From Henckelia pumila (taxonomy: Eukaryota; Streptophyta; Magnoliopsida; Lamiales; Gesneriaceae), in the NCBI RefSeq assembly GCF_033568475.1, contig NC_133123.1, positions 2,604,001 through 2,668,000 of the forward strand: DNA of 64,000 nucleotides, given 5' to 3'. Below, one piece after another: positions 1 through 64,000 of the stretch. Positions within the stretch are counted from its first letter, which is position 1; each line of letters opens with the position of its first letter. The translations under genes were made by a program, and so were the position numbers. The notes under the pieces were generated by a model that saw only the letters and a list, made by a program, of their open reading frames with translations, was not told the DNA's origin and made no database searches.

Positions 1-768
1 TCCTTTGAGGAGGGTGGTTTGCGTTGTTAGATCCTTCACAACACAAACATTAGGATGAAACTCAAAAAACACATCATTATCTTTAGCAAATTTACTTACG
101 CTAATAAGATTTTTGGTGATATGGGGAACATGAAGAAGTTTATGTAAATGAAAAGAACGAGAAGCAGGCTGTGGATGAAAACAAGAAGTGCCGATGTGAG
201 AGATAGGCAAACCTGAACCATTTCCCATGTAAACTTGACCTCCATGTGAGTACTCAGATCCAATAAAAAGATTGGCAATATCATTTGTGACATGGTGAGT
301 AGCACCAGAGTCAGGGAACCACCAATCATCTGGCACCATGTCTGGTTGGGTCATTGCCACAGCAGCGGATGGGGAGAAAGTTCCTGCATTACTATACTGT
401 TGATGTTGATGCCCCTGATTTCTTTGGCATGGAACAAAATCCTTATCGAATCGATAATAACACTTCTCAGCAATATGCCCATTATAGCCACATATTTGGC
501 AAACTGGACGGTTGTTATTGTTGTTCCAATTTTTACGACCACCGCGATAATAATGACCACGTCCACGGCCACGAGTAGATGTCCCGGGGTGTGGAGTATC
601 ACGCCCCTTAGGTTGTGAAACCATTGCTGCATTAACACTAGGAGTTGTGCCTTCTGTATTGAGAGTGTACGACTCGATTCTACCTTCATGGCAAGAAGAA
701 GAGCACCCACTTCGGATGATGAGAGTGCTTCAATTATGGAGGTAACATGTACAACCACAGAGTCATAC
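1..768 (-). pseudogene. Copia element C2: gag C-terminus, protease and pre-integrase (partial)
   Basis: Minus-strand remnant of a Ty1/copia polyprotein that runs off the left edge. Read across frames it shows a CCHC zinc knuckle (CQICGYNGHIAEKC, about 470-510), then a protease-type DSGATHHVT motif near 300-320, then sequence typical of the region before the GAG-pre-integrase domain. It is the downstream half of the gag that begins at 9790. Element C1 was inserted between the halves and duplicated CATAC. The reading frame is not continuous in the visible piece, so I call it a pseudogene. The zinc knuckle and DSG motif are seen directly; the copia assignment rests on their order. Confidence 0.8.
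764..768. repeat. Target-site duplication of C1 (left copy, CATAC)
   Basis: CATAC lies immediately before the TG of the left C1 LTR and again at 9217-9221 immediately after the CA of the right LTR. The exact match defines the insertion boundaries. Confidence 0.93.
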
Positions 769-2374
769 TGTTAGAACCTAATGGGGGGGGGGGATTTAGG
801 TTCTATTGGCAACTTTAGCAATTTAAAATGATTATGCAAGTACGCAAGCGGAAGACTTAAGCAATCAAATAAATAAGTGCGGTAAATAAATACGTAATGT
901 AAATAAAGCAGTAAAAGAGAGATAGGAATTGTTTATGGAAGTTCGACGATAAATCGTCTACGTCTCCCCTTCTTGGTTAAGTACGATTAACCAAGGATCC
1001 ACTAGCACTCGAACACTTGGCCTTGATGGCTCCAAGGATAGCCTTTACAACTCAACACGATCACCGCGCCGATACAACTCGAACACTTGGCCTTAATGGC
1101 TCCAAGGATAGCCTCAACAAAAACACTTGGGTTCACACTCAAGTGTTTACAACAATCTCACAATACACTTGGCTTCACACTAAGTGTTTACAACAATAGC
1201 ACAACCAACTCACAAACTATTTTCACAAATAACTCTCAAATATTGATTGAGCACTTTGGTAGAGAGAATATTGCTTGCAAATGAGAGAAGAAATGAGTTG
1301 GGATGTCTCAAAATGGTCTTGGCAAGCCTCTATTTATAGTTGGCAAAGATTTGAATTTGAATTTGTGTGCTTGGAGCGTTTATTGGGAAGCCAAGGAGTA
1401 GAGACAAAGTGTAGGCGCCGCTGCCTTCTTTTTCCAGCACTGAGCAGCTTTTGTGGAAAAATCATATCTTCCAATATAACCGTTGGATTGATCTGAAATT
1501 TAAACTGAAGCTTTAAAACATCTGGATCTTCAATCTGAACGGTGGAGATTTGATTCTAACGAGTCAAACATTTCCAGTAAATCTCGGAAGTCGCAAAATC
1601 ACGTTCTCGCTTTTGTTCTGAGCATTACTTTTCAAAAATTCGAATCTCACAATCCATCCGTTGGATTGGCCTGAAATTAACACACAATCTTTGTAACATC
1701 CTGATATTGATCGTGATTGGTGGAGATTGGATTTGGATGCCTCCATCGATTCCAGTAGTCTTCTGAATCCGATACTTCAGCAGTTAGCTCCTTGCAGAAA
1801 TAGCTACTGTTCAACATATTTGAAAAAATCATAACTCCATATCCAGCCGTTGGATTGATTTGAAATTTGGATACAAACTTTAAAACATCATAGAAATCCA
1901 TGTGATCGGTGGAGATCGGATTTTAATAACCGAAGCATTCCCAGTTATTTTCTGAAGTTGAGTCTTCATAGTTCATTCCTTGCAGAAGTAAGTACTGTGC
2001 AGCTTTGTTAAAAAAACTCATATCTCCATATCCAGCCGTTGGATTGCTATGAAATTTGGAGAGAAGCTTGAGAACATCCTGATCTTGATTTTCATTGTTG
2101 GAGATCTGATTTGGATGACCGGAAAGTGCCCGGTGAATTTTGCAAGTTTCTGCTTTATAATATTGGCTTGTCCTTGTCCATTTCTTTTACAACTTCAAAG
2201 TAACTTCCAAGAATTTGATTGTTAATATGATCTAATCTGCAAAGTCTCACTTTAAATGGTTAGTAACAATTAACCGAGTTTTGTAATCATCAAAACATAA
2301 TAATATGAGATTTGTTAATGCATTAAAAACATTAATCTCATAACACGAGATTTGTATGCGTTTAAGGCGTAACA
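769..2374 (-). repeat. C1 3' LTR (left copy)
   Basis: 1606 bp, matching 7614-9216 almost base for base. Differences seen: G11 plus A versus G9 at the outer end, and single substitutions near 1114, 1477 and 1750. On the minus strand a TATAAATAG box lies at 1330-1338, so U3 is roughly 2374-1310 and R-U5 roughly 1310-769. U3 holds four degenerate tandem repeats. R-U5 holds repeated hairpins built on a CACTTGG core. Confidence 0.93.
1430..2150 (-). repeat. Four tandem degenerate repeats in C1 U3 (left LTR)
   Basis: The core CCGTTGGATT recurs at 1480, 1658, 1847 and 2036, giving periods of 178, 189 and 189 bp. Each is followed by a similar block ending in a GGTGGAGAT-like motif. The array sits directly upstream of the TATA box, where enhancer repeats of LTR elements are usually found. 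The same array is at 8322, 8500, 8689 and 8878 in the other LTR. Confidence 0.85.
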
Positions 2375-2822
2375 ATCTCCCCCTTTTTGATGATCACAAA
2401 ACTTGGTTAAATAGGAAAAATAAATGTACAATATTAAATAAATAATTTAAATTTGCACAATATAATTGCATGAATAAAACTCCTCCTAAATTAAACAATT
2501 AGTTAAGAAGAGTTTGTTTATCAAATAACCAATTTTTTTTATTCTCTATGCATTTAAGCAAACTAACTCTCCCCCTTAGTTAAAGTATTTAACCAAACTA
2601 ATTCTCCCCCTTTTTGTGATAATAAAAAAGACTGGAAAAATAAATACAAAACATGATAATTAATATGATTTCTAAAAAGCAACACATAAATTTCACATAA
2701 AATGTGAGCTTTATAACTTTGAATAAATACAATTAATTTGTATTATCCAAAATTAAGTTGCTCAAATTTTATATTAAGCTCCCCCTTAATATGACATTAA
2801 ATTTATTTATGTCCACAAGTGA
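2375..2822 (-). other. C1 3' untranslated region with four polypurine-type tracts
   Basis: AT-rich non-coding stretch between the pol stop and the 3' LTR. On the minus strand it contains G5-cored purine tracts at 2375-2389 (adjacent to the LTR, hence the functional PPT), about 2568-2579, about 2603-2615 and about 2779-2787. Multiple PPT-like motifs here are reported for Sireviruses. Confidence 0.75.
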
Positions 2823-5800
2823 TTACAACTCAATCATGCCAAGTTCACCACGCAAACGAATAAAAGTATTTTCATCTAGTGGTTTTGTAAAAATATCGGC
2901 AATTTGATTTTTAGTGTCAACATATTGAAGTTCAACTTCATTTCGTTCGATGTGGTCACGAATAAAATGATGACGAATGTCAATATGTTTGGTGCGCGAA
3001 TGTTGAATCGGATTCTTTGTAAGACATATGGCGCTAGTGTTGTCACAGAAAATAGGGATTTTTGAAAAAGAGACGCCATAGTCGAGCAATTGATGCTTCA
3101 TCCAAAGAATTTGCGCACAACAACTACCGGCAGCCATATATTCGGCTTCGGTCGTTGATAACGCAACACAGTTTTGCTTTTTGAAAAACCAAGAAACCAA
3201 ACAGTTTCCTAAAAAGAAACAGGTTCCACTAGTGCTTTTCCGGTCCACCTTATATCCACCAAAGTCGGCATCGCAATAAGATTTTAAATCAAAGAAAGAA
3301 TTTTTCGAATACCACAAGCCGAGATTTGGAGTATTTGAAAGATATTTGAAAATGCGTTTTAAGGCGAACAAATGTGATTCCTTTGGACATGATTGAAATC
3401 GTGCACACAAGCAAACACTAAACATAATGTCCGGTCTACTAGCAGTAGCATATAATAAGGAGCCAATCATACTACGAAAGGAAGATTGATCTACAGTTTT
3501 ACCATTTTCATCCTTGTCGAGTCTGATTGCTGTGCTCATCGGTGTGGATGATGATTTTGTGTTCTCCATTCCAAACTTCTTTAGAATCTCCTTGATGTAT
3601 TTGCTTTGGTTCACAAAGAACCCATCCTTGCACTGTTTGATTTGTAATCCGAGGAAATAGTTAAGTTCCCCCATCATACTCATCTCGAAGTGTTCCTGCA
3701 TCAACTTAGAGAATTCTTGACAAAGAGTTTCATTAGTAGAACCAAAAATTATGTCATCAACATAAATTTGCACAATTAATAAATCATCTTTGTCATGTTT
3801 GGTAAACAAAGTAATATCAACAATTCCTCTAGTAAAGCCATTGGTAATAAGGAAAGAAGAGAGTTTTTCATACCAAGCTCGAGGAGCTTGTTTCAATCCA
3901 TACAAAGCTTTGTTGAGTCTATATACGTGATCAGATAACAAATTATCAACAAAGCCATCAGGTTGTTCAATATAGACCTCTTCTTTCAAATCACCATTCA
4001 AGAAAGCACTTTTAACATCCATCTGAAATAATTTAAAATTTCTAGAGCATGCAAAAGCAAGTAACATACGAATGGATTCAAGACGGGCAACAGGAGCATA
4101 AGTCTCATCATAATCAATGCCTTCTTCTTGACTATATCCTTTAGCTACGAGCCTAGCCTTGTTTCTAGTGATGGTGCCATGCTCATCAAGTTTATTTCTA
4201 AACACCCATTTAGTACCTATCACAGGTCTATCATGCGGCCTAGAAACAAGATCCCAAACATTATTGCGTTTAAATTCATTTAACTCATCTTGCATAGCAA
4301 TAATCCAGGAATCATCAAGTAAAGCATCATCAACACATTTTGGCTCAACATGAGAAACAAAAGCAAGATGATTACAAATATTATTGAGAGAAGAGCGAGT
4401 AGATACTCCCTTTGATGGACTTCCAATTATCAGATCTTTAGGATGATCTTTGTGATGTGTCCATTCCTTAGGAAGTGGTGTTTCCTCAACTGTAGCATCT
4501 ATATCATTTAAGCTTGAGGAAACCATCTCTTCTTCAAGTATTTCTATATCATCATTGTTAGTGCGAGAAATATTTAACAAAGATTCATCAAATATAACAT
4601 GCATTGATTCTTCAACAAGTAAGGTGCGCTTATTGAATACTCTATAAGCCTTACTTGTAGTAGAATACCCAAGAAAAATACCTTTATCGGATTTGGCATC
4701 AAATTTGCCAAGGTTGTCCTTACCATTGTTGTGAATGAAGCACTTAGATCCAAAAGCCCGAAAGAATGAAATGTTAGGCTTTCTCTCCCTCCATAACTCG
4801 TATGGAGTTTTCTTGAGAATTGGCCTTATTGATACGCGATTGATGATGTAACAGGCAGTGTTCATTGCTTCAGCCCAAAAATATTTTGGTAGAGAATGCT
4901 CACATAACATGGTCCTTGCAATCTCTACTAGTGTCCTATTTTTCCTCTCAACGACCCCGTTTTGTTGAGGAGTCCTAGGACAAGAAAAATTGTGACCGAT
5001 GCCTTTTTCTATACAAAAGTTTGAAAAATTCTCATTTTGAAATTCAGTTCCGTGGTCACTACGGATCTGTTTTATTGAAAGATTTTTCTCATTCTCAACT
5101 CGTTTAGCAAAAGTTTTAAAATACTCAAAGGCATCATTTTTGTGAGCTAAAAACAATGTCCACGTGTAACGTGAAAAATCATCTACAATGACAAACGCAT
5201 AAAGATTTCCTCCTAAACTAGCGTTCCTCGAGGGACCACATAGATCTAGGTGGAGAAGTTCAAGGGGCATAGAAGTGGATACAAAATTTTTGCTTTTAAA
5301 AGATTCCCTTGTATGTTTGCCAAATTGACACGCATCACAAACAGAATCAAGTTTCAAATCAAGTTTTGGCATACCAACGACTAAGTCAAGTTTTAAAAGT
5401 TTTTCGATGGTACTAGGACCAACATGACCCAATCGTCTATGCCAAAGAATGTTGTCATCAACATTCACGGATACAAGGCTTTTTATATTTGATAAAGATA
5501 AATTATTTAAAGAGACCTTGTAAACGTTCTCACTTCTATATCCTTTGAAATTTATGGATTTGTTACTAATAAATGATACAGTGCAGTGTTGGGGAGTGAA
5601 TTTGACTTCATAACCTCTATCGCACAATTGACTTATGCTTAGTAGATTATGCTTAAGTCCTTTCACTAGGAGTACATCATCAATTAGACAAGAATTAGAT
5701 ATACCTATTGAGCCGATGCCTTCAATTACTCCTTTGCTGTTGTCTCCAAAGGTGACAGTCCCCTTCTCCTTTGGTTTGATTGATTGAAGAAGATCCTTGT

Positions 5801-5915
5801 TCCCCGTCATATGTCTAGAACATCCACTGTCTAGATACCATATGCTAGGGAGAGCATTTTTCTTGTTTCCCTGAAAATAATTGATTTTGGTACCCTTTAG
5901 TTCTTTTGGGTCCAC
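2823..5915 (-). CDS. C1 pol: copia protease-integrase-RT-RNase H
   Basis: One open frame of about 1030 codons. Domains in order: aspartic protease with DSG at residues 29-31 ([11 protein letters not shown]); GAG-pre-integrase with a zinc-binding H-x-H...CDAC region; integrase core ([22 protein letters not shown], then [10 protein letters not shown]); reverse transcriptase ([30 protein letters not shown], catalytic YVDD); and RNase H ending in KPLDE, the usual copia C-terminus. All catalytic signatures are intact and there is no internal stop. The frame has no ATG at its start: the first residues come from GTG, and the frame stays open upstream to a TGA near 5961, so translation must come from gag by an unclear route. 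Confidence 0.95.
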
Positions 5916-6355
5916 AATGTTAGAAAAGAGAGATACAAAATAGACTTCTAAGAGTTCAGTCTCTCATAGCAACATCATCGCCACTTTCCAAGAGTGCTCC
6001 CAGTAGTAGGTAGGGCATATGGCCACTTTAAAAACCTATTTCCTTGGACAGAGCAACGTTCAACAGGGAGACCAGCCGCAAGTCAAGGCATTTTTAAGCC
6101 GGTCTATATTGAACTCCCTTAGATTGTGATCTCATAATGCCGACTAATGAGTTGTTAAGTACTCTTAGGCCTCCATTTCATATAGCTCTTTTGAACATAT
6201 TGATATTTCAATGATCTGTATTTATGTCTAACATGACCAGATTTGCAACAATAAGAACAAGTAGGGGTTGATCTCATTTTAGCTTTAGCTATTAGACTAG
6301 CAAAGTCTATAGACTTTTTACCATAGCCTATTCCTCCCTTATCAAAGCTACATTT
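5916..6355 (-). other. C1 gag-pol junction with stops
   Basis: After the gag TAG (6356-6358) the same frame stays open for about 65 codons and encodes a second zinc-knuckle-like piece (CSYCCKSGH) before TAA at 6155-6157. The pol frame is open backwards only to about 5961. I recognise no protein in the roughly 190 bp between. Either this copy is broken here or a non-coding segment separates gag and pol. Confidence 0.6.
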
Positions 6356-7570
6356 CTACATGCTAAGTAGGTTGTTCAATTTATTGCTACTCACATTGAA
6401 TTTATCGAAAGATTTTTCTAAGTGATCTAAGTCATCCTTAAGTCTAAGGTTATCATGCTCCTTAGTTTCTAATTCCTTTTTAAGATTTCTATTCTCTTTT
6501 CTAAGAACCTTAACCATATCAAACATATCTTTATAAGCATGTAAGAGTTCATCGTAAGTAGGTACCTCGTCATCGTCGTCAGAGACGATGTCATCACTTT
6601 TAGCCATTAAGCAGAAGTTTGCTTCCTCGTCGTCGTCGTCGCTATCACTCCAGGTAGCTAGTAGGGCTTTCTTCTTTCCTTTGTCCACTTTCTTCTTGAG
6701 TGGGCATTCATTGGCGTAGTGGCCTTGTTGTTGACAGTTGTAGCAGGTCACTTCTTTCTCAGGTTTCTTGTCCTTTTTGAATTTGTTTCCTCGCATGAAT
6801 TTCTTGAATTTTCTTGCGAAGAGAGCCATGTCATCATCGTCATCTTCTTCGACTTGTGTAGTCAAGGCTATCCCTTTGTGCTTGACATCTTCTTTCTTTG
6901 ATTCTTTTCTTGTGGACACTTCTAACTCATGGGTTTTTAGGGTCCCATGTAGTTGATCAAGATCATAGGCGGCAGTGTCCCCTTTGTTGGATTCGATGAT
7001 GGCGGTTCTCTTTGCATCCCATTCTTTTGGTAGGGCACGAAGAGCTCTCCTCCAAACTTGCTTGGTAGGATATTGTTCTCCCAATTGTGCTAACTCATTG
7101 ATGATTTGAGTAAGCCTTCGGAACATGGTGTCAACATCTTCGTTGGATTCCATCTCAAATGTTTCATATTTGAGTTGGAGTAAGTCGATCTTTGTTTCTT
7201 TCACTTGGTTGGTGCCTTCGTGACATATCTCTAGCTTGTCCCATATCTCTTTAGCAGATGAGCACATCGATATCCGGTTGTACTCGTTCATATCTAAGGA
7301 ACAATGCAAGATATTCATAGCTTTAGCATTTTGCGAAATTAATTTCATGTCCTCTTTTGAAAAGTCATCCATTCCCTTAGGAATTTCAACCCCATCAACT
7401 ATTTTCATAGGGGTATAGGGACCTTTCACCGTCACTTTCCATAGGTCATAGTCTACGGATTGGATATATAGGGACATACGATTTTTCCAATACCCGTAGT
7501 TTATGCCATTAAAAAGAGGAGGACGATTAGTAGATTGCCCTTGAGCATAATCACTCGCTAGGTTTGCCAT
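6356..7570 (-). CDS. C1 gag: copia nucleocapsid polyprotein
   Basis: Capsid and nucleocapsid protein of C1. I start it at the ATG at 7570 (MANLASDYAQ) because the longer open frame begins with GTG inside the primer-binding site. It contains the UBN2/retrotransposon-gag region (NYGYWKNRM, DLWKV, then LKYETFEM), a lysine-rich stretch, a CCHC zinc knuckle CYNCQQQGHYANEC, acidic D/E runs and a C-terminal coiled-coil-like segment rich in L, K and E. It ends at TAG 6356-6358. The gag frame itself is undamaged. Confidence 0.9.
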   Translation of the reverse strand: MANLASDYAQGQSTNRPPLFNGINYGYWKNRMSLYIQSVDYDLWKVTVKGPYTPMKIVDGVEIPKGMDDFSKEDMKLISQNAKAMNILHCSLDMNEYNRISMCSSAKEIWDKLEICHEGTNQVKETKIDLLQLKYETFEMESNEDVDTMFRRLTQIINELAQLGEQYPTKQVWRRALRALPKEWDAKRTAIIESNKGDTAAYDLDQLHGTLKTHELEVSTRKESKKEDVKHKGIALTTQVEEDDDDDMALFARKFKKFMRGNKFKKDKKPEKEVTCYNCQQQGHYANECPLKKKVDKGKKKALLATWSDSDDDDEEANFCLMAKSDDIVSDDDDEVPTYDELLHAYKDMFDMVKVLRKENRNLKKELETKEHDNLRLKDDLDHLEKSFDKFNVSSNKLNNLLSM

Positions 7571-7598
7571 AAAAAGGATTTGAAAAGTATTTTCAAAT

Positions 7599-7611
7599 GG
7601 CTCTGATACCA
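7599..7611 (-). other. C1 primer-binding site (initiator tRNA-Met)
   Basis: Minus strand reads TGGTATCAGAGCC two bases inside the 5' LTR, complementary to the 3' end of plant initiator tRNA-Met. It fixes the element orientation as minus. Confidence 0.93.
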
Positions 7612-7613
7612 CT

Positions 7614-9216
7614 TGTTAGAACCTAATGGGGGGGGGTTTAGGTTCTATTGGCAACTTTAGCAATTTAAAATGATTATGCAAGTACGCAAGCGGAAGACTT
7701 AAGCAATCAAATAAATAAGTGCGGTAAATAAATACGTAATGTAAATAAAGCAGTAAAAGAGAGATAGGAATTGTTTATGGAAGTTCGACGATAAATCGTC
7801 TACGTCTCCCCTTCTTGGTTAAGTACGATTAACCAAGGATCCACTAGCACTCGAACACTTGGCCTTGATGGCTCCAAGGATAGCCTTTACAACTCAACAC
7901 GATCACCGCGCCGATACAACTCGAACACTTGGCCTTAATGGCTCCAAGGATAGCCTTAACAAAAACACTTGGGTTCACACTCAAGTGTTTACAACAATCT
8001 CACAATACACTTGGCTTCACACTAAGTGTTTACAACAATAGCACAACCAACTCACAAACTATTTTCACAAATAACTCTCAAATATTGATTGAGCACTTTG
8101 GTAGAGAGAATATTGCTTGCAAATGAGAGAAGAAATGAGTTGGGATGTCTCAAAATGGTCTTGGCAAGCCTCTATTTATAGTTGGCAAAGATTTGAATTT
8201 GAATTTGTGTGCTTGGAGCGTTTATTGGGAAGCCAAGGAGTAGAGACAAAGTGTAGGCGCCGCTGCCTTCTTTTTCCAGCACTGAGCAGCTTTTGTGGAA
8301 AAATCATATCTTCCAATCTAACCGTTGGATTGATCTGAAATTTAAACTGAAGCTTTAAAACATCTGGATCTTCAATCTGAACGGTGGAGATTTGATTCTA
8401 ACGAGTCAAACATTTCCAGTAAATCTCGGAAGTCGCAAAATCACGTTCTCGCTTTTGTTCTGAGCATTACTTTTCAAAAATTCGAATCTCACAATCCATC
8501 CGTTGGATTGGCCTGAAATTAACACACAATCTTTGTAACATCCTGATATTGATCGTGATTGGTGGAGATTGGATTTGGATGCCTCCATCGATTTCAGTAG
8601 TCTTCTGAATCCGATACTTCAGCAGTTAGCTCCTTGCAGAAATAGCTACTGTTCAACATATTTGAAAAAATCATAACTCCATATCCAGCCGTTGGATTGA
8701 TTTGAAATTTGGATACAAACTTTAAAACATCATAGAAATCCATGTGATCGGTGGAGATCGGATTTTAATAACCGAAGCATTCCCAGTTATTTTCTGAAGT
8801 TGAGTCTTCATAGTTCATTCCTTGCAGAAGTAAGTACTGTGCAGCTTTGTTAAAAAAACTCATATCTCCATATCCAGCCGTTGGATTGCTATGAAATTTG
8901 GAGAGAAGCTTGAGAACATCCTGATCTTGATTTTCATTGTTGGAGATCTGATTTGGATGACCGGAAAGTGCCCGGTGAATTTTGCAAGTTTCTGCTTTAT
9001 AATATTGGCTTGTCCTTGTCCATTTCTTTTACAACTTCAAAGTAACTTCCAAGAATTTGATTGTTAATATGATCTAATCTGCAAAGTCTCACTTTAAATG
9101 GTTAGTAACAATTAACCGAGTTTTGTAATCATCAAAACATAATAATATGAGATTTGTTAATGCATTAAAAACATTAATCTCATAACACGAGATTTGTATG
9201 CGTTTAAGGCGTAACA
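7614..9216 (-). repeat. C1 5' LTR (right copy)
   Basis: 1603 bp, TG...CA, near-identical to 769-2374 and followed by the CATAC duplication at 9217-9221. It carries the TATA box at 8172-8180 and the four U3 repeats between about 8272 and 8990. Confidence 0.93.
8172..8180 (-). promoter_or_regulatory. TATA box of the C1 5' LTR
   Basis: TATAAATAG on the minus strand, downstream of the four U3 repeats and about 560 bp from the LTR 3' end. It marks the likely C1 promoter, with transcription expected to start 25-30 bp further along the minus strand. Confidence 0.7.
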
Positions 9217-9790
9217 CATACTCCATCCCAACTCCCCCTAAGATATAAAGAATGTGATCCTCATCAAAGATTTGATGTCCACAGGCAGCAAGAATATCAA
9301 CATAGCTTTTCATTTTTCCCAAATAATCCTTCATGCTTTGACCTTCCTTTTTCAGAGTTTGCAACTGTAATTTGTATTGCATAACACGGGCTCTTGAATG
9401 CATCCCAAATATGCGAGAGATTCTAGACCAGAGTTCAGCAGATGTGGAGCAGTCGATCATCTGTCCTTGAATACCTTCGGTCATTGATGCCAACAAAAAA
9501 GAAAATAGAAGTTGATCCTGCCTGCACCAGAGAAGATACAAAGGATTTAAGATCTCAGTCCTCTCCTGGGTTGCTATCATTTCTGGTGGAGGAGTTGAGT
9601 TTTCTGAGAGTAAAGCTTCAAGCCCTAATCCTTTGATGCCCGATAGAACTTGCAGCTTCCAAAGAAGAAAATTCTCATCAGTCAGTTTTACTGCACTAAT
9701 TTGATTTGCAGGATTGATTATCAAAAGATTTGGATTGGGGTTGGACGAAGAACCCCCGCTGGTTTCAACGCTAGAGGTGGCTTCCGCCAT
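9217..9790 (-). pseudogene. Copia element C2: gag N-terminus
   Basis: Minus-strand gag from ATG 9790 (MAEATSSVETSGG), with a serine/asparagine-rich N-terminus, a copia gag core (KLTDENFLLWKLQVL) and the UBN2 region (STSAELWSRISRIF, then LQTLKKEGQSMKDYL). It is interrupted at 9217 by C1 and resumes at 768. Reading across the insertion at the CATAC duplication keeps the frame, so gag was probably intact when C1 landed. Open frame upstream of the ATG is leader or LTR, not gag. Confidence 0.85.
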
Positions 9791-10020
9791 GGCTCTAGAT
9801 ACCAAGTTAAGAAAAAGAGGAATCAAGAATACGATAATGAGAGAAAGCAAAATTCCCTTTTTCTTCTCTGATGTGTATCGAGTACAGTGGCCCCTTATAT
9901 ACATTAACATAAAACTAATTTAGAAAAAAACAAAAACAAAATAGAGAAAATAAAATTTGTTATTCTGTTTTGCCTAATAACAAATGGAAATTTTTCTACC
10001 ATCTTCTAGAGAATTCTCCT
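9791..10020 (-). repeat. C2 primer site, leader and part of its 5' LTR
   Basis: Directly upstream of the C2 gag ATG the minus strand reads TTGGTATCTAGAGCC (9791-9805), an initiator-Met primer site with a one-base difference in spacing. A TATA-like TATATAAG lies at 9894-9901 on the same strand and marks the C2 LTR promoter. I could not locate the outer LTR end, so the right boundary is approximate. Confidence 0.55.
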
Positions 10021-10856
10021 CATGTGAATTTTCTCTTTGCACACGTGTGCACTTGAACGTATTACTTGACTGAATAATAGTGGATTTATTAATTAATTAT
10101 GCCATAATTTTCAAAATAATATATCAATATTAATCGATCCAAAATGACTCAACGATTTTTAAAAAAAAAAATAATATTTGGCTTAAACATTAATTCAACT
10201 ATAGATATGTTATTATATGATTGTTAAAAACATACAAAAAAATACCTAAAAAAACTAGCCTACTGAAAATGGATTTTTACTTATTTTTTTAGCATTTAAT
10301 ATTTAAATATATATGTTACGATATATTTAATTTATTATATATATTAATCTTGATATGTTATATTTCCACTAAATGTTTATAATTTGTATCAAGTTCAGCC
10401 CACCTGGATATAAAATTCTGACTCGTCCCTGATTATGATGTAAAATGTAAATGATTGAGCGTCACTAGAAAAGTCATTTTTTTTTTCATTTTTTTGAAAT
10501 CACACAAGTCATTATATTTTAAGCTATAAATATGTATGATTATGATAACCACGTACACACATGCATCAAATGAACACGTAGGAACTACGGGTCGATTAGG
10601 ATTTTTCTACATCAGAATGAAGAATTATTTCAGCCATTTTATAATTTGGATTTTGATTTACGCAGTTCATTTGCAATTTACTCGATCGTGAAATTTCTAA
10701 GGCATATATATATATCTTTAAATACACTAAAGAAGACAAAATTTTACTAAAAACGATATTTATTGCATGCATGCATGTGATCGTAACATAGTTACATGTT
10801 CACAGACGATCAAGTATAAGATGGAAAGAAATTCAATTCATCATGATAATATAATA
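10021..10856. other. AT-rich intergenic DNA
   Basis: No ORF, RNA gene or recognisable repeat boundary. It may include the U3 end of the C2 LTR. It lies downstream (3') of the P450 gene. Confidence 0.6.
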
Positions 10857-10969
10857 TTTGGGAGAGCTTTTAGGAAGCATTTTTCGGCTTTTTCTTAACG
10901 AAATTTTAAAAATTTTGTAAAATTTTATTAAAAAAAAGTCGAAAAGTGCTTCTAAAACGAACTCCCAAA
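10857..10969. mobile_element. Small foldback MITE-like element at the P450 3' end
   Basis: About 113 bp whose two halves are imperfect inverted repeats: TTTGGGAG...TTAGGAAGCATTTTTCGGCTTTTT at the left matches the reverse complement of the right arm with a few differences. No clear target duplication was found. It ends 11 bp from the P450 stop codon and therefore probably lies in the P450 3' untranslated region. Confidence 0.6.
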
Positions 10970-10980
10970 CACTACCATAA

Positions 10981-12938
10981 TTAAGTTCTTTTTGTTAATC
11001 TGACCCTCAATCCATGCTTGGCTTGAAGAATGACGGAATCCAGTGGGGCAACAGGATGCCCCTCCACCAGTTCAACGCGATAATGATAGATCACAGATGC
11101 AGCAACCACTTTCATCTGGATAAAAGCCATTTCCTTACCTATACATGTTCTTGGTCCAGCGTTGAATGCCGGAAAATTGTACGACGGCTCGTGTCTGATC
11201 CTTCCGTTTGCGGAATTAATCCATCTCTCGGGCTTGAAATCCAAGCAATCTTTTCCCCACACCTTTTCCATTCTACCCACCGAATAGAATGAAATTATCA
11301 CCTTGGAGTTCTTCCGAAGACGGTGACCGCTAGGGAGAATATCGTCGTGAATCGGAGATTTGTGTTCCAGAGCAACTGGTGGGAACAACCTCAGAGATTC
11401 ACACAATGCTCCATGGAGGTACGCTAGCTTCCGGGATTCTTCCACGTCGAAGAATCTCCAGCACGAATCCCCCTTTATTTTTAGTTCGGTTTCGATTTCT
11501 TGGAGAATCTTGGCTTCTGTACAAGGGTTTTTGGCAACCAGCCAGAAAAGCCATGTAAGACAAGTACTTGTGGTATCCCTTCCTGCACGTAATTAAAATA
11601 AAAATATTTGTCACGTACGGTTAAGTTATTACATGCAAAATCTTAGAATACCGTATATAAAGTGTGAATATTAATAAGGAAAAACTGCAAACTTTGCGAT
11701 TTAGGTCATCTATGTTTTCATATTTCAGTTTTAATCCTGCATGTTTCGATTTTTGGCAATTTCAGTCCTTTTTATTTGAAAATGCGTACGTGTCACTGAA
11801 CACGTCAGCTCCACATCAGCACTGAATTGGTGTCACGTCAGCGCCACGCCGAAAAAAAGGACTAAAATTGCCAAAAAAATAAAGATAGCAGACTAATTAA
11901 ACTGAAATCTAAAAATATAAAGGACTGAAATCGCAAAATGACAAACCTACAGTACAAAAAAAGCAATTTTCCCTATTAATAATTCTTGGCGAATTCGTGT
12001 CTCAAACCTGCAAACATTGAACTCAACGCCGTATCCTTCAAGAACTCTCTCATATCACCGGAAGAATCAATCTTGTTTTCTTCATACACTTTCTTGAAAA
12101 TTTTCATCAACTTGAAATCATCATCAATATGATCCTCTTGCTCTTTATCATCCTTCAAGAAAACACGAGGAAATATAAATTCATCGAATGCCTTCTTAGC
12201 TTCGTCTAACGTCTTTTCATTACCGAAATTCATCCATCGTTGAAGCTTCCAAATTCTTTCAGGCACCACATGCCTATGCAACAGTGGTTCCACTGAGTTA
12301 CTAAACGCTTTTTCACAAGGAATATAAGGCAAATCAATGCATAAACTCCCTGGATCATAATCCAACACAAGTTTGCAGATGTTATCAAACGTAAACCTCT
12401 GGAAAATTTCTTGTAGATCGAAATCTTTTCCCTGCCCACAGAAATGATCAAGAACAGGCATGAGTCCGGTCTCCACTTTCCCCCAAGCGCTGTTCAGCAG
12501 AAGAATATAGAAGTTGGAATTAGTCAAAAACGAAAGAGTTACTCTCCTGTGGATCTCCCACAATTCATAATCGGCATTGAAAATCCCGTCTCCCAAGATT
12601 TCAAAGATTTTTCTGAACTGGGGACCTTTTGGATAATTGGGGAAATTTTTGCTGAAAATATGGTGGATATTGGCCGGATCACAAGTAAACAACATGTCTA
12701 TGTTAAAGAACCAGGGCCCTTCAAAGACATACGTGCCGCCACACTCGCTTAAAACTTGGGTCGCGTATTCGTGGGCTCTGTGCAGATTTTGAAGAACCCC
12801 TGGAAGCATGCCGACCACTGGCCAATTTGTAGGCTCCGATCGGGTTTCCCGGCTCATCCTTCTGTACAAACAAAGGACAAAAATGCCGCCGAGGGAAAGG
12901 AAAATCAATAAAAAGTCCATATCATGGAGGATAGCCAT
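10981..12938 (-). CDS. Cytochrome P450, CYP96A-type (two exons)
   Basis: Haem-thiolate monooxygenase of the CYP86 clan. Plant CYP96A enzymes include the mid-chain alkane hydroxylase of cuticular wax synthesis at the endoplasmic reticulum. Exon 1 is 12008-12938, the intron 11583-12007 (GT...AG), and exon 2 10981-11582, giving 510 residues, the normal P450 length. Splicing creates the I-helix AGRDTT oxygen-binding motif across the junction. Also present: an N-terminal membrane anchor (MDFLLIFLSLGGIFVLCLY), the proline-containing hinge NWPVVGMLPG, ExxR (ESLRLFPP), FKPERW, and the haem loop FNAGPRTCIG with its cysteine ligand. A second possible start lies six codons in. No stop or frameshift is seen, so the gene looks functional. 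Family is confident; the substrate is not known from sequence. Confidence 0.92.
11677..11973. mobile_element. hAT-like MITE inside the P450 intron
   Basis: 297 bp with long imperfect inverted repeats (left arm about 11677-11790, with TTTTGGCAATTTCAGTCC; right arm about 11850-11973, with GGACTAAAATTGCC and GGACTGAAATCGC). It is flanked by TATTAATA at 11669-11676 and 11974-11981, an 8-bp duplication as expected for hAT elements. TATTAATA is itself a palindrome, so part of it could belong to the inverted repeat. It makes up most of the 425-bp intron. Confidence 0.7.
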
Positions 12939-14314
12939 GTATGAGTGTACGTAAGCGGAGTAATGTTCTCTTTTCGCGTTTCTGATCTAAAACGAGGAAA
13001 CAGAGTATTTACTATGATAAAAATCTCATATTTAATTATTAATTTTATAATTTTTATTTTCAATGTTTAAAAAATAAATCGGTGAATTTGGTATTTTTTA
13101 TAATTTACATATAATTTATGACATTTTTAATGTTTATATATTTAAAAAAAGACCAGAAATAAAAAACCCAAAAATTTTAGCAAAAAAAAACCCAAAAATA
13201 TAATAAAATTAAAAATTAAATATATTTAAAAAAGCAAAAAAAAAAAAATTGAATTTTGTGATGTGGGGGGCAAACGATATAGCACCTCCTTCTTTGGGCA
13301 TCCCCATAGATCATTTATTTATAAATGTGTTATGGTTATATAGCTAGATTTATGTGTATGTGCGAGTCAACTCAACTTATATCTATAATAGTATTTTTGA
13401 TATAAAAATTATATATATATATAGATTTGGTCGCAAAATTGATCCATGTTGTCTCATAAAATTTTTTGTCATGTCCAATTAGTTATGTTGCATCAAAGTC
13501 TTAATCTTACTATCATAAAAAAATTATCAACCATTCAACCCGAGCTACTCTTAAGTACCTTTATATTTGAAAATTAAAATAAATTAATGATTCTCGTAAT
13601 TTGATAAATAAAATAAAATTATAAAATAGTTACGTTTTTAATCATATAACTTGGACATCGTTCATTTTTAATCAGATGAATTCACGATAAGGGAAAAAAA
13701 TAATGATACGTCATTAGAAATTAATGATTATGTGTCAGATATATTAACATGCCTATATTACGTACGTAAGTGCTACAATAACAAAATAAGTAAAAAAAAC
13801 GTGAATGTGCCTAAAAATAATTATTAAACGACCACTCTCAAAAAAATTTTTTACTCTTAGGAAGAAAATTAAACAATATCTTGTTTGTTTACTCTTAGGA
13901 AGAAAATAACATCCAAATTTCTAATTTCTTTTAACTCATTAGAATTAATCGCCGTAAAGAAATTTATTGAGTAATTAAGCTCATTCATGATCACCTAGTA
14001 CGTACATGCATGTGTGTGGCAATGAACGTCTGATAAGGTCCTATCAGCTCACCAAATTATTGAAGAGGTAGTTGGGTTTAATTTATGGCGATGTACTAAT
14101 TTTTAATTAATTAATACTGATTGCCGATTGGGAACAAGGATAGGATCAATGTGTCGCAATTGCAGCTTCCCTTAATTTATTTCTCTCGGGGCTTCTAAAT
14201 TACATTGCTCTCCATATTAAAATTTGTTGATTTATATTCATGTTTTAACATAATCAAAATTTTGAAACCTCTTTATAAGACCTATGATGAATTTATCAAT
14301 TTTGAAATATTCGT
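12939..14314. other. P450 upstream region, AT-rich
   Basis: About 1.4 kb upstream of the P450 start. It presumably holds the P450 promoter, but I see no certain TATA box or other element. No coding potential. Confidence 0.6.
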
Positions 14315-14675
14315 AATAAAAAAGCTCCCCACAACGGCTAGCGAGGAAACTGTAGGGCTTAAGGCAGCGACTGACCTGAGGGTAGGCAACTCCACTCAAT
14401 ATACGTTAGAGTCGTCTTCCTCTCGAAAGAAAAAGAGATGCTTTCCTCCAATAGCTGAAATAGCTGCGCTTTTTCCTAGTCGCACCACACGATTCTTTCG
14501 CGAAGCGCTCTCTCAGACGTTTCCCCAACAATCAAGTAGTTTAGCATATCCTTCTATGAACCGTACGAGCACGTTCTTTGTCACCCCCCACCGCAAAATC
14601 TATTCTATATACGTTATTTATGGACCAAGACTTTTCCTATACTTCAAGTTACTTCCGAAAGGGTTTGGGTTTATT
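14315..14675 (+). other. Possible mitochondrial-DNA insert (NUMT)
   Basis: A block of about 360 bp with more balanced base composition than its AT-rich flanks and a style typical of plant mitochondrial DNA. It carries an open frame (part of 14205-14690) including LFPSRTTRFFREALSQTF, which I do not recognise as a nuclear family. The frame starts in the AT-rich flank and ends in the next repeat, so it is unlikely to be a gene. The organellar origin is an impression. Confidence 0.35.
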
Positions 14676-14687
14676 ATTTGGGAAATT

Positions 14688-15043
14688 TAGAGGTGTCAAA
14701 ATGGGATAGGTCCGTCGGGTTGATCCGTCCGTCATGGAAAATTGGTGGATTTGATTGACAATTTCTCAACCCGCCTGGAAAATGGGTCGGCCCGCACCGA
14801 CCCACCTAATGATGGGTTGTGGTGGGTTGCATCTTGGCTCGCAAAAACACACCAATTTACACGTGAACCTGCCGGATTGGCCCGTCCCGCCACCTAAAAT
14901 AGGTGGGTTAGGTTGTTTTTTTCCCAACCCGTCTAAAATAGGTGGTTGGGAAAGGTGGGTCACCCCGCCTTGCCCGCCTAATGGTGGGTTACGTCGACGG
15001 GTTGTTGGTTTGCCCACCTCACTGATCCATTTTGACACCTCTA
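14688..15043. mobile_element. Non-autonomous hAT-like element
   Basis: 356 bp beginning TAGAGGTGTCAAAATGG and ending with the near-inverse CCATTTTGACACCTCTA. Flanks GGGAAATT (14680-14687) and GAGAAATT (15044-15051) form an 8-bp duplication with one mismatch. The interior is rich in GGTGGGT-type repeats on both strands. No transposase ORF. Confidence 0.8.
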
Positions 15044-15051
15044 GAGAAATT

Positions 15052-15504
15052 AATTCAAATTGTTTAATCGGTTATTATGAAAAGGATAATATTTTTTTTA
15101 AACATTAAAAAAAATTATCCTCAGAAGCTAGCTTGTGATGGGGTTTCGAACTTTCGATAGACATGGGCACATGGCCCAACGAAACTATGGAAGGCGTGAC
15201 CTCTTGCCTCTCTCTATCAAGATTCAAGAGTTAACGTATGATCGCTATTAAGGAGGTATTCAAGTTGTTGGATTCGGTGAATATTTGATTAGAAGTCAGA
15301 AGTTTGATTCTTCCTATCAATATATTTTTGAACTAGCATGTCACGCATGACTTTTCTAGTGCGATTTACTTGGTTATCTTAGCTTACAGATTATTGCGTT
15401 AGTCCGAAGGTATATCCAGTACGCACCGAAATAATGCGGTTGCGGGTTCTCACGTCACAAAAAAGAGTTCACATGATGATATTAATTATCTTTATACTAG
15501 TATC
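15052..15504. other. Unassigned intergenic sequence
   Basis: No ORF of note. The part at about 15340-15480 (GTGCGATTTACTTGG ... GCGGTTGCGGGTTCTCAC) has the look of a dispersed plant repeat, possibly SINE-related, but I cannot define its ends. Confidence 0.4.
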
Positions 15505-16262
15505 TGTTGGACTTTAGGATTTAGGCCTAATTGGGCTTTAGTGTGAATGGAAATCTTGGACAAGCAATTGGGCTTGTTAAGTGGATGGGTAAGTGGAAAA
15601 AATAAAGTGTCCCACATTGGAAAATTAACTTGGCATTGGTGAGCTTATATTGTGTTACACTTTATAAAGGTGTAAGAATGATTGGTCAAGAGACTCTCTC
15701 TCGCGCGCGCCTGCGCAGGGGGTGCAAATCAAGGGCCCAATTTGCACTGAAAAAGGCTTGGCTTGTGTGCAAGCATACGAGCGCGACCTGAGTGGCGTCG
15801 AATGTTGGACCGATCAAGGCAACAATTGCCTACCATGTTGGCCACCTTTTGCTATTTTATTTTGCTAATTTTCGAAAATAATTCAGTATTTTCGAATGGA
15901 TCCTTCTGGATGTGACCCTCCGCTTGCCTGACTGCAGGTGCTCCATCTGCCCTGACTGTTGGTGCTTCTGCTGCCCAGTCTTTTGGTGCTTCAGTTGCCA
16001 ACCTTTGGATTTTCATCTGTCCAACTGTTCCCTATAAATAGAGGCAACATGCAGTCCTTTCAGAAGAGAATTTCGATCCTCTCTTTGCTGATGCACTCTG
16101 CTGTTCGCTTCTGCTCTGCACTGTTTTTGTGCTTCTGCTTTGTCGTGATACTGTTCGGGTACCTTCTCGGTTTTCCGGTGTAGTGCCTTCGTGCTAGGTG
16201 TCTACAAGGTTTCTCCGTTGTATCCTGAGAAACAGACGTCCGTGTAATCCTCGAAGCGCACA
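15505..16262 (+). repeat. Probable solo or truncated copia LTR
   Basis: 758 bp starting TGTTGGACTTTAGG and ending GCGCACA, with a TATA box TATAAATAG at 16033-16041 about 230 bp before its end and a pyrimidine-rich leader after it. No primer site, coding region or target duplication is evident, so it may be a solo LTR or a truncated copy. A GCGCGC-rich patch lies near 15705. Confidence 0.55.
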
Positions 16263-16787
16263 TGTTGGTATTCTTAATCTTTAGACTATTGAGTAGATTT
16301 TTTCGGACATTCTATCACGTGATATGTTGACATTCATTGAGACTTATTCAAATCTAGAAGCACGATCCAAAAAAAATCCGAATAGATGTCTAAATCGAAA
16401 TAATATTGGAACTAACGTAAAAAGCTATACTATGTGTGAATGTTAGTATTCTAAATCTTTAGAATATTGAGTAGATTTTTTTCGGACATTCTATCACGTG
16501 ATATGTTGACATTCGTTGAGACTTATTTAAATCTAGGAGCACGATCCAAAAAAATCATAATAGATTTCTAAATCGAAATAATATTGGAACAAACGTAAAA
16601 AGCTATACTATGTGTCAATGTTAGTATTCTATATCTTTAGACTATTGAGTAGATTTTTTTCGGACATTCTATCACTTGATATGTTGACATTCGTTGAGAC
16701 TTATTCAAATCTAGAAGCACGATAAAAAAAATCCGAATAGATATCTAAATCGAAATAATATTGGAAATAACGTAAAAATCTATACTA
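16263..16787. repeat. 178-bp tandem repeat, three copies
   Basis: The phrase GAGTAGATTTT recurs at 16291, 16469 and 16647, exactly 178 bp apart, with flanking sequence conserved over the whole unit (CTTTAGACTATTGAG ... TATCACGTGATATG ... CGAAATAATATTGGAA). The array starts right after the preceding LTR and ends at the poly(T) of the LINE. No coding content. Confidence 0.85.
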
Positions 16788-17121
16788 TTTTTTTTTTTCC
16801 GGAAAACCGCATTTTATGGCGGGGGGTTTGGCGGACCCCTACCCGTTTATTAAAATAAATAAAAAGAAACACAAGAGAGGGGGACTAGGCCGAGACCTCT
16901 TGAGGAAATTACAAGATCATGCACTAAGAGAATTAACAAAGGCCGAGACACCAATGTCAATTACTGTTTACAAAATTTCGAATTAATCCTAACATAAGGT
17001 AACCCAACTCTGTCAAGTCTGCATATTCCTTTCAGCTCTCCATGGATATCACCTGGTTGAATTACTGCTGGCCCCAAATTTAGCCCAAGGTTCGCGAGCT
17101 CGTCAGCGGCTGCGTTTGCTT
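16788..17121 (-). pseudogene. LINE 3' end: poly(A) tail and RNase H C-terminus
   Basis: The T-run at 16788-16798 is the poly(A) tail of a minus-strand non-LTR retrotransposon. Upstream of it the minus strand encodes a C-terminal RNase H piece (ANAAADELANLGLNLG), including the terminal catalytic Asp context. The frame is cut at 17121 by solo LTR A and continues at 18991. Confidence 0.75.
17117..17121. repeat. Target-site duplication of solo LTR A (TGCTT)
   Basis: TGCTT here and at 18986-18990 flank the 1864-bp LTR exactly. Confidence 0.9.
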
Positions 17122-18985
17122 TGTTGGAAAATCCGGCGATCAGATCAATCAGAATTGATACCCGGTGCAGCGGAAGTTTAAAAATTTAAATATGGAACGA
17201 TTCCATAGTGTGGGTATCAAAACTTACGATTAAATTATTGTGTGTGTAAAAATTAAATAACTGTTATTAAATTTTTATCTTTAATCTCGAATCGAGATTC
17301 TGGACACCAACAGATTTCTCTGCTCTTCTTGTATCACCCTGGAACTGATGATCGAACGTTTCTTCAATCAGGTCCACGAATAGAGGTTTAATCCCTCTGA
17401 TAGATTGCACTAGAAAATCTATCAGATGTTTTCTACGAAGAGAATAACGAATTTGATTCGCTATTCCAGACTGCAATTCAAAATCACAGACCGGAAAATC
17501 TCAGGTAGAGTGAGGGAGGGGGGCGGCGGCCAATGTGTGTGAGAGCTAGGGTTTTCGAAAAACTGTCTCTCAAATTATGACCTGTTGTGTCTAATTTCTG
17601 TACTGCAATAACTTATTTATAATGCAGGCCACTAACAGCTTAGGACCCATTAGTCATAAGTTCAGGCCCGACAAGCAAAGCCCGCATGTTCAGAAATTAA
17701 TATAAAATTCATCGTGACTCCGATTGATAAACTGATTTCACCAATGTGAACAGAAACCATTTCTGCACCTTTTAAAGTCAAGATAAATTTTTCTGAATCC
17801 GAATTCAGTGGTTTCCAAAAATGTCCATCCCTATGTCATTTTAGGAAATCTTACTCCCTTACTCTTAATTAAGAAGTCCAACTTCTTTGTTCATTAAATT
17901 TAACTCTTTAAATTTAACTATCTCAACGGGGATTAAAAATCCATTACTCTGTGTGACCCTCAATGGTTCAGGGATACAGCTAGCCATGGGTTCACAACTC
18001 CTTGTGACTCGGAACAACACTTTCCGACTTGCCCATCGAATCATGGTAAAGCGCCTAGCAACATCGCCCCATGATTCCCTAGGTATCACTGATAGTGCCT
18101 ACAAGAACCAGTAGATTTTGGTTAGCGTACAGTACGGTCCCTTCATCCATATATCCCGATCGAATCAACAACCATTGGTATATCGAGAGTCGCTCAAGAT
18201 TCGATAACTATGCAATACATTTTGAAGATCAAATTAGTGACATCGCATGTGCTACTAAGAAACCATTTCTTAAATCACATCAAGTACTCTGGCCAGAGAT
18301 TCGTCACACTAATATCTCCTCAGATCGCATAGGATATCCACACTCGCAAGTATGTGGTGAATCCTTGACAACAATGCATCGACTCCTATATGTGTCGTAA
18401 CTGTACCCAATCCCGACACCTGATGACCCCAATAGAGTCGGTAAACGAGTCAAAGCACAGTACTAGCATATAGAGTCTCCATGATGTTTCAAGTAGTAAG
18501 GACTAATGGTGTACAACCAAAACCGCGGACTTTATCCACTCGATAAGTGATAACCACTTGGAAAGTCCGGATAGGGTAGTTCGATCATTCATCATATGAA
18601 TATCCATTTGCATGCTTCGAACATCTCCATGTTCCCTACCAATGAAACGTGGTACTCTGCATCGCAAATGCTAGTCTCAAACTCGAGCGATCCTTATCCT
18701 TATTATCGGACGGCTCAATTGACTAGGAACAGTTTAGAATATACAGTGACTATAAGATGTGTTTCATGATAGACATCCCCATGTTCTACCACATCTTACA
18801 TACACTATAGTATATTCAAGGTCTTTATCAAAACAACAATAGTATATCACAATATAACAATATGAAGAAAGATAAAGTCATTGCCATTAATAAAAGTGTA
18901 AATTATATTAAACAAAAGATTGTTTATACAAAGAGTCATCAAAGCCCATAGCCACAAGTTGGCTCACTGGGCACCCACTCTTTCA
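17122..18985 (-). mobile_element. Solo LTR A (copia-like family)
   Basis: 1864 bp, ends TG...CA, 5-bp duplication TGCTT, no internal region. It is homologous over its whole length, in opposite orientation, to solo LTR B at 53743-55605. I orient it minus because TATAAATAAG occurs on the minus strand at 17612-17621, followed by a leader with pyrimidine-rich sequence and a TTTTCCAACA end. A 101-codon open frame (18095-18400, plus) is antisense to the LTR and is probably incidental, although it is also open in copy B. Confidence 0.85.
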
Positions 18986-18990
18986 TGCTT

Positions 18991-19646
18991 CTCTAAAAAC
19001 ATGAGACTTTCAAACATTTCTTCCATGCAAAATTTGTTGAATGCGCGATAGAATAGGAGAAAATTCCCAGCTTACCGAATTGGAATCAATAATATTAAGA
19101 GATGCCATCGAGTCCACCTCAAGCCAAAGTGGGAAAAAAATATATAACCTGAAAATTTGTAAGCCTCGTAAGATTGCAAGCAGCTCTGCCCGAATATTAG
19201 ACCCTATCCCGATGGAGTGATGATAGGAAATGATAGGTTGACCCCTATGGTCCCTGAAAATTCCTCCAATGCTTGATGCGCCACCCTTTTTCGAACAACC
19301 ATCTGTGTTGAGTTTAAATGAACCAATTGCAGGTGGAATCCAACGTACCATTCGAATAGAAATTTTTCGAGTGAAACGTGGACTCAATCCCATTTGGGCA
19401 ACAATGTGACCGAACCCGCTCCAATGGATAGCCCTCTAAACACATGCATGATCAAGCGAAATAATAAAGTCATCAAGAAATCGGATAATCCTGCTGGCCA
19501 GAATTCGAATGCCTCTATGCTTCCGTTCATTCCTAACCTTCCAAAGAAACCAAATAATAAGGAAAGGCACCAGTTCCCTGATATGTCCATCCTTTTCCAT
19601 TCCAATCCAATTTTCCAGTGATTAAAATTATGAGGATGATCAACCT
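18991..19646 (-). pseudogene. LINE: RNase H domain and part of zf-RVT
   Basis: Minus-strand continuation of the LINE. The RNase H domain (19393-18991) has NTDG, RAELLAI and VDSMASL, three of the four catalytic acidic positions, and the fourth is in the 16788-17121 piece. Upstream (19646-19400) the frame is degraded but matches the cysteine-rich region before RNase H. It is cut at 19646 by a gypsy solo LTR and continues at 24870. Confidence 0.8.
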
Positions 19647-21061
19647 TGTAACGCCCGGAATTATTTAATTTTGATCCGAGAATAATTAATTTGGGAATAT
19701 TTGGAGTTTTAATTTAAATTCTAATATTCTTAAATTATTTAGGATTGAAATTGAAATAAAAGTTTTGTCGAGGACCGAATTGCAATTAAGCAAGACTTGA
19801 GGGGCTAAAGTGCAAATATTGAAGTTTGAATTGGACACTTGGCTTGTGGGAGTTTTATACGTGTATGTTATCTTATTCTTTATCAGGAAATTAGAGAAAA
19901 CCGAGAGAGCAAGAACAAAGAAAGCCAAGTTCATTCTTCATCTTTGAATTGCAATATCTTGAGTTCTGTTGATCCGATTTTGATTCCGAAAGGTGTTTTG
20001 GAATCCTCGAGACGAGACCTTCGAATTGATGTAAGTTCTCCTTTATTTATTTATGGTTTGAGAATTCGAAAATGACAGAGATCAGAATTGTATATGAATT
20101 GAGGTTGTTGAGCTTGTATTCTTTGTTCTATCAAGGTCGGATTGAAGGATGGCTATCGATTATGTTCTTATGTTTTCAGCTGTCATTCGATGATATATTT
20201 GCTGATATGTTGAAGAATTATTGTTGGTGTTGAATCAGATACAATCGATATGATTATAGAATTGATATAGAATTGAGTTTCGGCTTCCGATATTGTGCCG
20301 TTACGTCGCCAGGTCATGATTTGCTAGAGTTTGCATCTTTGTTGATTGAGATGTGATATAAATGAGTTGTGCTGATGTTTCTTAGTTATATATGTTGTGA
20401 TTTCAGTTTACAAACAGGGGACATCAACTCGAGAATCTCAACTTCGGAACCGATAGAGATTGAAGTAAGGTTTGAAGTTATTCTACGATGAAGTTTGAAT
20501 GGTTCTAAGTGCAGATTTTGAGACAAGGCTTATGGTTGTTAATTGTACAGATTTGGAAACTTAGAAGACACCAGAAACTTCACACTTGAAAGGTAAAAGT
20601 GAACTATTATTCGATTGGGATTATAACTCGAGATGGTTTGTATCGAGTTCCCTAAATCACATACTTATTTGGTTATTTGCTCTTATATGATTTGTATGAT
20701 CTTAATGAATGCTTGATTGTTGTTGTTGGTTGCATTCATCTTGATAAACCAATTCCTTGATTTTGAAATGAACGGAAACATTCTATTAGACGATTTGAGG
20801 GATTATATATGTACGGCCTAGGTGGTTGATTTAGCCTAGCGTCTGAATTACATATATAGTGGCTTCAAAGTCTAGAGAATTGTGATAAGTAGCCCCACCT
20901 CGACTGGGAGTGTCGGTGGTTTAGCTATGATATCTTCTTCTCGGGATCCCAACCGACGAAACGATAGAGTTCTTGAGTAAACCTTGTCTTTAAAACATGC
21001 ATTGTCTTTATTTATATCATGAGTTTGATATATGATTTGATATGCATGTTGGTTGCTTTTA

Positions 21062-24000
21062 TGTGACGTCCCGTATTTTAAACATTTAATAAAAGAGTTG
21101 CGGAAAAAGAGTGAGAAAATTTTTCAAAACTTTTTAAACTATGCAGGGAGTGCATCGCTCTAGTACATCAAAAAATCAAAATATGGAACACGAATGCAAC
21201 CCTACATTTAAGTCCATCTAAGATACGGCACGTCAAAACCTACTAATAACATTTAAAGAGGATAGGGGAAAGTAAGTTCAATTAATTAACTATATATATA
21301 AAATACATTTGAAAATAATCAAAGAATTCACATAACAACATTAACTGAAATAAACATTTAAAAGATGAAACATTTGAAATCCTCAAAACTCATCTCTAAA
21401 AGACTGATAATAAAAATAATTAAATCATTACTTTTAAACATCGTACATATAATATTGTAACAATATGACATAAATAAAAATTTTTAATTATTTTTCTTTT
21501 TAAAGAAACATCAGAGCTTCTGATCTGTCGTGTCATGCAATGTCTTCGCCTCTTGGACTCTTCAGCCGTGCTACCAATGCTTTTTAAATCAAAACTGCTA
21601 AACCATCTGCACCATTCAAGTATAGTGAGTCTAAAGGACTCAGCAAGATTAAAATATGCATATCGATATCATTATTATTTCAAAATACTTTAAACTTAAA
21701 ATGACTTGAACATACGTAACATGATACCTTGAAATTGAAGAACTTTAACTTAAACATCATGGAACTTTAAACTTAAAATATTGAACATGAAATTCATGCA
21801 TTTCTTCAAAACTTTACCATTTAATTCTTAAATAAACATTTGCACTAACATCTAATGAAAATCATGCAACTTGGACAAACATCAAACTGTGAACATAAAC
21901 CATGAATATAACATAAAAACTCATCATTTTGGGATGATGAATTATGTGAAATTGTGGCAACCTTCATAATGGGCACATTCATCTTTCTTTCTTGTTGATC
22001 AACAAGCATATGACACTAAGCCTCATAACATTCGTTCTTTGGAAAGGCCCTCTTCGGAGCTCATCCCGGAGCACCAGTCCCGTGTACATATCCATTTCGT
22101 GAGCCATGTTTGGAAAGGCCCTCTCCGGATCCCAAACCGGAGCACCAATCCCGTGTTTGCCACCACAAAGACACATAAGACGTCAAAATATTTTCGTTCA
22201 TCAACATATCATATCATGCTTCATCTTAACATTATTCATTAATGCCTCATCATCTTATCATTTCATCATAACTTTCATCTTTCATCATATCATTTCATTA
22301 ATTATGAATCATCATTATTTCATCGTAATTTCCTTCATAAACTTTCATTCATGAACATAAAACTTTACTCAATAACTTCATGCATGTCATAGATGATAAA
22401 AATCATACTTTCATATTCAACATAGGTTTCATGAATGAAACATAGACATGTACATGCATCACATAACGTAATCGATCCACGTAAGTCGTTCTTTTCGTTC
22501 TTGGCTTAAAACTTGAAACTTTTTGCATAAAAACTCTTAAATATACTTTATAAGCCTTTAAAGATCATATGAATTTAGGACCCTAAAATAACATAAAAAC
22601 AACTTCAAATCAGAAGGCCATGCGCGGGGGCGCCACCTTTCAGGCGCGGGCGCGCGTGCTCTGCTGTTGGGTCTTCTTGTTTGTTCTTAAACTCTATTTT
22701 TCAGTCGGAATTCGGAAAAGTGGTAAACATGAAAGTTTTAAACCTTGATCTTGGATTTCAAATGCCGAAAACCGCACCTTAATTGGAATTTTCAGTAAAA
22801 AGTTATGCTCATTCTCCCCAAATGTTTCACTGCCGAGAAATCAAAACACTCGACACACTTTGGGGTGATTTTGACCAATCTTTCAAAATGATTTTGACAA
22901 AACTCAGAACATGAAAGTTGTAGATAAATAAGTTGTTTTTCAAATAAAATTGGCCTCATATCATTTAAATCACTACACTAATTTTGATTTTCAAAATAGT
23001 AACAAGTGCCGCTAATCCGGAACAATCCAACACATTTAACATTTCAAAACTTTCACTCAAACTAACTCAATAATTTAAAATATGATATTTTCTACTACTC
23101 TAGCTATATACTTTAAATAAAACACCCCTTGAAACTTCAAGAACACATAAAAACTTAAATGAAACATGTATCTCTTGAATCAAATTCAAGAACATGACAA
23201 GAACGACTTATGCTTCACGATTTTATACTATCACATAACATGTTCTTCAAACTCATAAAATCAAAACTTCATGCTCTTGAAATTCTTGAAATTCATGCAT
23301 ACATATCTCAACATACATCTTTTCATATCAAAATAAATATATTTTAAATGGTGGTTTCAAAACCTTAAAAATTTGTACTTGCCTTAACGAAGATTGAGAT
23401 GATCCAAAACTTCGATAACGAGCTAACCTTTGGTACGAACGGAAATTGGGAGCTCTTTGATTTTAAGGAACACCGATGTAAAGGGAAAAGGAAGAAATGG
23501 AAATGGGAGGAAGGGAAGTAGGCGTGTGATTGAGAGGGAAGGGGAGACAAGTGATAATGAAGGGGGTCAAGGGTAGATGGATATGGATAATATGAATTAA
23601 TACAACAGGTGTGTTGGATACATAAAATGTAGTCAATCCAACACGCCTCAAATCGGATTATTAAAATTTTCCTTCCAATGCTAGAAATAAAACCATAGCA
23701 ATATTATACTCAAAATGCTTGTAATAATATTCTATACGATCTCGTGTATTGGTTAGATTTGTTCCGTGAGTCCAAATCAAACTCGACATGAAATCGTTAA
23801 CTCAATCGAGAATATTAAAATAAGATAGACATAAATCATAAAATCATTAATCTAATCATGACTTAAAGACTTTAAAGAATATAAACCATTAAAACAAGTA
23901 TAACCATTTAAATCAAGAATAATAAAATAAAATAATTTAAAATCATTTAACACAATGAAAATATTTAAATGACAAATGCATTTAAATCATAATCAACAAA

Positions 24001-24126
24001 ATGGAATAGATTAAAGCTCATTTAAAATACCTTTGTAAATCATGAATAATACAAAAAAATAACTTAAATCTATTAAAATTCATTAAATAAACCGTGAATG
24101 GACTTATGAATTTTCTGGGTATTACA
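21062..24126 (-). mobile_element. Nested 3.07-kb gypsy solo LTR
   Basis: 3065 bp flanked by exact TTTTA duplications (21057-21061 and 24127-24131). On the minus strand it starts TGTAATACCCAG and ends CGGGACGTCACA, so it is oriented minus. It has no coding region or primer site. It contains a roughly 70-bp direct duplication around GGAAAGGCCCTCT (about 22039 and 22109) and a GC-rich patch at 22618-22662. It is unusually long for a solo LTR. Confidence 0.75.
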
Positions 24127-24654
24127 TTTTACTGGGAAACTATGTTTCTTACCGGAGTTATCCGGCTATTGTTATGTTGTATGTGTCATGGCGATTTGCG
24201 GAAGTGGAACAGGACAAAAGCGAACTTGAAGAACAAGGAATGAGAGATTAGAGTGGCAATCTTTGTTTAGATGTTCATGATGCTGTCAAGTCTTATATTG
24301 AGTCTAGAAGAATGAACTTGTTGTACTTATGATGTTAAAGACTTGTTAGTTGATGGAGAATAGTCTTGTTGAAGCTTTGTAAGACTTGAATTAGTTATGT
24401 AAATTATGAACAAAACTCATCTTGTTGTGATATGTAGTTCTTGTGCAAAGAGTTCTTTACATGGCTATATCTTCTCTTTGAAAAGGATGGCATGTTTTCT
24501 TTTTAGATTAATGCCTTAATGATGTATTGTGACATAGAAGATGTCCATAACTTGATCTTGATATAAGGTATATTGTAGCATTAGAGTGCAAGCTTAGAAG
24601 AGAAGGAATCAAAGATGGAAAATGTCCTGCTGAAACCTGGACTGCTACTGTCCA

Positions 24655-24775
24655 GGGGTGCGCTCGAGCGGCTGAAAATAGCAGCTCGAGCGCAGCCCTT
24701 GGAGGGTGCGTACTGTTTTGGAAAAAACAGGGCGCGCTCGCGCGGCTTTTTCAGCCGCGCGGGCGCACCCCAAAT
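24655..24775 (+). repeat. GC-rich double hairpin in the solo LTR
   Basis: Two perfect 9-bp stems: GCGCTCGAG (24660-24668) with CTCGAGCGC (24685-24693), loop 16; and CGCGCGGCT (24739-24747) with AGCCGCGCG (24753-24761), loop 5. They lie 100-200 bp before the LTR end in otherwise AT-rich sequence. Confidence 0.8.
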
Positions 24776-24869
24776 TGAAAAAAAAAATTTGTTGCTTTGA
24801 TGCTTAGCTTTAATTCATGATTCTTGAATTCATATTATAAATTGAGATATTACAAACGGGGTCGTCACA

Positions 24870-25933
24870 ACCCTCAAACTTTCGAGCATAATGGTTCCAA
24901 ACTTCTCTCGCCGGGACACTAGAGAAAAAAATGTGAGAAAAAGTCTCTTGCCCGCGACAACATTGGCACATAGAAGGAATTGAGAGACCTCTACCCTATA
25001 GAATATCATCTGTAGGTAATCTTTTATAGAACCATCGCAAACAAAAAATCGAAATGGAGGGTCTAAGAAGTTTGGACCAGCATCCAGAAAACCAGCCCTC
25101 ATGATGATTCTTGTTCCGAACAAGCTGCCAGGCCGATTTAGAGGAAAATTTGCCATCCGAGGAAGGTTTCCAAACTGCTCGATCATCATTAGTCGAGTGA
25201 ATGGGAATGTCCATAATCTGGGCACTCACACCCTCAGAAACCACTGAATGCAATCTCTCCAAGTTCCACTCTCTCCCATCACAGAACCAATGAACCAGTC
25301 TATTGGCCAGCCCCTGAATCGGGTATCTCGAGGCCAGTGTACCATCTGGCATCCAAGAATCAAACCAGAAACTCAAAGCCCCCTTGCCTATACTCCAACC
25401 GATTTCCTTTTCTGCTCTATCTCTGATCTTCATCATTCTTCTCCAAGTTGGGGAGACATCTTGCATGAGGCGCACTGCAGTGGGAAGAGAACTCTTGCAA
25501 TATCTAATATGCAAAAAATCACTCCAGATAGAGTTCACCGTTCTGAAGCGGACCCAAAGCTTAACAGAGAAAGCTGTGACCGTATCTTTCATCCTCCGAA
25601 TACCGAGACCACCTTCCAATACTGGTTTACAAATTTTGTTCCAAGCAATCCAATGATTTTATAATCTCAGGGCTTTGAGCCCCACAAAAACTTGGCACAA
25701 ATCATTTCTAGGCGCCGTAAAACAGTTCTCGGTGGCTGTAACACCTGGAATAAATATATCGGCATAGAACATAGAACACTTTTAATCAACACCAGTCTGC
25801 TACCAAAAGATAACAATTTTGCTTCCCATCCCTGCAATTTTCGATTTGCGCCAGCAACAATATGATCAAAATAGAGGCTCTTACGGGGACCCAAAAATAA
25901 AGGAGCACCTAGGTAGCGCAAGGAAGATTCCTG
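24870..25933 (-). pseudogene. LINE: reverse transcriptase C-terminus and zf-RVT
   Basis: Minus-strand LINE coding remnant. 25933-25670 encodes the end of the RT (SSLRYLGAPLFLGPRK, then KLQGWEAKLLSFGSRLVLIK), typical of plant L1-type LINEs. 25619-24996 continues (GLGIRRMKD, WSDFLHIRYCK), and 25225-24870 matches the zf-RVT domain. Stops and frameshifts break the frame. It is interrupted at 25933 by the Athila-like LTR; the catalytic RT core is not in the window. Confidence 0.85.
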
Positions 25934-27136
25934 TGATAAGTGTATTTTATACACTTAATTTATTTATGATTTTAATTGTTAATTATTTGTTTCGAGCAGA
26001 TTTATGCCTGGGTTTTGTTGTTTTTGTGCTTACAGAGAATTATTAAATTGGTGAGGAAAAGAAGAGAAAAATAAGATTTAAAGAGAAAAGAAGAAATAGA
26101 AGAATAAAAGAAAGGGAAAAGAAAGAAAAAAAGGAAGCGTAACGTGCATAACGTGCAATTCTATTGGGCTTTATCATTGGGCTTTTGACGCGTTAAGTAT
26201 AAAAGAAATCTGAGAAGGCAGATTTGAGAAGAGTCGCACGCACAGCAGCACACAGAGCAGAGAAGACGTGATCGTGGGAAATTCTGAGAAGAGAATTCTG
26301 GGGCTTTATCATGAAGAACAAAGACGGAGTTCGATTGACCGGACACGACGTCGATGACAAATTTGATTCTTATCTTTATTTATTTAATTCTGAATATGTT
26401 TGGATTTATGATTTATTGTTTTCCGAATTTTATTATGAACTAAATTTTTAGAGTCTAGAGGTCGGATGGAACCTCGTGTAGACATTTTCATGAATTTTTG
26501 ATTTTATTTAATTGATTTCTTCTAAATTAATTGTTCTTTCTAGTTTTGGTAGTCTTTTCAATTACCTGATCAATAATTGAATTGTAATATTTATTTGGAA
26601 TCCGGAACTCGACAGAGGGGATTTTAAATAGGACAGATAGAATTAACACCTTTAATTATTATATAGCTCGAGAGAGTATAGAACATTAATGGAGCTTTTA
26701 GGAAGAACATTGTTTACATAGATCACTGCAATTAGATTCTTAATAGGGATATTAGAATTGAAATTGTAGTTGATATAATCTATTTGTTGCTCGAGAGAGG
26801 GAAATAGAATAATCTAAGTATTCTTGGCTATTACTTGAAAGGAATTCATGAAACTAAATTAATTAGGAATGATTGTTGTTGAAACCAGGTAAAATCTAAA
26901 CCTCTAGACCATTTTTTCCTCTGATTATTAATCTCTAAAAGTTGCGTGTGTGCTATAAAATTATCTTTTATTTTATTTATTTGAAAACCTCTAAAATTCT
27001 ATTTTTTTAGATAAAGTTTGGACTATTTTAATTACAAGTACTATATATTTTCAATTTACTCTCTGTGGGAACGATACTCAATTCATCATTATATTAAAAC
27101 TTGACACTCGTACGCTTGCGAGGAATTTTCACAACA
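25934..27136 (+). repeat. 5' LTR of a non-autonomous Athila-like element
   Basis: About 1.2 kb starting TGATAAGTGTATTTTATACAC and ending TTTTCACAACA, characteristic of Athila LTRs. A TATA box TATAAAAG lies at 26198-26205. It is followed by a tRNA-Asp-type primer site. Start chosen at TGATAAG; TGTGATAAG two bases earlier is possible. Confidence 0.85.
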
Positions 27137-27142
27137 AGTTTT

Positions 27143-27160
27143 TGGTGCCGCTTCCGGGGA
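27143..27160 (+). other. Primer-binding site (tRNA-Asp type)
   Basis: TGGTGCCGCTTCCGGGGA, a variant of the TGGCGCCGTTGCCGGGGA site used by Athila elements, 6 bp inside the LTR. Confidence 0.8.
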
Positions 27161-27273
27161 GTAATTTTTGAAATTAATTTAGTCTTGTTACCAATTAGTC
27201 TAGATTTTAATTTAGAGTTTTTATTTTTATTTTTAGTTACTGATTGAAGTCTTCTTGTTTTTTATTGCAGTTT

Positions 27274-29523
27274 ATGCGACGATCTCAAAGTGAGAATTCT
27301 CTACTTTATTATCTGGAGATCGAGCGTACTGCACGTGCTTTGAGAAGAGCAAGGAGAGAAGAGCTACAAAATATGGCTGAAGAAAACCAAGCTCCCATGG
27401 TGCCAATCAGAGACCACTTCAGGCTGGCGATCCAGGAATCACTATTCTGGAATCGCTCGAGGGACAATTAATGCCCACAATTTTGAACTAAAGCCGACAT
27501 TAATCAACATGGTGCAATCAAATCAATTCAATGGGAATGCTACAGCTGATCCTCATCTACACCTGCGGACTTTCTTAGAAATTACCGATACGGTAAAATA
27601 TAATGGTGTTCCTGAGGATATAATTCGCTTACGCTTGTTTCCTTTTTCTCTCAGGGATCAAGCTAGAAGTTGGTTGCAATCACTGCCGTTGGGGAGCATA
27701 ACTACTTGGGAAGACATGGCAGTCAAGTTTCTTGCAAAATATTTTCCACCTGCCAAGTCCACCCAACTCAAGATAGAAATCAGTACCTTCAGACAGATGG
27801 ATTCTGAACAGTTCTATGAGGCGTGGGAAAGGTATAAAGATTTACTTAGACGTTGTACTAACAACAATTTTGCAAATTGGGAGCAGATTGAGTTGTTTTA
27901 CAATGGACTGAATGCGCCCACGAGGATGTCTGTGGATTCTGCTGCTGGAGGTACCATATTTGCAAAGGATCCCGCTCAGGCTTACAATATGCTGGAACAA
28001 ATGATGATCAATAGTTTAAATGGCCATTTGAGCGTATGGGAGTCAAGAATCCTGTGGGATTGTATGCAATGGATCCTCTTACATCTATCACTGCCCAATT
28101 ATATGCACTGTCGACGCAAGTAGCTTCATTGAACAAGGTGAATGTTGCAGATTCAGCGGGTGTGTCAGGTGCTATGGAGGAATCTCATCATTCTGAACAG
28201 GCACAATACATAAATCAAAGAGGTTATGGAGGCTACAGAGGTAATCCTGTCCCTAATACTTATCACCCTAGTTTGAGGAATACTGAAAATTTTTCATATG
28301 CTAACAATACTAATAATGGTGATGGTAAGTTGTCTTTAGAGGATGTGGTTAATACCTTTGTGCAGGAAGCAGGTAAGAGGATGGCGAGAACTAAGTCTCG
28401 TCTTGACAGTCTAGAAACACATGTGGTAAATATGGGTGCCATGATGAAATCCATGGAGACTAGCATTGGGCAGTTGGCGAACGCTTTGAAAGATAATAAT
28501 CGTGGTCAATTCCCAAGCAATACTGAGGTGAATCCCATTGAACAGTGTAAGGCCATTGAGTTGAGGAGTGTAAAAGAAGTTGGAGTCCATGAACCTACTA
28601 TCGAAGAGAAGAAATCTGAGGAAAAATTCGAGGAGAAGGAGATTGAACTTGAGCCAAAACCGATGTACAAGCCTCAACTTCCTTACCCTCAAAGGTTCAA
28701 GAAGAAGGTATTGGATGAGCAGTTCTCCAAGTTCTTGGAAATTTTTAAGAAGATTCATATCAACATCCCCTTTGCTGATGCTTTGGAGCAAATGCCGAAT
28801 TATGCGAAGTTCATCAAGGAGGTGATGTCCAAGAAGAGAAAGCTGCATGAGAATGAAGTGGTTAACCTAACTGAAGAATGCAGTGCTGTGCTACAAAATA
28901 AGATGTCACAAAAGCTTAAGGATCCAGGGAGTTTTACTATTCCTTGTTCAATTGGTGGATATCTTATTACTACTGCATTATGTGACTTAGGAGACATTAT
29001 TAATTTAATGCCATTTTCTGTTTACAGGGCATTGGATCTGGGAGAGATGAAGCCGACATCGATCACTCTGCAGCTGGCAGATAGAAGCATAAAGTATCCA
29101 CGAGGTTTCATAGAAGATGTACTCATCAAGGTGGATAAATTCATCTTTCCGACGGATTTTGTGATTCTGGATATGGAAGAAGAGCACGCCATGCCATTGA
29201 TTTTTGGGAGACCATTTTTGGCTACGGCGGATGCAAAAATTGAAGTGAAGAAGGGTGAATTGTCAATGGGGGTGGAACGAGAACGAGTGATTTTTAACAT
29301 ATTTATGAAGACACCTAGTACACCCATTGAAGAATTGTGTTTGGTTGAGCGAGTTGTCCTGAAGCAAGATGACCGCCAAAGAGCTGAAATCGAAAATGAA
29401 TCTCCAAAGGAGCAAACACCAAATTTACCAAAGAAAAAAACCACGAAGAAAAAGAAAGCCAAATTTAAAAAGTTGTTCGTGGAATATATTTGGCGTGTGA
29501 AAGAGAAGGGAAAGACCGTCTAA
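27274..29523 (+). pseudogene. Athila-like gag-protease with two frameshifts
   Basis: Starts at ATG 27274 (MRRSQSENS). A first frameshift near 27430-27460 separates the N-terminus (VPIRDHFRLAIQ) from the gag core (DPHLHLRTFLEITDT, RLRLFPFSLRDQARSWLQ). A second near 28040 leads into the long C-terminal frame. The retropepsin-like domain (about 28940-29280) has CDLGDIINLMP where Athila proteins have DLGAS: the catalytic Asp remains but the following Ala is Asp. It also has LADRSIKYPRG and the IFGRPFLAT motif. The protein ends in a lysine-rich tail (LPKKKTTKKKKAKFKK) at 29521 with no pol. Confidence 0.85.
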
Positions 29524-30518
29524 TACCGATGAAAGTCGGGCTGACGACTGTAAACTAAGCGCTACTTGGGAGGCAATCCAAGATTTTTCTTTTATTTTAT
29601 TTACTCTTTTTTTTATTTTGATTTAATTTTTGATTAATTATTTTTAGTACATTTTTTATAAATTTTTTTTTTGAAGCCTAATTCTTGTCAATTTTTAAAA
29701 TTTTTCAGGCTTAAAAATCTCAAATTTGACACAGAGGCGCGCCCACCCCTCTTAATCTGAGCGCCCGTGCGAAAGTCTGGGAGAAATTAATTTTGAAGTC
29801 GTGACTTGAGAGCGCCCGCGCTATTCTTATTGAGCGCCCGCGCGCACGCTACGCTTCAAAGAATTACTAAGAGCGCTACTTTCTGCGCCTTTCATCCCAA
29901 TCGCGCTACTCTGCTGCGCCTTTCATCCCAACCGCGCAGAAAGCAGCGCCCCTCAGCCAAGCAGTGCTATTCATGCGCCCCTCACAATCAACAACGCTAA
30001 TTTCCGCGCACTACATCAAATCCATCTAAACGCGCAATAAATTCAACAGTAGAGATACATTGGGCAATGGCATCTTCACAAGTCTTTCTCTCGTTTAATC
30101 CCTCTTCATAGACGCTGAAAATTTTCATTTTTCTACAAATTCTCAGTAAGGCAGTTACTGGAATCTTCAAGAATTGATCATCAGGGCCCGTGCATCTAAT
30201 CTCTCCTGTAGTTTTTTTTCCCTTGATCCACGCACGTTCCAATAGAGCTGTGATCCATCTTTGTCGTGACGATAAAAAGCTGAATTTTACATTTCAAATT
30301 TGAGTCGTGTTCAAATTATGACTTTAGGCAGTTGAGTTTTGTGATCTGTGGGGTTGAGCGTGTGATGTGTAGTGAATTTGGATACCATTGATTTAGCACA
30401 TACAAGGTTTTCGATGAATTTTCAGGGAGAAAGTTGTGCGTGAACTTCTGTTGTTTCTAACGTGGGATTGTGATATATTGCTTGAGGCTATTAATTGGTG
30501 TTGAATTGTTGACTTGCC
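29524..30518 (+). other. Spacer with GGGAGGCAA motif and GCGC-rich block
   Basis: Directly after the gag stop is a conserved-looking stretch (AGCGCTACTTGGGAGGCAA, about 29558-29576) known from Athila elements at the pol/env boundary. A GC-rich block of repeated GCGCCCGCGC motifs follows (29735-30010). An antisense 81-codon open frame (30242-29997) has a protein-like composition but no recognisable family. Confidence 0.6.
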
Positions 30519-31179
30519 ATGCCGCCTAAAACCAAGGGAAAGGGAGCTATTTCTTCATCAACGTCTGCTGCTCAGTATGATATACACCGTTTTTGGAATG
30601 CCACCGCAGTTGATAATTACAATGAGTTGTTACAGAAGGGTATGCACAAAGAAAGGGGAATGAGTTGAGAGAGTATGATGCTCCGACATTAATTGAAGCA
30701 AGACGACGAGGGTGGGAGTTATTTGTCAGGAGTCCGCCATATGCGGTGATGTCTTTAGTTCGCGAGTTCTATGCGAATTTAATGGTCAAGGATGTAAACC
30801 TGAAGGTCCGAGTTCGAGGACAATTGGTGGCCTTCGACAGAAGCACTATTAATACCTTATACGGTTTGCCAGAAATTGAGAATGATGAATACCAGGTATT
30901 AAAGAATGATCCATTCCCAGCGGATGTCGTGCTTCAGATTTTGTGTCACGATGGTGCGGAATGGAAGAAAAACTCGAAAGACGTTCCTGTGACATTTTTA
31001 TCCAGATTTCTTTGAAGGGATCCGAATAATTGGCATGAGTTTGTAGCTGCCAGGATGTTGCCATCTGGGCATACATCAGATGTGACTAGGGCTAGAGCTA
31101 GTCTTGTTTATTGCATAGTAACGGCGAAATCTGTTGATGTCGGTAGGGTGCTTCAAGACTCTATTATTGACGTTGTCAA
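30519..31179 (+). pseudogene. Putative plant transposon protein ORF, frameshifted and truncated
   Basis: ATG 30519 (MPPKTKGKGAISSS), basic N-terminus, then a one-base frameshift near 30650. The frame continues with YDAPTLIEARRRGWELF and VREFYANL, features of the putative plant transposon protein domain often found downstream in Athila-related elements. An in-frame TGA at 31013-31015 interrupts it before DPNNWHEFVAARMLPSGH. It is cut off at 31179 by the next LTR. Function unknown. Confidence 0.7.
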
Positions 31180-34044
31180 TGTAACACCCGGTATTTTCCA
31201 TACGTAAATTCGCATGCATAATTAAGAAAATAATTATTTAAATTTATAAATTATGGGTTAAATATTTTTATGTGTTATTATGTGAATTACCTGCATGATT
31301 TAAATTATTTTAGCATTTAACCCATGATTTTTGGAAAGTTTAGATTTTTAAGAAATTTATTATTTTGATTGCGTAGACGGGACAGTGGACGAACGAGATA
31401 CCAAATTTTAAGCCAAAAATATTTTTATGAATTTTGTGAACCTTAAAATAATATTTTAAGGTATTTTGTCAAGAAAATGTTTGTATTTAATTATATATTA
31501 TTTAAGAGTTGATTTTTTTTTGCAAAAATTAGCCCCTTTATTGGCTTTTATTAAATTTTAAAATTTGCCTATTATTTTATTTCGGAATTTAGGAATTTAT
31601 ATCAGATTATTATGTATTTTAAGAGTTTAAAATTTTATATATTATGTTATATTATCTACCTAATTAGTTATATTATCTATTTAGCTTATATTTAAAGATT
31701 TTAATCATAATATCCTACCCAATCCCTCCCATATCTCACGTCTAACTCCCTCAGCCGCCTCCACCAGTTTCTTCCCACCTCCATCACGCCAATTAGCAGA
31801 AATCTTCAAACCTCCATAGCCAACTTTTGAAGGTTTTGTCAAGTTTTTCGTCCGATCGTCGTCCCGGAGTCCGTAGACGCAATAACCTTAGTTTTTATTC
31901 ATTAAGGCATATCTAAAACTTTTATTTGGCCACCATATAAGCTATTATTCATGCATAATATTTTCTTTTCAGATTCCATAAGAATATTTCGAAATTATGC
32001 GATGTTATTTAAGTTTGATGCATGTTTGAGTGTTTTCATGTCATAGCTCATGTTTTATTCAGCATGGCTCGGTCCAGGGGCTTGGGGCTCGGGTCAGAGG
32101 TGACTTAGGGTCCTAGGGAATCGAAACATGGTCGGGCTAAGGGCTGGAGTTGGCTGGGTTCAAGGCTGGTTCAGTTTTTGGTCCATAGTGGCGCAGCAGA
32201 TCGCGCAGGTTGAGCGAGGTAGGGAGATTGGCTCGTTCTCAAGCCACAGGGCGTGTTTTAGGCTGATTCCAGTTGGGTTAGAACCGTAAGCCAAAGAGGA
32301 AGGTATTACAGGTGGGCCTCTTGCCGGTGGTTGCCGGAGATGGGCGGACGAATGACCTGAAGTTTTTGGTTGCGCGCAGCGCGCGAGCAACGCGCGAGCA
32401 GAATAAGGGCTAGATTGTTTTGGGTCTTTCTCCTTCGTTAGGGCTCGGTTTGGGCTGGTTTTTAGCTTGTTGGAAACGTCTTAAAGTGTGCTAGGTTTAG
32501 GCTATGGTTTCATGGCCAAAGGTAGCCGTAGTTGGCTGGCCGAAGGCGAGCAGCAGAACTGCTCGCCCAGCCGATAGAACAAGGGAAGAGGGCTACAGGT
32601 TTGGGGTTTTCTGGGGGTTTCTAGTTTGGGTTTGGTCCTGGGTTGGGTCTGGGCATCTGGTCGGGTCTAGGGTGTAAGTGGGTTGGGTCAGGTAGGTCCG
32701 GGTCTGGGCTAGGTTGGCCGGGCTCGAGTATTTTAATTTTTAAGTGACTTATGTTTTAATTGAGTTTTTGGGCTAATTAATTAGAAATAAAATTATTTGG
32801 GTCACTAAATAATTTTATTTGGGCTTCAAATAATTTATTTAAGTCAACCCAATTAATTTTATGGGCTTGGGAGCCCATGAGAATTATTGGGCCAGTCTTT
32901 GGGCTTTTGGGCTCATTGGGCCAGGATAGGTGGTTATTGGGCATAGGTTGTCTTATTGAGCCAGGAATGTCTTATTGTGTTTGAATAATTTATTTGGGCT
33001 TAAATTTAAGTTAATGGGCTTAAGTTAAGTTAATGGGCCAGTCTTATAATTTATGGGCTGAAGTCTAAGGGGCCAGCAGTCTGGACCGAAACCATGAAAA
33101 AAATTCCTAAGTCTGAAATATATATTTAATTATTTTAGTGCATGAAAATATTTTAAGTATAAGTATATATGTTATGACAAAACAATTAAATATATATTAC
33201 GGACAGATTTTCAGTGCATGCATACATGAAATTTTATATGATTATGATTATGTATGTGTTGAGCAATAAAAAAAAATATTTACAGGCGAAAATTGATGTA
33301 GTGTGACATAAGAGTGGTTATCCACCATATGATATATGCGGTAGTTTACTACCATAGGAGGTGATTTATCACCGCCACGTACGTTGGTTTAAAAGACTGA
33401 TCAGTCGACATAGTAAGGTCACACTTACGGATATGACCATAGATTTTTAAAGAATTATGATGCTCAACTATGTTATGTATGAAAAAAAGTATGATTATGC
33501 GTAAGATTATGATTCAGCATTTATGTTATGCAAATGTTTTACTGCATGTTCATGTATCATGTATATGTATTAGTATGATTTATGTGATGCATTATTTTAA
33601 ATCTCGATATTCAAGTTTAGGCATGTTGAGCCTCTAGGCTCACTACGCTTATATGGTGCAGGTGAGGCAGATGATTTTTATGTAACTCCAACTGGTGGTG
33701 ATGACGTATGAGCTCACGGAACAGTGGCCCCGTGACCGTTGCAGTTTTGAGTCATTATTTTAGTTGCAACTATTTTATTTATGATGAGTTTTAAGCAAGT
33801 TACATTATATTTATTTTCATTGTATGCAAACTTTTATTAAATTGTTTAGACAGTATTATTTTAATGCATGACTCAAACATTTAATTTATTAAATGTTGCA
33901 TAGTTTTATTTAAGCTAATTCTTTTTAAATCTATTTAATGTTATACATATATGTATGGGCATGTATGTATATTATTTTTATACTTAGCATTATTTAAAAA
34001 AAAACAATTTCCGCACTTAAGTTTTTAGAGTAATGGTCGTTTCA
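31180..34044 (+). repeat. Gypsy chromovirus-type 5' LTR (2.87 kb)
   Basis: Starts TGTAACACCCGG and ends GGTCGTTTCA, directly followed by an initiator-Met primer site. It interrupts the Athila-like ORF. No coding capacity. GCGCGCAGCGCGCG-type sequence lies near 32370-32400. Preceding 5 bp: GTCAA; the partner duplication is not in view. Confidence 0.8.
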
Positions 34045-34046
34045 AT

Positions 34047-34058
34047 TGGTATCAGAGC
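34047..34058 (+). other. Primer-binding site (initiator tRNA-Met)
   Basis: TGGTATCAGAGC, two bases after the LTR end. Confidence 0.9.
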
Positions 34059-35142
34059 ACGGTCCTTGGAGGGTATCCATCTGCCACGTGAAGCTCAAAA
34101 ATCTCACTATCGGTCTGTAAGTTTTAAATGTTTTATTATGTTTTATCAGGAGTATATGTTATGAATTAAGACTTTATGTTAGAAAAGTTTAAAATACTTA
34201 GTTATGCATTGCGATTTACGTGAAGAATGTGTGGTGTTACAGTATATCCCCGAATCGTGTTTTACGACAGAATGACCACAAGGAATTTTGAAATTTGGGA
34301 TTTAAGTTTAACATTTGAATTTTTGAAGTAACTTATTAATTTAAGTTAGCATGATTTCATGGGTGAGTTATTAAGAATATTGTGAGATTAGCACTTAATA
34401 ATATATTATAATGTAATTATTTAACTCGTGAATTTGGGATTTATGAGAAATTATCTCGGAACTATGGTTTACACGTATAACTTTAGAATTGTTGCTTGAG
34501 GTGAGAGTAGGATTCTTCGCAAGAAAGATTATTCAAGGGTTGTACAATTTTTCTGCTTTGATGAATTTAAAACGTTCCTTTTTAGAGGCTAGCATATACT
34601 TTTGGGAATTAAGTCACATTGTGTCAAATTATTAGTTGGGTTCAAAGATATCACATTGTCATTCATTTAACTATTAAGATTTTTCCTTTGACAAAGAAGT
34701 CATGATTTTTTTGGAGATGACATATATACCATAAGTTTATAGTATGATGATTTGTGGTTTTAAGTCTGTACTTTTAATTATATGAGGCATAAATTGATGA
34801 TATGTATGTTGTGCGTTAGGTTTTTGAATATTTGGGAATAAGAATAATGGTGGAGTTGGTTTGATAAAAACTTGGATAATCTTTGATAATATTTAAGGGT
34901 TCGTGTGGTTGGTGTTACCAAGTAAGTTGTATTGGGTTTGATGTTCAAGTCACTACGTTTAAATAAATAATATATTTGGGAACTTGTCAGCCTGACTCAT
35001 AGATGATGTGACAACTGAAGGATTAATGTGTAAATTTCATAGGCTTGTGTGATTGGTAAGGTAAAGCATAACACAATTGTTATAAATTTGGTTTCAATGT
35101 GGAGTATAATATAAGCTTTATCTATGAACTAAGAGTTTACGA

Positions 35143-35208
<66 letters not shown>

Positions 35209-35587
35209 GAGTGATTTGTTTGTTAAGAATTGAGTCGTTTGAGAATTTGGGTTGTTGGCTCCACGCACGTATTGGTAATTGAGGCACTTGGGAATAATCA
35301 CGAATCGGCGTGATGACTTGATATTATAATTGTTATCACGATACTTCCGTTTTACTTTGGGATTAATTGCATATGAGTATTTGTATTGATGTTATTTAAG
35401 TATCCTTGGGTTGTATAAATTTAAATTACGGGATCATTATATAGGAGTGTTCCCACCCAGATTTTTGTGATGCATGAGCTAAAAAGTACTAGCCTAAATT
35501 AAAGGGGAGGAATTGTGATGCATTATTATTTCAATTCAATGTAATTTATTGGGATATACTTGAGATTTCGAGGACGAAATCTTTTAT
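34059..35587 (+). other. Non-coding internal region of a non-autonomous gypsy element
   Basis: About 1.5 kb between a primer site and a polypurine tract with no gag or pol homology in any frame. It contains a (TA)n microsatellite and, near its end, the GAGGACGAAATC phrase typical of the 3' end of chromovirus internal regions. An extra PPT-like AAAGGGGAGGAAT lies at 35501-35513. Confidence 0.6.
35147..35205. repeat. (TA)n microsatellite
   Basis: Uninterrupted TA dinucleotides, about 29 units. Confidence 0.97.
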
Positions 35588-35601
35588 TAGAGGGGAGGAA
35601 T
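35588..35601 (+). other. Polypurine tract
   Basis: TAGAGGGGAGGAAT abutting the TG of the next LTR, as at the 3' end of an LTR-element internal region. Confidence 0.75.
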
Positions 35602-36008
35602 TGTAATGCCCCGAGAAATACCCAATTAAATAATTTATGAAGAATTGGAATTTAATTCTATGTTTCATAAATTAAAAGATTGAAATTGAAGTTTATAATG
35701 AACAAGGGCTGAATTGCAAGATTTGAAGAAGTTCAGGGACTAATATGCAAAAAGTTGTATGGGACCCCATGGAATAAATGATTAAGGGAGAGTTGTCTCC
35801 CTAATCATTCTCCCATTTTTATTCTTCTTCCTCATTCATCCAAGAGGAGAGAAGGGATACTCCATCTCCATTGTTGTTCTTCAAGCTCCGATCCAAGAAA
35901 ATCCAACCGATAGAATTTTGATTCGGACACGGTTTTGCGATCCTCGCAACAAGAGCTACGTTTCTACGTAAGTATGATTAAATTCTACCAAGTTCTAATT
36001 TTGAGATG
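35602..36008 (+). repeat. G2 LTR, left part (interrupted by G1)
   Basis: Starts TGTAATGCCCCGAG. The LTR is broken at 36008 by G1 and resumes at 58730 after the AGATG duplication; the joined length is about 2.05 kb. It is preceded by a PPT and followed, past 60371, by a primer site, so it borders internal regions on both sides. Confidence 0.8.
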
Positions 36009-37990
36009 TGTGAGACCTCGTTTCTAATCAACTAATATCAGACGACAAGCGATAAGTAAACATGAACCCAAAGTATTTATTTATTTTTTATTTTTAAAAA
36101 AGGAGGCTCGCGCGCCCGCGCCTACGTCTCGCAAATCCCAGCGCGCCCGCGCTCATACATCGCAAAAACTAGCGCGCCCGCGCTCTAAGTAAGAGCGCCC
36201 GCGCCCACACCTTGCAAAGAGGCCGCGCGCCCGCGCCGCCCCTCGCCCAGAGAATTTAAGGCACTGAAATAAACTCAATCAAAACCTAAACACTAGCATT
36301 AAGAGTATTTGATATTCCAATAACAATACAAGAAAGGTTTAGGGGAGAGCAACATTCAATTCGATAGCACCTACATCATTTTTTGCTTACAAAACATATA
36401 CGAGAAGTTCGAATGACTAAACATGATCGCAAAACATAACTAGGTTGACATGCTGATTCGACTTCTAAACGAGTCTCACTTCTATCTCTTGCTCTGGACG
36501 CTAACCAGGTCTATGCTGACTTGATCCTGCCCTTCCTGTTGCCATGTACACATACAAAACAAAGCAACAGCCGGATAACCGGTGAGAATGATAATCCCAG
36601 TAAAAGCAACATATCAAGTAATGCAACAATAAACATGCTTCCAAGACAACAACAAAATCAATGACAACGTAATGAAATGCATGTCTTTAAACCGGGATAT
36701 CAAATCTGATAACAAAGGATTGCTGCTATGCTTTTGGGATCCCGAGGATGAGATCACGTGACGACTCACCGACTCTCCCAATCGTGGTGGTGCCACGTAT
36801 CCCACTCCTCTAAACTTTGAGCAACTATAATGAGTATGCTAGCACTAGGCGCAATGACTACGTCCTAGGCCACTCGAATATAGCTCCCAAACGTCTAACA
36901 AAAGGCTGTTCTGCCCATCGAAACAATAGTGCTGGCTCAATATGAATGCATATGGAAACAAAAGGAACTTAGCCATATAAATTCATTCAAATAATCAACA
37001 AAATACAGGTTCCATAAACTAGAACCAGTATCAATGCAATATGTGATTTCAAGGGAAACTCGAGAACCAACTGTCCCGAGTATGCTATCCCGCTACAAAG
37101 ATTGCTTTTACCTTTCAATGCCGTAGATCCAACTCCGTACAAGCTACAACAAAAGATTGTATCAACAACTAGACAACCTAAACAACAAACAACGGTTCAA
37201 GGAAATCTCTTTACCGTTCTTCGTCCAACTCTCGACGAATAATGCTGCTAACCCAGGGCTCGACACACTCCAACGAATCTGTACGAATACAAGAGTTGAT
37301 CAACAACCACGATCATTCACAAGCCAAGGCTTCACTCAATACCAAAAATGATTCGAAAACCCAAAACTCAAACCGACGGCATAACGGCTATAAACTGAAC
37401 AAACCGGAAATGCAGACAGCAGTTCAATACTGATATAATCTCATTTCAATGCCCAAAACAACAATAACAAAGCAAACCCATCAATCTCAAAATCCACATT
37501 TTTGAAAATGGCTTCCAAAAATCATAACAAATCCAAACGTCGCTCTAATTCAAAATCGACAGATAATAAACGATCAGAACTCTGTCTAGAACAACATACT
37601 CGAATCTAGAACGATTCTAACAACATCCAAAAACTATAATGTATCCGATCGTAGAAAAACTTACGATATAACAGAGCTCTCACTGCAGTGATCGATAATC
37701 TGCCTTCAGAAATAAATTCCAACGGCCAGATCGAGCTCGGACTGAAATCTGGAAGCTTGGAAAAGGTTGGAGGCGTCTTCAATGGAGCTCACGGTTTGGA
37801 GGAGGAAGAAGAAGACTTTGTCAACAAAATCTAAGTGTAGATAATATATAAAAATCAATATTTGCGTTTTAGTCCCTGAAATTTCCAAAATTTGCAAAAA
37901 GGACCCTGATCAAAATCAAACCGGCTCGAGAACTCTGTAATCTCTGATTAACTCAAATAAACTCATTTAAGATAAAAACAGGGCGTTACA
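36009..37990 (-). repeat. G1 3' LTR (left copy)
   Basis: 1982 bp, on the plus strand TGTGAGACCTCG ... GGGCGTTACA, matching 56744-58724. On the element strand a GC-rich block with five spaced GCGCCCGCGC-type motifs (36105-36240) lies close to the LTR 3' end. Confidence 0.93.
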
Positions 37991-38002
37991 ATTCTCCCCC
38001 AC
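37991..38002 (-). other. G1 polypurine tract
   Basis: Minus strand GTGGGGGAGAAT directly before the 3' LTR. Confidence 0.85.
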
Positions 38003-38088
38003 TAAGAAGAGATTTTGTCCTTGAAATCAACGAGAACCACAACTCATAAGATAGAATATAGAACTAAAGAAAGTAAGAAGAACTCACG

Positions 38089-40583
38089 TCATCCGAATAG
38101 CTCCGGAAATCGCTGTCTCATATCAGATTCTGTCTCCCAAGTCGCTTCCTCGACGCCGTGACGGCTCCACTAAACTTTCACCAACGGAATCAAATTGGTT
38201 CTGAGTTGCTTTTCTTTCCGATCAAGGATCTGAATCGGTCGTTCAAAATAGCTCAGGGTCTCGTCTAACTCGGCTTCGTCAGGCTGAAGGATATGAGAAA
38301 TATCTGGTTGATACTTTCGCAGCATAGAGACGTGAAAAACGTCTTGAATACCAGATAAAGACGGAGGAAGTGCAAGTCTGTAGGCAAGATCGCCTATCTT
38401 CTCGAGAATCTCGTACGACCCGATGAATCTCGGAGATAACTTTCCTCTCTTACCGAATCTGACAGTGCCTCTGAAAGGTGAAATCTTCAGAAAGACTCGG
38501 TCTCCCTGATCAAAACTCAGAGGTCTACGCCTGACATTCGCATACTTTGCCTGTCTATCTTGAGCTGACTTCATTCTGGTCTGAATGATCTTAACCTGCT
38601 CTGCCATATCTCTAAGCATCTCCGGTCCCAAATCTGGTGACTCGGACAATTCATCCCAAAACAACGGAGATCGGCACTTCTTACCATACAAAGCCTCAAA
38701 AGGCGCCATACCGATACTCGCTTGGAAGCTGTTGTTGTAAGAAAACTCGACAAGAGGCAAAGAATCCTGCCAACTAGTGCCAAAGTCTAGCACTACCGCT
38801 CGCAGCATATCCTCTAACATCTGGATAGTCCGCTCTGACTGTCCATCGGTATGAGGATGATAAGCTGTACTCAGATGCAATCGGGTACCAAGTGCCACCT
38901 GAAGACTGTGCCAGAAGTGAGAAGTGAATCTAGGATCTCTGTCTGAAACGATCGACTTCGGCACACCATGCAGTCTCACAACATTGCTAACATACAACTC
39001 AGCCATCTGATCATGACGATACGTCATCCTGTACGGAATAAAACACGCAGACTTCGTCAATCGGTCGATCACTACCCAAATGGCGCGCATCCTCGAACGG
39101 ATCGTGGTAGCTTCGTGACGAAATCCATGGAAATGTGATCCCACTTCCATTCAGGAACAGATAAGCTGTGCAACAGACCTCCTGGTCGCTTCCGTTATGC
39201 TTTTACTTGCTGACAGTTCAAACACCGAGATACAAACCTCGCAACATCGCCCTTCATTCTCTTCCACCAGAACTGACTCTTCATCGTTGTACATCTTACG
39301 ACCTCCAGGATGAACACTGAACCAACTGCAATGAGCATCTCGAAGAATACGCTGTCTCAACTCCGAAATATCAGGCACAACAATGCGGTTATTCACAAAC
39401 AAGACGTCATCTCTAACCTATAATTCTGACTGATGCTCAGATCTGACTTTCTCTACTGAAACCTGAATGCTCGGCTCAGACTTCTGTGCTTCTCTGATTG
39501 CAATAAACAACTCCGGTTCGGCTTGAATAGCAAACACTCTGATAGTATCCCTATCTGTTTCAAACTCTAAACCAGAAGTGCAACAATCATCAATCAACTG
39601 AGAAACACCAATACTAGTAAGAGATAAAGAACATAGCTTTTGGCTCAAGGCATCTGCAACTGCATTCGACTTCCCCGGATAATACTTGATTTCACAGTCG
39701 AAATCCTTCAACAGGTCTAACCATCTTCTCTGTCTCATATTCAGCTCTTCCTGTGAAAACAAGTACTTAAGGCTCTTATGGTCAGAAAAGATCTCGAAAG
39801 ACTCACCATAAAGATAGTGACGCCAGATCTTCAGAGCAAAGACGATCGCAGCTAGTTCAAGATCATGAACCGGATAACGAGTCTCGTGCGGTTTCAGCTG
39901 TCTCAATGCATACGCTACCACATGCTTATGCTGCATAAGAACACAACCCAAGCCTTGGTTAGAAGCATCACAATAGACTGTGAAACCTCCAGTACCCTTC
40001 GGAATAGAAAGAATTGGAGCACTGGTCAGTCTCCTCTTCAGATCAACAAAGCTAGCCTCACAATCTGCAGTCCAGACAAAAGGCGCATTCTTCTGAGTCA
40101 GCTGGGTAATAGGCTTGGCAATAGACGAGAAACCCTTGATGAAACGACGGTAATAACCAGCTAAACCCATGAAGCTTCGGATCTCCGGCACTGAAGTAGG
40201 TCTAGGCCAATTCATAACCGCTTCAATCTTGTTGGGATCGACAAAAATCCCCTCTTCAGAAATAATATGACCGAGAAAGACAACTCAATCTAACCAGAAT
40301 TCACACTTAGACAGCTTGGCAAACAACTGCTCAGCTTGTAAATATGGAGTACGGTCCTCAAGTGCTCTGCATGGTCAGTACGGTTCTTCGAGTATATAAG
40401 AATATCATCGATGAAAATAATGACGAACTCATCTAAATAATGCTGAAAGATACGGTTCATCAAACCCATAAAAACCGCTGGAGCGTTAGTCAAACCGAAC
40501 GGCATGACTATAAACTCAAAATGACCACCTCATTCTGAATGCGGTCTTAGGAACGTCTTCCTCTCGCACTCTCAACTGGTGAT
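38089..40583 (-). pseudogene. G1 pol, downstream part: RT end, RNase H, integrase, chromodomain
   Basis: Minus strand, in order: RT with catalytic FIDD ([13 protein letters not shown], about 40400); RT/RNase H ([51 protein letters not shown]); integrase (SVHPGGRKMY; core with [21 protein letters not shown] and GQSERTIQ); and a C-terminal chromodomain-like WSRHGVEEATWETE ending at 38089. It is damaged: frameshifts near 40220-40290 and 39150-39420 and an in-frame TAG near 38170 before the chromodomain. AL separates it from the upstream RT part at 52503. Confidence 0.9.
40579..40583. repeat. Target-site duplication of AL (GTGAT)
   Basis: GTGAT here and at 52503-52507, exactly outside the AL LTRs. 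Confidence 0.95.
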
Positions 40584-41112
40584 TGCTACAACTTAAATTG
40601 TAATTCACCCAAGTGTAGGTTGTCTGCAAGTAATATACTCGTGAGTACGAGATCGATCCACGGAGAGGATGTTGTAAGTTTAATTTTAGCAATAATATAT
40701 TATAGATGAAAATATTATTATAAAACTTCAAATACACAAATTATAAAATTGTCAAGGTTTCAAAGGTTCATTGTTGGTTTATTTAAGATTGCTAAATAAA
40801 AATAAATAAAAAAAACTAAAATAAAAATAAACATAAAAGAACAATGAAATATTTAAACAAGTATATCATATAATATAGTTCCCACTATATTAATATCAGA
40901 TTAACCGATATTTAATACATGGTACCCATAATATATATATAGATGAATAAATATGAACATAAAAAGAACAATTAAATATTTAAACAAGTATATCATATAA
41001 TATAGTTCCCACTATATTAATATCAACCGATATTTAATACATGGTACCCATAATATATATATAAATGCATAAATATAAATTGACATAAAAGTAAATGTTA
41101 GATCAAATCACA

Positions 41113-41164
41113 ATATTTTATTTAGAACAACCGGCAGAGCCACGCTATCGTCTAAATAAAATAT
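41113..41164. repeat. AL LTR stem-loop 1
   Basis: Perfect 13-bp stem ATATTTTATTTAG (41113-41125) with CTAAATAAAATAT (41152-41164), 26-nt loop containing a small GGC-AGA-GCC hairpin. The second copy lies 204 bp away at 41317 with compensatory changes. Also at 51236-51287 in the other LTR. Confidence 0.85.
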
Positions 41165-41316
41165 ATGACTTTATGTTAGATGTGATAAAGTAAATGTTAG
41201 TTGCGGAAAATTAAAAGTTAGATGCGAGAAAGTAAATGTTAGTTGCGGAAAAGTAAATGTTAGTTGCGATAAAGTAAAAGTTAGATGCGAGAAAGTAAAT
41301 GTTAGTTCAAATCACA

Positions 41317-41368
41317 ATATATTATTTAGAACAACCGACAGTGTCATGCTATCGTCTAAATAATATAT
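41317..41368. repeat. AL LTR stem-loop 2
   Basis: Perfect 13-bp stem ATATATTATTTAG (41317-41329) with CTAAATAATATAT (41356-41368), 26-nt loop containing GAC-AGT-GTC. Compared with copy 1, one stem pair and one loop-hairpin pair changed on both sides, preserving pairing. Also at 51440-51491. Confidence 0.85.
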
Positions 41369-42378
41369 ATGACTTTATTATAAATAGATACATATATTTA
41401 TAGTATATAATTATTGTAGTAATTATTGTATCATATTTGACAACAAATCAAGGTAACCACATTCAAGGTACCAAGCATTTGATGCAAATAGATAACAACA
41501 AATCATCCAAAATTATACCTACAAATAAAGATCAATTAGTAAAAATAAAAATAGAAAAGAAAAGAATATACAAAATATAGACAATCTTACTTGACCAACA
41601 ATGAAACCTTTTCACCTTGACATAAAAAGATTTAGCTTTCCATGAACATGAAACTCAAGAATAAAGATAAAAGAAATTTCATACTTGAACTTGAGAAACT
41701 TGCACACTCAAACTTTTATTCTCACACACACAATATTTATTTTACAAATGAAGAATTCTCTACACTCTTGCACACTACAAAGCTTATACAACACATCTAT
41801 TTATAGGCCAAATGAGAGCAAGAGTCCAAGGCTCATTAAATGTGAAATAGTAAAGTTGGTGGGTGCTTGTCTCCTTGAATGTCAATACCATGACCCAACT
41901 TTAATTGGCATGTTTGATGCCTTAGACCACCGATTCAGCCTTTCTTTTCAACATAGAACACGTAGGATATTTTGTGTAGATGTGTTTGGACAACTAATTC
42001 ACCCCTTTTGGATAAAATATGAAATACTTATGATATTTTTACTCCAAGCTGGTCATAGTAAAAGTAAATCTATCTCCATTTTGATGTTTTATTATTTTGA
42101 TCATCTTAATGAAGTTTTTGGAATTTTTTGTCTTCTACAAAGTTGAAGATGCCTCTTTTGTGATTCTACAGGTTTTGAGATTACTCCATTATGACCACTG
42201 TAGCTTGAGTATTTTATTTTTACCAAACCTGCGCAAACCGTAAAATACAACATTTTAGTAAAACATTTAAATATAAACACATAACACTAAAATAATACAA
42301 CTTCATAATTTTAATTAAACTTAAATTTTAAAACACACTTTTTAACATATAAATAATTACAAATTTTAAGTTTCATCA

Positions 42379-42390
42379 CACCCCCAAACC
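42379..42390 (-). other. AL polypurine tract
   Basis: Minus strand GGTTTGGGGGTG immediately before the 3' LTR. Confidence 0.85.
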
Positions 42391-43810
42391 GGCTAATTAC
42401 TAGTCCCTTAGTAATAAAATATCATAAAATATCATAAAATCACAAGTTAGATTTTTATTCCTTAATATATATATTCAAATTTGCAAACTTTGAAATTTTA
42501 AAAACACACTTGTGAGGAGATCATATGTTTATTTATAAATCTCATTATCAACCAATATATTAATATGTAATTGGATGGGCTATACATATATATTTCACAC
42601 AATATCAAAATATTAAATATATATAATTTTTTTTTTACATAAATATTTTCTAAAAACTTTGAGAATAATATAATTAAAAGGATAATAGAAATCATTTTCA
42701 TAACATGTATATCATCAGGAATATTAATGTAAAAATCTCAACTCCATATTCTCTCGGGTTAAAGTATTTCATATATAGCTGTTTTTCACTCATGGAGTTG
42801 GAAGAAAATTATACACTCTTTGAAAATGGCTAGTAAAGCAGACAATCAAATAACCTAATATTGAAAATAAGATAGGATGATTTACAAAGAATAAACCCAT
42901 TTTTTTTTTTGTCTTTTTTTTTTTGTTTTTTTTTTTTTTGCTTGGCTGCAAAATTGTTTTTACATAATCAAATACCTCCAATAAACTTTGAAAATGTAAC
43001 ATTTTTTTTTCAAAGTTTATTTATTTTTTTTATTTTTTATGAGGTAAATCTATTACATTAATAATTATAGTAGAGATATTAATACTCTACATCTTTACAA
43101 TCAAACTTCAAACAACTTTGCAGCCAATTTTCATTTTTCTTTTTTTTTCTTTTTTTTTTCAAAATGGGTTTAATCTAGTAATCAACCATTTCTTAATAAT
43201 CAATAAAAGCTTATAAGTTGTTTTCTCAATTCTTACCCCTCACTCACAAAATTTATGTGAGTAACTATTGCACTTTTACAAATTAATTCCCTCAATTATA
43301 CATGTTATTATTTATTCAATCAATATCACTTTAATTATATACTCATAAAAGTTTTAGAAAATATGTATTTGAAAACACACAATTATATATTATTTATAAC
43401 TTATATCCCATCAATTATATATTTTCTATTAAATTGATAAAAAGAAGAATAAATAAACATCTATACAAAAAGACTTCATTTTCTTAGTAGTTTGCAATTT
43501 AAATATATACGGAATATTAAAATCTAATCTATTGTGATAAGATGATAAATAAAAACTAATGCGTGTCAGGAGTTTTTGACTCCTTACTCTGCCATTGAAA
43601 AAGAAAAATAAATATTATTATAGAAATATATATTTTTTTAAATTTTAATTTTAATTTTTTTTTTTAGAGATAAACCCTCCCCCAAACCTGAATATGACAT
43701 TGTTTTTAATTTTTTTTTTTAAGAAAAATAAAGAGCACATGATGAAAGAGATATCACCTGGAATTATTGAAGATGAGGAACAAACACAAACTATTTCATG
43801 ACATGTTGAA
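42391..43810 (-). other. AL 3' untranslated region
   Basis: 1.4 kb, AT-rich, between the LOG stop and the PPT, with no coding potential. It contains a nested foldback (42892-43172) with A-rich tracts on the element strand and a small hairpin AGGAGTTTTTGACTCCT at about 43568-43584. Confidence 0.7.
42892..43172 (-). repeat. Nested foldback in the AL 3' region
   Basis: Three concentric inverted pairs: outer 12 bp (42892-42903 with 43161-43172, perfect), middle 15 bp (42942-42956 with 43113-43127, one A/C mismatch that becomes G-U in the sense RNA), inner 14 bp around ATAAACTTTG (42981-42990) and CAAAGTTTAT (43011-43020). Homopolymer-rich tracts separate outer and middle stems on both sides. Confidence 0.7.
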
Positions 43811-44449
43811 TCAATGATCCAGTTTTCTTTTCTTACTGGTTGGTTGAGACCAATTGATCTTTGTTATAGCTGAATCAGGTTGATGAACAAAAGCTTGAAG
43901 ATCATCAATTAATTGGTCTTCATTCGAAGCAGAGATGAGCATCCTTCGTGAATTTTCTGAAATAAAATTTTGTTCCACGGCTACATCGAGAAAAGTCAAC
44001 AAACCATCATAATAGTTATTGATATTCAACAAGCCAACAGGTTTATTATGGATATTAAGTTGTGCCCAAGAAACAACATGAAAAATTTCTTCTAAAGTAC
44101 CAAAACCACCAGGTAAGGCAATAAAAGCATCAAAATTTTCTATCATTTTAGTTATTCTCTCGTACATTGATGAAACTTTCAACTCTTCCCCAACCGTAAC
44201 ACCTGTAATATTTCCTTCAGCTAAAGCTGTAGGAATAATACCCAAAACCTGGCTACCTCCAAGATGAGCTGCTGTTGAAATAGATCCCATTAACCCAATA
44301 TTGCCTCCTCCGTAAACCAAGTGAATTTTTCTCTCTGCTAACTTTTTTCCAAGATTAATTGCTGCATCAACAAATATTTCATTCTTTCCAGTATTAGAAC
44401 CACAAAAGACACAAATATTTTTCAATTTTTGTGAAGAAGATCCTGTCAT
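43811..44449 (-). CDS. LOG: LONELY GUY-type cytokinin riboside 5'-monophosphate phosphoribohydrolase carried by AL
   Basis: LOG enzymes release active free-base cytokinins from their riboside monophosphates in one step. This ORF is 212 residues, normal plant LOG length, and uninterrupted. Seen: N-terminal ICVFCGSNTG (12-21), Rossmann-type YGGGNIGLMG (46-55), the conserved Arg-98 in YERITKM, the signature PGGFGTLEE (113-121), and WAQLNIHNKPVGLLN (128-142). The C-terminus has KKRKLDH, a possible nuclear-localisation patch. Host plant LOG genes have several introns; this copy has none, consistent with capture from an mRNA. It lies 189 bp after the cysteine-rich ORF, same strand. A TATAAAAT box at 44492-44499 could give it its own promoter. 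It has diverged from typical host LOGs (SMYERITKM rather than the usual MHERK context) but keeps the catalytic signature. Confidence 0.92.
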   Translation of the reverse strand: MTGSSSQKLKNICVFCGSNTGKNEIFVDAAINLGKKLAERKIHLVYGGGNIGLMGSISTAAHLGGSQVLGIIPTALAEGNITGVTVGEELKVSSMYERITKMIENFDAFIALPGGFGTLEEIFHVVSWAQLNIHNKPVGLLNINNYYDGLLTFLDVAVEQNFISENSRRMLISASNEDQLIDDLQAFVHQPDSAITKINWSQPTSKKRKLDH

Positions 44450-44491
44450 GTTTTTTTCTTTTCTTTTAAAAAATATAGAGAGAGTTGAGTG

Positions 44492-44499
44492 ATTTTATA
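44492..44499 (-). promoter_or_regulatory. Possible core promoter of the AL LOG ORF
   Basis: TATAAAAT on the minus strand about 43 bases upstream of the LOG ATG, followed by a pyrimidine-rich CACTCAACTCTCTCT leader. The arrangement resembles a plant core promoter; activity is an inference. Confidence 0.4.
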
Positions 44500-44638
44500 A
44501 GGAAAACAAGGAATAAGACAGAAATAGGAATACAGATGTGAACAAAATGATAAAAATAGTAAAAAAAATAATATATAATAATAACATGCATGCGTATAAA
44601 CAGTGATGTGATTGTGGCTCACAGTGTTCCTTCAATAT

Positions 44639-45190
44639 TTATGAGTCGAGGGTTGGCTTACCATCCAATTTTCTTATAAATTGGCAAATAGGGTCTTTTT
44701 TTGTCAGATTCCCAAGACCATCACCATGACGCTGCGCTTGGAATAGTTTCCATAAACGGAGAAGTTGACCTTGTACATCTCCACTAGAATGCGTCTCAAG
44801 AGTCAATGAGATATCATCCAATGACTCTTTACTCAGCCCATTCTTAATGAAATCAATTTTATCTTCTCTATTTGTGGAAACATATCCCAAAGATCTGCAT
44901 TGTCTATTACAAGTCCATCTGGCACAATTATGACAAACATCTAACCTTTTAGCCCTTCTTTTCTTCGCATAGGTACTTTTTCCTAGTCCAGACATATTTC
45001 GAACAAGTAAGAATTTTGGAACTTCACCACCTAATCGAACCTTGGCTTCAATTATAAGACGAATATCCTCCGGGATTCCTTTTTGCATAAGCATTCTCAA
45101 TCTTTCACATCTGCCTTCATAAATCATTCTCAGAACTTTTTTAGAAACAGATGGAAAATATTTACCAAGTTTTTTGATAGCTTCATCCAT
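44639..45190 (-). CDS. Basic cysteine-rich protein resembling carlavirus nucleic-acid-binding proteins
   Basis: 183 residues, open and intact, 146 bp after the pol stop and upstream of LOG. A basic stretch KKRRAKR (76-82) is followed after three residues by a cysteine cluster C86-x2-C89-x4-C94-x3-C98 (CHNCARWTCNRQC). The order of S-x-Y-A, basic KRRA, five residues and CxxC matches, from family knowledge, the Viral_NABP group of carlavirus and allexivirus cysteine-rich proteins, several of which suppress RNA silencing or act in the nucleus. The N-terminus (IPEDIRLIIEAK) also fits that family. The 85-residue C-terminal extension is unfamiliar. It is not an Athila env-like protein: no signal peptide or membrane span. 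Function is inferred from resemblance only. Confidence 0.65.
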   Translation of the reverse strand: MDEAIKKLGKYFPSVSKKVLRMIYEGRCERLRMLMQKGIPEDIRLIIEAKVRLGGEVPKFLLVRNMSGLGKSTYAKKRRAKRLDVCHNCARWTCNRQCRSLGYVSTNREDKIDFIKNGLSKESLDDISLTLETHSSGDVQGQLLRLWKLFQAQRHGDGLGNLTKKDPICQFIRKLDGKPTLDS

Positions 45191-45336
45191 AATATATATT
45201 TATATATATATATATTCAATTATTTTGGGAAATTGAAATAAAACCGACTGAAAGTAGTCACGGAGTACCGTTATCCGCCACTTAACCGGGAAGTGAACTC
45301 AATTCTGCAAAAATAAAATAAAAATATAAGTAACAA
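45191..45336 (-). other. AL pol-to-ORF spacer
   Basis: 146 bp containing an AT-only run (about 45191-45222) just upstream of the cysteine-rich ORF, which could act as a TATA region, and a conserved-looking CCGGTTAAGTGGCGG stretch in the position of the Athila pol/env spacer. Confidence 0.5.
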
Positions 45337-48243
45337 TTAAGTTGGATCATATAAATGCATAAACTCTTCATTAAGAACTTCATTTTCTATAAACGGTTTA
45401 AGTCTTTGCCCATTAACTTTAAATACATTATTATTTTTAGGATTTTCAACATCAACAGCACCATGAGGATAGACAAATTTAACAATAAATGGTCCAGACC
45501 ATCGCGATCTAAGTTTTCCTGGAAACAAATGCAAGCGAGAATTATAAAGTAAAACTTTTTGTCCGATTTCAAAAGATTTTCTCATAATATTTTTATCATG
45601 AAATGCTTTTGTTTTATCTTTATAAATCTTTGCATTTTCATATGCATCATTTCTTAATTCTTCTAGTTCATTTAATTGCAATTTTTTTGATTTAGATGCA
45701 TCATCTAAATTAGTATTAAACGCTTTAATTTCCCAATAAGCTTTATGTTCAATTTCAACAGGTAAATGACAATGCTTTCCAAAAACTAATCTATATGGTG
45801 ACATCCCCAATGATGTTTTAAATGCAGTTCTATATGCCCATAATGCATCACTTAATCTTAAAGACCAATCTTTTCGATTTGGATTGACTGTTTTTTCCAA
45901 AATTTGTTTTATTTCTTTATTTGCAAGTTCAACCTGACCATTCGTTTGAGGGTAATATGGAGTAGAGACTTTATGTGTAATACCATATTTTCTTAACAAC
46001 GAAGAAAATGATTTATTTATAAAATGACTTCCCCCATCACTTATTATAGCTCTAGGTATTCCAAATCGACTAAAAATATTTTCTTTCAAAAATTTTATCA
46101 CAACTTTATGATCATTAGTTCTACATGCAATTGCTTCAATCCATTTTGAAACATAATCGACAGCTACTAAAATATAAGTGAATCCAAAAGATAATGGAAA
46201 TGGACCCATAAAATCTATTCCCCAACTGTCAAATATTTCAATAATCATGATTGGATTTAAAGGCATCATGTTTCGTTTTGAAATTGAACCCATTTTCTGA
46301 TAATTTTCACAAGATTTGCAAAATGAATGTGTATCTTTGAATAAAGAAGGCCAATAAAATCCACATTGAAAGATTTTTGCAGCTGTTTTCTTTGACGAAA
46401 AATTACCTCCACATGCCTCAGAATGACAAAATTTAATGACACTACTTACCTCATTGTCGGGTATGCATCGTCGAAAAATTTGATCAGGACAATACTTAAA
46501 CAAATAAGGATCATCCCAATAAAATTTTTTGACCTCTTTCAAGAATTTATTTTTATCTTGTGAACTCCAATGAGAAGGCATTTTATTTGTCACAAGAAAA
46601 TTTACAATATTAGCAAACCAAGGCATAGTAGTAGCATAAAATAGTTGATCATCCGAAAAATTTTCATTTATTGGTATTTCATTTTGAGATGATTCAGAAA
46701 TTATTCTTGATAAATGATCGGCTACTACATTTTCTTTTCCTTTTTTATCTTTTATTACAAGATCAAATTCTTGTAACAACAAAATCCATCTTATTAATCT
46801 CGGCTTAGCATCTTGTTTATTTGATAAATATTTTATGGCAGAATGATCAGTGTAAACAATAGTAGTAGAACCAATTAAATAGGATCGAAATTTATCTAAT
46901 GCAAACACTACTGAAAGTAATTCTTTTTCAGTTGTTGAATAATTGATTTGAGCACTATTTAAGGTTCTACTTGCATAATAGATCACATAAGGTTTACCTT
47001 CTTTTCTTTGTCCTAACACGGCTCCTACAGCATAATCACTTGCATCACACATTAATTCAAATGGTAAAGACCAATCAGGAGGTTGTAAAATAGGTGATGT
47101 AGTTAAAAGATTAATTATTTTTTTAAAAGCAGTTTCACATTCTTGAGTCCATTCAAATTGTGCATCTTTTGTTAAAAGATTTGAAATTGGTTTCGATATT
47201 ATGCTAAAATTTTTTATAAATCTTCTATAAAATCCCGCATGACCCAAAAATGATCGAATTTCTTTGATCGTGTTTGGTGATGATAGATTAGCAATAACAT
47301 CAACCTTAGCTTTATCAACTTCAATTCCTTTTTCAGATATGACATGCCCTAACACAATTCCGGATTTAACCATGTAGTGACATTTTTCCCAATTTAAAAC
47401 AAGATTTTTTTCTTCACATCTTTTTAAAACTTCTTCCAAATTTTTAAGACAATTTTCAAATGAGTTTCCAAAAACAGTTATATCATCCATAAAAACTTCC
47501 ACAAATTCTTCAATCATGTCACTAAAAATACTTAGCATGCATCTTTGAAAAGTAGCCGGGGCATTACATAAACCAAATGGCATTATTTTAAAAGCAAAAG
47601 TTCCGAACGGACAAGTGAAAGTAGTTTTTTCTTGATCTTCTAATGATATTGGTATTTGATAATACCCCGAATACCCATCAAGAAAACAATAATAAGGATT
47701 ACCTGCCACTTTCTCTAAAATTTGATCTAAAAATGGTAACGGAAAGTGATCTTTTCTAGTTGCATCATTTAATTTTCTATAATCAATGCACATACGCCAA
47801 CTAGATGGAATCCTAGCTTGTAATAATTCTCCCTTTTCATTTTTTATAACAGTGATGCCTGATTTTTTTGGTACTACTTGTGTTGGACTTACCCATTTAC
47901 TATCCGAGATTGGATAAATAATTCCGGCATCTAATAGTTTTAAAACTTCATTTTTAACAACTTCTTTCATGTGTGGATTTAATCTTCTTTGTGGTTGTTG
48001 ATATGTTTTAGCATTTTCTTCCAAGTGAATTCTATGTGTGCAGATTAAAGGATTTATACCTTTTATATCTTGCAAAGTCCATCCAATTGCATTTTTGTGT
48101 TTTTTAAGTAGTGTTATTACATCTTCTTCTTGTTTTGGTAAGAGGGTAGAAGATATTACAATAGGATATGTTTGATTTTCACCAAGAAAAGCATATTTTA
48201 GTTCTATTGGCAAGGGTTTTAATTTCAAGTTTTGGATGATCAT
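45337..48243 (-). CDS. AL pol: Athila reverse transcriptase, RNase H and integrase
   Basis: 968 codons without a stop. Domains: RT (from about residue 85: [60 protein letters not shown], catalytic FMDD in [10 protein letters not shown]); RNase H ([41 protein letters not shown]); integrase zinc-binding region (H and C residues in FCHSEACGG and [10 protein letters not shown]), DDE core ([36 protein letters not shown]), and a C-terminal domain. Gypsy order (integrase last), Athila style. It overlaps the gag-protease frame by 65 bp in the +1 frame. All catalytic residues that I can identify are present. Confidence 0.95.
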
Positions 48244-50626
48244 TTTCTTTTACTTCTTCAAGTTCATTAATTTCTTCAAATAACTTTGATTTAAAAACAT
48301 TTTTTGAATCAAAACTTTCCACTAAACAAACTTCAGATTGTTGATTTAAGTTTTCTTGGTGTATATTTTCTTCCACAATTTTTTCTATTGCATTATCATC
48401 TTCATCTTCATTAATACTTGGTTGTTTACATAAATTGAACACATTAAGTTCTAAAGTCATATTTCCAAAAGACAATTTCATTATTCCATTTCGACAATTA
48501 ATTAAAGCATTTGAAGTTGCTAGAAATGGACGTCCCAATATTACTGGAATTTCGTTATGTACTTCTATTGGTTGTGTATCCAAGACAATAAAATCCACAG
48601 GATATATGAATTTATCGACTTGAACTAACACATCTTCTACGATACCTCTAGGTATTTTGATTGACCTATCGGCTAGTAAAAGAGTGACAGATGTAGGTTT
48701 TAAATCTCCCAACTTAAGCTTTTCATAAACTGAATAAGGAATTAAATTCACACTTGCTCCCAAATCTAACAAAGCTTTTTTAATTTTATTTTTTCCAATA
48801 ATACATGAAATTGTTGGACAACCGGGATCTTTATATTTCAAGGTAGAATTATTTTGAATAATAGAGCTTACTTGCTCCGTTAAGAATGCTTTCTTCTTTA
48901 CATGCAATTGTCTTTTCACAGTACATAAATCTTTTAAAAACTTTGCATAAGAAGGCACTTGTTTAATAGCATCTAATAATGGAATATTTATTTTTACTTG
49001 TTTAAAAACTTCATAAATATCAGAATCATTTTTTTGTTTTTTATTATTTACTAATGCATGAGGAAAAGGAACATGTTTATTTATTTTATCATCAATTTTC
49101 TTATTTTTAGGACTCAAAGCATCATCTTTCTCAAAAGTATCAGGATTTGAATCCTTACTCGTTGAGTTTAATTGATCTTTGTTTTCATCACTATATGGAT
49201 CATTAACTATTTTACCACTTCTAAGAGTAATAACAGATTTTACTTGATCAAATTTTTCTTGATTTTGATTTTTAGGATTAGGTTGTGGTTGAGATGGAAA
49301 TTTTCCTTTTTCATGAATATTAAGTGCAGATGCAAATTTTGCAAGAGTTTCTTTCAAATCATTCATAGATTGAATGTTTTGAATATTGATAGACTCTTGC
49401 TTTTGAATGTATGCATGAATTTCATCTTCAAAATTTTTTCTTGGAGGTGGGATATAAGGAGCATAACCTTGATGATTTTGGTTATTTTGAAAAGGTTGTT
49501 GTAAAGGTTGTGCATTATTATCGTTCCTCCAACTAAAATTGGGATGATTTCTCCAACCAGGATTGTATGTTTGTGAAAAAGGATCTAATGTTGGTTTTTT
49601 AAAATTGTTAACATAATTGGCTTGTTCATGGAGACATTCTTTAAATGAAGGCAAAGTAGGACAATGTTTTGTAAGATGATCATGTGTGTCACATATATGA
49701 CAAACAATTTCTTGAACACTTTTTAATTGATCACTCTTTTTCATTTCTAATGACTCGATTTTTCTTGCTAAAGATGCAAGTTTAGCTTGAATATCTACAT
49801 CATCTTTAAGATGATAAATACCACCCCCATTTGTTGAATTATTGGTTTTACTTGGTGGTTCAATTGAGCCTATATTATCCCAATTTTGAGCATTTTCTGC
49901 TAATGACTCCAAATATTCCATAGCTTCATTTGGGTTTTTATCTTCAAAAGTTCCATTACACATGAATTCTATCATTTGCCTATCTTTAGGTATTAAACCT
50001 TCATAAAAGTGAGAAATTATTCTCCATATTTCAAAACCATGATGTGGGCATGTATTAAGTAACTCTTTATATCTATCCCAACATTGATAAAATGTTTCCC
50101 CTTGTTTTTGAGAAAAAGTTGTAATTTGTCTTTTAAAAGAGTTTGTTCTATGGGAAGGAAAAAACTTTTTTAGAAATTGTTGTTGCATTTCTTCCCATGA
50201 TCTTATTGAACTTGATCTCAAATTTTGCAACCATGTTTTAGCTTTATCTTTTAAGAAAAAAGGGAAAAGCTTTAATCGAACAGTATCCATGCTACAATTT
50301 TGATCATTATAAGTGTTGCAAACCTCCTCAAATTCTCTTAAATGCAAATATGGATTTTCAGAATCTAAGCCATGAAAATTTGGTAAAAGTTGAATGACTT
50401 GTGGCTTAAAATTGAAATTAGATGCATCAGGAGGAAAAACTAAACAAGATGGTGTACTAGTTCTTATTGGATTCATATGGTGCCTAAGTGTTCTTGGTTG
50501 TTCATAATCTTGATGATGATTATTATTATTATTATCATCTTGATTATTAGAATTATCGTCCATGTTTAAAATATTTTCAGTTACTCGAACAAGTCTACCA
50601 CTTTGTTTACGACTCCAAACAATCAT
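48179..50626 (-). CDS. AL gag-protease (Athila type)
   Basis: 815 codons, open. Likely true start at the [10 protein letters not shown] methionine a little inside the frame. Features: asparagine-rich N-terminus; the Athila gag signature [12 protein letters not shown] and [22 protein letters not shown]; retrotransposon gag domain ([18 protein letters not shown]); a zinc-knuckle-like [14 protein letters not shown]; and a retropepsin-like protease with [28 protein letters not shown] and [11 protein letters not shown]. It ends 65 bp into the pol frame. One A more than the expected single-frame sequence near 48221-48226 separates the two frames, so pol needs a +1 shift, re-initiation, or a corrected copy. 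Confidence 0.93.
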
Positions 50627-50682
50627 ACAATTAAAAACAACATACTATTTACATAATAACAAAATTAAACTTAATTTATACC

Positions 50683-50700
50683 TCCCCGGCAACCGCGCCA
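50683..50700 (-). other. AL primer-binding site (tRNA-Asp type)
   Basis: Minus strand TGGCGCGGTTGCCGGGGA, 6 bp inside the 5' LTR, as in Athila elements. Confidence 0.9.
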
Positions 50701-50706
50701 AAAACT

Positions 50707-52502
50707 TGCTACAACTTAAATTGTAATTCACCCAAGTGTAGGTTGTCTGCAAGTAATATACTCGTGAGTACGAGATCGATCCACGGAGAGGATGTTGTAA
50801 GTTTAATTTTAGCAATAATATATTATAGATGAAAATATTATTATAAAACTTCAAATACACAAATTATAAAATTGTCAAGGTTTCAAAGGTTCATTGTTGG
50901 TTTATTTAAGATTGCTAAATAAAAATAAATAAAAAAAACTAAAATAAAAATAAACATAAAAGAACAATGAAATATTTAAACAAGTATATCATATAATATA
51001 GTTCCCACTATATTAATATCAGATTAACCGATATTTAATACATGGTACCCATAATATATATATAGATGAATAAATATGAACATAAAAAGAACAATTAAAT
51101 ATTTAAACAAGTATATCATATAATATAGTTCCCACTATATTAATATCAACCGATATTTAATACATGGTACCCATAATATATATATAAATGCATAAATATA
51201 AATTGACATAAAAGTAAATGTTAGATCAAATCACAATATTTTATTTAGAACAACCGGCAGAGCCACGCTATCGTCTAAATAAAATATATGACTTTATGTT
51301 AGATGTGATAAAGTAAATGTTAGTTGCGGAAAATTAAAAGTTAGATGCGAGAAAGTAAATGTTAGTTGCGGAAAAGTAAATGTTAGTTGCGATAAAGTAA
51401 AAGTTAGATGCGAGAAAGTAAATGTTAGTTCAAATCACAATATATTATTTAGAACAACCGACAGTGTCATGCTATCGTCTAAATAATATATATGACTTTA
51501 TTATAAATAGATACATATATTTATAGTATATAATTATTGTAGTAATTATTGTATCATATTTGACAACAAATCAAGGTAACCACATTCAAGGTACCAAGCA
51601 TTTGATGCAAATAGATAACAACAAATCATCCAAAATTATACCTACAAATAAAGATCAATTAGTAAAAATAAAAATAGAAAAGAAAAGAATATACAAAATA
51701 TAGACAATCTTACTTGACCAACAATGAAACCTTTTCACCTTGACATAAAAAGATTTAGCTTTCCATGAACATGAAACTCAAGAATAAAGATAAAAGAAAT
51801 TTCATACTTGAACTTGAGAAACTTGCACACTCAAACTTTTATTCTCACACACACAATATTTATTTTACAAATGAAGAATTCTCTACACTCTTGCACACTA
51901 CAAAGCTTATACAACACATCTATTTATAGGCCAAATGAGAGCAAGAGTCCAAGGCTCATTAAATGTGAAATAGTAAAGTTGGTGGGTGCTTGTCTCCTTG
52001 AATGTCAATACCATGACCCAACTTTAATTGGCATGTTTGATGCCTTAGACCACCGATTCAGCCTTTCTTTTCAACATAGAACACGTAGGATATTTTGTGT
52101 AGATGTGTTTGGACAACTCATTCACCCCTTTTGGATAAAATATGAAATACTTATGATATTTTTACTCCAAGCTGGTCATAGTAAAAGTAAATCTATCTCC
52201 ATTTTGATGTTTTATTATTTTGATCATCTTAATGAAGTTTTTGGAATTTTTTGTCTTCTACAAAGTTGAAGATGCCTCTTTTGTGATTCTACAGGTTTTG
52301 AGATTACTCCATTATGACCACTGTAGCTTGAGTAATTTTATTTTTACCAAACCTGCGCAAACCGTAAAATACAACATTTTAGTAAAACATTTAAATATAA
52401 ACACATAACACTAAAATAATACAACTTCATAATTTTAATTAAACTTAAATTTTAAAACACACTTTTTAACATATAAATAATTACAAATTTTAAGTTTCAT
52501 CA
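50707..52502 (-). repeat. AL 5' LTR (right copy)
   Basis: 1796 bp, near-identical to 40584-42378 (one A/C substitution in GGACAACT[A/C]ATTCACC and a 1-bp indel in an A-run seen by eye). TATA box TATAAATAG at 51920-51928. Followed by the GTGAT duplication at 52503-52507. Confidence 0.95.
51920..51928 (-). promoter_or_regulatory. TATA box of the AL 5' LTR
   Basis: TATAAATAG on the minus strand, followed by ATGTGTTGTATAAGC. U3 is about 570 bp and the transcribed leader unusually long, about 1.2 kb to the LTR end. Confidence 0.7.
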
Positions 52503-53742
52503 GTGATAACCTGACCTCAGATCAATCTTAGAGTAGACAGAAGAACCCTGCAGTTGATCAAAAAGGTCATCTATTCGGGGTAAAGGATACCTGTTCTTAA
52601 CTGTAGCCTGATTCAATTGGCGGTAGTCGATACAGAGCCGGATAGAACCATCCTTCTTCCGAACAAAAAGCACAGGAGCACCCCAAGGCGACACACTAGG
52701 TCTGATGTATCCCTTGGAAATCAAATCCTCAAGCTGCTCCTTCAACTCTCTCAATTCAACAAGTGCCATACGATAAGGAGCTTTTGAAATAGGTTGAGTA
52801 CCTGGCACTAAGTCAATACTGAATTCAACCTCTCAAATGGGTGGCAATCCAGGAACATCTTTCGGAAACACATCAGCAAAATCTCTAACCACAGGTAAGT
52901 CAACCAAAGATGGGCTAGATTTCAGTACATCAATCGCATAAACCAAAAATCCTTCTGCACCTCTCTGTAACAAACGAGTCATAGATAACACTGAAATCAA
53001 CGGAATTCTAGGTCGAGAACCCTACCAAAGAATTTCCACTCGTCTGCCATTTCAGGTCTGAACCTGAAAACCTTCAGAAAACAATCAACTGTTGCCCTGT
53101 ACTTGGTCAAAGCATCTATACCGACAATACAATCAAAATCTGAAAACCCAAGCACAATACAGTCGAATTCTAACAAATTTCCCTCAAAAAAAAGTTCACA
53201 GTTCTTGACTAGTCTGACAGAAACAATTCCTCCACCCAAAGGTGAAGTAACAGCTACTACTGTAGGAAACAATTCAGTCGGCAAAACATGCAATAACACA
53301 AATTTCTCAGAGATAAAGGAATGGGAAGCACCTGTATCTATCAAGACATAAGCAGAATAATCAAAAATCGAACAGTTACCTGCTATAACATCATCAGGTG
53401 CTGCTTGAGCCTGATCCTCTGTCAGAGCAAAGACTCGTGCTTGCTGTCTCGGAGGCTGGTTCGCACTAGTGCTACCTCCCTGTCTGTTTTGCTGTTGCTG
53501 AGGTTGGAAAGAGTGCACTGCAGACAACTGCCTCTCCGATTGAGCTGCAGGTCTAGACGAACTCCCACTCTGAGCTCTATCTCTGTTACGTTGTGGGCAC
53601 ACCTTAGAGAAGTGTCCCGGTTGCTGACATGTGTTACAATTACCGAAGACTCCCACACACTGATCCGGTGAGTGTCTTCCCCCACACTTGCTGCAGTACA
53701 TGGCTGAAGATCCAGAAATCTGTCCTGAACCAAATTGCTTCG
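52503..53742 (-). pseudogene. G1 protease and first part of RT
   Basis: Minus strand. Zinc knuckles CSKCGGRHSPDQC and CNTCQQPGHFSKVC (about 53590-53700); an aspartic protease with DTGASHSFI (about 53310-53350); then RT from [18 protein letters not shown] through [27 protein letters not shown] to LRSGYH, where AL cuts it. A stop or frame change lies near 52830-53000. It continues at 40583 on the far side of AL. Confidence 0.88.
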
Positions 53743-55605
53743 TGAAAGAGTGGGTGCCCAGTGAGCCAACTTGTGGCCGTGAGCTTTGATGACTCTTTGT
53801 ATAAACGATCTTTTGTTTAATATAATTTACACTTTTATTAATGGCAATGACTTTATCTTTCTTCATATTGTTATATTGTGATATACTATTGATGTTTTGA
53901 TACAGACCTTGAATATACTATAGTGTATGTAAGATATGGTAGAACATGGGGATGTCTATCATGAAATACATCTTATAGTCACTGTATATTCTAAACTGTT
54001 TCTAGTCGATTGAGCCGTCCGATAATAAGGATAAGGATCGCTCGAGTTTGAGACTAGCATTTGCGATGCAGAGTACCACGTTTAATTGGTAGGGAACATG
54101 GAGATGTTCGAAGCATGCAAATGGATATTCATAGGATGAATAATCGAACTACCCTATCCGGACTTTCCAAGTGGTTATCACTTATCGAGTGGATGAAGTC
54201 CGCGGTTTTGGTTGTACACCATTAGTCCTTACTACTTGAAACATCATGGAGACTCTATATGATAGTACTGTGCTTTGACTCGTTTACCGACTCTATTGGG
54301 GTCATCAGGTGTCGGGATTGGGTACAGTTACAACACATATAGGAGTCGATGCATTGTTGTCAAGGATTCACCACATACTTGCGAGTGTGGATATCCTATG
54401 CGATCTGAGGAGATATTAGTGTGACAAATCTCTGGCCAGAGTACTTGATGTGATTTAAGAAATGGTTTCTTAGTAGCACATGTGATGTCACTAATTTGAT
54501 CTTCAAGATGTATTGCATAGTTATCGAATCTTGAGCGACTCTCGATATACCAATGGTTGTTGATTCGATCGGGATATATGGATGAAGGGACCGTACTGTA
54601 CGCTAACCAAAATCTACTGGTTCTTGTAGGCACTATCAGTGATACCTAGGGAATCATGGGGCGATGTTGCTAGGCGCTTTACCATGATTCATTGGGCAAG
54701 TCGGAAAGTGTTGTTCCGAGTCACAAGGAGTTGTGAGCCCACGGCTAGCTGTATCCCTGAACCATTGAGGGTCACACAGTGTAATGGAGTTTTAATCCCC
54801 GTTGAGATAGTTAAATTTAAAGAGTTAAATTTAATGAACTAAGAAGTTGGACTTCTTAAATAAGAGTAAGGGAGTAGGATTTCCTAAAATGACATAGGGA
54901 TGGACATTTTTGGAAACCACTGAATTCGGATTCAGGAAAATTTATCTTGACTTTAAAATGTGCAGAAATTGTTTCTGTGCACGTTGGTAAAATCGGTTTA
55001 TCAATCGGAGTCACGATGAATTTTATATTAATTTTTGAACGTGCGGGCTTTGCTTGTCGGGCCTCAACTTATGACTAATGGGCCCTAAGCTGTTAGTGGC
55101 CTGCATTATAAATAAGTTATTGCAGTACAGAAATTAGACACAACTGGTCATAATTGAGAGACAGAAATCGAAAAAACCCTAGCCTCTCTCTCTCATATTT
55201 CGGCCGAACCCCTCCCTCTCTGCCTGAGTTTTTCCGGTCTGTGATTTTGAATTGCAGTCTGGAATAACGAATCAAATTCGTTTACTCTCTTCGCAGAAAA
55301 AATTCTGATAGATTTTCTAGTGCAATCTATCAGAGGGATTAAACCTCCGTTCGTGGACCTGATTGAAGGAGTTCATCAGTTCCTGGGAGATACAAGAAGT
55401 GCAGAGAAATCTGTGTGGAGTCCAATAATCTCGCTTCGAGATTGAAGGTACAATTTAATAATTGTTATTCAATTTTACACACACATAATTTAATCGTTGA
55501 ATGGTTGATACTCACACTATGGAATCGTTCCATAAATAAAATTTTTAAACTTCCGCTGCACCGGGTATCAATCGTGATTGATCTGAGACCCGCAGTTTTC
55601 CAACA
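53743..55605 (+). mobile_element. Solo LTR B (same family as A)
   Basis: 1863 bp, TGAAAGAGTGGG ... TTTTCCAACA, with CTTCG duplications (53738-53742, 55606-55610). Homologous end to end with solo LTR A, with scattered substitutions. TATAAATAAG at 55107-55116 on the plus strand, followed by a CCCTAGCCTCTCTCTC leader. It interrupts G1 gag. Confidence 0.9.
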
Positions 55606-55610
55606 CTTCG

Positions 55611-56442
55611 AACCACTGGAACTAGACGAACTGTTCCCTTGCCTTTTGAACTGTTTACCTCTTGCTTTGTACTGATCTTTTCTGCTTTCCCCACTGTTTC
55701 CACCTTCATACCTTTGCTGCTGGTTCTGATGCTGCGGTGGCTGATTCTGATACTGAGATGGTGGGTTTTGATACTGCCTCTGTTGCTGAGGTGCTACCTG
55801 GTTACCTCTTTGCCTCCACAATCCTGCTTCCGCTCCCTTTGCGTAATTCATAGCATCCGCAAAGTTGTTAGGCCTGTTGGTGTTTACCAACGTGAAGACA
55901 TCGGGGTTCAAACCATTGATGAACTGATCTGCCTTAGCTTCTTCATCTCCGGCAATTAGCGGTGCAAAACGCAACAGACTATCGAACTTAGCCACGTACT
56001 CTTCAATGTTCAGATTCCCTTGCCTCAGATTGGCAAACTCTGCTCCCTTATCTTTGCGATACGAGATATGGAAAAACCGATTATAAAACTCAGATTTAAA
56101 AAGAGTCCAAGTAACTTCCGTACCTCTACTCTCCATTGCTTTCTTTGTCATGATCCACCAGCTCTTAACAACCCCACGTAGCTGATGAATGACTAACCTG
56201 ATTCTGCGGTCATCTGTGTAATCAATGGAATCGAACAGCTGATCAATATCATCCAACCAACTCTCGCAGTCAACTGGATTTTCTGAACCCATCAACAACG
56301 GCGGATTGAACGACTGAAACCTCTTCAGCAAGGTTTCCATAGGAGTCGCTGAAGCATCCAACTGATCAACTTCAGTGCTAGCTTGCTCAGTCGCAGGGAT
56401 AACTGGCGGTGTGTTTCTGTTTATTACTCGACGAGGACCCAT
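55611..56442 (-). pseudogene. G1 gag, N-terminal part
   Basis: Minus strand from ATG 56442 (MGPRRVINRN). Chromovirus gag: [86 protein letters not shown], then a glutamine-rich region. It is cut at 55610 by solo LTR B and continues with the zinc knuckles at 53742. This part has no internal stop. Confidence 0.9.
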
Positions 56443-56720
56443 CTGATAATCAAAGGTTAGGACACGAGATATCTCAATCGCTACAATCAGTGCCCTTACA
56501 ACCGCTTGGAATACCGGATACCAGTCGATAACAGAAACAGTTATATCTCAAGTAGATCATGCTTATAAATTAAATCACATAATCATGTAATTCAATAATT
56601 CTCAATAATAAAGCATGCTCGCATGGAGATAAGTACATAGTTAAAATAATTCAAACACATGCGAGGAGCCAAATACACGCAGACTCGATCTACCCGCTCA
56701 CTCTAGTTCGACCAAGAATC

Positions 56721-56738
56721 TTAACGTCTCTGATACCA
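56721..56738 (-). other. G1 primer-binding site (initiator tRNA-Met)
   Basis: Minus strand TGGTATCAGAGACGTTAA, five bases inside the 5' LTR. Confidence 0.88.
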
Positions 56739-56743
56739 CTTAA

Positions 56744-58724
56744 TGTGAGACCTCGTTTCTAATCAACTAATATCAGACGACAAACGATAAGTAAACAAGA
56801 ACCCAAAGTATTTATTTATTTTATTTTTTAAAAAGGAGGCTCGCGCGCCCGCGCCTACGCCTCGCAAATCCCAGCGCGCCCGCGCTCATACCTCGCAAAA
56901 ACTAGCACGCCCGCGCTCTAAGTAAGAGCGCCCGTGCCCACACCTCGCAAAGAGGCCGCGCGCCCGCGCCGTCCCCTCGCCCAGAGAAGTTAAGGCACTG
57001 AAATAAACTCAATCAAAACCTAAACACTAGCATTAAGAGTATTTGATATTCCAATAACAATACAAGAAAGGTTTAGGGGAGAGCAACATTCAATTCGATA
57101 GCACCTACATCATTTTTTGCTTACAAAACATATACGAGAAGTTCGAATGACTAAACATGATCGCAAAACATAACTAGGTTGACATGCTGATTCGACTTCT
57201 AAACGAGTCTCACTTCTATCTCTTGCTCTGGACGCTAACCAGGTCTATGCTGACTTGATCCTGCCCTTCCTGTTGCCAAGTACACATACAAAACAAAGCA
57301 ACAGCCGGATAATCGGTGAGAATGATAATCCCAGTAAAAGCAACATATCAAGTAATGCAACAATAAACATGCTTCCAAGACAACAACAAAATCAATAACA
57401 ACGTAATGAAATGCATGTCTTTAAACCGGGATATCAAATCTGATAGCAAAGGATTGCTGCTGTGCTTTTGGGATCCCGAGGATGAGATCACGTGACGACT
57501 CACCGACTCTCCCAATCGTGGTGGTGCCACGTATCCCACTCCTCTAGACTTTGAGCAACTATAATGAGTATGCTAGCACTAGGCGCAATGACTACGTCCT
57601 AGGCCACTCGAATATAGCTCCCAAACGTCTAACAAAAGGCTGTTCTGCCCATCGAAACAATAGTGCTGGCTCAATATGAATGCATATGGAAACAAAAGGA
57701 ACTTAGCCATATAAATTCATTCAAATAATCAACAAAATACAGGTTCCATAAACTAGAACCAGTATCAATGCAATATGTGATTTCAAGGGAAACTCGAGAA
57801 CCAACTGTCCCGAGTATGCTATCCCACTACAAAGATTGCTTTTACCTTTCAATGCCGTAGATCCAACTCCGTACAAGCTACAACAAAAGATTGTATCAAC
57901 AACTAGACAACCTAAACAACAAACAACGGTTCAAGGAAATCTCTTTACCGTTCTTCGTCCAACTCTCGACGAATAATGCTGCTAACCCAGGGCTCGACAC
58001 ACTCCAACGAATCTGTACGAATACAAGAGTTGATCAACAACCACGATCATTCACAAGCCAAGGCTTCACTCAATACCAAAAACGATTCGAAAACCCAAAA
58101 CTCAAACCGACGGCATAACGGCTATAAACTGAACAAACCGAAAATGCAGACAGCAGTTCAATACTGATATAATCTTATTTCAATGCCCAAAACAACAATA
58201 ACAAAGCAAACCCATCAATCTCAAAATCCACATTTTCGAAAATGGCTTCCAAAAATCATAACAAATCCAAACGTCGCTCTAATTCAAAACCGACAGATAA
58301 TAAACGATCAGAACTCTATCTAGAACAACATACTCGAATCTAGAACGATTCTAACAACATCCAAAAACTAGAATGTATCCGATCGTAGAAAAACTTACGA
58401 TATAACAGAGCTCTCACTGCAGTGATCGATAATCTGCCTTCAGAAATAAATTCCAACGGCCGGGTCGAGCTCAGACTGAAATCTGGAAGCTTGGAAAAGG
58501 TTGGAGGCGTCTTCAATGGAGCTCACGGTTTGGAGGAGGAAGAAGAAGACTTTGTCAACAAAATCTAAGTGTAGATAATATATAAAAATCAATATTTGCG
58601 TTTTAGTCCCTGAAATTTCCAAAATTTGCAAAAAGGACCCTGATCAAAATCAAATCGGCTCGAGAACTCTGTAATCTCTGATTAACTCAAATAAACTCAT
58701 TTAAGATAAAAACAGGGCGTTACA
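56744..58724 (-). repeat. G1 5' LTR (right copy)
   Basis: 1981 bp, partner of 36009-37990. At least two dozen differences by eye, mostly transitions, many at CG sites. GC-rich block at 56840-56975. Followed by the AGATG duplication. Confidence 0.93.
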
Positions 58725-60371
58725 AGATGTTATTGGATTTGAATTTTAGTTGGATAAATATGTTCTTGAGATAATAGAGACGGTATATCTAAGACGGTTT
58801 GAGAAAATACCATCGTTTGAACATGTTTTTGATTTTTGAAGAATTTTTGGAATTTTTGGAGTTTTTGGTTAATGATTTTCAAAAATTAGAGATGATTTGG
58901 ATGATGATATTGTGATGGAATTGTGGTAATAATAGTGTTGAGAATTTTGGAAATACTTGATTTTAGACGTTATGCCGTCGGGTTGAATTTTGAAGAAATT
59001 GTTAAATGATTATTTTAGAAAGAATGACAAGGAATGATATTGAGAAATAATGTTGTCCATTTCGGATTTTGAATTGGAATTTGTTGAATTGGAATCGCAA
59101 GAAATCGAGTTATTTAGAGTTCGATCAAGATTGAAATTGATTATTATTTGAAATGCGATTTTTGGATCGAACAAGAAATTGTTATGAATTTCATATGAGT
59201 GTAGCTTTCAAGACTTGAGCATTTCCGGACTTGGAATTGAGGTATGGATAGACAATGAAGAGCTTGGGATTGAATCCTCGAGAAGATTTGAGATTCTCGA
59301 GCCCAATAAATCACACACTTATTTGCCATATTATTTGAATTATATGAATTGATTGAATATCATAAAATTATCAATTTGATTTTATTCGATGATTATCGAT
59401 ATATAATTCATGCTAATGATTTGATATATGAGATGAGATGCTCAGATTGAGCAGAGATTTTGATATCTTGAATTGCATCATCTCATTCATATTGAGCCAG
59501 ACTTTATTCAGATTTGATGGCAGACTTGCCTAGATTGCAGCGGACATTTGGGTCTATATTTGAGTGGTATGGAATGTAGATCAACTTCCATTACGAGAAT
59601 ACTTTATATAGGAGTGCCGAAGTCCGGGGTTGAGAAGCTCAACGCCCACCCCGATTGGGAGAGTAGGTGGCGACGTTGTGTTTTTCCCTTAGGATCCCTA
59701 AGATCAAGATTCAGACTGAATCAGAGAATTGATAACCCCAGATTATTGAGCATGCATTTCCTCCATGCATTATCCATTTGAGATTACTTATGGATTTATA
59801 TTGATATCATTGAAATGTTTAAATGCTCATTTGTTTCTGTCATTCATACTGGGTTTTTATACTCACCGGTTTTCCGGCTGTTGCTTTGTCTTGTGTGTGT
59901 GCATTGCAACAAGTGGTTCGGGGTCAAGCTTTAGAGGACCTTGAGGATTAAGAATTGAGAGTAGAAGTGGAGCTTGGGTCTATCAGACAAATAAATTTTA
60001 AATAAATGTTGAAAACATGTTGAATATTTGAGCTTTCAACCTCGTTGCATGTTATGCGCGTTTGAATGATTTTCAGACATCTTTTTATTGTATGTTGTGA
60101 TCTAAACTTTGAGAGGTCACCATTTTGGGTTTTTGGAGCAAGAAAAGAAGAGAAAATCAGATTAATTCGAAGCCGCAGCGCGCGTCCGTGCAGCCCGGGG
60201 GCGCGGCCGCGCGTCCGGTGCGCATTTTTGCGCAACGGAGGCGCGTCCGCGCCTCCACCACTAAAAAAAAAAAAACTCTTTCCGCGACGCGTTTTTGCGT
60301 TGCCGAATGTAGAGTATGCGTCGCCAAATATTATATTGCTTTTATTTTTATATTTGCACCCGAGGTCTCCA
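58725..60371 (+). repeat. G2 LTR, right part
   Basis: Continuation of the LTR that starts at 35602, beginning with the AGATG duplication and ending GAGGTCTCCA eight bases before the primer site. It contains the ACCGGTTTTCCGGCTG motif shared with other chromovirus LTRs here, and a GC-rich block (60165-60255). Confidence 0.75.
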
Positions 60372-60378
60372 TATTAGG

Positions 60379-60396
60379 TGGTATCAGAGAGAGGTT
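60379..60396 (+). other. G2 primer-binding site (initiator tRNA-Met)
   Basis: TGGTATCAGAGAGAGGTT, shortly after the LTR end. Confidence 0.85.
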
Positions 60397-60742
60397 GAGA
60401 TACCTTGAGTATATTGAAGACTTAGAGCGGGGTAGATCGAGTCACCTTGATTTGATTTTTGCATGAGATTGATTACATTGCATGATTATATGAACTCCAT
60501 GCAAGCATGCTTAACTGCTTTAAGATTTTGTGATTACTTGATTTTTTTAAAATTAATTGTTGAGCATGTCATGATTGAACAGTGAATCAGGACGATTCCT
60601 TTTGAGAATTTCGAGAATGAATCAGAATGATTCTAGATAAGAAATTGAGCATGATTGAATTGAAAGAGCAGAAAATGAGAGATATTGAAATGATATTTTT
60701 GATATCTTAATTGTTTATACATTAATATTCTATTATCAGAGA

Positions 60743-63700
60743 ATGGCTCCTCGTAGGACAAGAAACAATCCTAGTACAGAGGAAGCATCTCAGACTGAGG
60801 AAGTCCCACGAATAGTAGGAATACCTCAAACTAAACAGGGCAGTGCTGCAGCCGACCCTATGGATACTACTCCTACACCAATGAGGTATTACTAAAGAGA
60901 TTCCAATCCTTTAAGCCACCAACTCTGAAGGGAACAGAAAATCCCATAGAATGTGAAATTTGGCTTGAAGACATCGAGCAATTATTTAAGTCATTGGACT
61001 ATTCCGACGAACGTAGAGTTCGACTGATTTTTCACCAATTTCTTGAAGTAGCCAAAAGTTGGTGGGTGACAACTAAGAAAGCCTTGGAGAATCGAGGTAC
61101 CGTAATCACTTGGAATGTGTTTAAAACTGAATTTTACTAGAGTTTCTTTCCTAATTCTTATAGAAAAGACAAAGGGGCTGAATTTTCCAGTCTGAGACAA
61201 GATGAATTGAACATCGAGGACTATGTTGCTAAGTTCTCGAGCTTGCTGAGATTTGCTCCTCATATTGCTGAGGAGGCTATGGCCGATCAATTCATAAATG
61301 GCCTCAATCCTGACATCTTTACCTTGGTCAATGCTTGGCGACCGAATAATTTTGCTGATGCCCTTAATAAAGCCAAGGGAGCAGAAGCGGGTATCCTGAG
61401 ACAGAGAGGGGCCTCATTCATGCTTCAGTCCTTGAGACAGAAACTGCCACCCCCTCAACCACAATTCCAGCAACATAACAGATATGAAGGAGGTAGTAGC
61501 AGTAGTAGTCGAAAGGACCGATTCAAACCCAGAGGAAAACGGTTCAAGAAACAAGGTAATAGCTCATCGAGTTTCAATGGACCGAGACAATCTGGTTCGA
61601 TTCAGAGTTTAGGATACTCAGGTGTGTACTGTAGCAAGTGTGGAGGAAAGAATCCTAGTGATCAGTGCAGAGGAGTTTCAGGTAGCTATAATATATGCCA
61701 TCAGGTGGGACACTTTGCTAAGGTGTGTCCTAAACGTCGTTCTGAGATGTCGCAAAATATGGGTTCTTCAAGACCTACCTCAAACTTTCAACCTCATAAC
61801 AGGCCAGATCAGAACAATCGGGGAGGAAGCCAGAATGTGAATCAGCTTCCTAGACAACAAGCGAGGGTATATGCACTCACTGAGGATCAAGCTCAGGCTG
61901 CACCAGATGATGTGATAGCAGGTAAATGTTTTATTTCTGGTTATCCTGCTTATGTATTGATAGATACAGGTACTTTTCATACATTCATAGCCAAGAGATT
62001 TATTGAGCTGCATTCTTTACCCTCTGAGCCTTTACCTTATGAAGTTGTTAGTTCTTCACCGTTGGGTAAAGGAAATTTATTGGTGAAATTTACTAGAGGT
62101 TGTGAACTACAATTTGAAGGGAACGTGATAGAATTCGATTGTATAGTGCTTGATCTGTCTGATTTTGACTGTATTATTGGCATTGATGTACTGACCAAGT
62201 ACAGGGCTACAGTGGATTGTTTCCACAAAGTTGTCAGATTTAAACCAGAGATGGCAGACGACTTGAAATTCTATGGCAAGGGTTCTAGAGCTAAGATACC
62301 TTTGATTTCAGTATTAACTATGACACGTTTACTACAGAGAGGTGCCGAAGGATTCTTGGTCTATGCAGTAAATGTACTGAAATCTATCCCAGAATTAACA
62401 GACATTCCAGTTGTGAAAGAATTTGCAGATGTGTTTCCAAACAAAATTCCGGGTTTTCCTCCAACCCGTGAAATTGAATTCAGTATTGAATTGATGTCTG
62501 GTACTTTACCTATTTCGAAGGCTCCCTACAGAATGACACCACTTGAACTTAAAGAACTCAAAGAGCAACTTGAAGATCTATTAGCCAAGGGATACATTAG
62601 ACCGAGTGTGTCACCTTGGGGTGCTCCAGTGCTATTTGTAAGAAAGAAAGATGGGTCGATGAGATTATGTATTGACTATCGACAATTGAATAAAGCCACG
62701 GTAAAGAATAAGTACCCTTTGCCCCGAATAGATGATTTATTTGATCAATTACAGGGTTCTTCCATCTATTCGAAGATTGACTTACGATCTGGATATCATC
62801 GATTGAGGGTCAGAGAGGCAGATGTGCCCAAGACATCATTTAGAACCAGGTATGGGCATTTTGAATTCCTGGTTATGCCTTTTGGAGTGACGAATGCTCC
62901 TGTTGTATTTATGGATTTAATGAACAGAATTTTTCAGAAGTATGTTGACAAGTTCGTGGTTATATTTATTGATGATATTCTGATCTATTCTAAGAATGAA
63001 ATTGAACATGCAGAACACTTGATAATTATCTTACAGATTTTGAGACAAGAACAATTATATGCCAAGTTGTCCAAGTGCGAGTTTTGGTTGGACCGAGTTG
63101 TATTTCTTGGTCATGTGGTTTCAGGAGAAGGGATTTCAGTCGATCCCAGTAAAGTTGAGGCAGTGATTAACTGGCCTAGACCTACTTCTGTTCCTGAAAT
63201 ACGCAGTTTTATGGGTTTAGCAGGGTATTATCGCAGATTTATTGAGGGATTTTCCAGAATTGCGAAGCCAATAACCCAATTAACCCAAAAGAATGCTCCG
63301 TATGTTTGGACAGATGCCTGTGAGAAAAGCTTTGTTGAGTTGAAGAGGAGACTAACCAGTGCTCTTGTATTGACTATTCCTTCAGGTATAGGTGGTTTTG
63401 TCATTTTTTGTGATGCGTCTCACAGAGGTTTGGGTTGTGTGCTTACGCAAAGAGGCCATGTGATAGCCTATGCATCAAGACAATTGAAACCACATGAGAC
63501 CCGATATCCCGTACATGATCTTGAACTGGCAGCCATTGTTTTTGCCTTGAAGATTTGGCGCCATTATTTGTACGGTAAAACCTTTGAAATATTTTATGAT
63601 CATAAGAGTTTGAAATATCTATTTTCTCAGGTAGAACTGAACATGAGACAGAGGCGTTGGTTAGACTTGCTGAAAGATTTTGACTGTGAGATTAAGTATT

Positions 63701-64000
63701 ATCCAGGAAAGTCTAACGCAGCTGCCGATGCCTTGAGTAGAAAGGTATGCAATTTGTCTTTGTATACGATGGGTGTGTATAGATTGATTGAGAATTGTTG
63801 TACTTCTGGTTTGGACTTTGAGACAGATATGCAACCGATCAAAATTTTTGCAATCCAATCCGAACCAGAATTAATGATGAGAGTTAAAGAAGCACAAAAA
63901 TCCAATAAGAACATCCAGAGTTCAATTGAGAAAGTCAAATCTGGACATCAGTCAGAATACCAGGTCAGTGATGATGGAAATTTGTTCGTGAATAACCGTA
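60743..64000 (+). pseudogene. G2 gag-protease-RT-RNase H (partial, two lesions)
   Basis: Starts at ATG 60743 (MAPRRTRNNPSTEE). A 1-bp loss near 60882 shifts the frame, and a TAG at 61138-61140 interrupts gag. From 61141 the frame is open to the window edge (about 950 codons): gag end ([15 protein letters not shown]), zinc knuckles ([13 protein letters not shown]; the second reads [14 protein letters not shown], its first Cys replaced by Tyr), protease with DTG ([11 protein letters not shown]), RT ([30 protein letters not shown]) and RNase H ([27 protein letters not shown]) up to about the start of integrase. It is a close relative of G1 in opposite orientation. The lesions in gag suggest that it cannot make a full polyprotein. 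Confidence 0.9.

Follow-up and report, generated by a model that had tools for sequence, protein, structure and literature searches.

Additional ORFs are common in plant gypsy elements and their functions are mostly unknown. The occurrence of a LOG-type domain in such elements is already in print, since a YgdH/LOG domain has been reported in Ty3/gypsy consensus sequences of Citrus sinensis and C. clementina and, without the n5 filter, of Populus trichocarpa (PMC9289625, citing Steinbauerova 2011). As regards the Athila lineage, an additional RNase H separates Tat from Athila, ATHILA ORF-1 is present in only 16% of Athila elements, and non-chromoviruses are described as not using a tRNA-Met primer (PMC6317226). 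Viral cysteine-rich proteins (CRPs) are described as silencing suppressors, and p12 of chrysanthemum virus B as a transcription factor (PMC12172455). The EAR motif is defined as LxLxL (PMC6479872), and the pathogen effector HaRxL21 recruits TPL through a C-terminal EAR motif which, according to a section heading of the same paper, is insufficient by itself for TPL interaction (PMC7446885).

All of these systems bear on a retrotransposon that we found in a window of 64,000 nucleotides (the whole stretch of DNA analysed) from Henckelia pumila. We see about an even chance that this young Athila-type element has filled its env-like slot with two host-directed accessory proteins, a nuclear CRP and a re-specialised nuclear LOG.

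Structure and classification of the element

The features of the element are collected in Table 1. The pairwise alignment of its LTRs shows 99.89% identity over 1797 columns, with one mismatch and one gap; repeat search revealed a 21-bp tandem array within each LTR, and a 5-bp target duplication, GTGAT/GTGAT, lies just outside both at 40579-40583 and 52503-52507. The insertion site is another gypsy element, whose pol matches flank the Athila-type element on both sides. The pol frame differs from the gag-pro frame, the two ORFs overlapping by 65 bp, and PF13650 is matched in the gag-pro ORF at 8.2e-5, slightly below its curated cut-off (Pfam).

Table 1. Positions of the element and its parts in the window.
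Feature	Position	Strand	Basis or remark
Ty3/gypsy element, complete-looking	40584-52502	-	LTRs, target duplication, ORFs, primer binding site
5' LTR (element strand)	50707..52502	-	near-identical partner at 40584-42378; GTGAT outside
Primer binding site TGGCGCGGTTGCCGGGGA, tRNA-Asp type	50683..50700	-	read from sequence
gag-pro ORF, 815 aa	48179..50626	-	PF03732 4.5e-20
pol ORF (RT, RNase H, integrase), 968 aa	45337..48243	-	PF00078, PF17917/PF17919, PF17921, PF00665
3' splice-acceptor-like TTTTTATTTTATTTTTGCAG	45305..45324	-	between pol stop and CRP start; putative function
Cysteine-rich NABP-like protein (CRP), 183 aa	44639..45190	-	Pfam; KKRRAKR, then CX2CX4CX3C cluster
TATA-box-like CTTATAAAATCACTC	44487..44501	-	upstream of LOG, then CT-rich stretch; putative promoter
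LOG homologue, 212 aa, one exon, tail KKRKLDH	43811..44449	-	PF03641 4.9e-38
Polypurine-rich stretch CCGGTTTGGGGGTG	42379..42392	-	adjoins 3' LTR; putative role
3' LTR	40584..42378	-	LTR-LTR alignment

We take the 3' end of plant tRNA-Asp to fit the primer binding site with one mismatch. In the pol ORF, the RT_RNaseH models were the only RNase H models matched and no second RNase H was found (Pfam); the element ORFs gave no chromodomain at E<=0.001, and none of the four matched ATHILA ORF-1 (PF03078). With no additional RNase H, no chromodomain and a non-Met (Asp-type) primer, the best explanation appears to be a young, autonomous-looking Athila-type retrotransposon. The earlier note, made from the letters of the window, had described a complete, very recent gypsy element with Athila features and two intact ORFs after pol on the element strand, and this description is borne out. 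On that strand the CRP comes first, followed by LOG. A classical env had also been considered for the third ORF and was rejected, Pfam identifying the product as the CRP.

The acceptor-like sequence TTTTTATTTTATTTTTGCAG is exact in 73 of 75 sequences and ranks among the best-kept windows of the spacer, and the TATA-box-like sequence CTTATAAAATCACTC is exact in 74 of the 75. The CRP is probably made from a spliced transcript with its acceptor just past pol; for LOG, a transcript that is either spliced or started internally from the TATA-like sequence is probable.

A virus-like cysteine-rich protein

The likeness to carlavirus NABPs that had been noticed by eye stands above the curated cut-offs of two Pfam models, PF05515 Viral_NABP (1.2e-5, 25.9 bits; cut-off 23) and PF01623 Carla_C4 (7.2e-5, 23.1 bits; cut-off 20.9). 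Among 59 CRPs, Viral_NABP is matched by 55 and Carla_C4 by 53, while the four cysteines are retained in 54-58 and the basic residues 76-79 and 81 in 56-59. The structural model is of low confidence (pLDDT 65, pTM 0.34); when compared with BFVD by Foldseek, ranks 1-8 were all flexivirus proteins, none at E<=0.001, six of them carrying the name of a silencing suppressor or of a nucleic acid-binding protein. With a basic stretch and a C4 cysteine cluster resembling those of betaflexivirus NABPs, the CRP would most likely be nuclear, bind nucleic acid and either weaken silencing or alter transcription.

A LOG lineage with an altered pocket and a new tail

The LOG of the window belongs to the LOG family by its PGGxGTxxE motif and its catalytic Arg and Glu. 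The best PDB match of its AlphaFold model (pLDDT 85.8) is AtLOG3 (2a33, E 6.1e-22), with TMt values of 0.95 and 0.94 for the two chains. Compared with 112 canonical plant LOGs, it forms with 121 element-type LOGs, 56-88% identical to it, one clade with no canonical sequence inside (support 0.91; UFBoot 98 in a 62-sequence subset).

In CgLOG numbering, which we follow for the pocket, K100 and E125 are residues of the adenine/prenyl pocket (PMC4979012). Positions 97, 100 and 125 are H/K/E in 112/112 canonical plant LOGs and Y/I/H in the window LOG. Both K100 and E125 are replaced in 113 of the 121 element-type LOGs and both kept in the same eight, whereas the catalytic residues persist (R99 in 116/121, E122 in 118/121, both in 113/121); H97 is retained in 50/121. 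Since His97, Lys100 and Glu125 are all replaced in the window LOG, we do not file it as a cytokinin LOG. What the earlier note had called a cytokinin-activating LOG enzyme is thus a genuine LOG homologue by PF03641, fold and catalytic residues, and the cytokinin-activation part of the claim appears weakened by the loss of K100 and E125. A working activator, which would keep host cells dividing or meristem-like and so help the element into the germ line, is in our estimation unlikely: its motif, fold and catalytic pair are intact and M96, T119, E121 and W129 are kept in the window LOG, but two pocket residues invariant in canonical LOGs have gone from nearly the whole lineage, and alanine at AMP-contacting residues of CgLOG is reported to leave activity nearly lost (PMC4979012). 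The residues alone leave the substrate unsettled, because a cytokinin nucleotide could still fit where K100 has become hydrophobic and because differing activities are reported for plant LOGs whose critical residues are identical (PMC11593424).

The tail distinguishes the lineage as well. Among proteins of 200-225 aa (114 element-type, 93 canonical), a C-terminal LxLxL EAR-type motif occurs in 98/114 element-type and 0/93 canonical LOGs (0/112 at any length), and a basic tail cluster in 108/114 element-type LOGs of this length versus 2/112 canonical ones. In 101 sequences chosen for their tail, entropy is 0-0.40 at the leucine columns and 1.2-1.45 at the positions between them, for a protein mean of 0.93. 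LxLxL is absent from the tail of the window LOG and its four nearest relatives, a subclade with the basic tail only. This single lineage thus kept the catalytic Arg/Glu, in most members replaced the pocket residues and gained a basic tail, with LxLxL in most lineages, and its members are most likely nuclear, each working as a re-specialised nucleotide N-glycosidase or as a nucleotide-binding protein. The EAR-bearing relatives would most likely recruit TOPLESS-type co-repressors and thereby dampen host responses.

Both proteins could also be imagined to serve the element itself and not to target the host: the CRP, basic, with its Cys cluster and adjoining pol, would chaperone or package RNA in the manner of a nucleocapsid protein, and LOG would tune nucleotide pools for reverse transcription. 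Nucleoside monophosphates are indeed substrates of LOG-fold enzymes (PMC4979012). We hold this to be quite improbable, as most of the highest-ranking viral structures found for the CRP, although weak matches, bear the name RNA silencing suppressor, and a C-terminal LxLxL such as most LOG relatives carry would be superfluous for nucleotide metabolism.

Copies, pairing and selection

Over the 885-Mb genome, scoring covered the best 150 of 466 candidates for LOG and the best 150 of 506 for the CRP. Within these, 115/150 LOG matches pair with 115/150 CRP matches, in the same order, with the CRP upstream and at a near-constant offset. By eye, nine of the 35 mateless CRP matches adjoin a LOG match from the search with a canonical query. 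With that query, a canonical LOG of 113 aa, the best 150 genome rows all show 46-49% identity and were taken as element copies, and none of the host's own LOG genes was found among the matches listed. Of 80 copies fetched, 79 cover more than 90% of the CRP, 61 of these without a stop, and in 67/80 both proteins lie each within one open frame (6-mer test). A CRP and a LOG whose contigs agree in length and source (4511 bases, jgi) are at most suggestive of a further pair. The CRP and LOG pair is a trait of the element family. Of the outcomes that the earlier note had named as fatal to its proposal, a lack of other copies with these ORFs is thereby contradicted, and an assembly error that placed host sequence inside the element is rejected because the 115 pairs keep the same order and a near-constant spacing in the same genome.

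Outside this genome, a Xanthoceras LOG gene model includes part of gag-pro (55% over 38 aa) and a Rhamnella CRP gene model an integrase end (77% over 111 aa). Most clade LOGs of other species presumably sit in elements, a setting seen for the one Xanthoceras LOG model. Element-type models from Populus, Primulina, Melia and Parasponia bear cytokinin-LOG names, and some gene models annotated as 'LOG' in plants may in truth belong to elements and encode a changed active site, which calls for caution in annotation. In viral contigs, no CRP relative was found among 203 pattern matches, and the LOG scan gave a single locus, where a 37-kb contig encodes a LOG of 40% identity.

For the analysis of selection 75 of 81 sequences were kept. 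Singleton variants look neutral, with omega-like ratios of 0.98 for LOG and 1.09 for the CRP, whereas variants in at least two copies are depleted of amino-acid changes, with ratios of 0.35 and 0.55 (one-sided Fisher p 0.009 and 0.044), the choice of copies by LOG score being one that may deflate amino-acid changes in LOG. The neutral drift of both ORFs (dN/dS near 1) that the earlier note had named as fatal to its proposal is thus not what the shared variants display. Against constraint on the ORFs speak two further results: the integrase, taken as control, has a ratio of 1.38 among variants found in 2-3 copies and of 0.84 among those in at least two (p 0.46), and reaches 0.34 only at four or more copies; and overall variant density in the CRP (0.308) equals the 0.312 of the CRP-LOG spacer. 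LTR elements are documented to capture host genes (PMC7264820), so one may ask whether CRP and LOG are mere passengers, transduced and copied along without function. We regard this as very improbable, given a single LOG lineage whose catalytic residues and tail are conserved at 56-88% identity to the window LOG, the depletion of amino-acid changes among shared variants, and the 137 of the 150 best LOG matches for which no stop is listed, in a sample that favours high scores.

Implications and comparison with known systems

The LOG lineage with its pocket and tail, together with the virus-like CRP, suggests that these elements carry tools acting on the host cell. A wider proposal, which we regard as doubtful, is that a retrotransposon lineage spread across several families of eudicots has captured a cytokinin enzyme and made a nuclear effector of it, with catalysis kept, base recognition changed, a nuclear tail and mostly a TOPLESS-recruiting EAR tail, and has coupled it to a flexivirus-type silencing suppressor. 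Were this true, the elements would carry a two-part counter-defence module, as viruses do, and the substrate of the altered pocket might be an immune signal derived from a nucleotide instead of a cytokinin. Here the biochemistry of both accessory proteins is readable, and therefore the question of host-directed effectors is directly testable by enzyme, localisation and interaction assays.

The element resembles the Athila lineage (non-chromovirus, OTA) in its single RNase H, lack of chromodomain, tRNA-Asp-type primer binding site and extra ORFs after pol, but these ORFs encode a viral-type CRP and a LOG, and PF03078 is without match. With betaflexivirus NABPs or CRPs (carlavirus, trichovirus, vitivirus) the CRP shares PF05515/PF01623 and a basic stretch beside a Cys cluster; unlike them it is retrotransposon-encoded, and it has 183 aa where viral entries have about 70-170 aa (fragments included). 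Canonical plant LOGs (AtLOG3, AtLOG8) and element LOGs have fold, PGGxGTxxE and catalytic Arg/Glu in common, yet the latter form a separate clade with K100/E125 mostly replaced, a basic tail, a single exon and, in most relatives, LxLxL. The C-terminal LxLxL of most element-type LOGs recalls EAR effectors of the HaRxL21 type (PMC7446885); here it stands on a retrotransposon-borne enzyme scaffold, is missing from the window copy, and TPL binding is putative. Finally, literature searches, mostly of titles and abstract beginnings, found LOG/YgdH in such elements in PMC9289625 alone and no CRP partner, pocket change or LOG tail. The YgdH/LOG gypsy elements of PMC9289625 share a LOG-type domain with ours; the section on them names the domain only, whereas its CRP partner, pocket, tail, phylogeny and selection are given here.

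Results

A recent element with an unusual 3' module

The element is inserted inside another gypsy element, now split, and carries the duplication GTGAT (5 bp) on both flanks. Its order is 5' LTR, primer-binding site (PBS), gag-pro, pol, the cysteine-rich protein (CRP), the LONELY GUY homologue (LOG), about 1.4 kb in which no ORF of at least 80 aa is listed, a purine-rich stretch and the 3' LTR. The aligned LTRs, 1795 and 1796 bp long, show a single mismatch and a single gap, so insertion is dated to tens of thousands of years ago, with a substitution rate assumed near 1e-8 per site and year. The PBS is presumably of the tRNA-Asp type, with one mismatch. Pfam found a single RNase H region in the element's ORFs and no chromodomain, so that the element, its PBS type included, appears to fit Athila by the criteria in an excerpt of PMC6317226. 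The core is ordinary and the 3' module unusual. Elsewhere in the window, the ORF resembling gag-pro is perhaps a non-autonomous relative.

Features of the window
Feature	Position	Strand	Remarks
Complete LTR element	40584-52502	minus	paired LTRs, flanking duplication, full gene order
gag-pro ORF			815 aa
pol ORF			968 aa; frame other than gag-pro
CRP ORF			183 aa
LOG ORF			212 aa
21-bp repeat array within each LTR	41131-41347; 51254-51470
gag-pro relative of the element	27470-29358	plus	495-aa ORF; 32-39% identity; no Pfam match; no matching pol found close by
G over C strand bias	32001-36000		GC skew 0.30 and 0.27 (two 2-kb steps), highest of the window
Cytochrome P450 match to part of profile	11976-12938	minus	320-aa ORF; copia gag and pol ORFs a few kb away

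The module recurs and is constrained

The plant's own genome (885 Mb) was searched with LOG and CRP. Among the best 150 of 466 LOG candidates and the best 150 of 506 CRP candidates, a choice that favours high scores, no stop is listed in 137 and 126 matches, respectively, and 115 of these 150 LOG matches have one of the CRP matches upstream in the same orientation, at an almost fixed distance. At ten out of ten loci from the LOG search, the window's included, CRP adjoins LOG. Eighty copies, all chosen from the LOG match list, were fetched for closer study; tblastn alignments, which skip frameshifts, covered more than 90% of LOG in all 80 (78 without a stop) and CRP in 79 (61 without a stop), and by a 6-mer test LOG is a single open frame in 78, CRP in 69 and both in 67. 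The module is a trait of a family, and the earlier note's claim of an element with two ORFs after pol is confirmed, the module recurring across copies.

For selection, the 80 copies and the window (81 sequences) were compared after six with less than 96% identity had been dropped. Variants seen in one copy behave as neutral (omega-like ratio 0.89 for integrase, 1.09 for CRP and 0.98 for LOG). Those common to at least two copies have probably been transmitted by active elements, and they are depleted in amino-acid changes in CRP (0.55) and in LOG (0.35, a value that picking copies by LOG score can bias); against singletons, one-sided Fisher tests gave p = 0.044 for CRP, 0.009 for LOG and 0.002 for both pooled. 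The integrase control reached 1.38 at two to three copies and 0.84 at two or more (p = 0.46), depletion appearing only for variants in at least four copies (0.34; p = 0.015). Overall variant density was 0.211 for LOG, 0.308 for CRP, 0.284 for integrase and 0.312 and 0.39 for two spacers; CRP is therefore not less variable than its adjoining spacer (0.312). Deep conservation of CRP and LOG is the stronger argument for constraint: nine columns are invariant across the window CRP and its 58 homologues (59 sequences), and LOG relatives share 56-88% identity with the window LOG.

A sequence resembling a splice acceptor, TTTTTATTTTATTTTTGCAG, is located after the pol stop and ahead of the CRP start in 73 of 75 sequences, and a TATA-like one, CTTATAAAATCACTC, precedes LOG in 74 of 75. 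With medians of 88% and 91%, the two rank with the best-preserved windows of the spacers, which may point to expression signals and is suggestive only, because the copies are young.

A single LOG lineage with an altered pocket

The element-type set (n=121) comprised the best 120 of 7939 matches to the window LOG plus one protein, P0242, from a second search, whose profile combined AtLOG3, AtLOG8 and two element-type proteins (P0213 and P0186); the other rows of that search, which we named canonical, formed the comparison set (n=112). With the window LOG, element-type LOGs form one clade of 122 tips (support 0.91), inside which none of the 112 canonical LOGs falls. An IQ-TREE analysis of a subset of 62 sequences supported this clade with a UFBoot value of 98; the canonical LOGs as a clade received 97, and the subclade without the pocket residues 99.

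According to an excerpt of PMC4979012, Arg99 and Glu122 are catalytic in CgLOG, Met96, Lys100 and Glu121 hold the adenine, and Met96, His97, Lys100, Glu125 and Trp129 line the prenyl site. H97, K100 and E125 are present in 112/112 canonical LOGs. Element-type LOGs retain R99 (116/121), E122 (118/121), T119 (120/121) and W129 (120/121), and H97 in 50/121; K100 and E125 persist together in the same eight and are both lost in the other 113, K100 being replaced by Met, Ile or Leu and E125 mostly by Gln or His. Catalysis therefore looks retained and base recognition altered. The earlier note took LOG for a cytokinin activator, a role that we consider possible but unlikely. Five named Xanthoceras gene models are among the eight retaining K100 and E125, none of which has an LxLxL tail.

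Tail motifs and the CRP

Among element-type LOGs of 200-225 aa (n=114), a basic cluster occurs within the last 25 residues in 108 and an LxLxL within the last 12 in 98; the 112 canonical LOGs include two with the cluster and none with LxLxL, nor does any of the 93 canonical LOGs of 200-225 aa carry it. In 101 sequences chosen for possessing the tail, entropy is 0 to 0.40 at the leucines and 1.2-1.45 between them (protein mean 0.93). LxLxL is one of two standard EAR repressor motifs (excerpt of PMC6479872). A simple EAR reading is weakened because LxLxL is absent from the window LOG, whose last residues are KKRKLDH, and from its four closest relatives, and because a section heading of PMC7446885 states that the EAR motif is not sufficient for TPL interaction.

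The CRP set of 59 sequences matched Viral_NABP in 55 and Carla_C4 in 53 (Pfam), with little variation in the basic stretch or the four cysteines. A poor CRP model compared with viral models by Foldseek had no match at E<=0.001; ranks 1-8, at E>0.001 and low TM-scores, are flexivirus proteins, as are all 17 rows with an organism name down to rank 20 (E>0.001), by what we take to be the families of these organisms.

Discussion

In two gene models of other plants, parts of an element are joined to one of these proteins: P0122, from Xanthoceras, fuses a gag-pro piece with LOG, and P0087, from Rhamnella, an integrase end with CRP. The remaining element-type LOGs of other plants would, from their clade membership, also sit in elements. 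Five LOG-named gene models inside the clade (P0147, P0198, P0129, P0206 and P0228, belonging to Populus, Primulina, Melia and Parasponia) could be genes of elements that were annotated as LOGs of the host.

LOG within gypsy elements is already known: an excerpt of PMC9289625 places a LOG/YgdH domain in consensus sequences of gypsy elements from two Citrus species and, only without the n5 filter, from Populus trichocarpa. Our literature search found no mention of the CRP partner, the single LOG lineage, the pocket change or the nuclear and EAR-type tail. As the most likely function, to which we give about an even chance, CRP and LOG would be two nuclear, host-directed proteins. Known systems offer counterparts: the HaRxL21 effector binds TOPLESS through a C-terminal EAR motif (PMC7446885), silencing suppressors occur among viral CRPs, and p12 of chrysanthemum virus B is a transcription factor causing hyperplasia (both PMC12172455).
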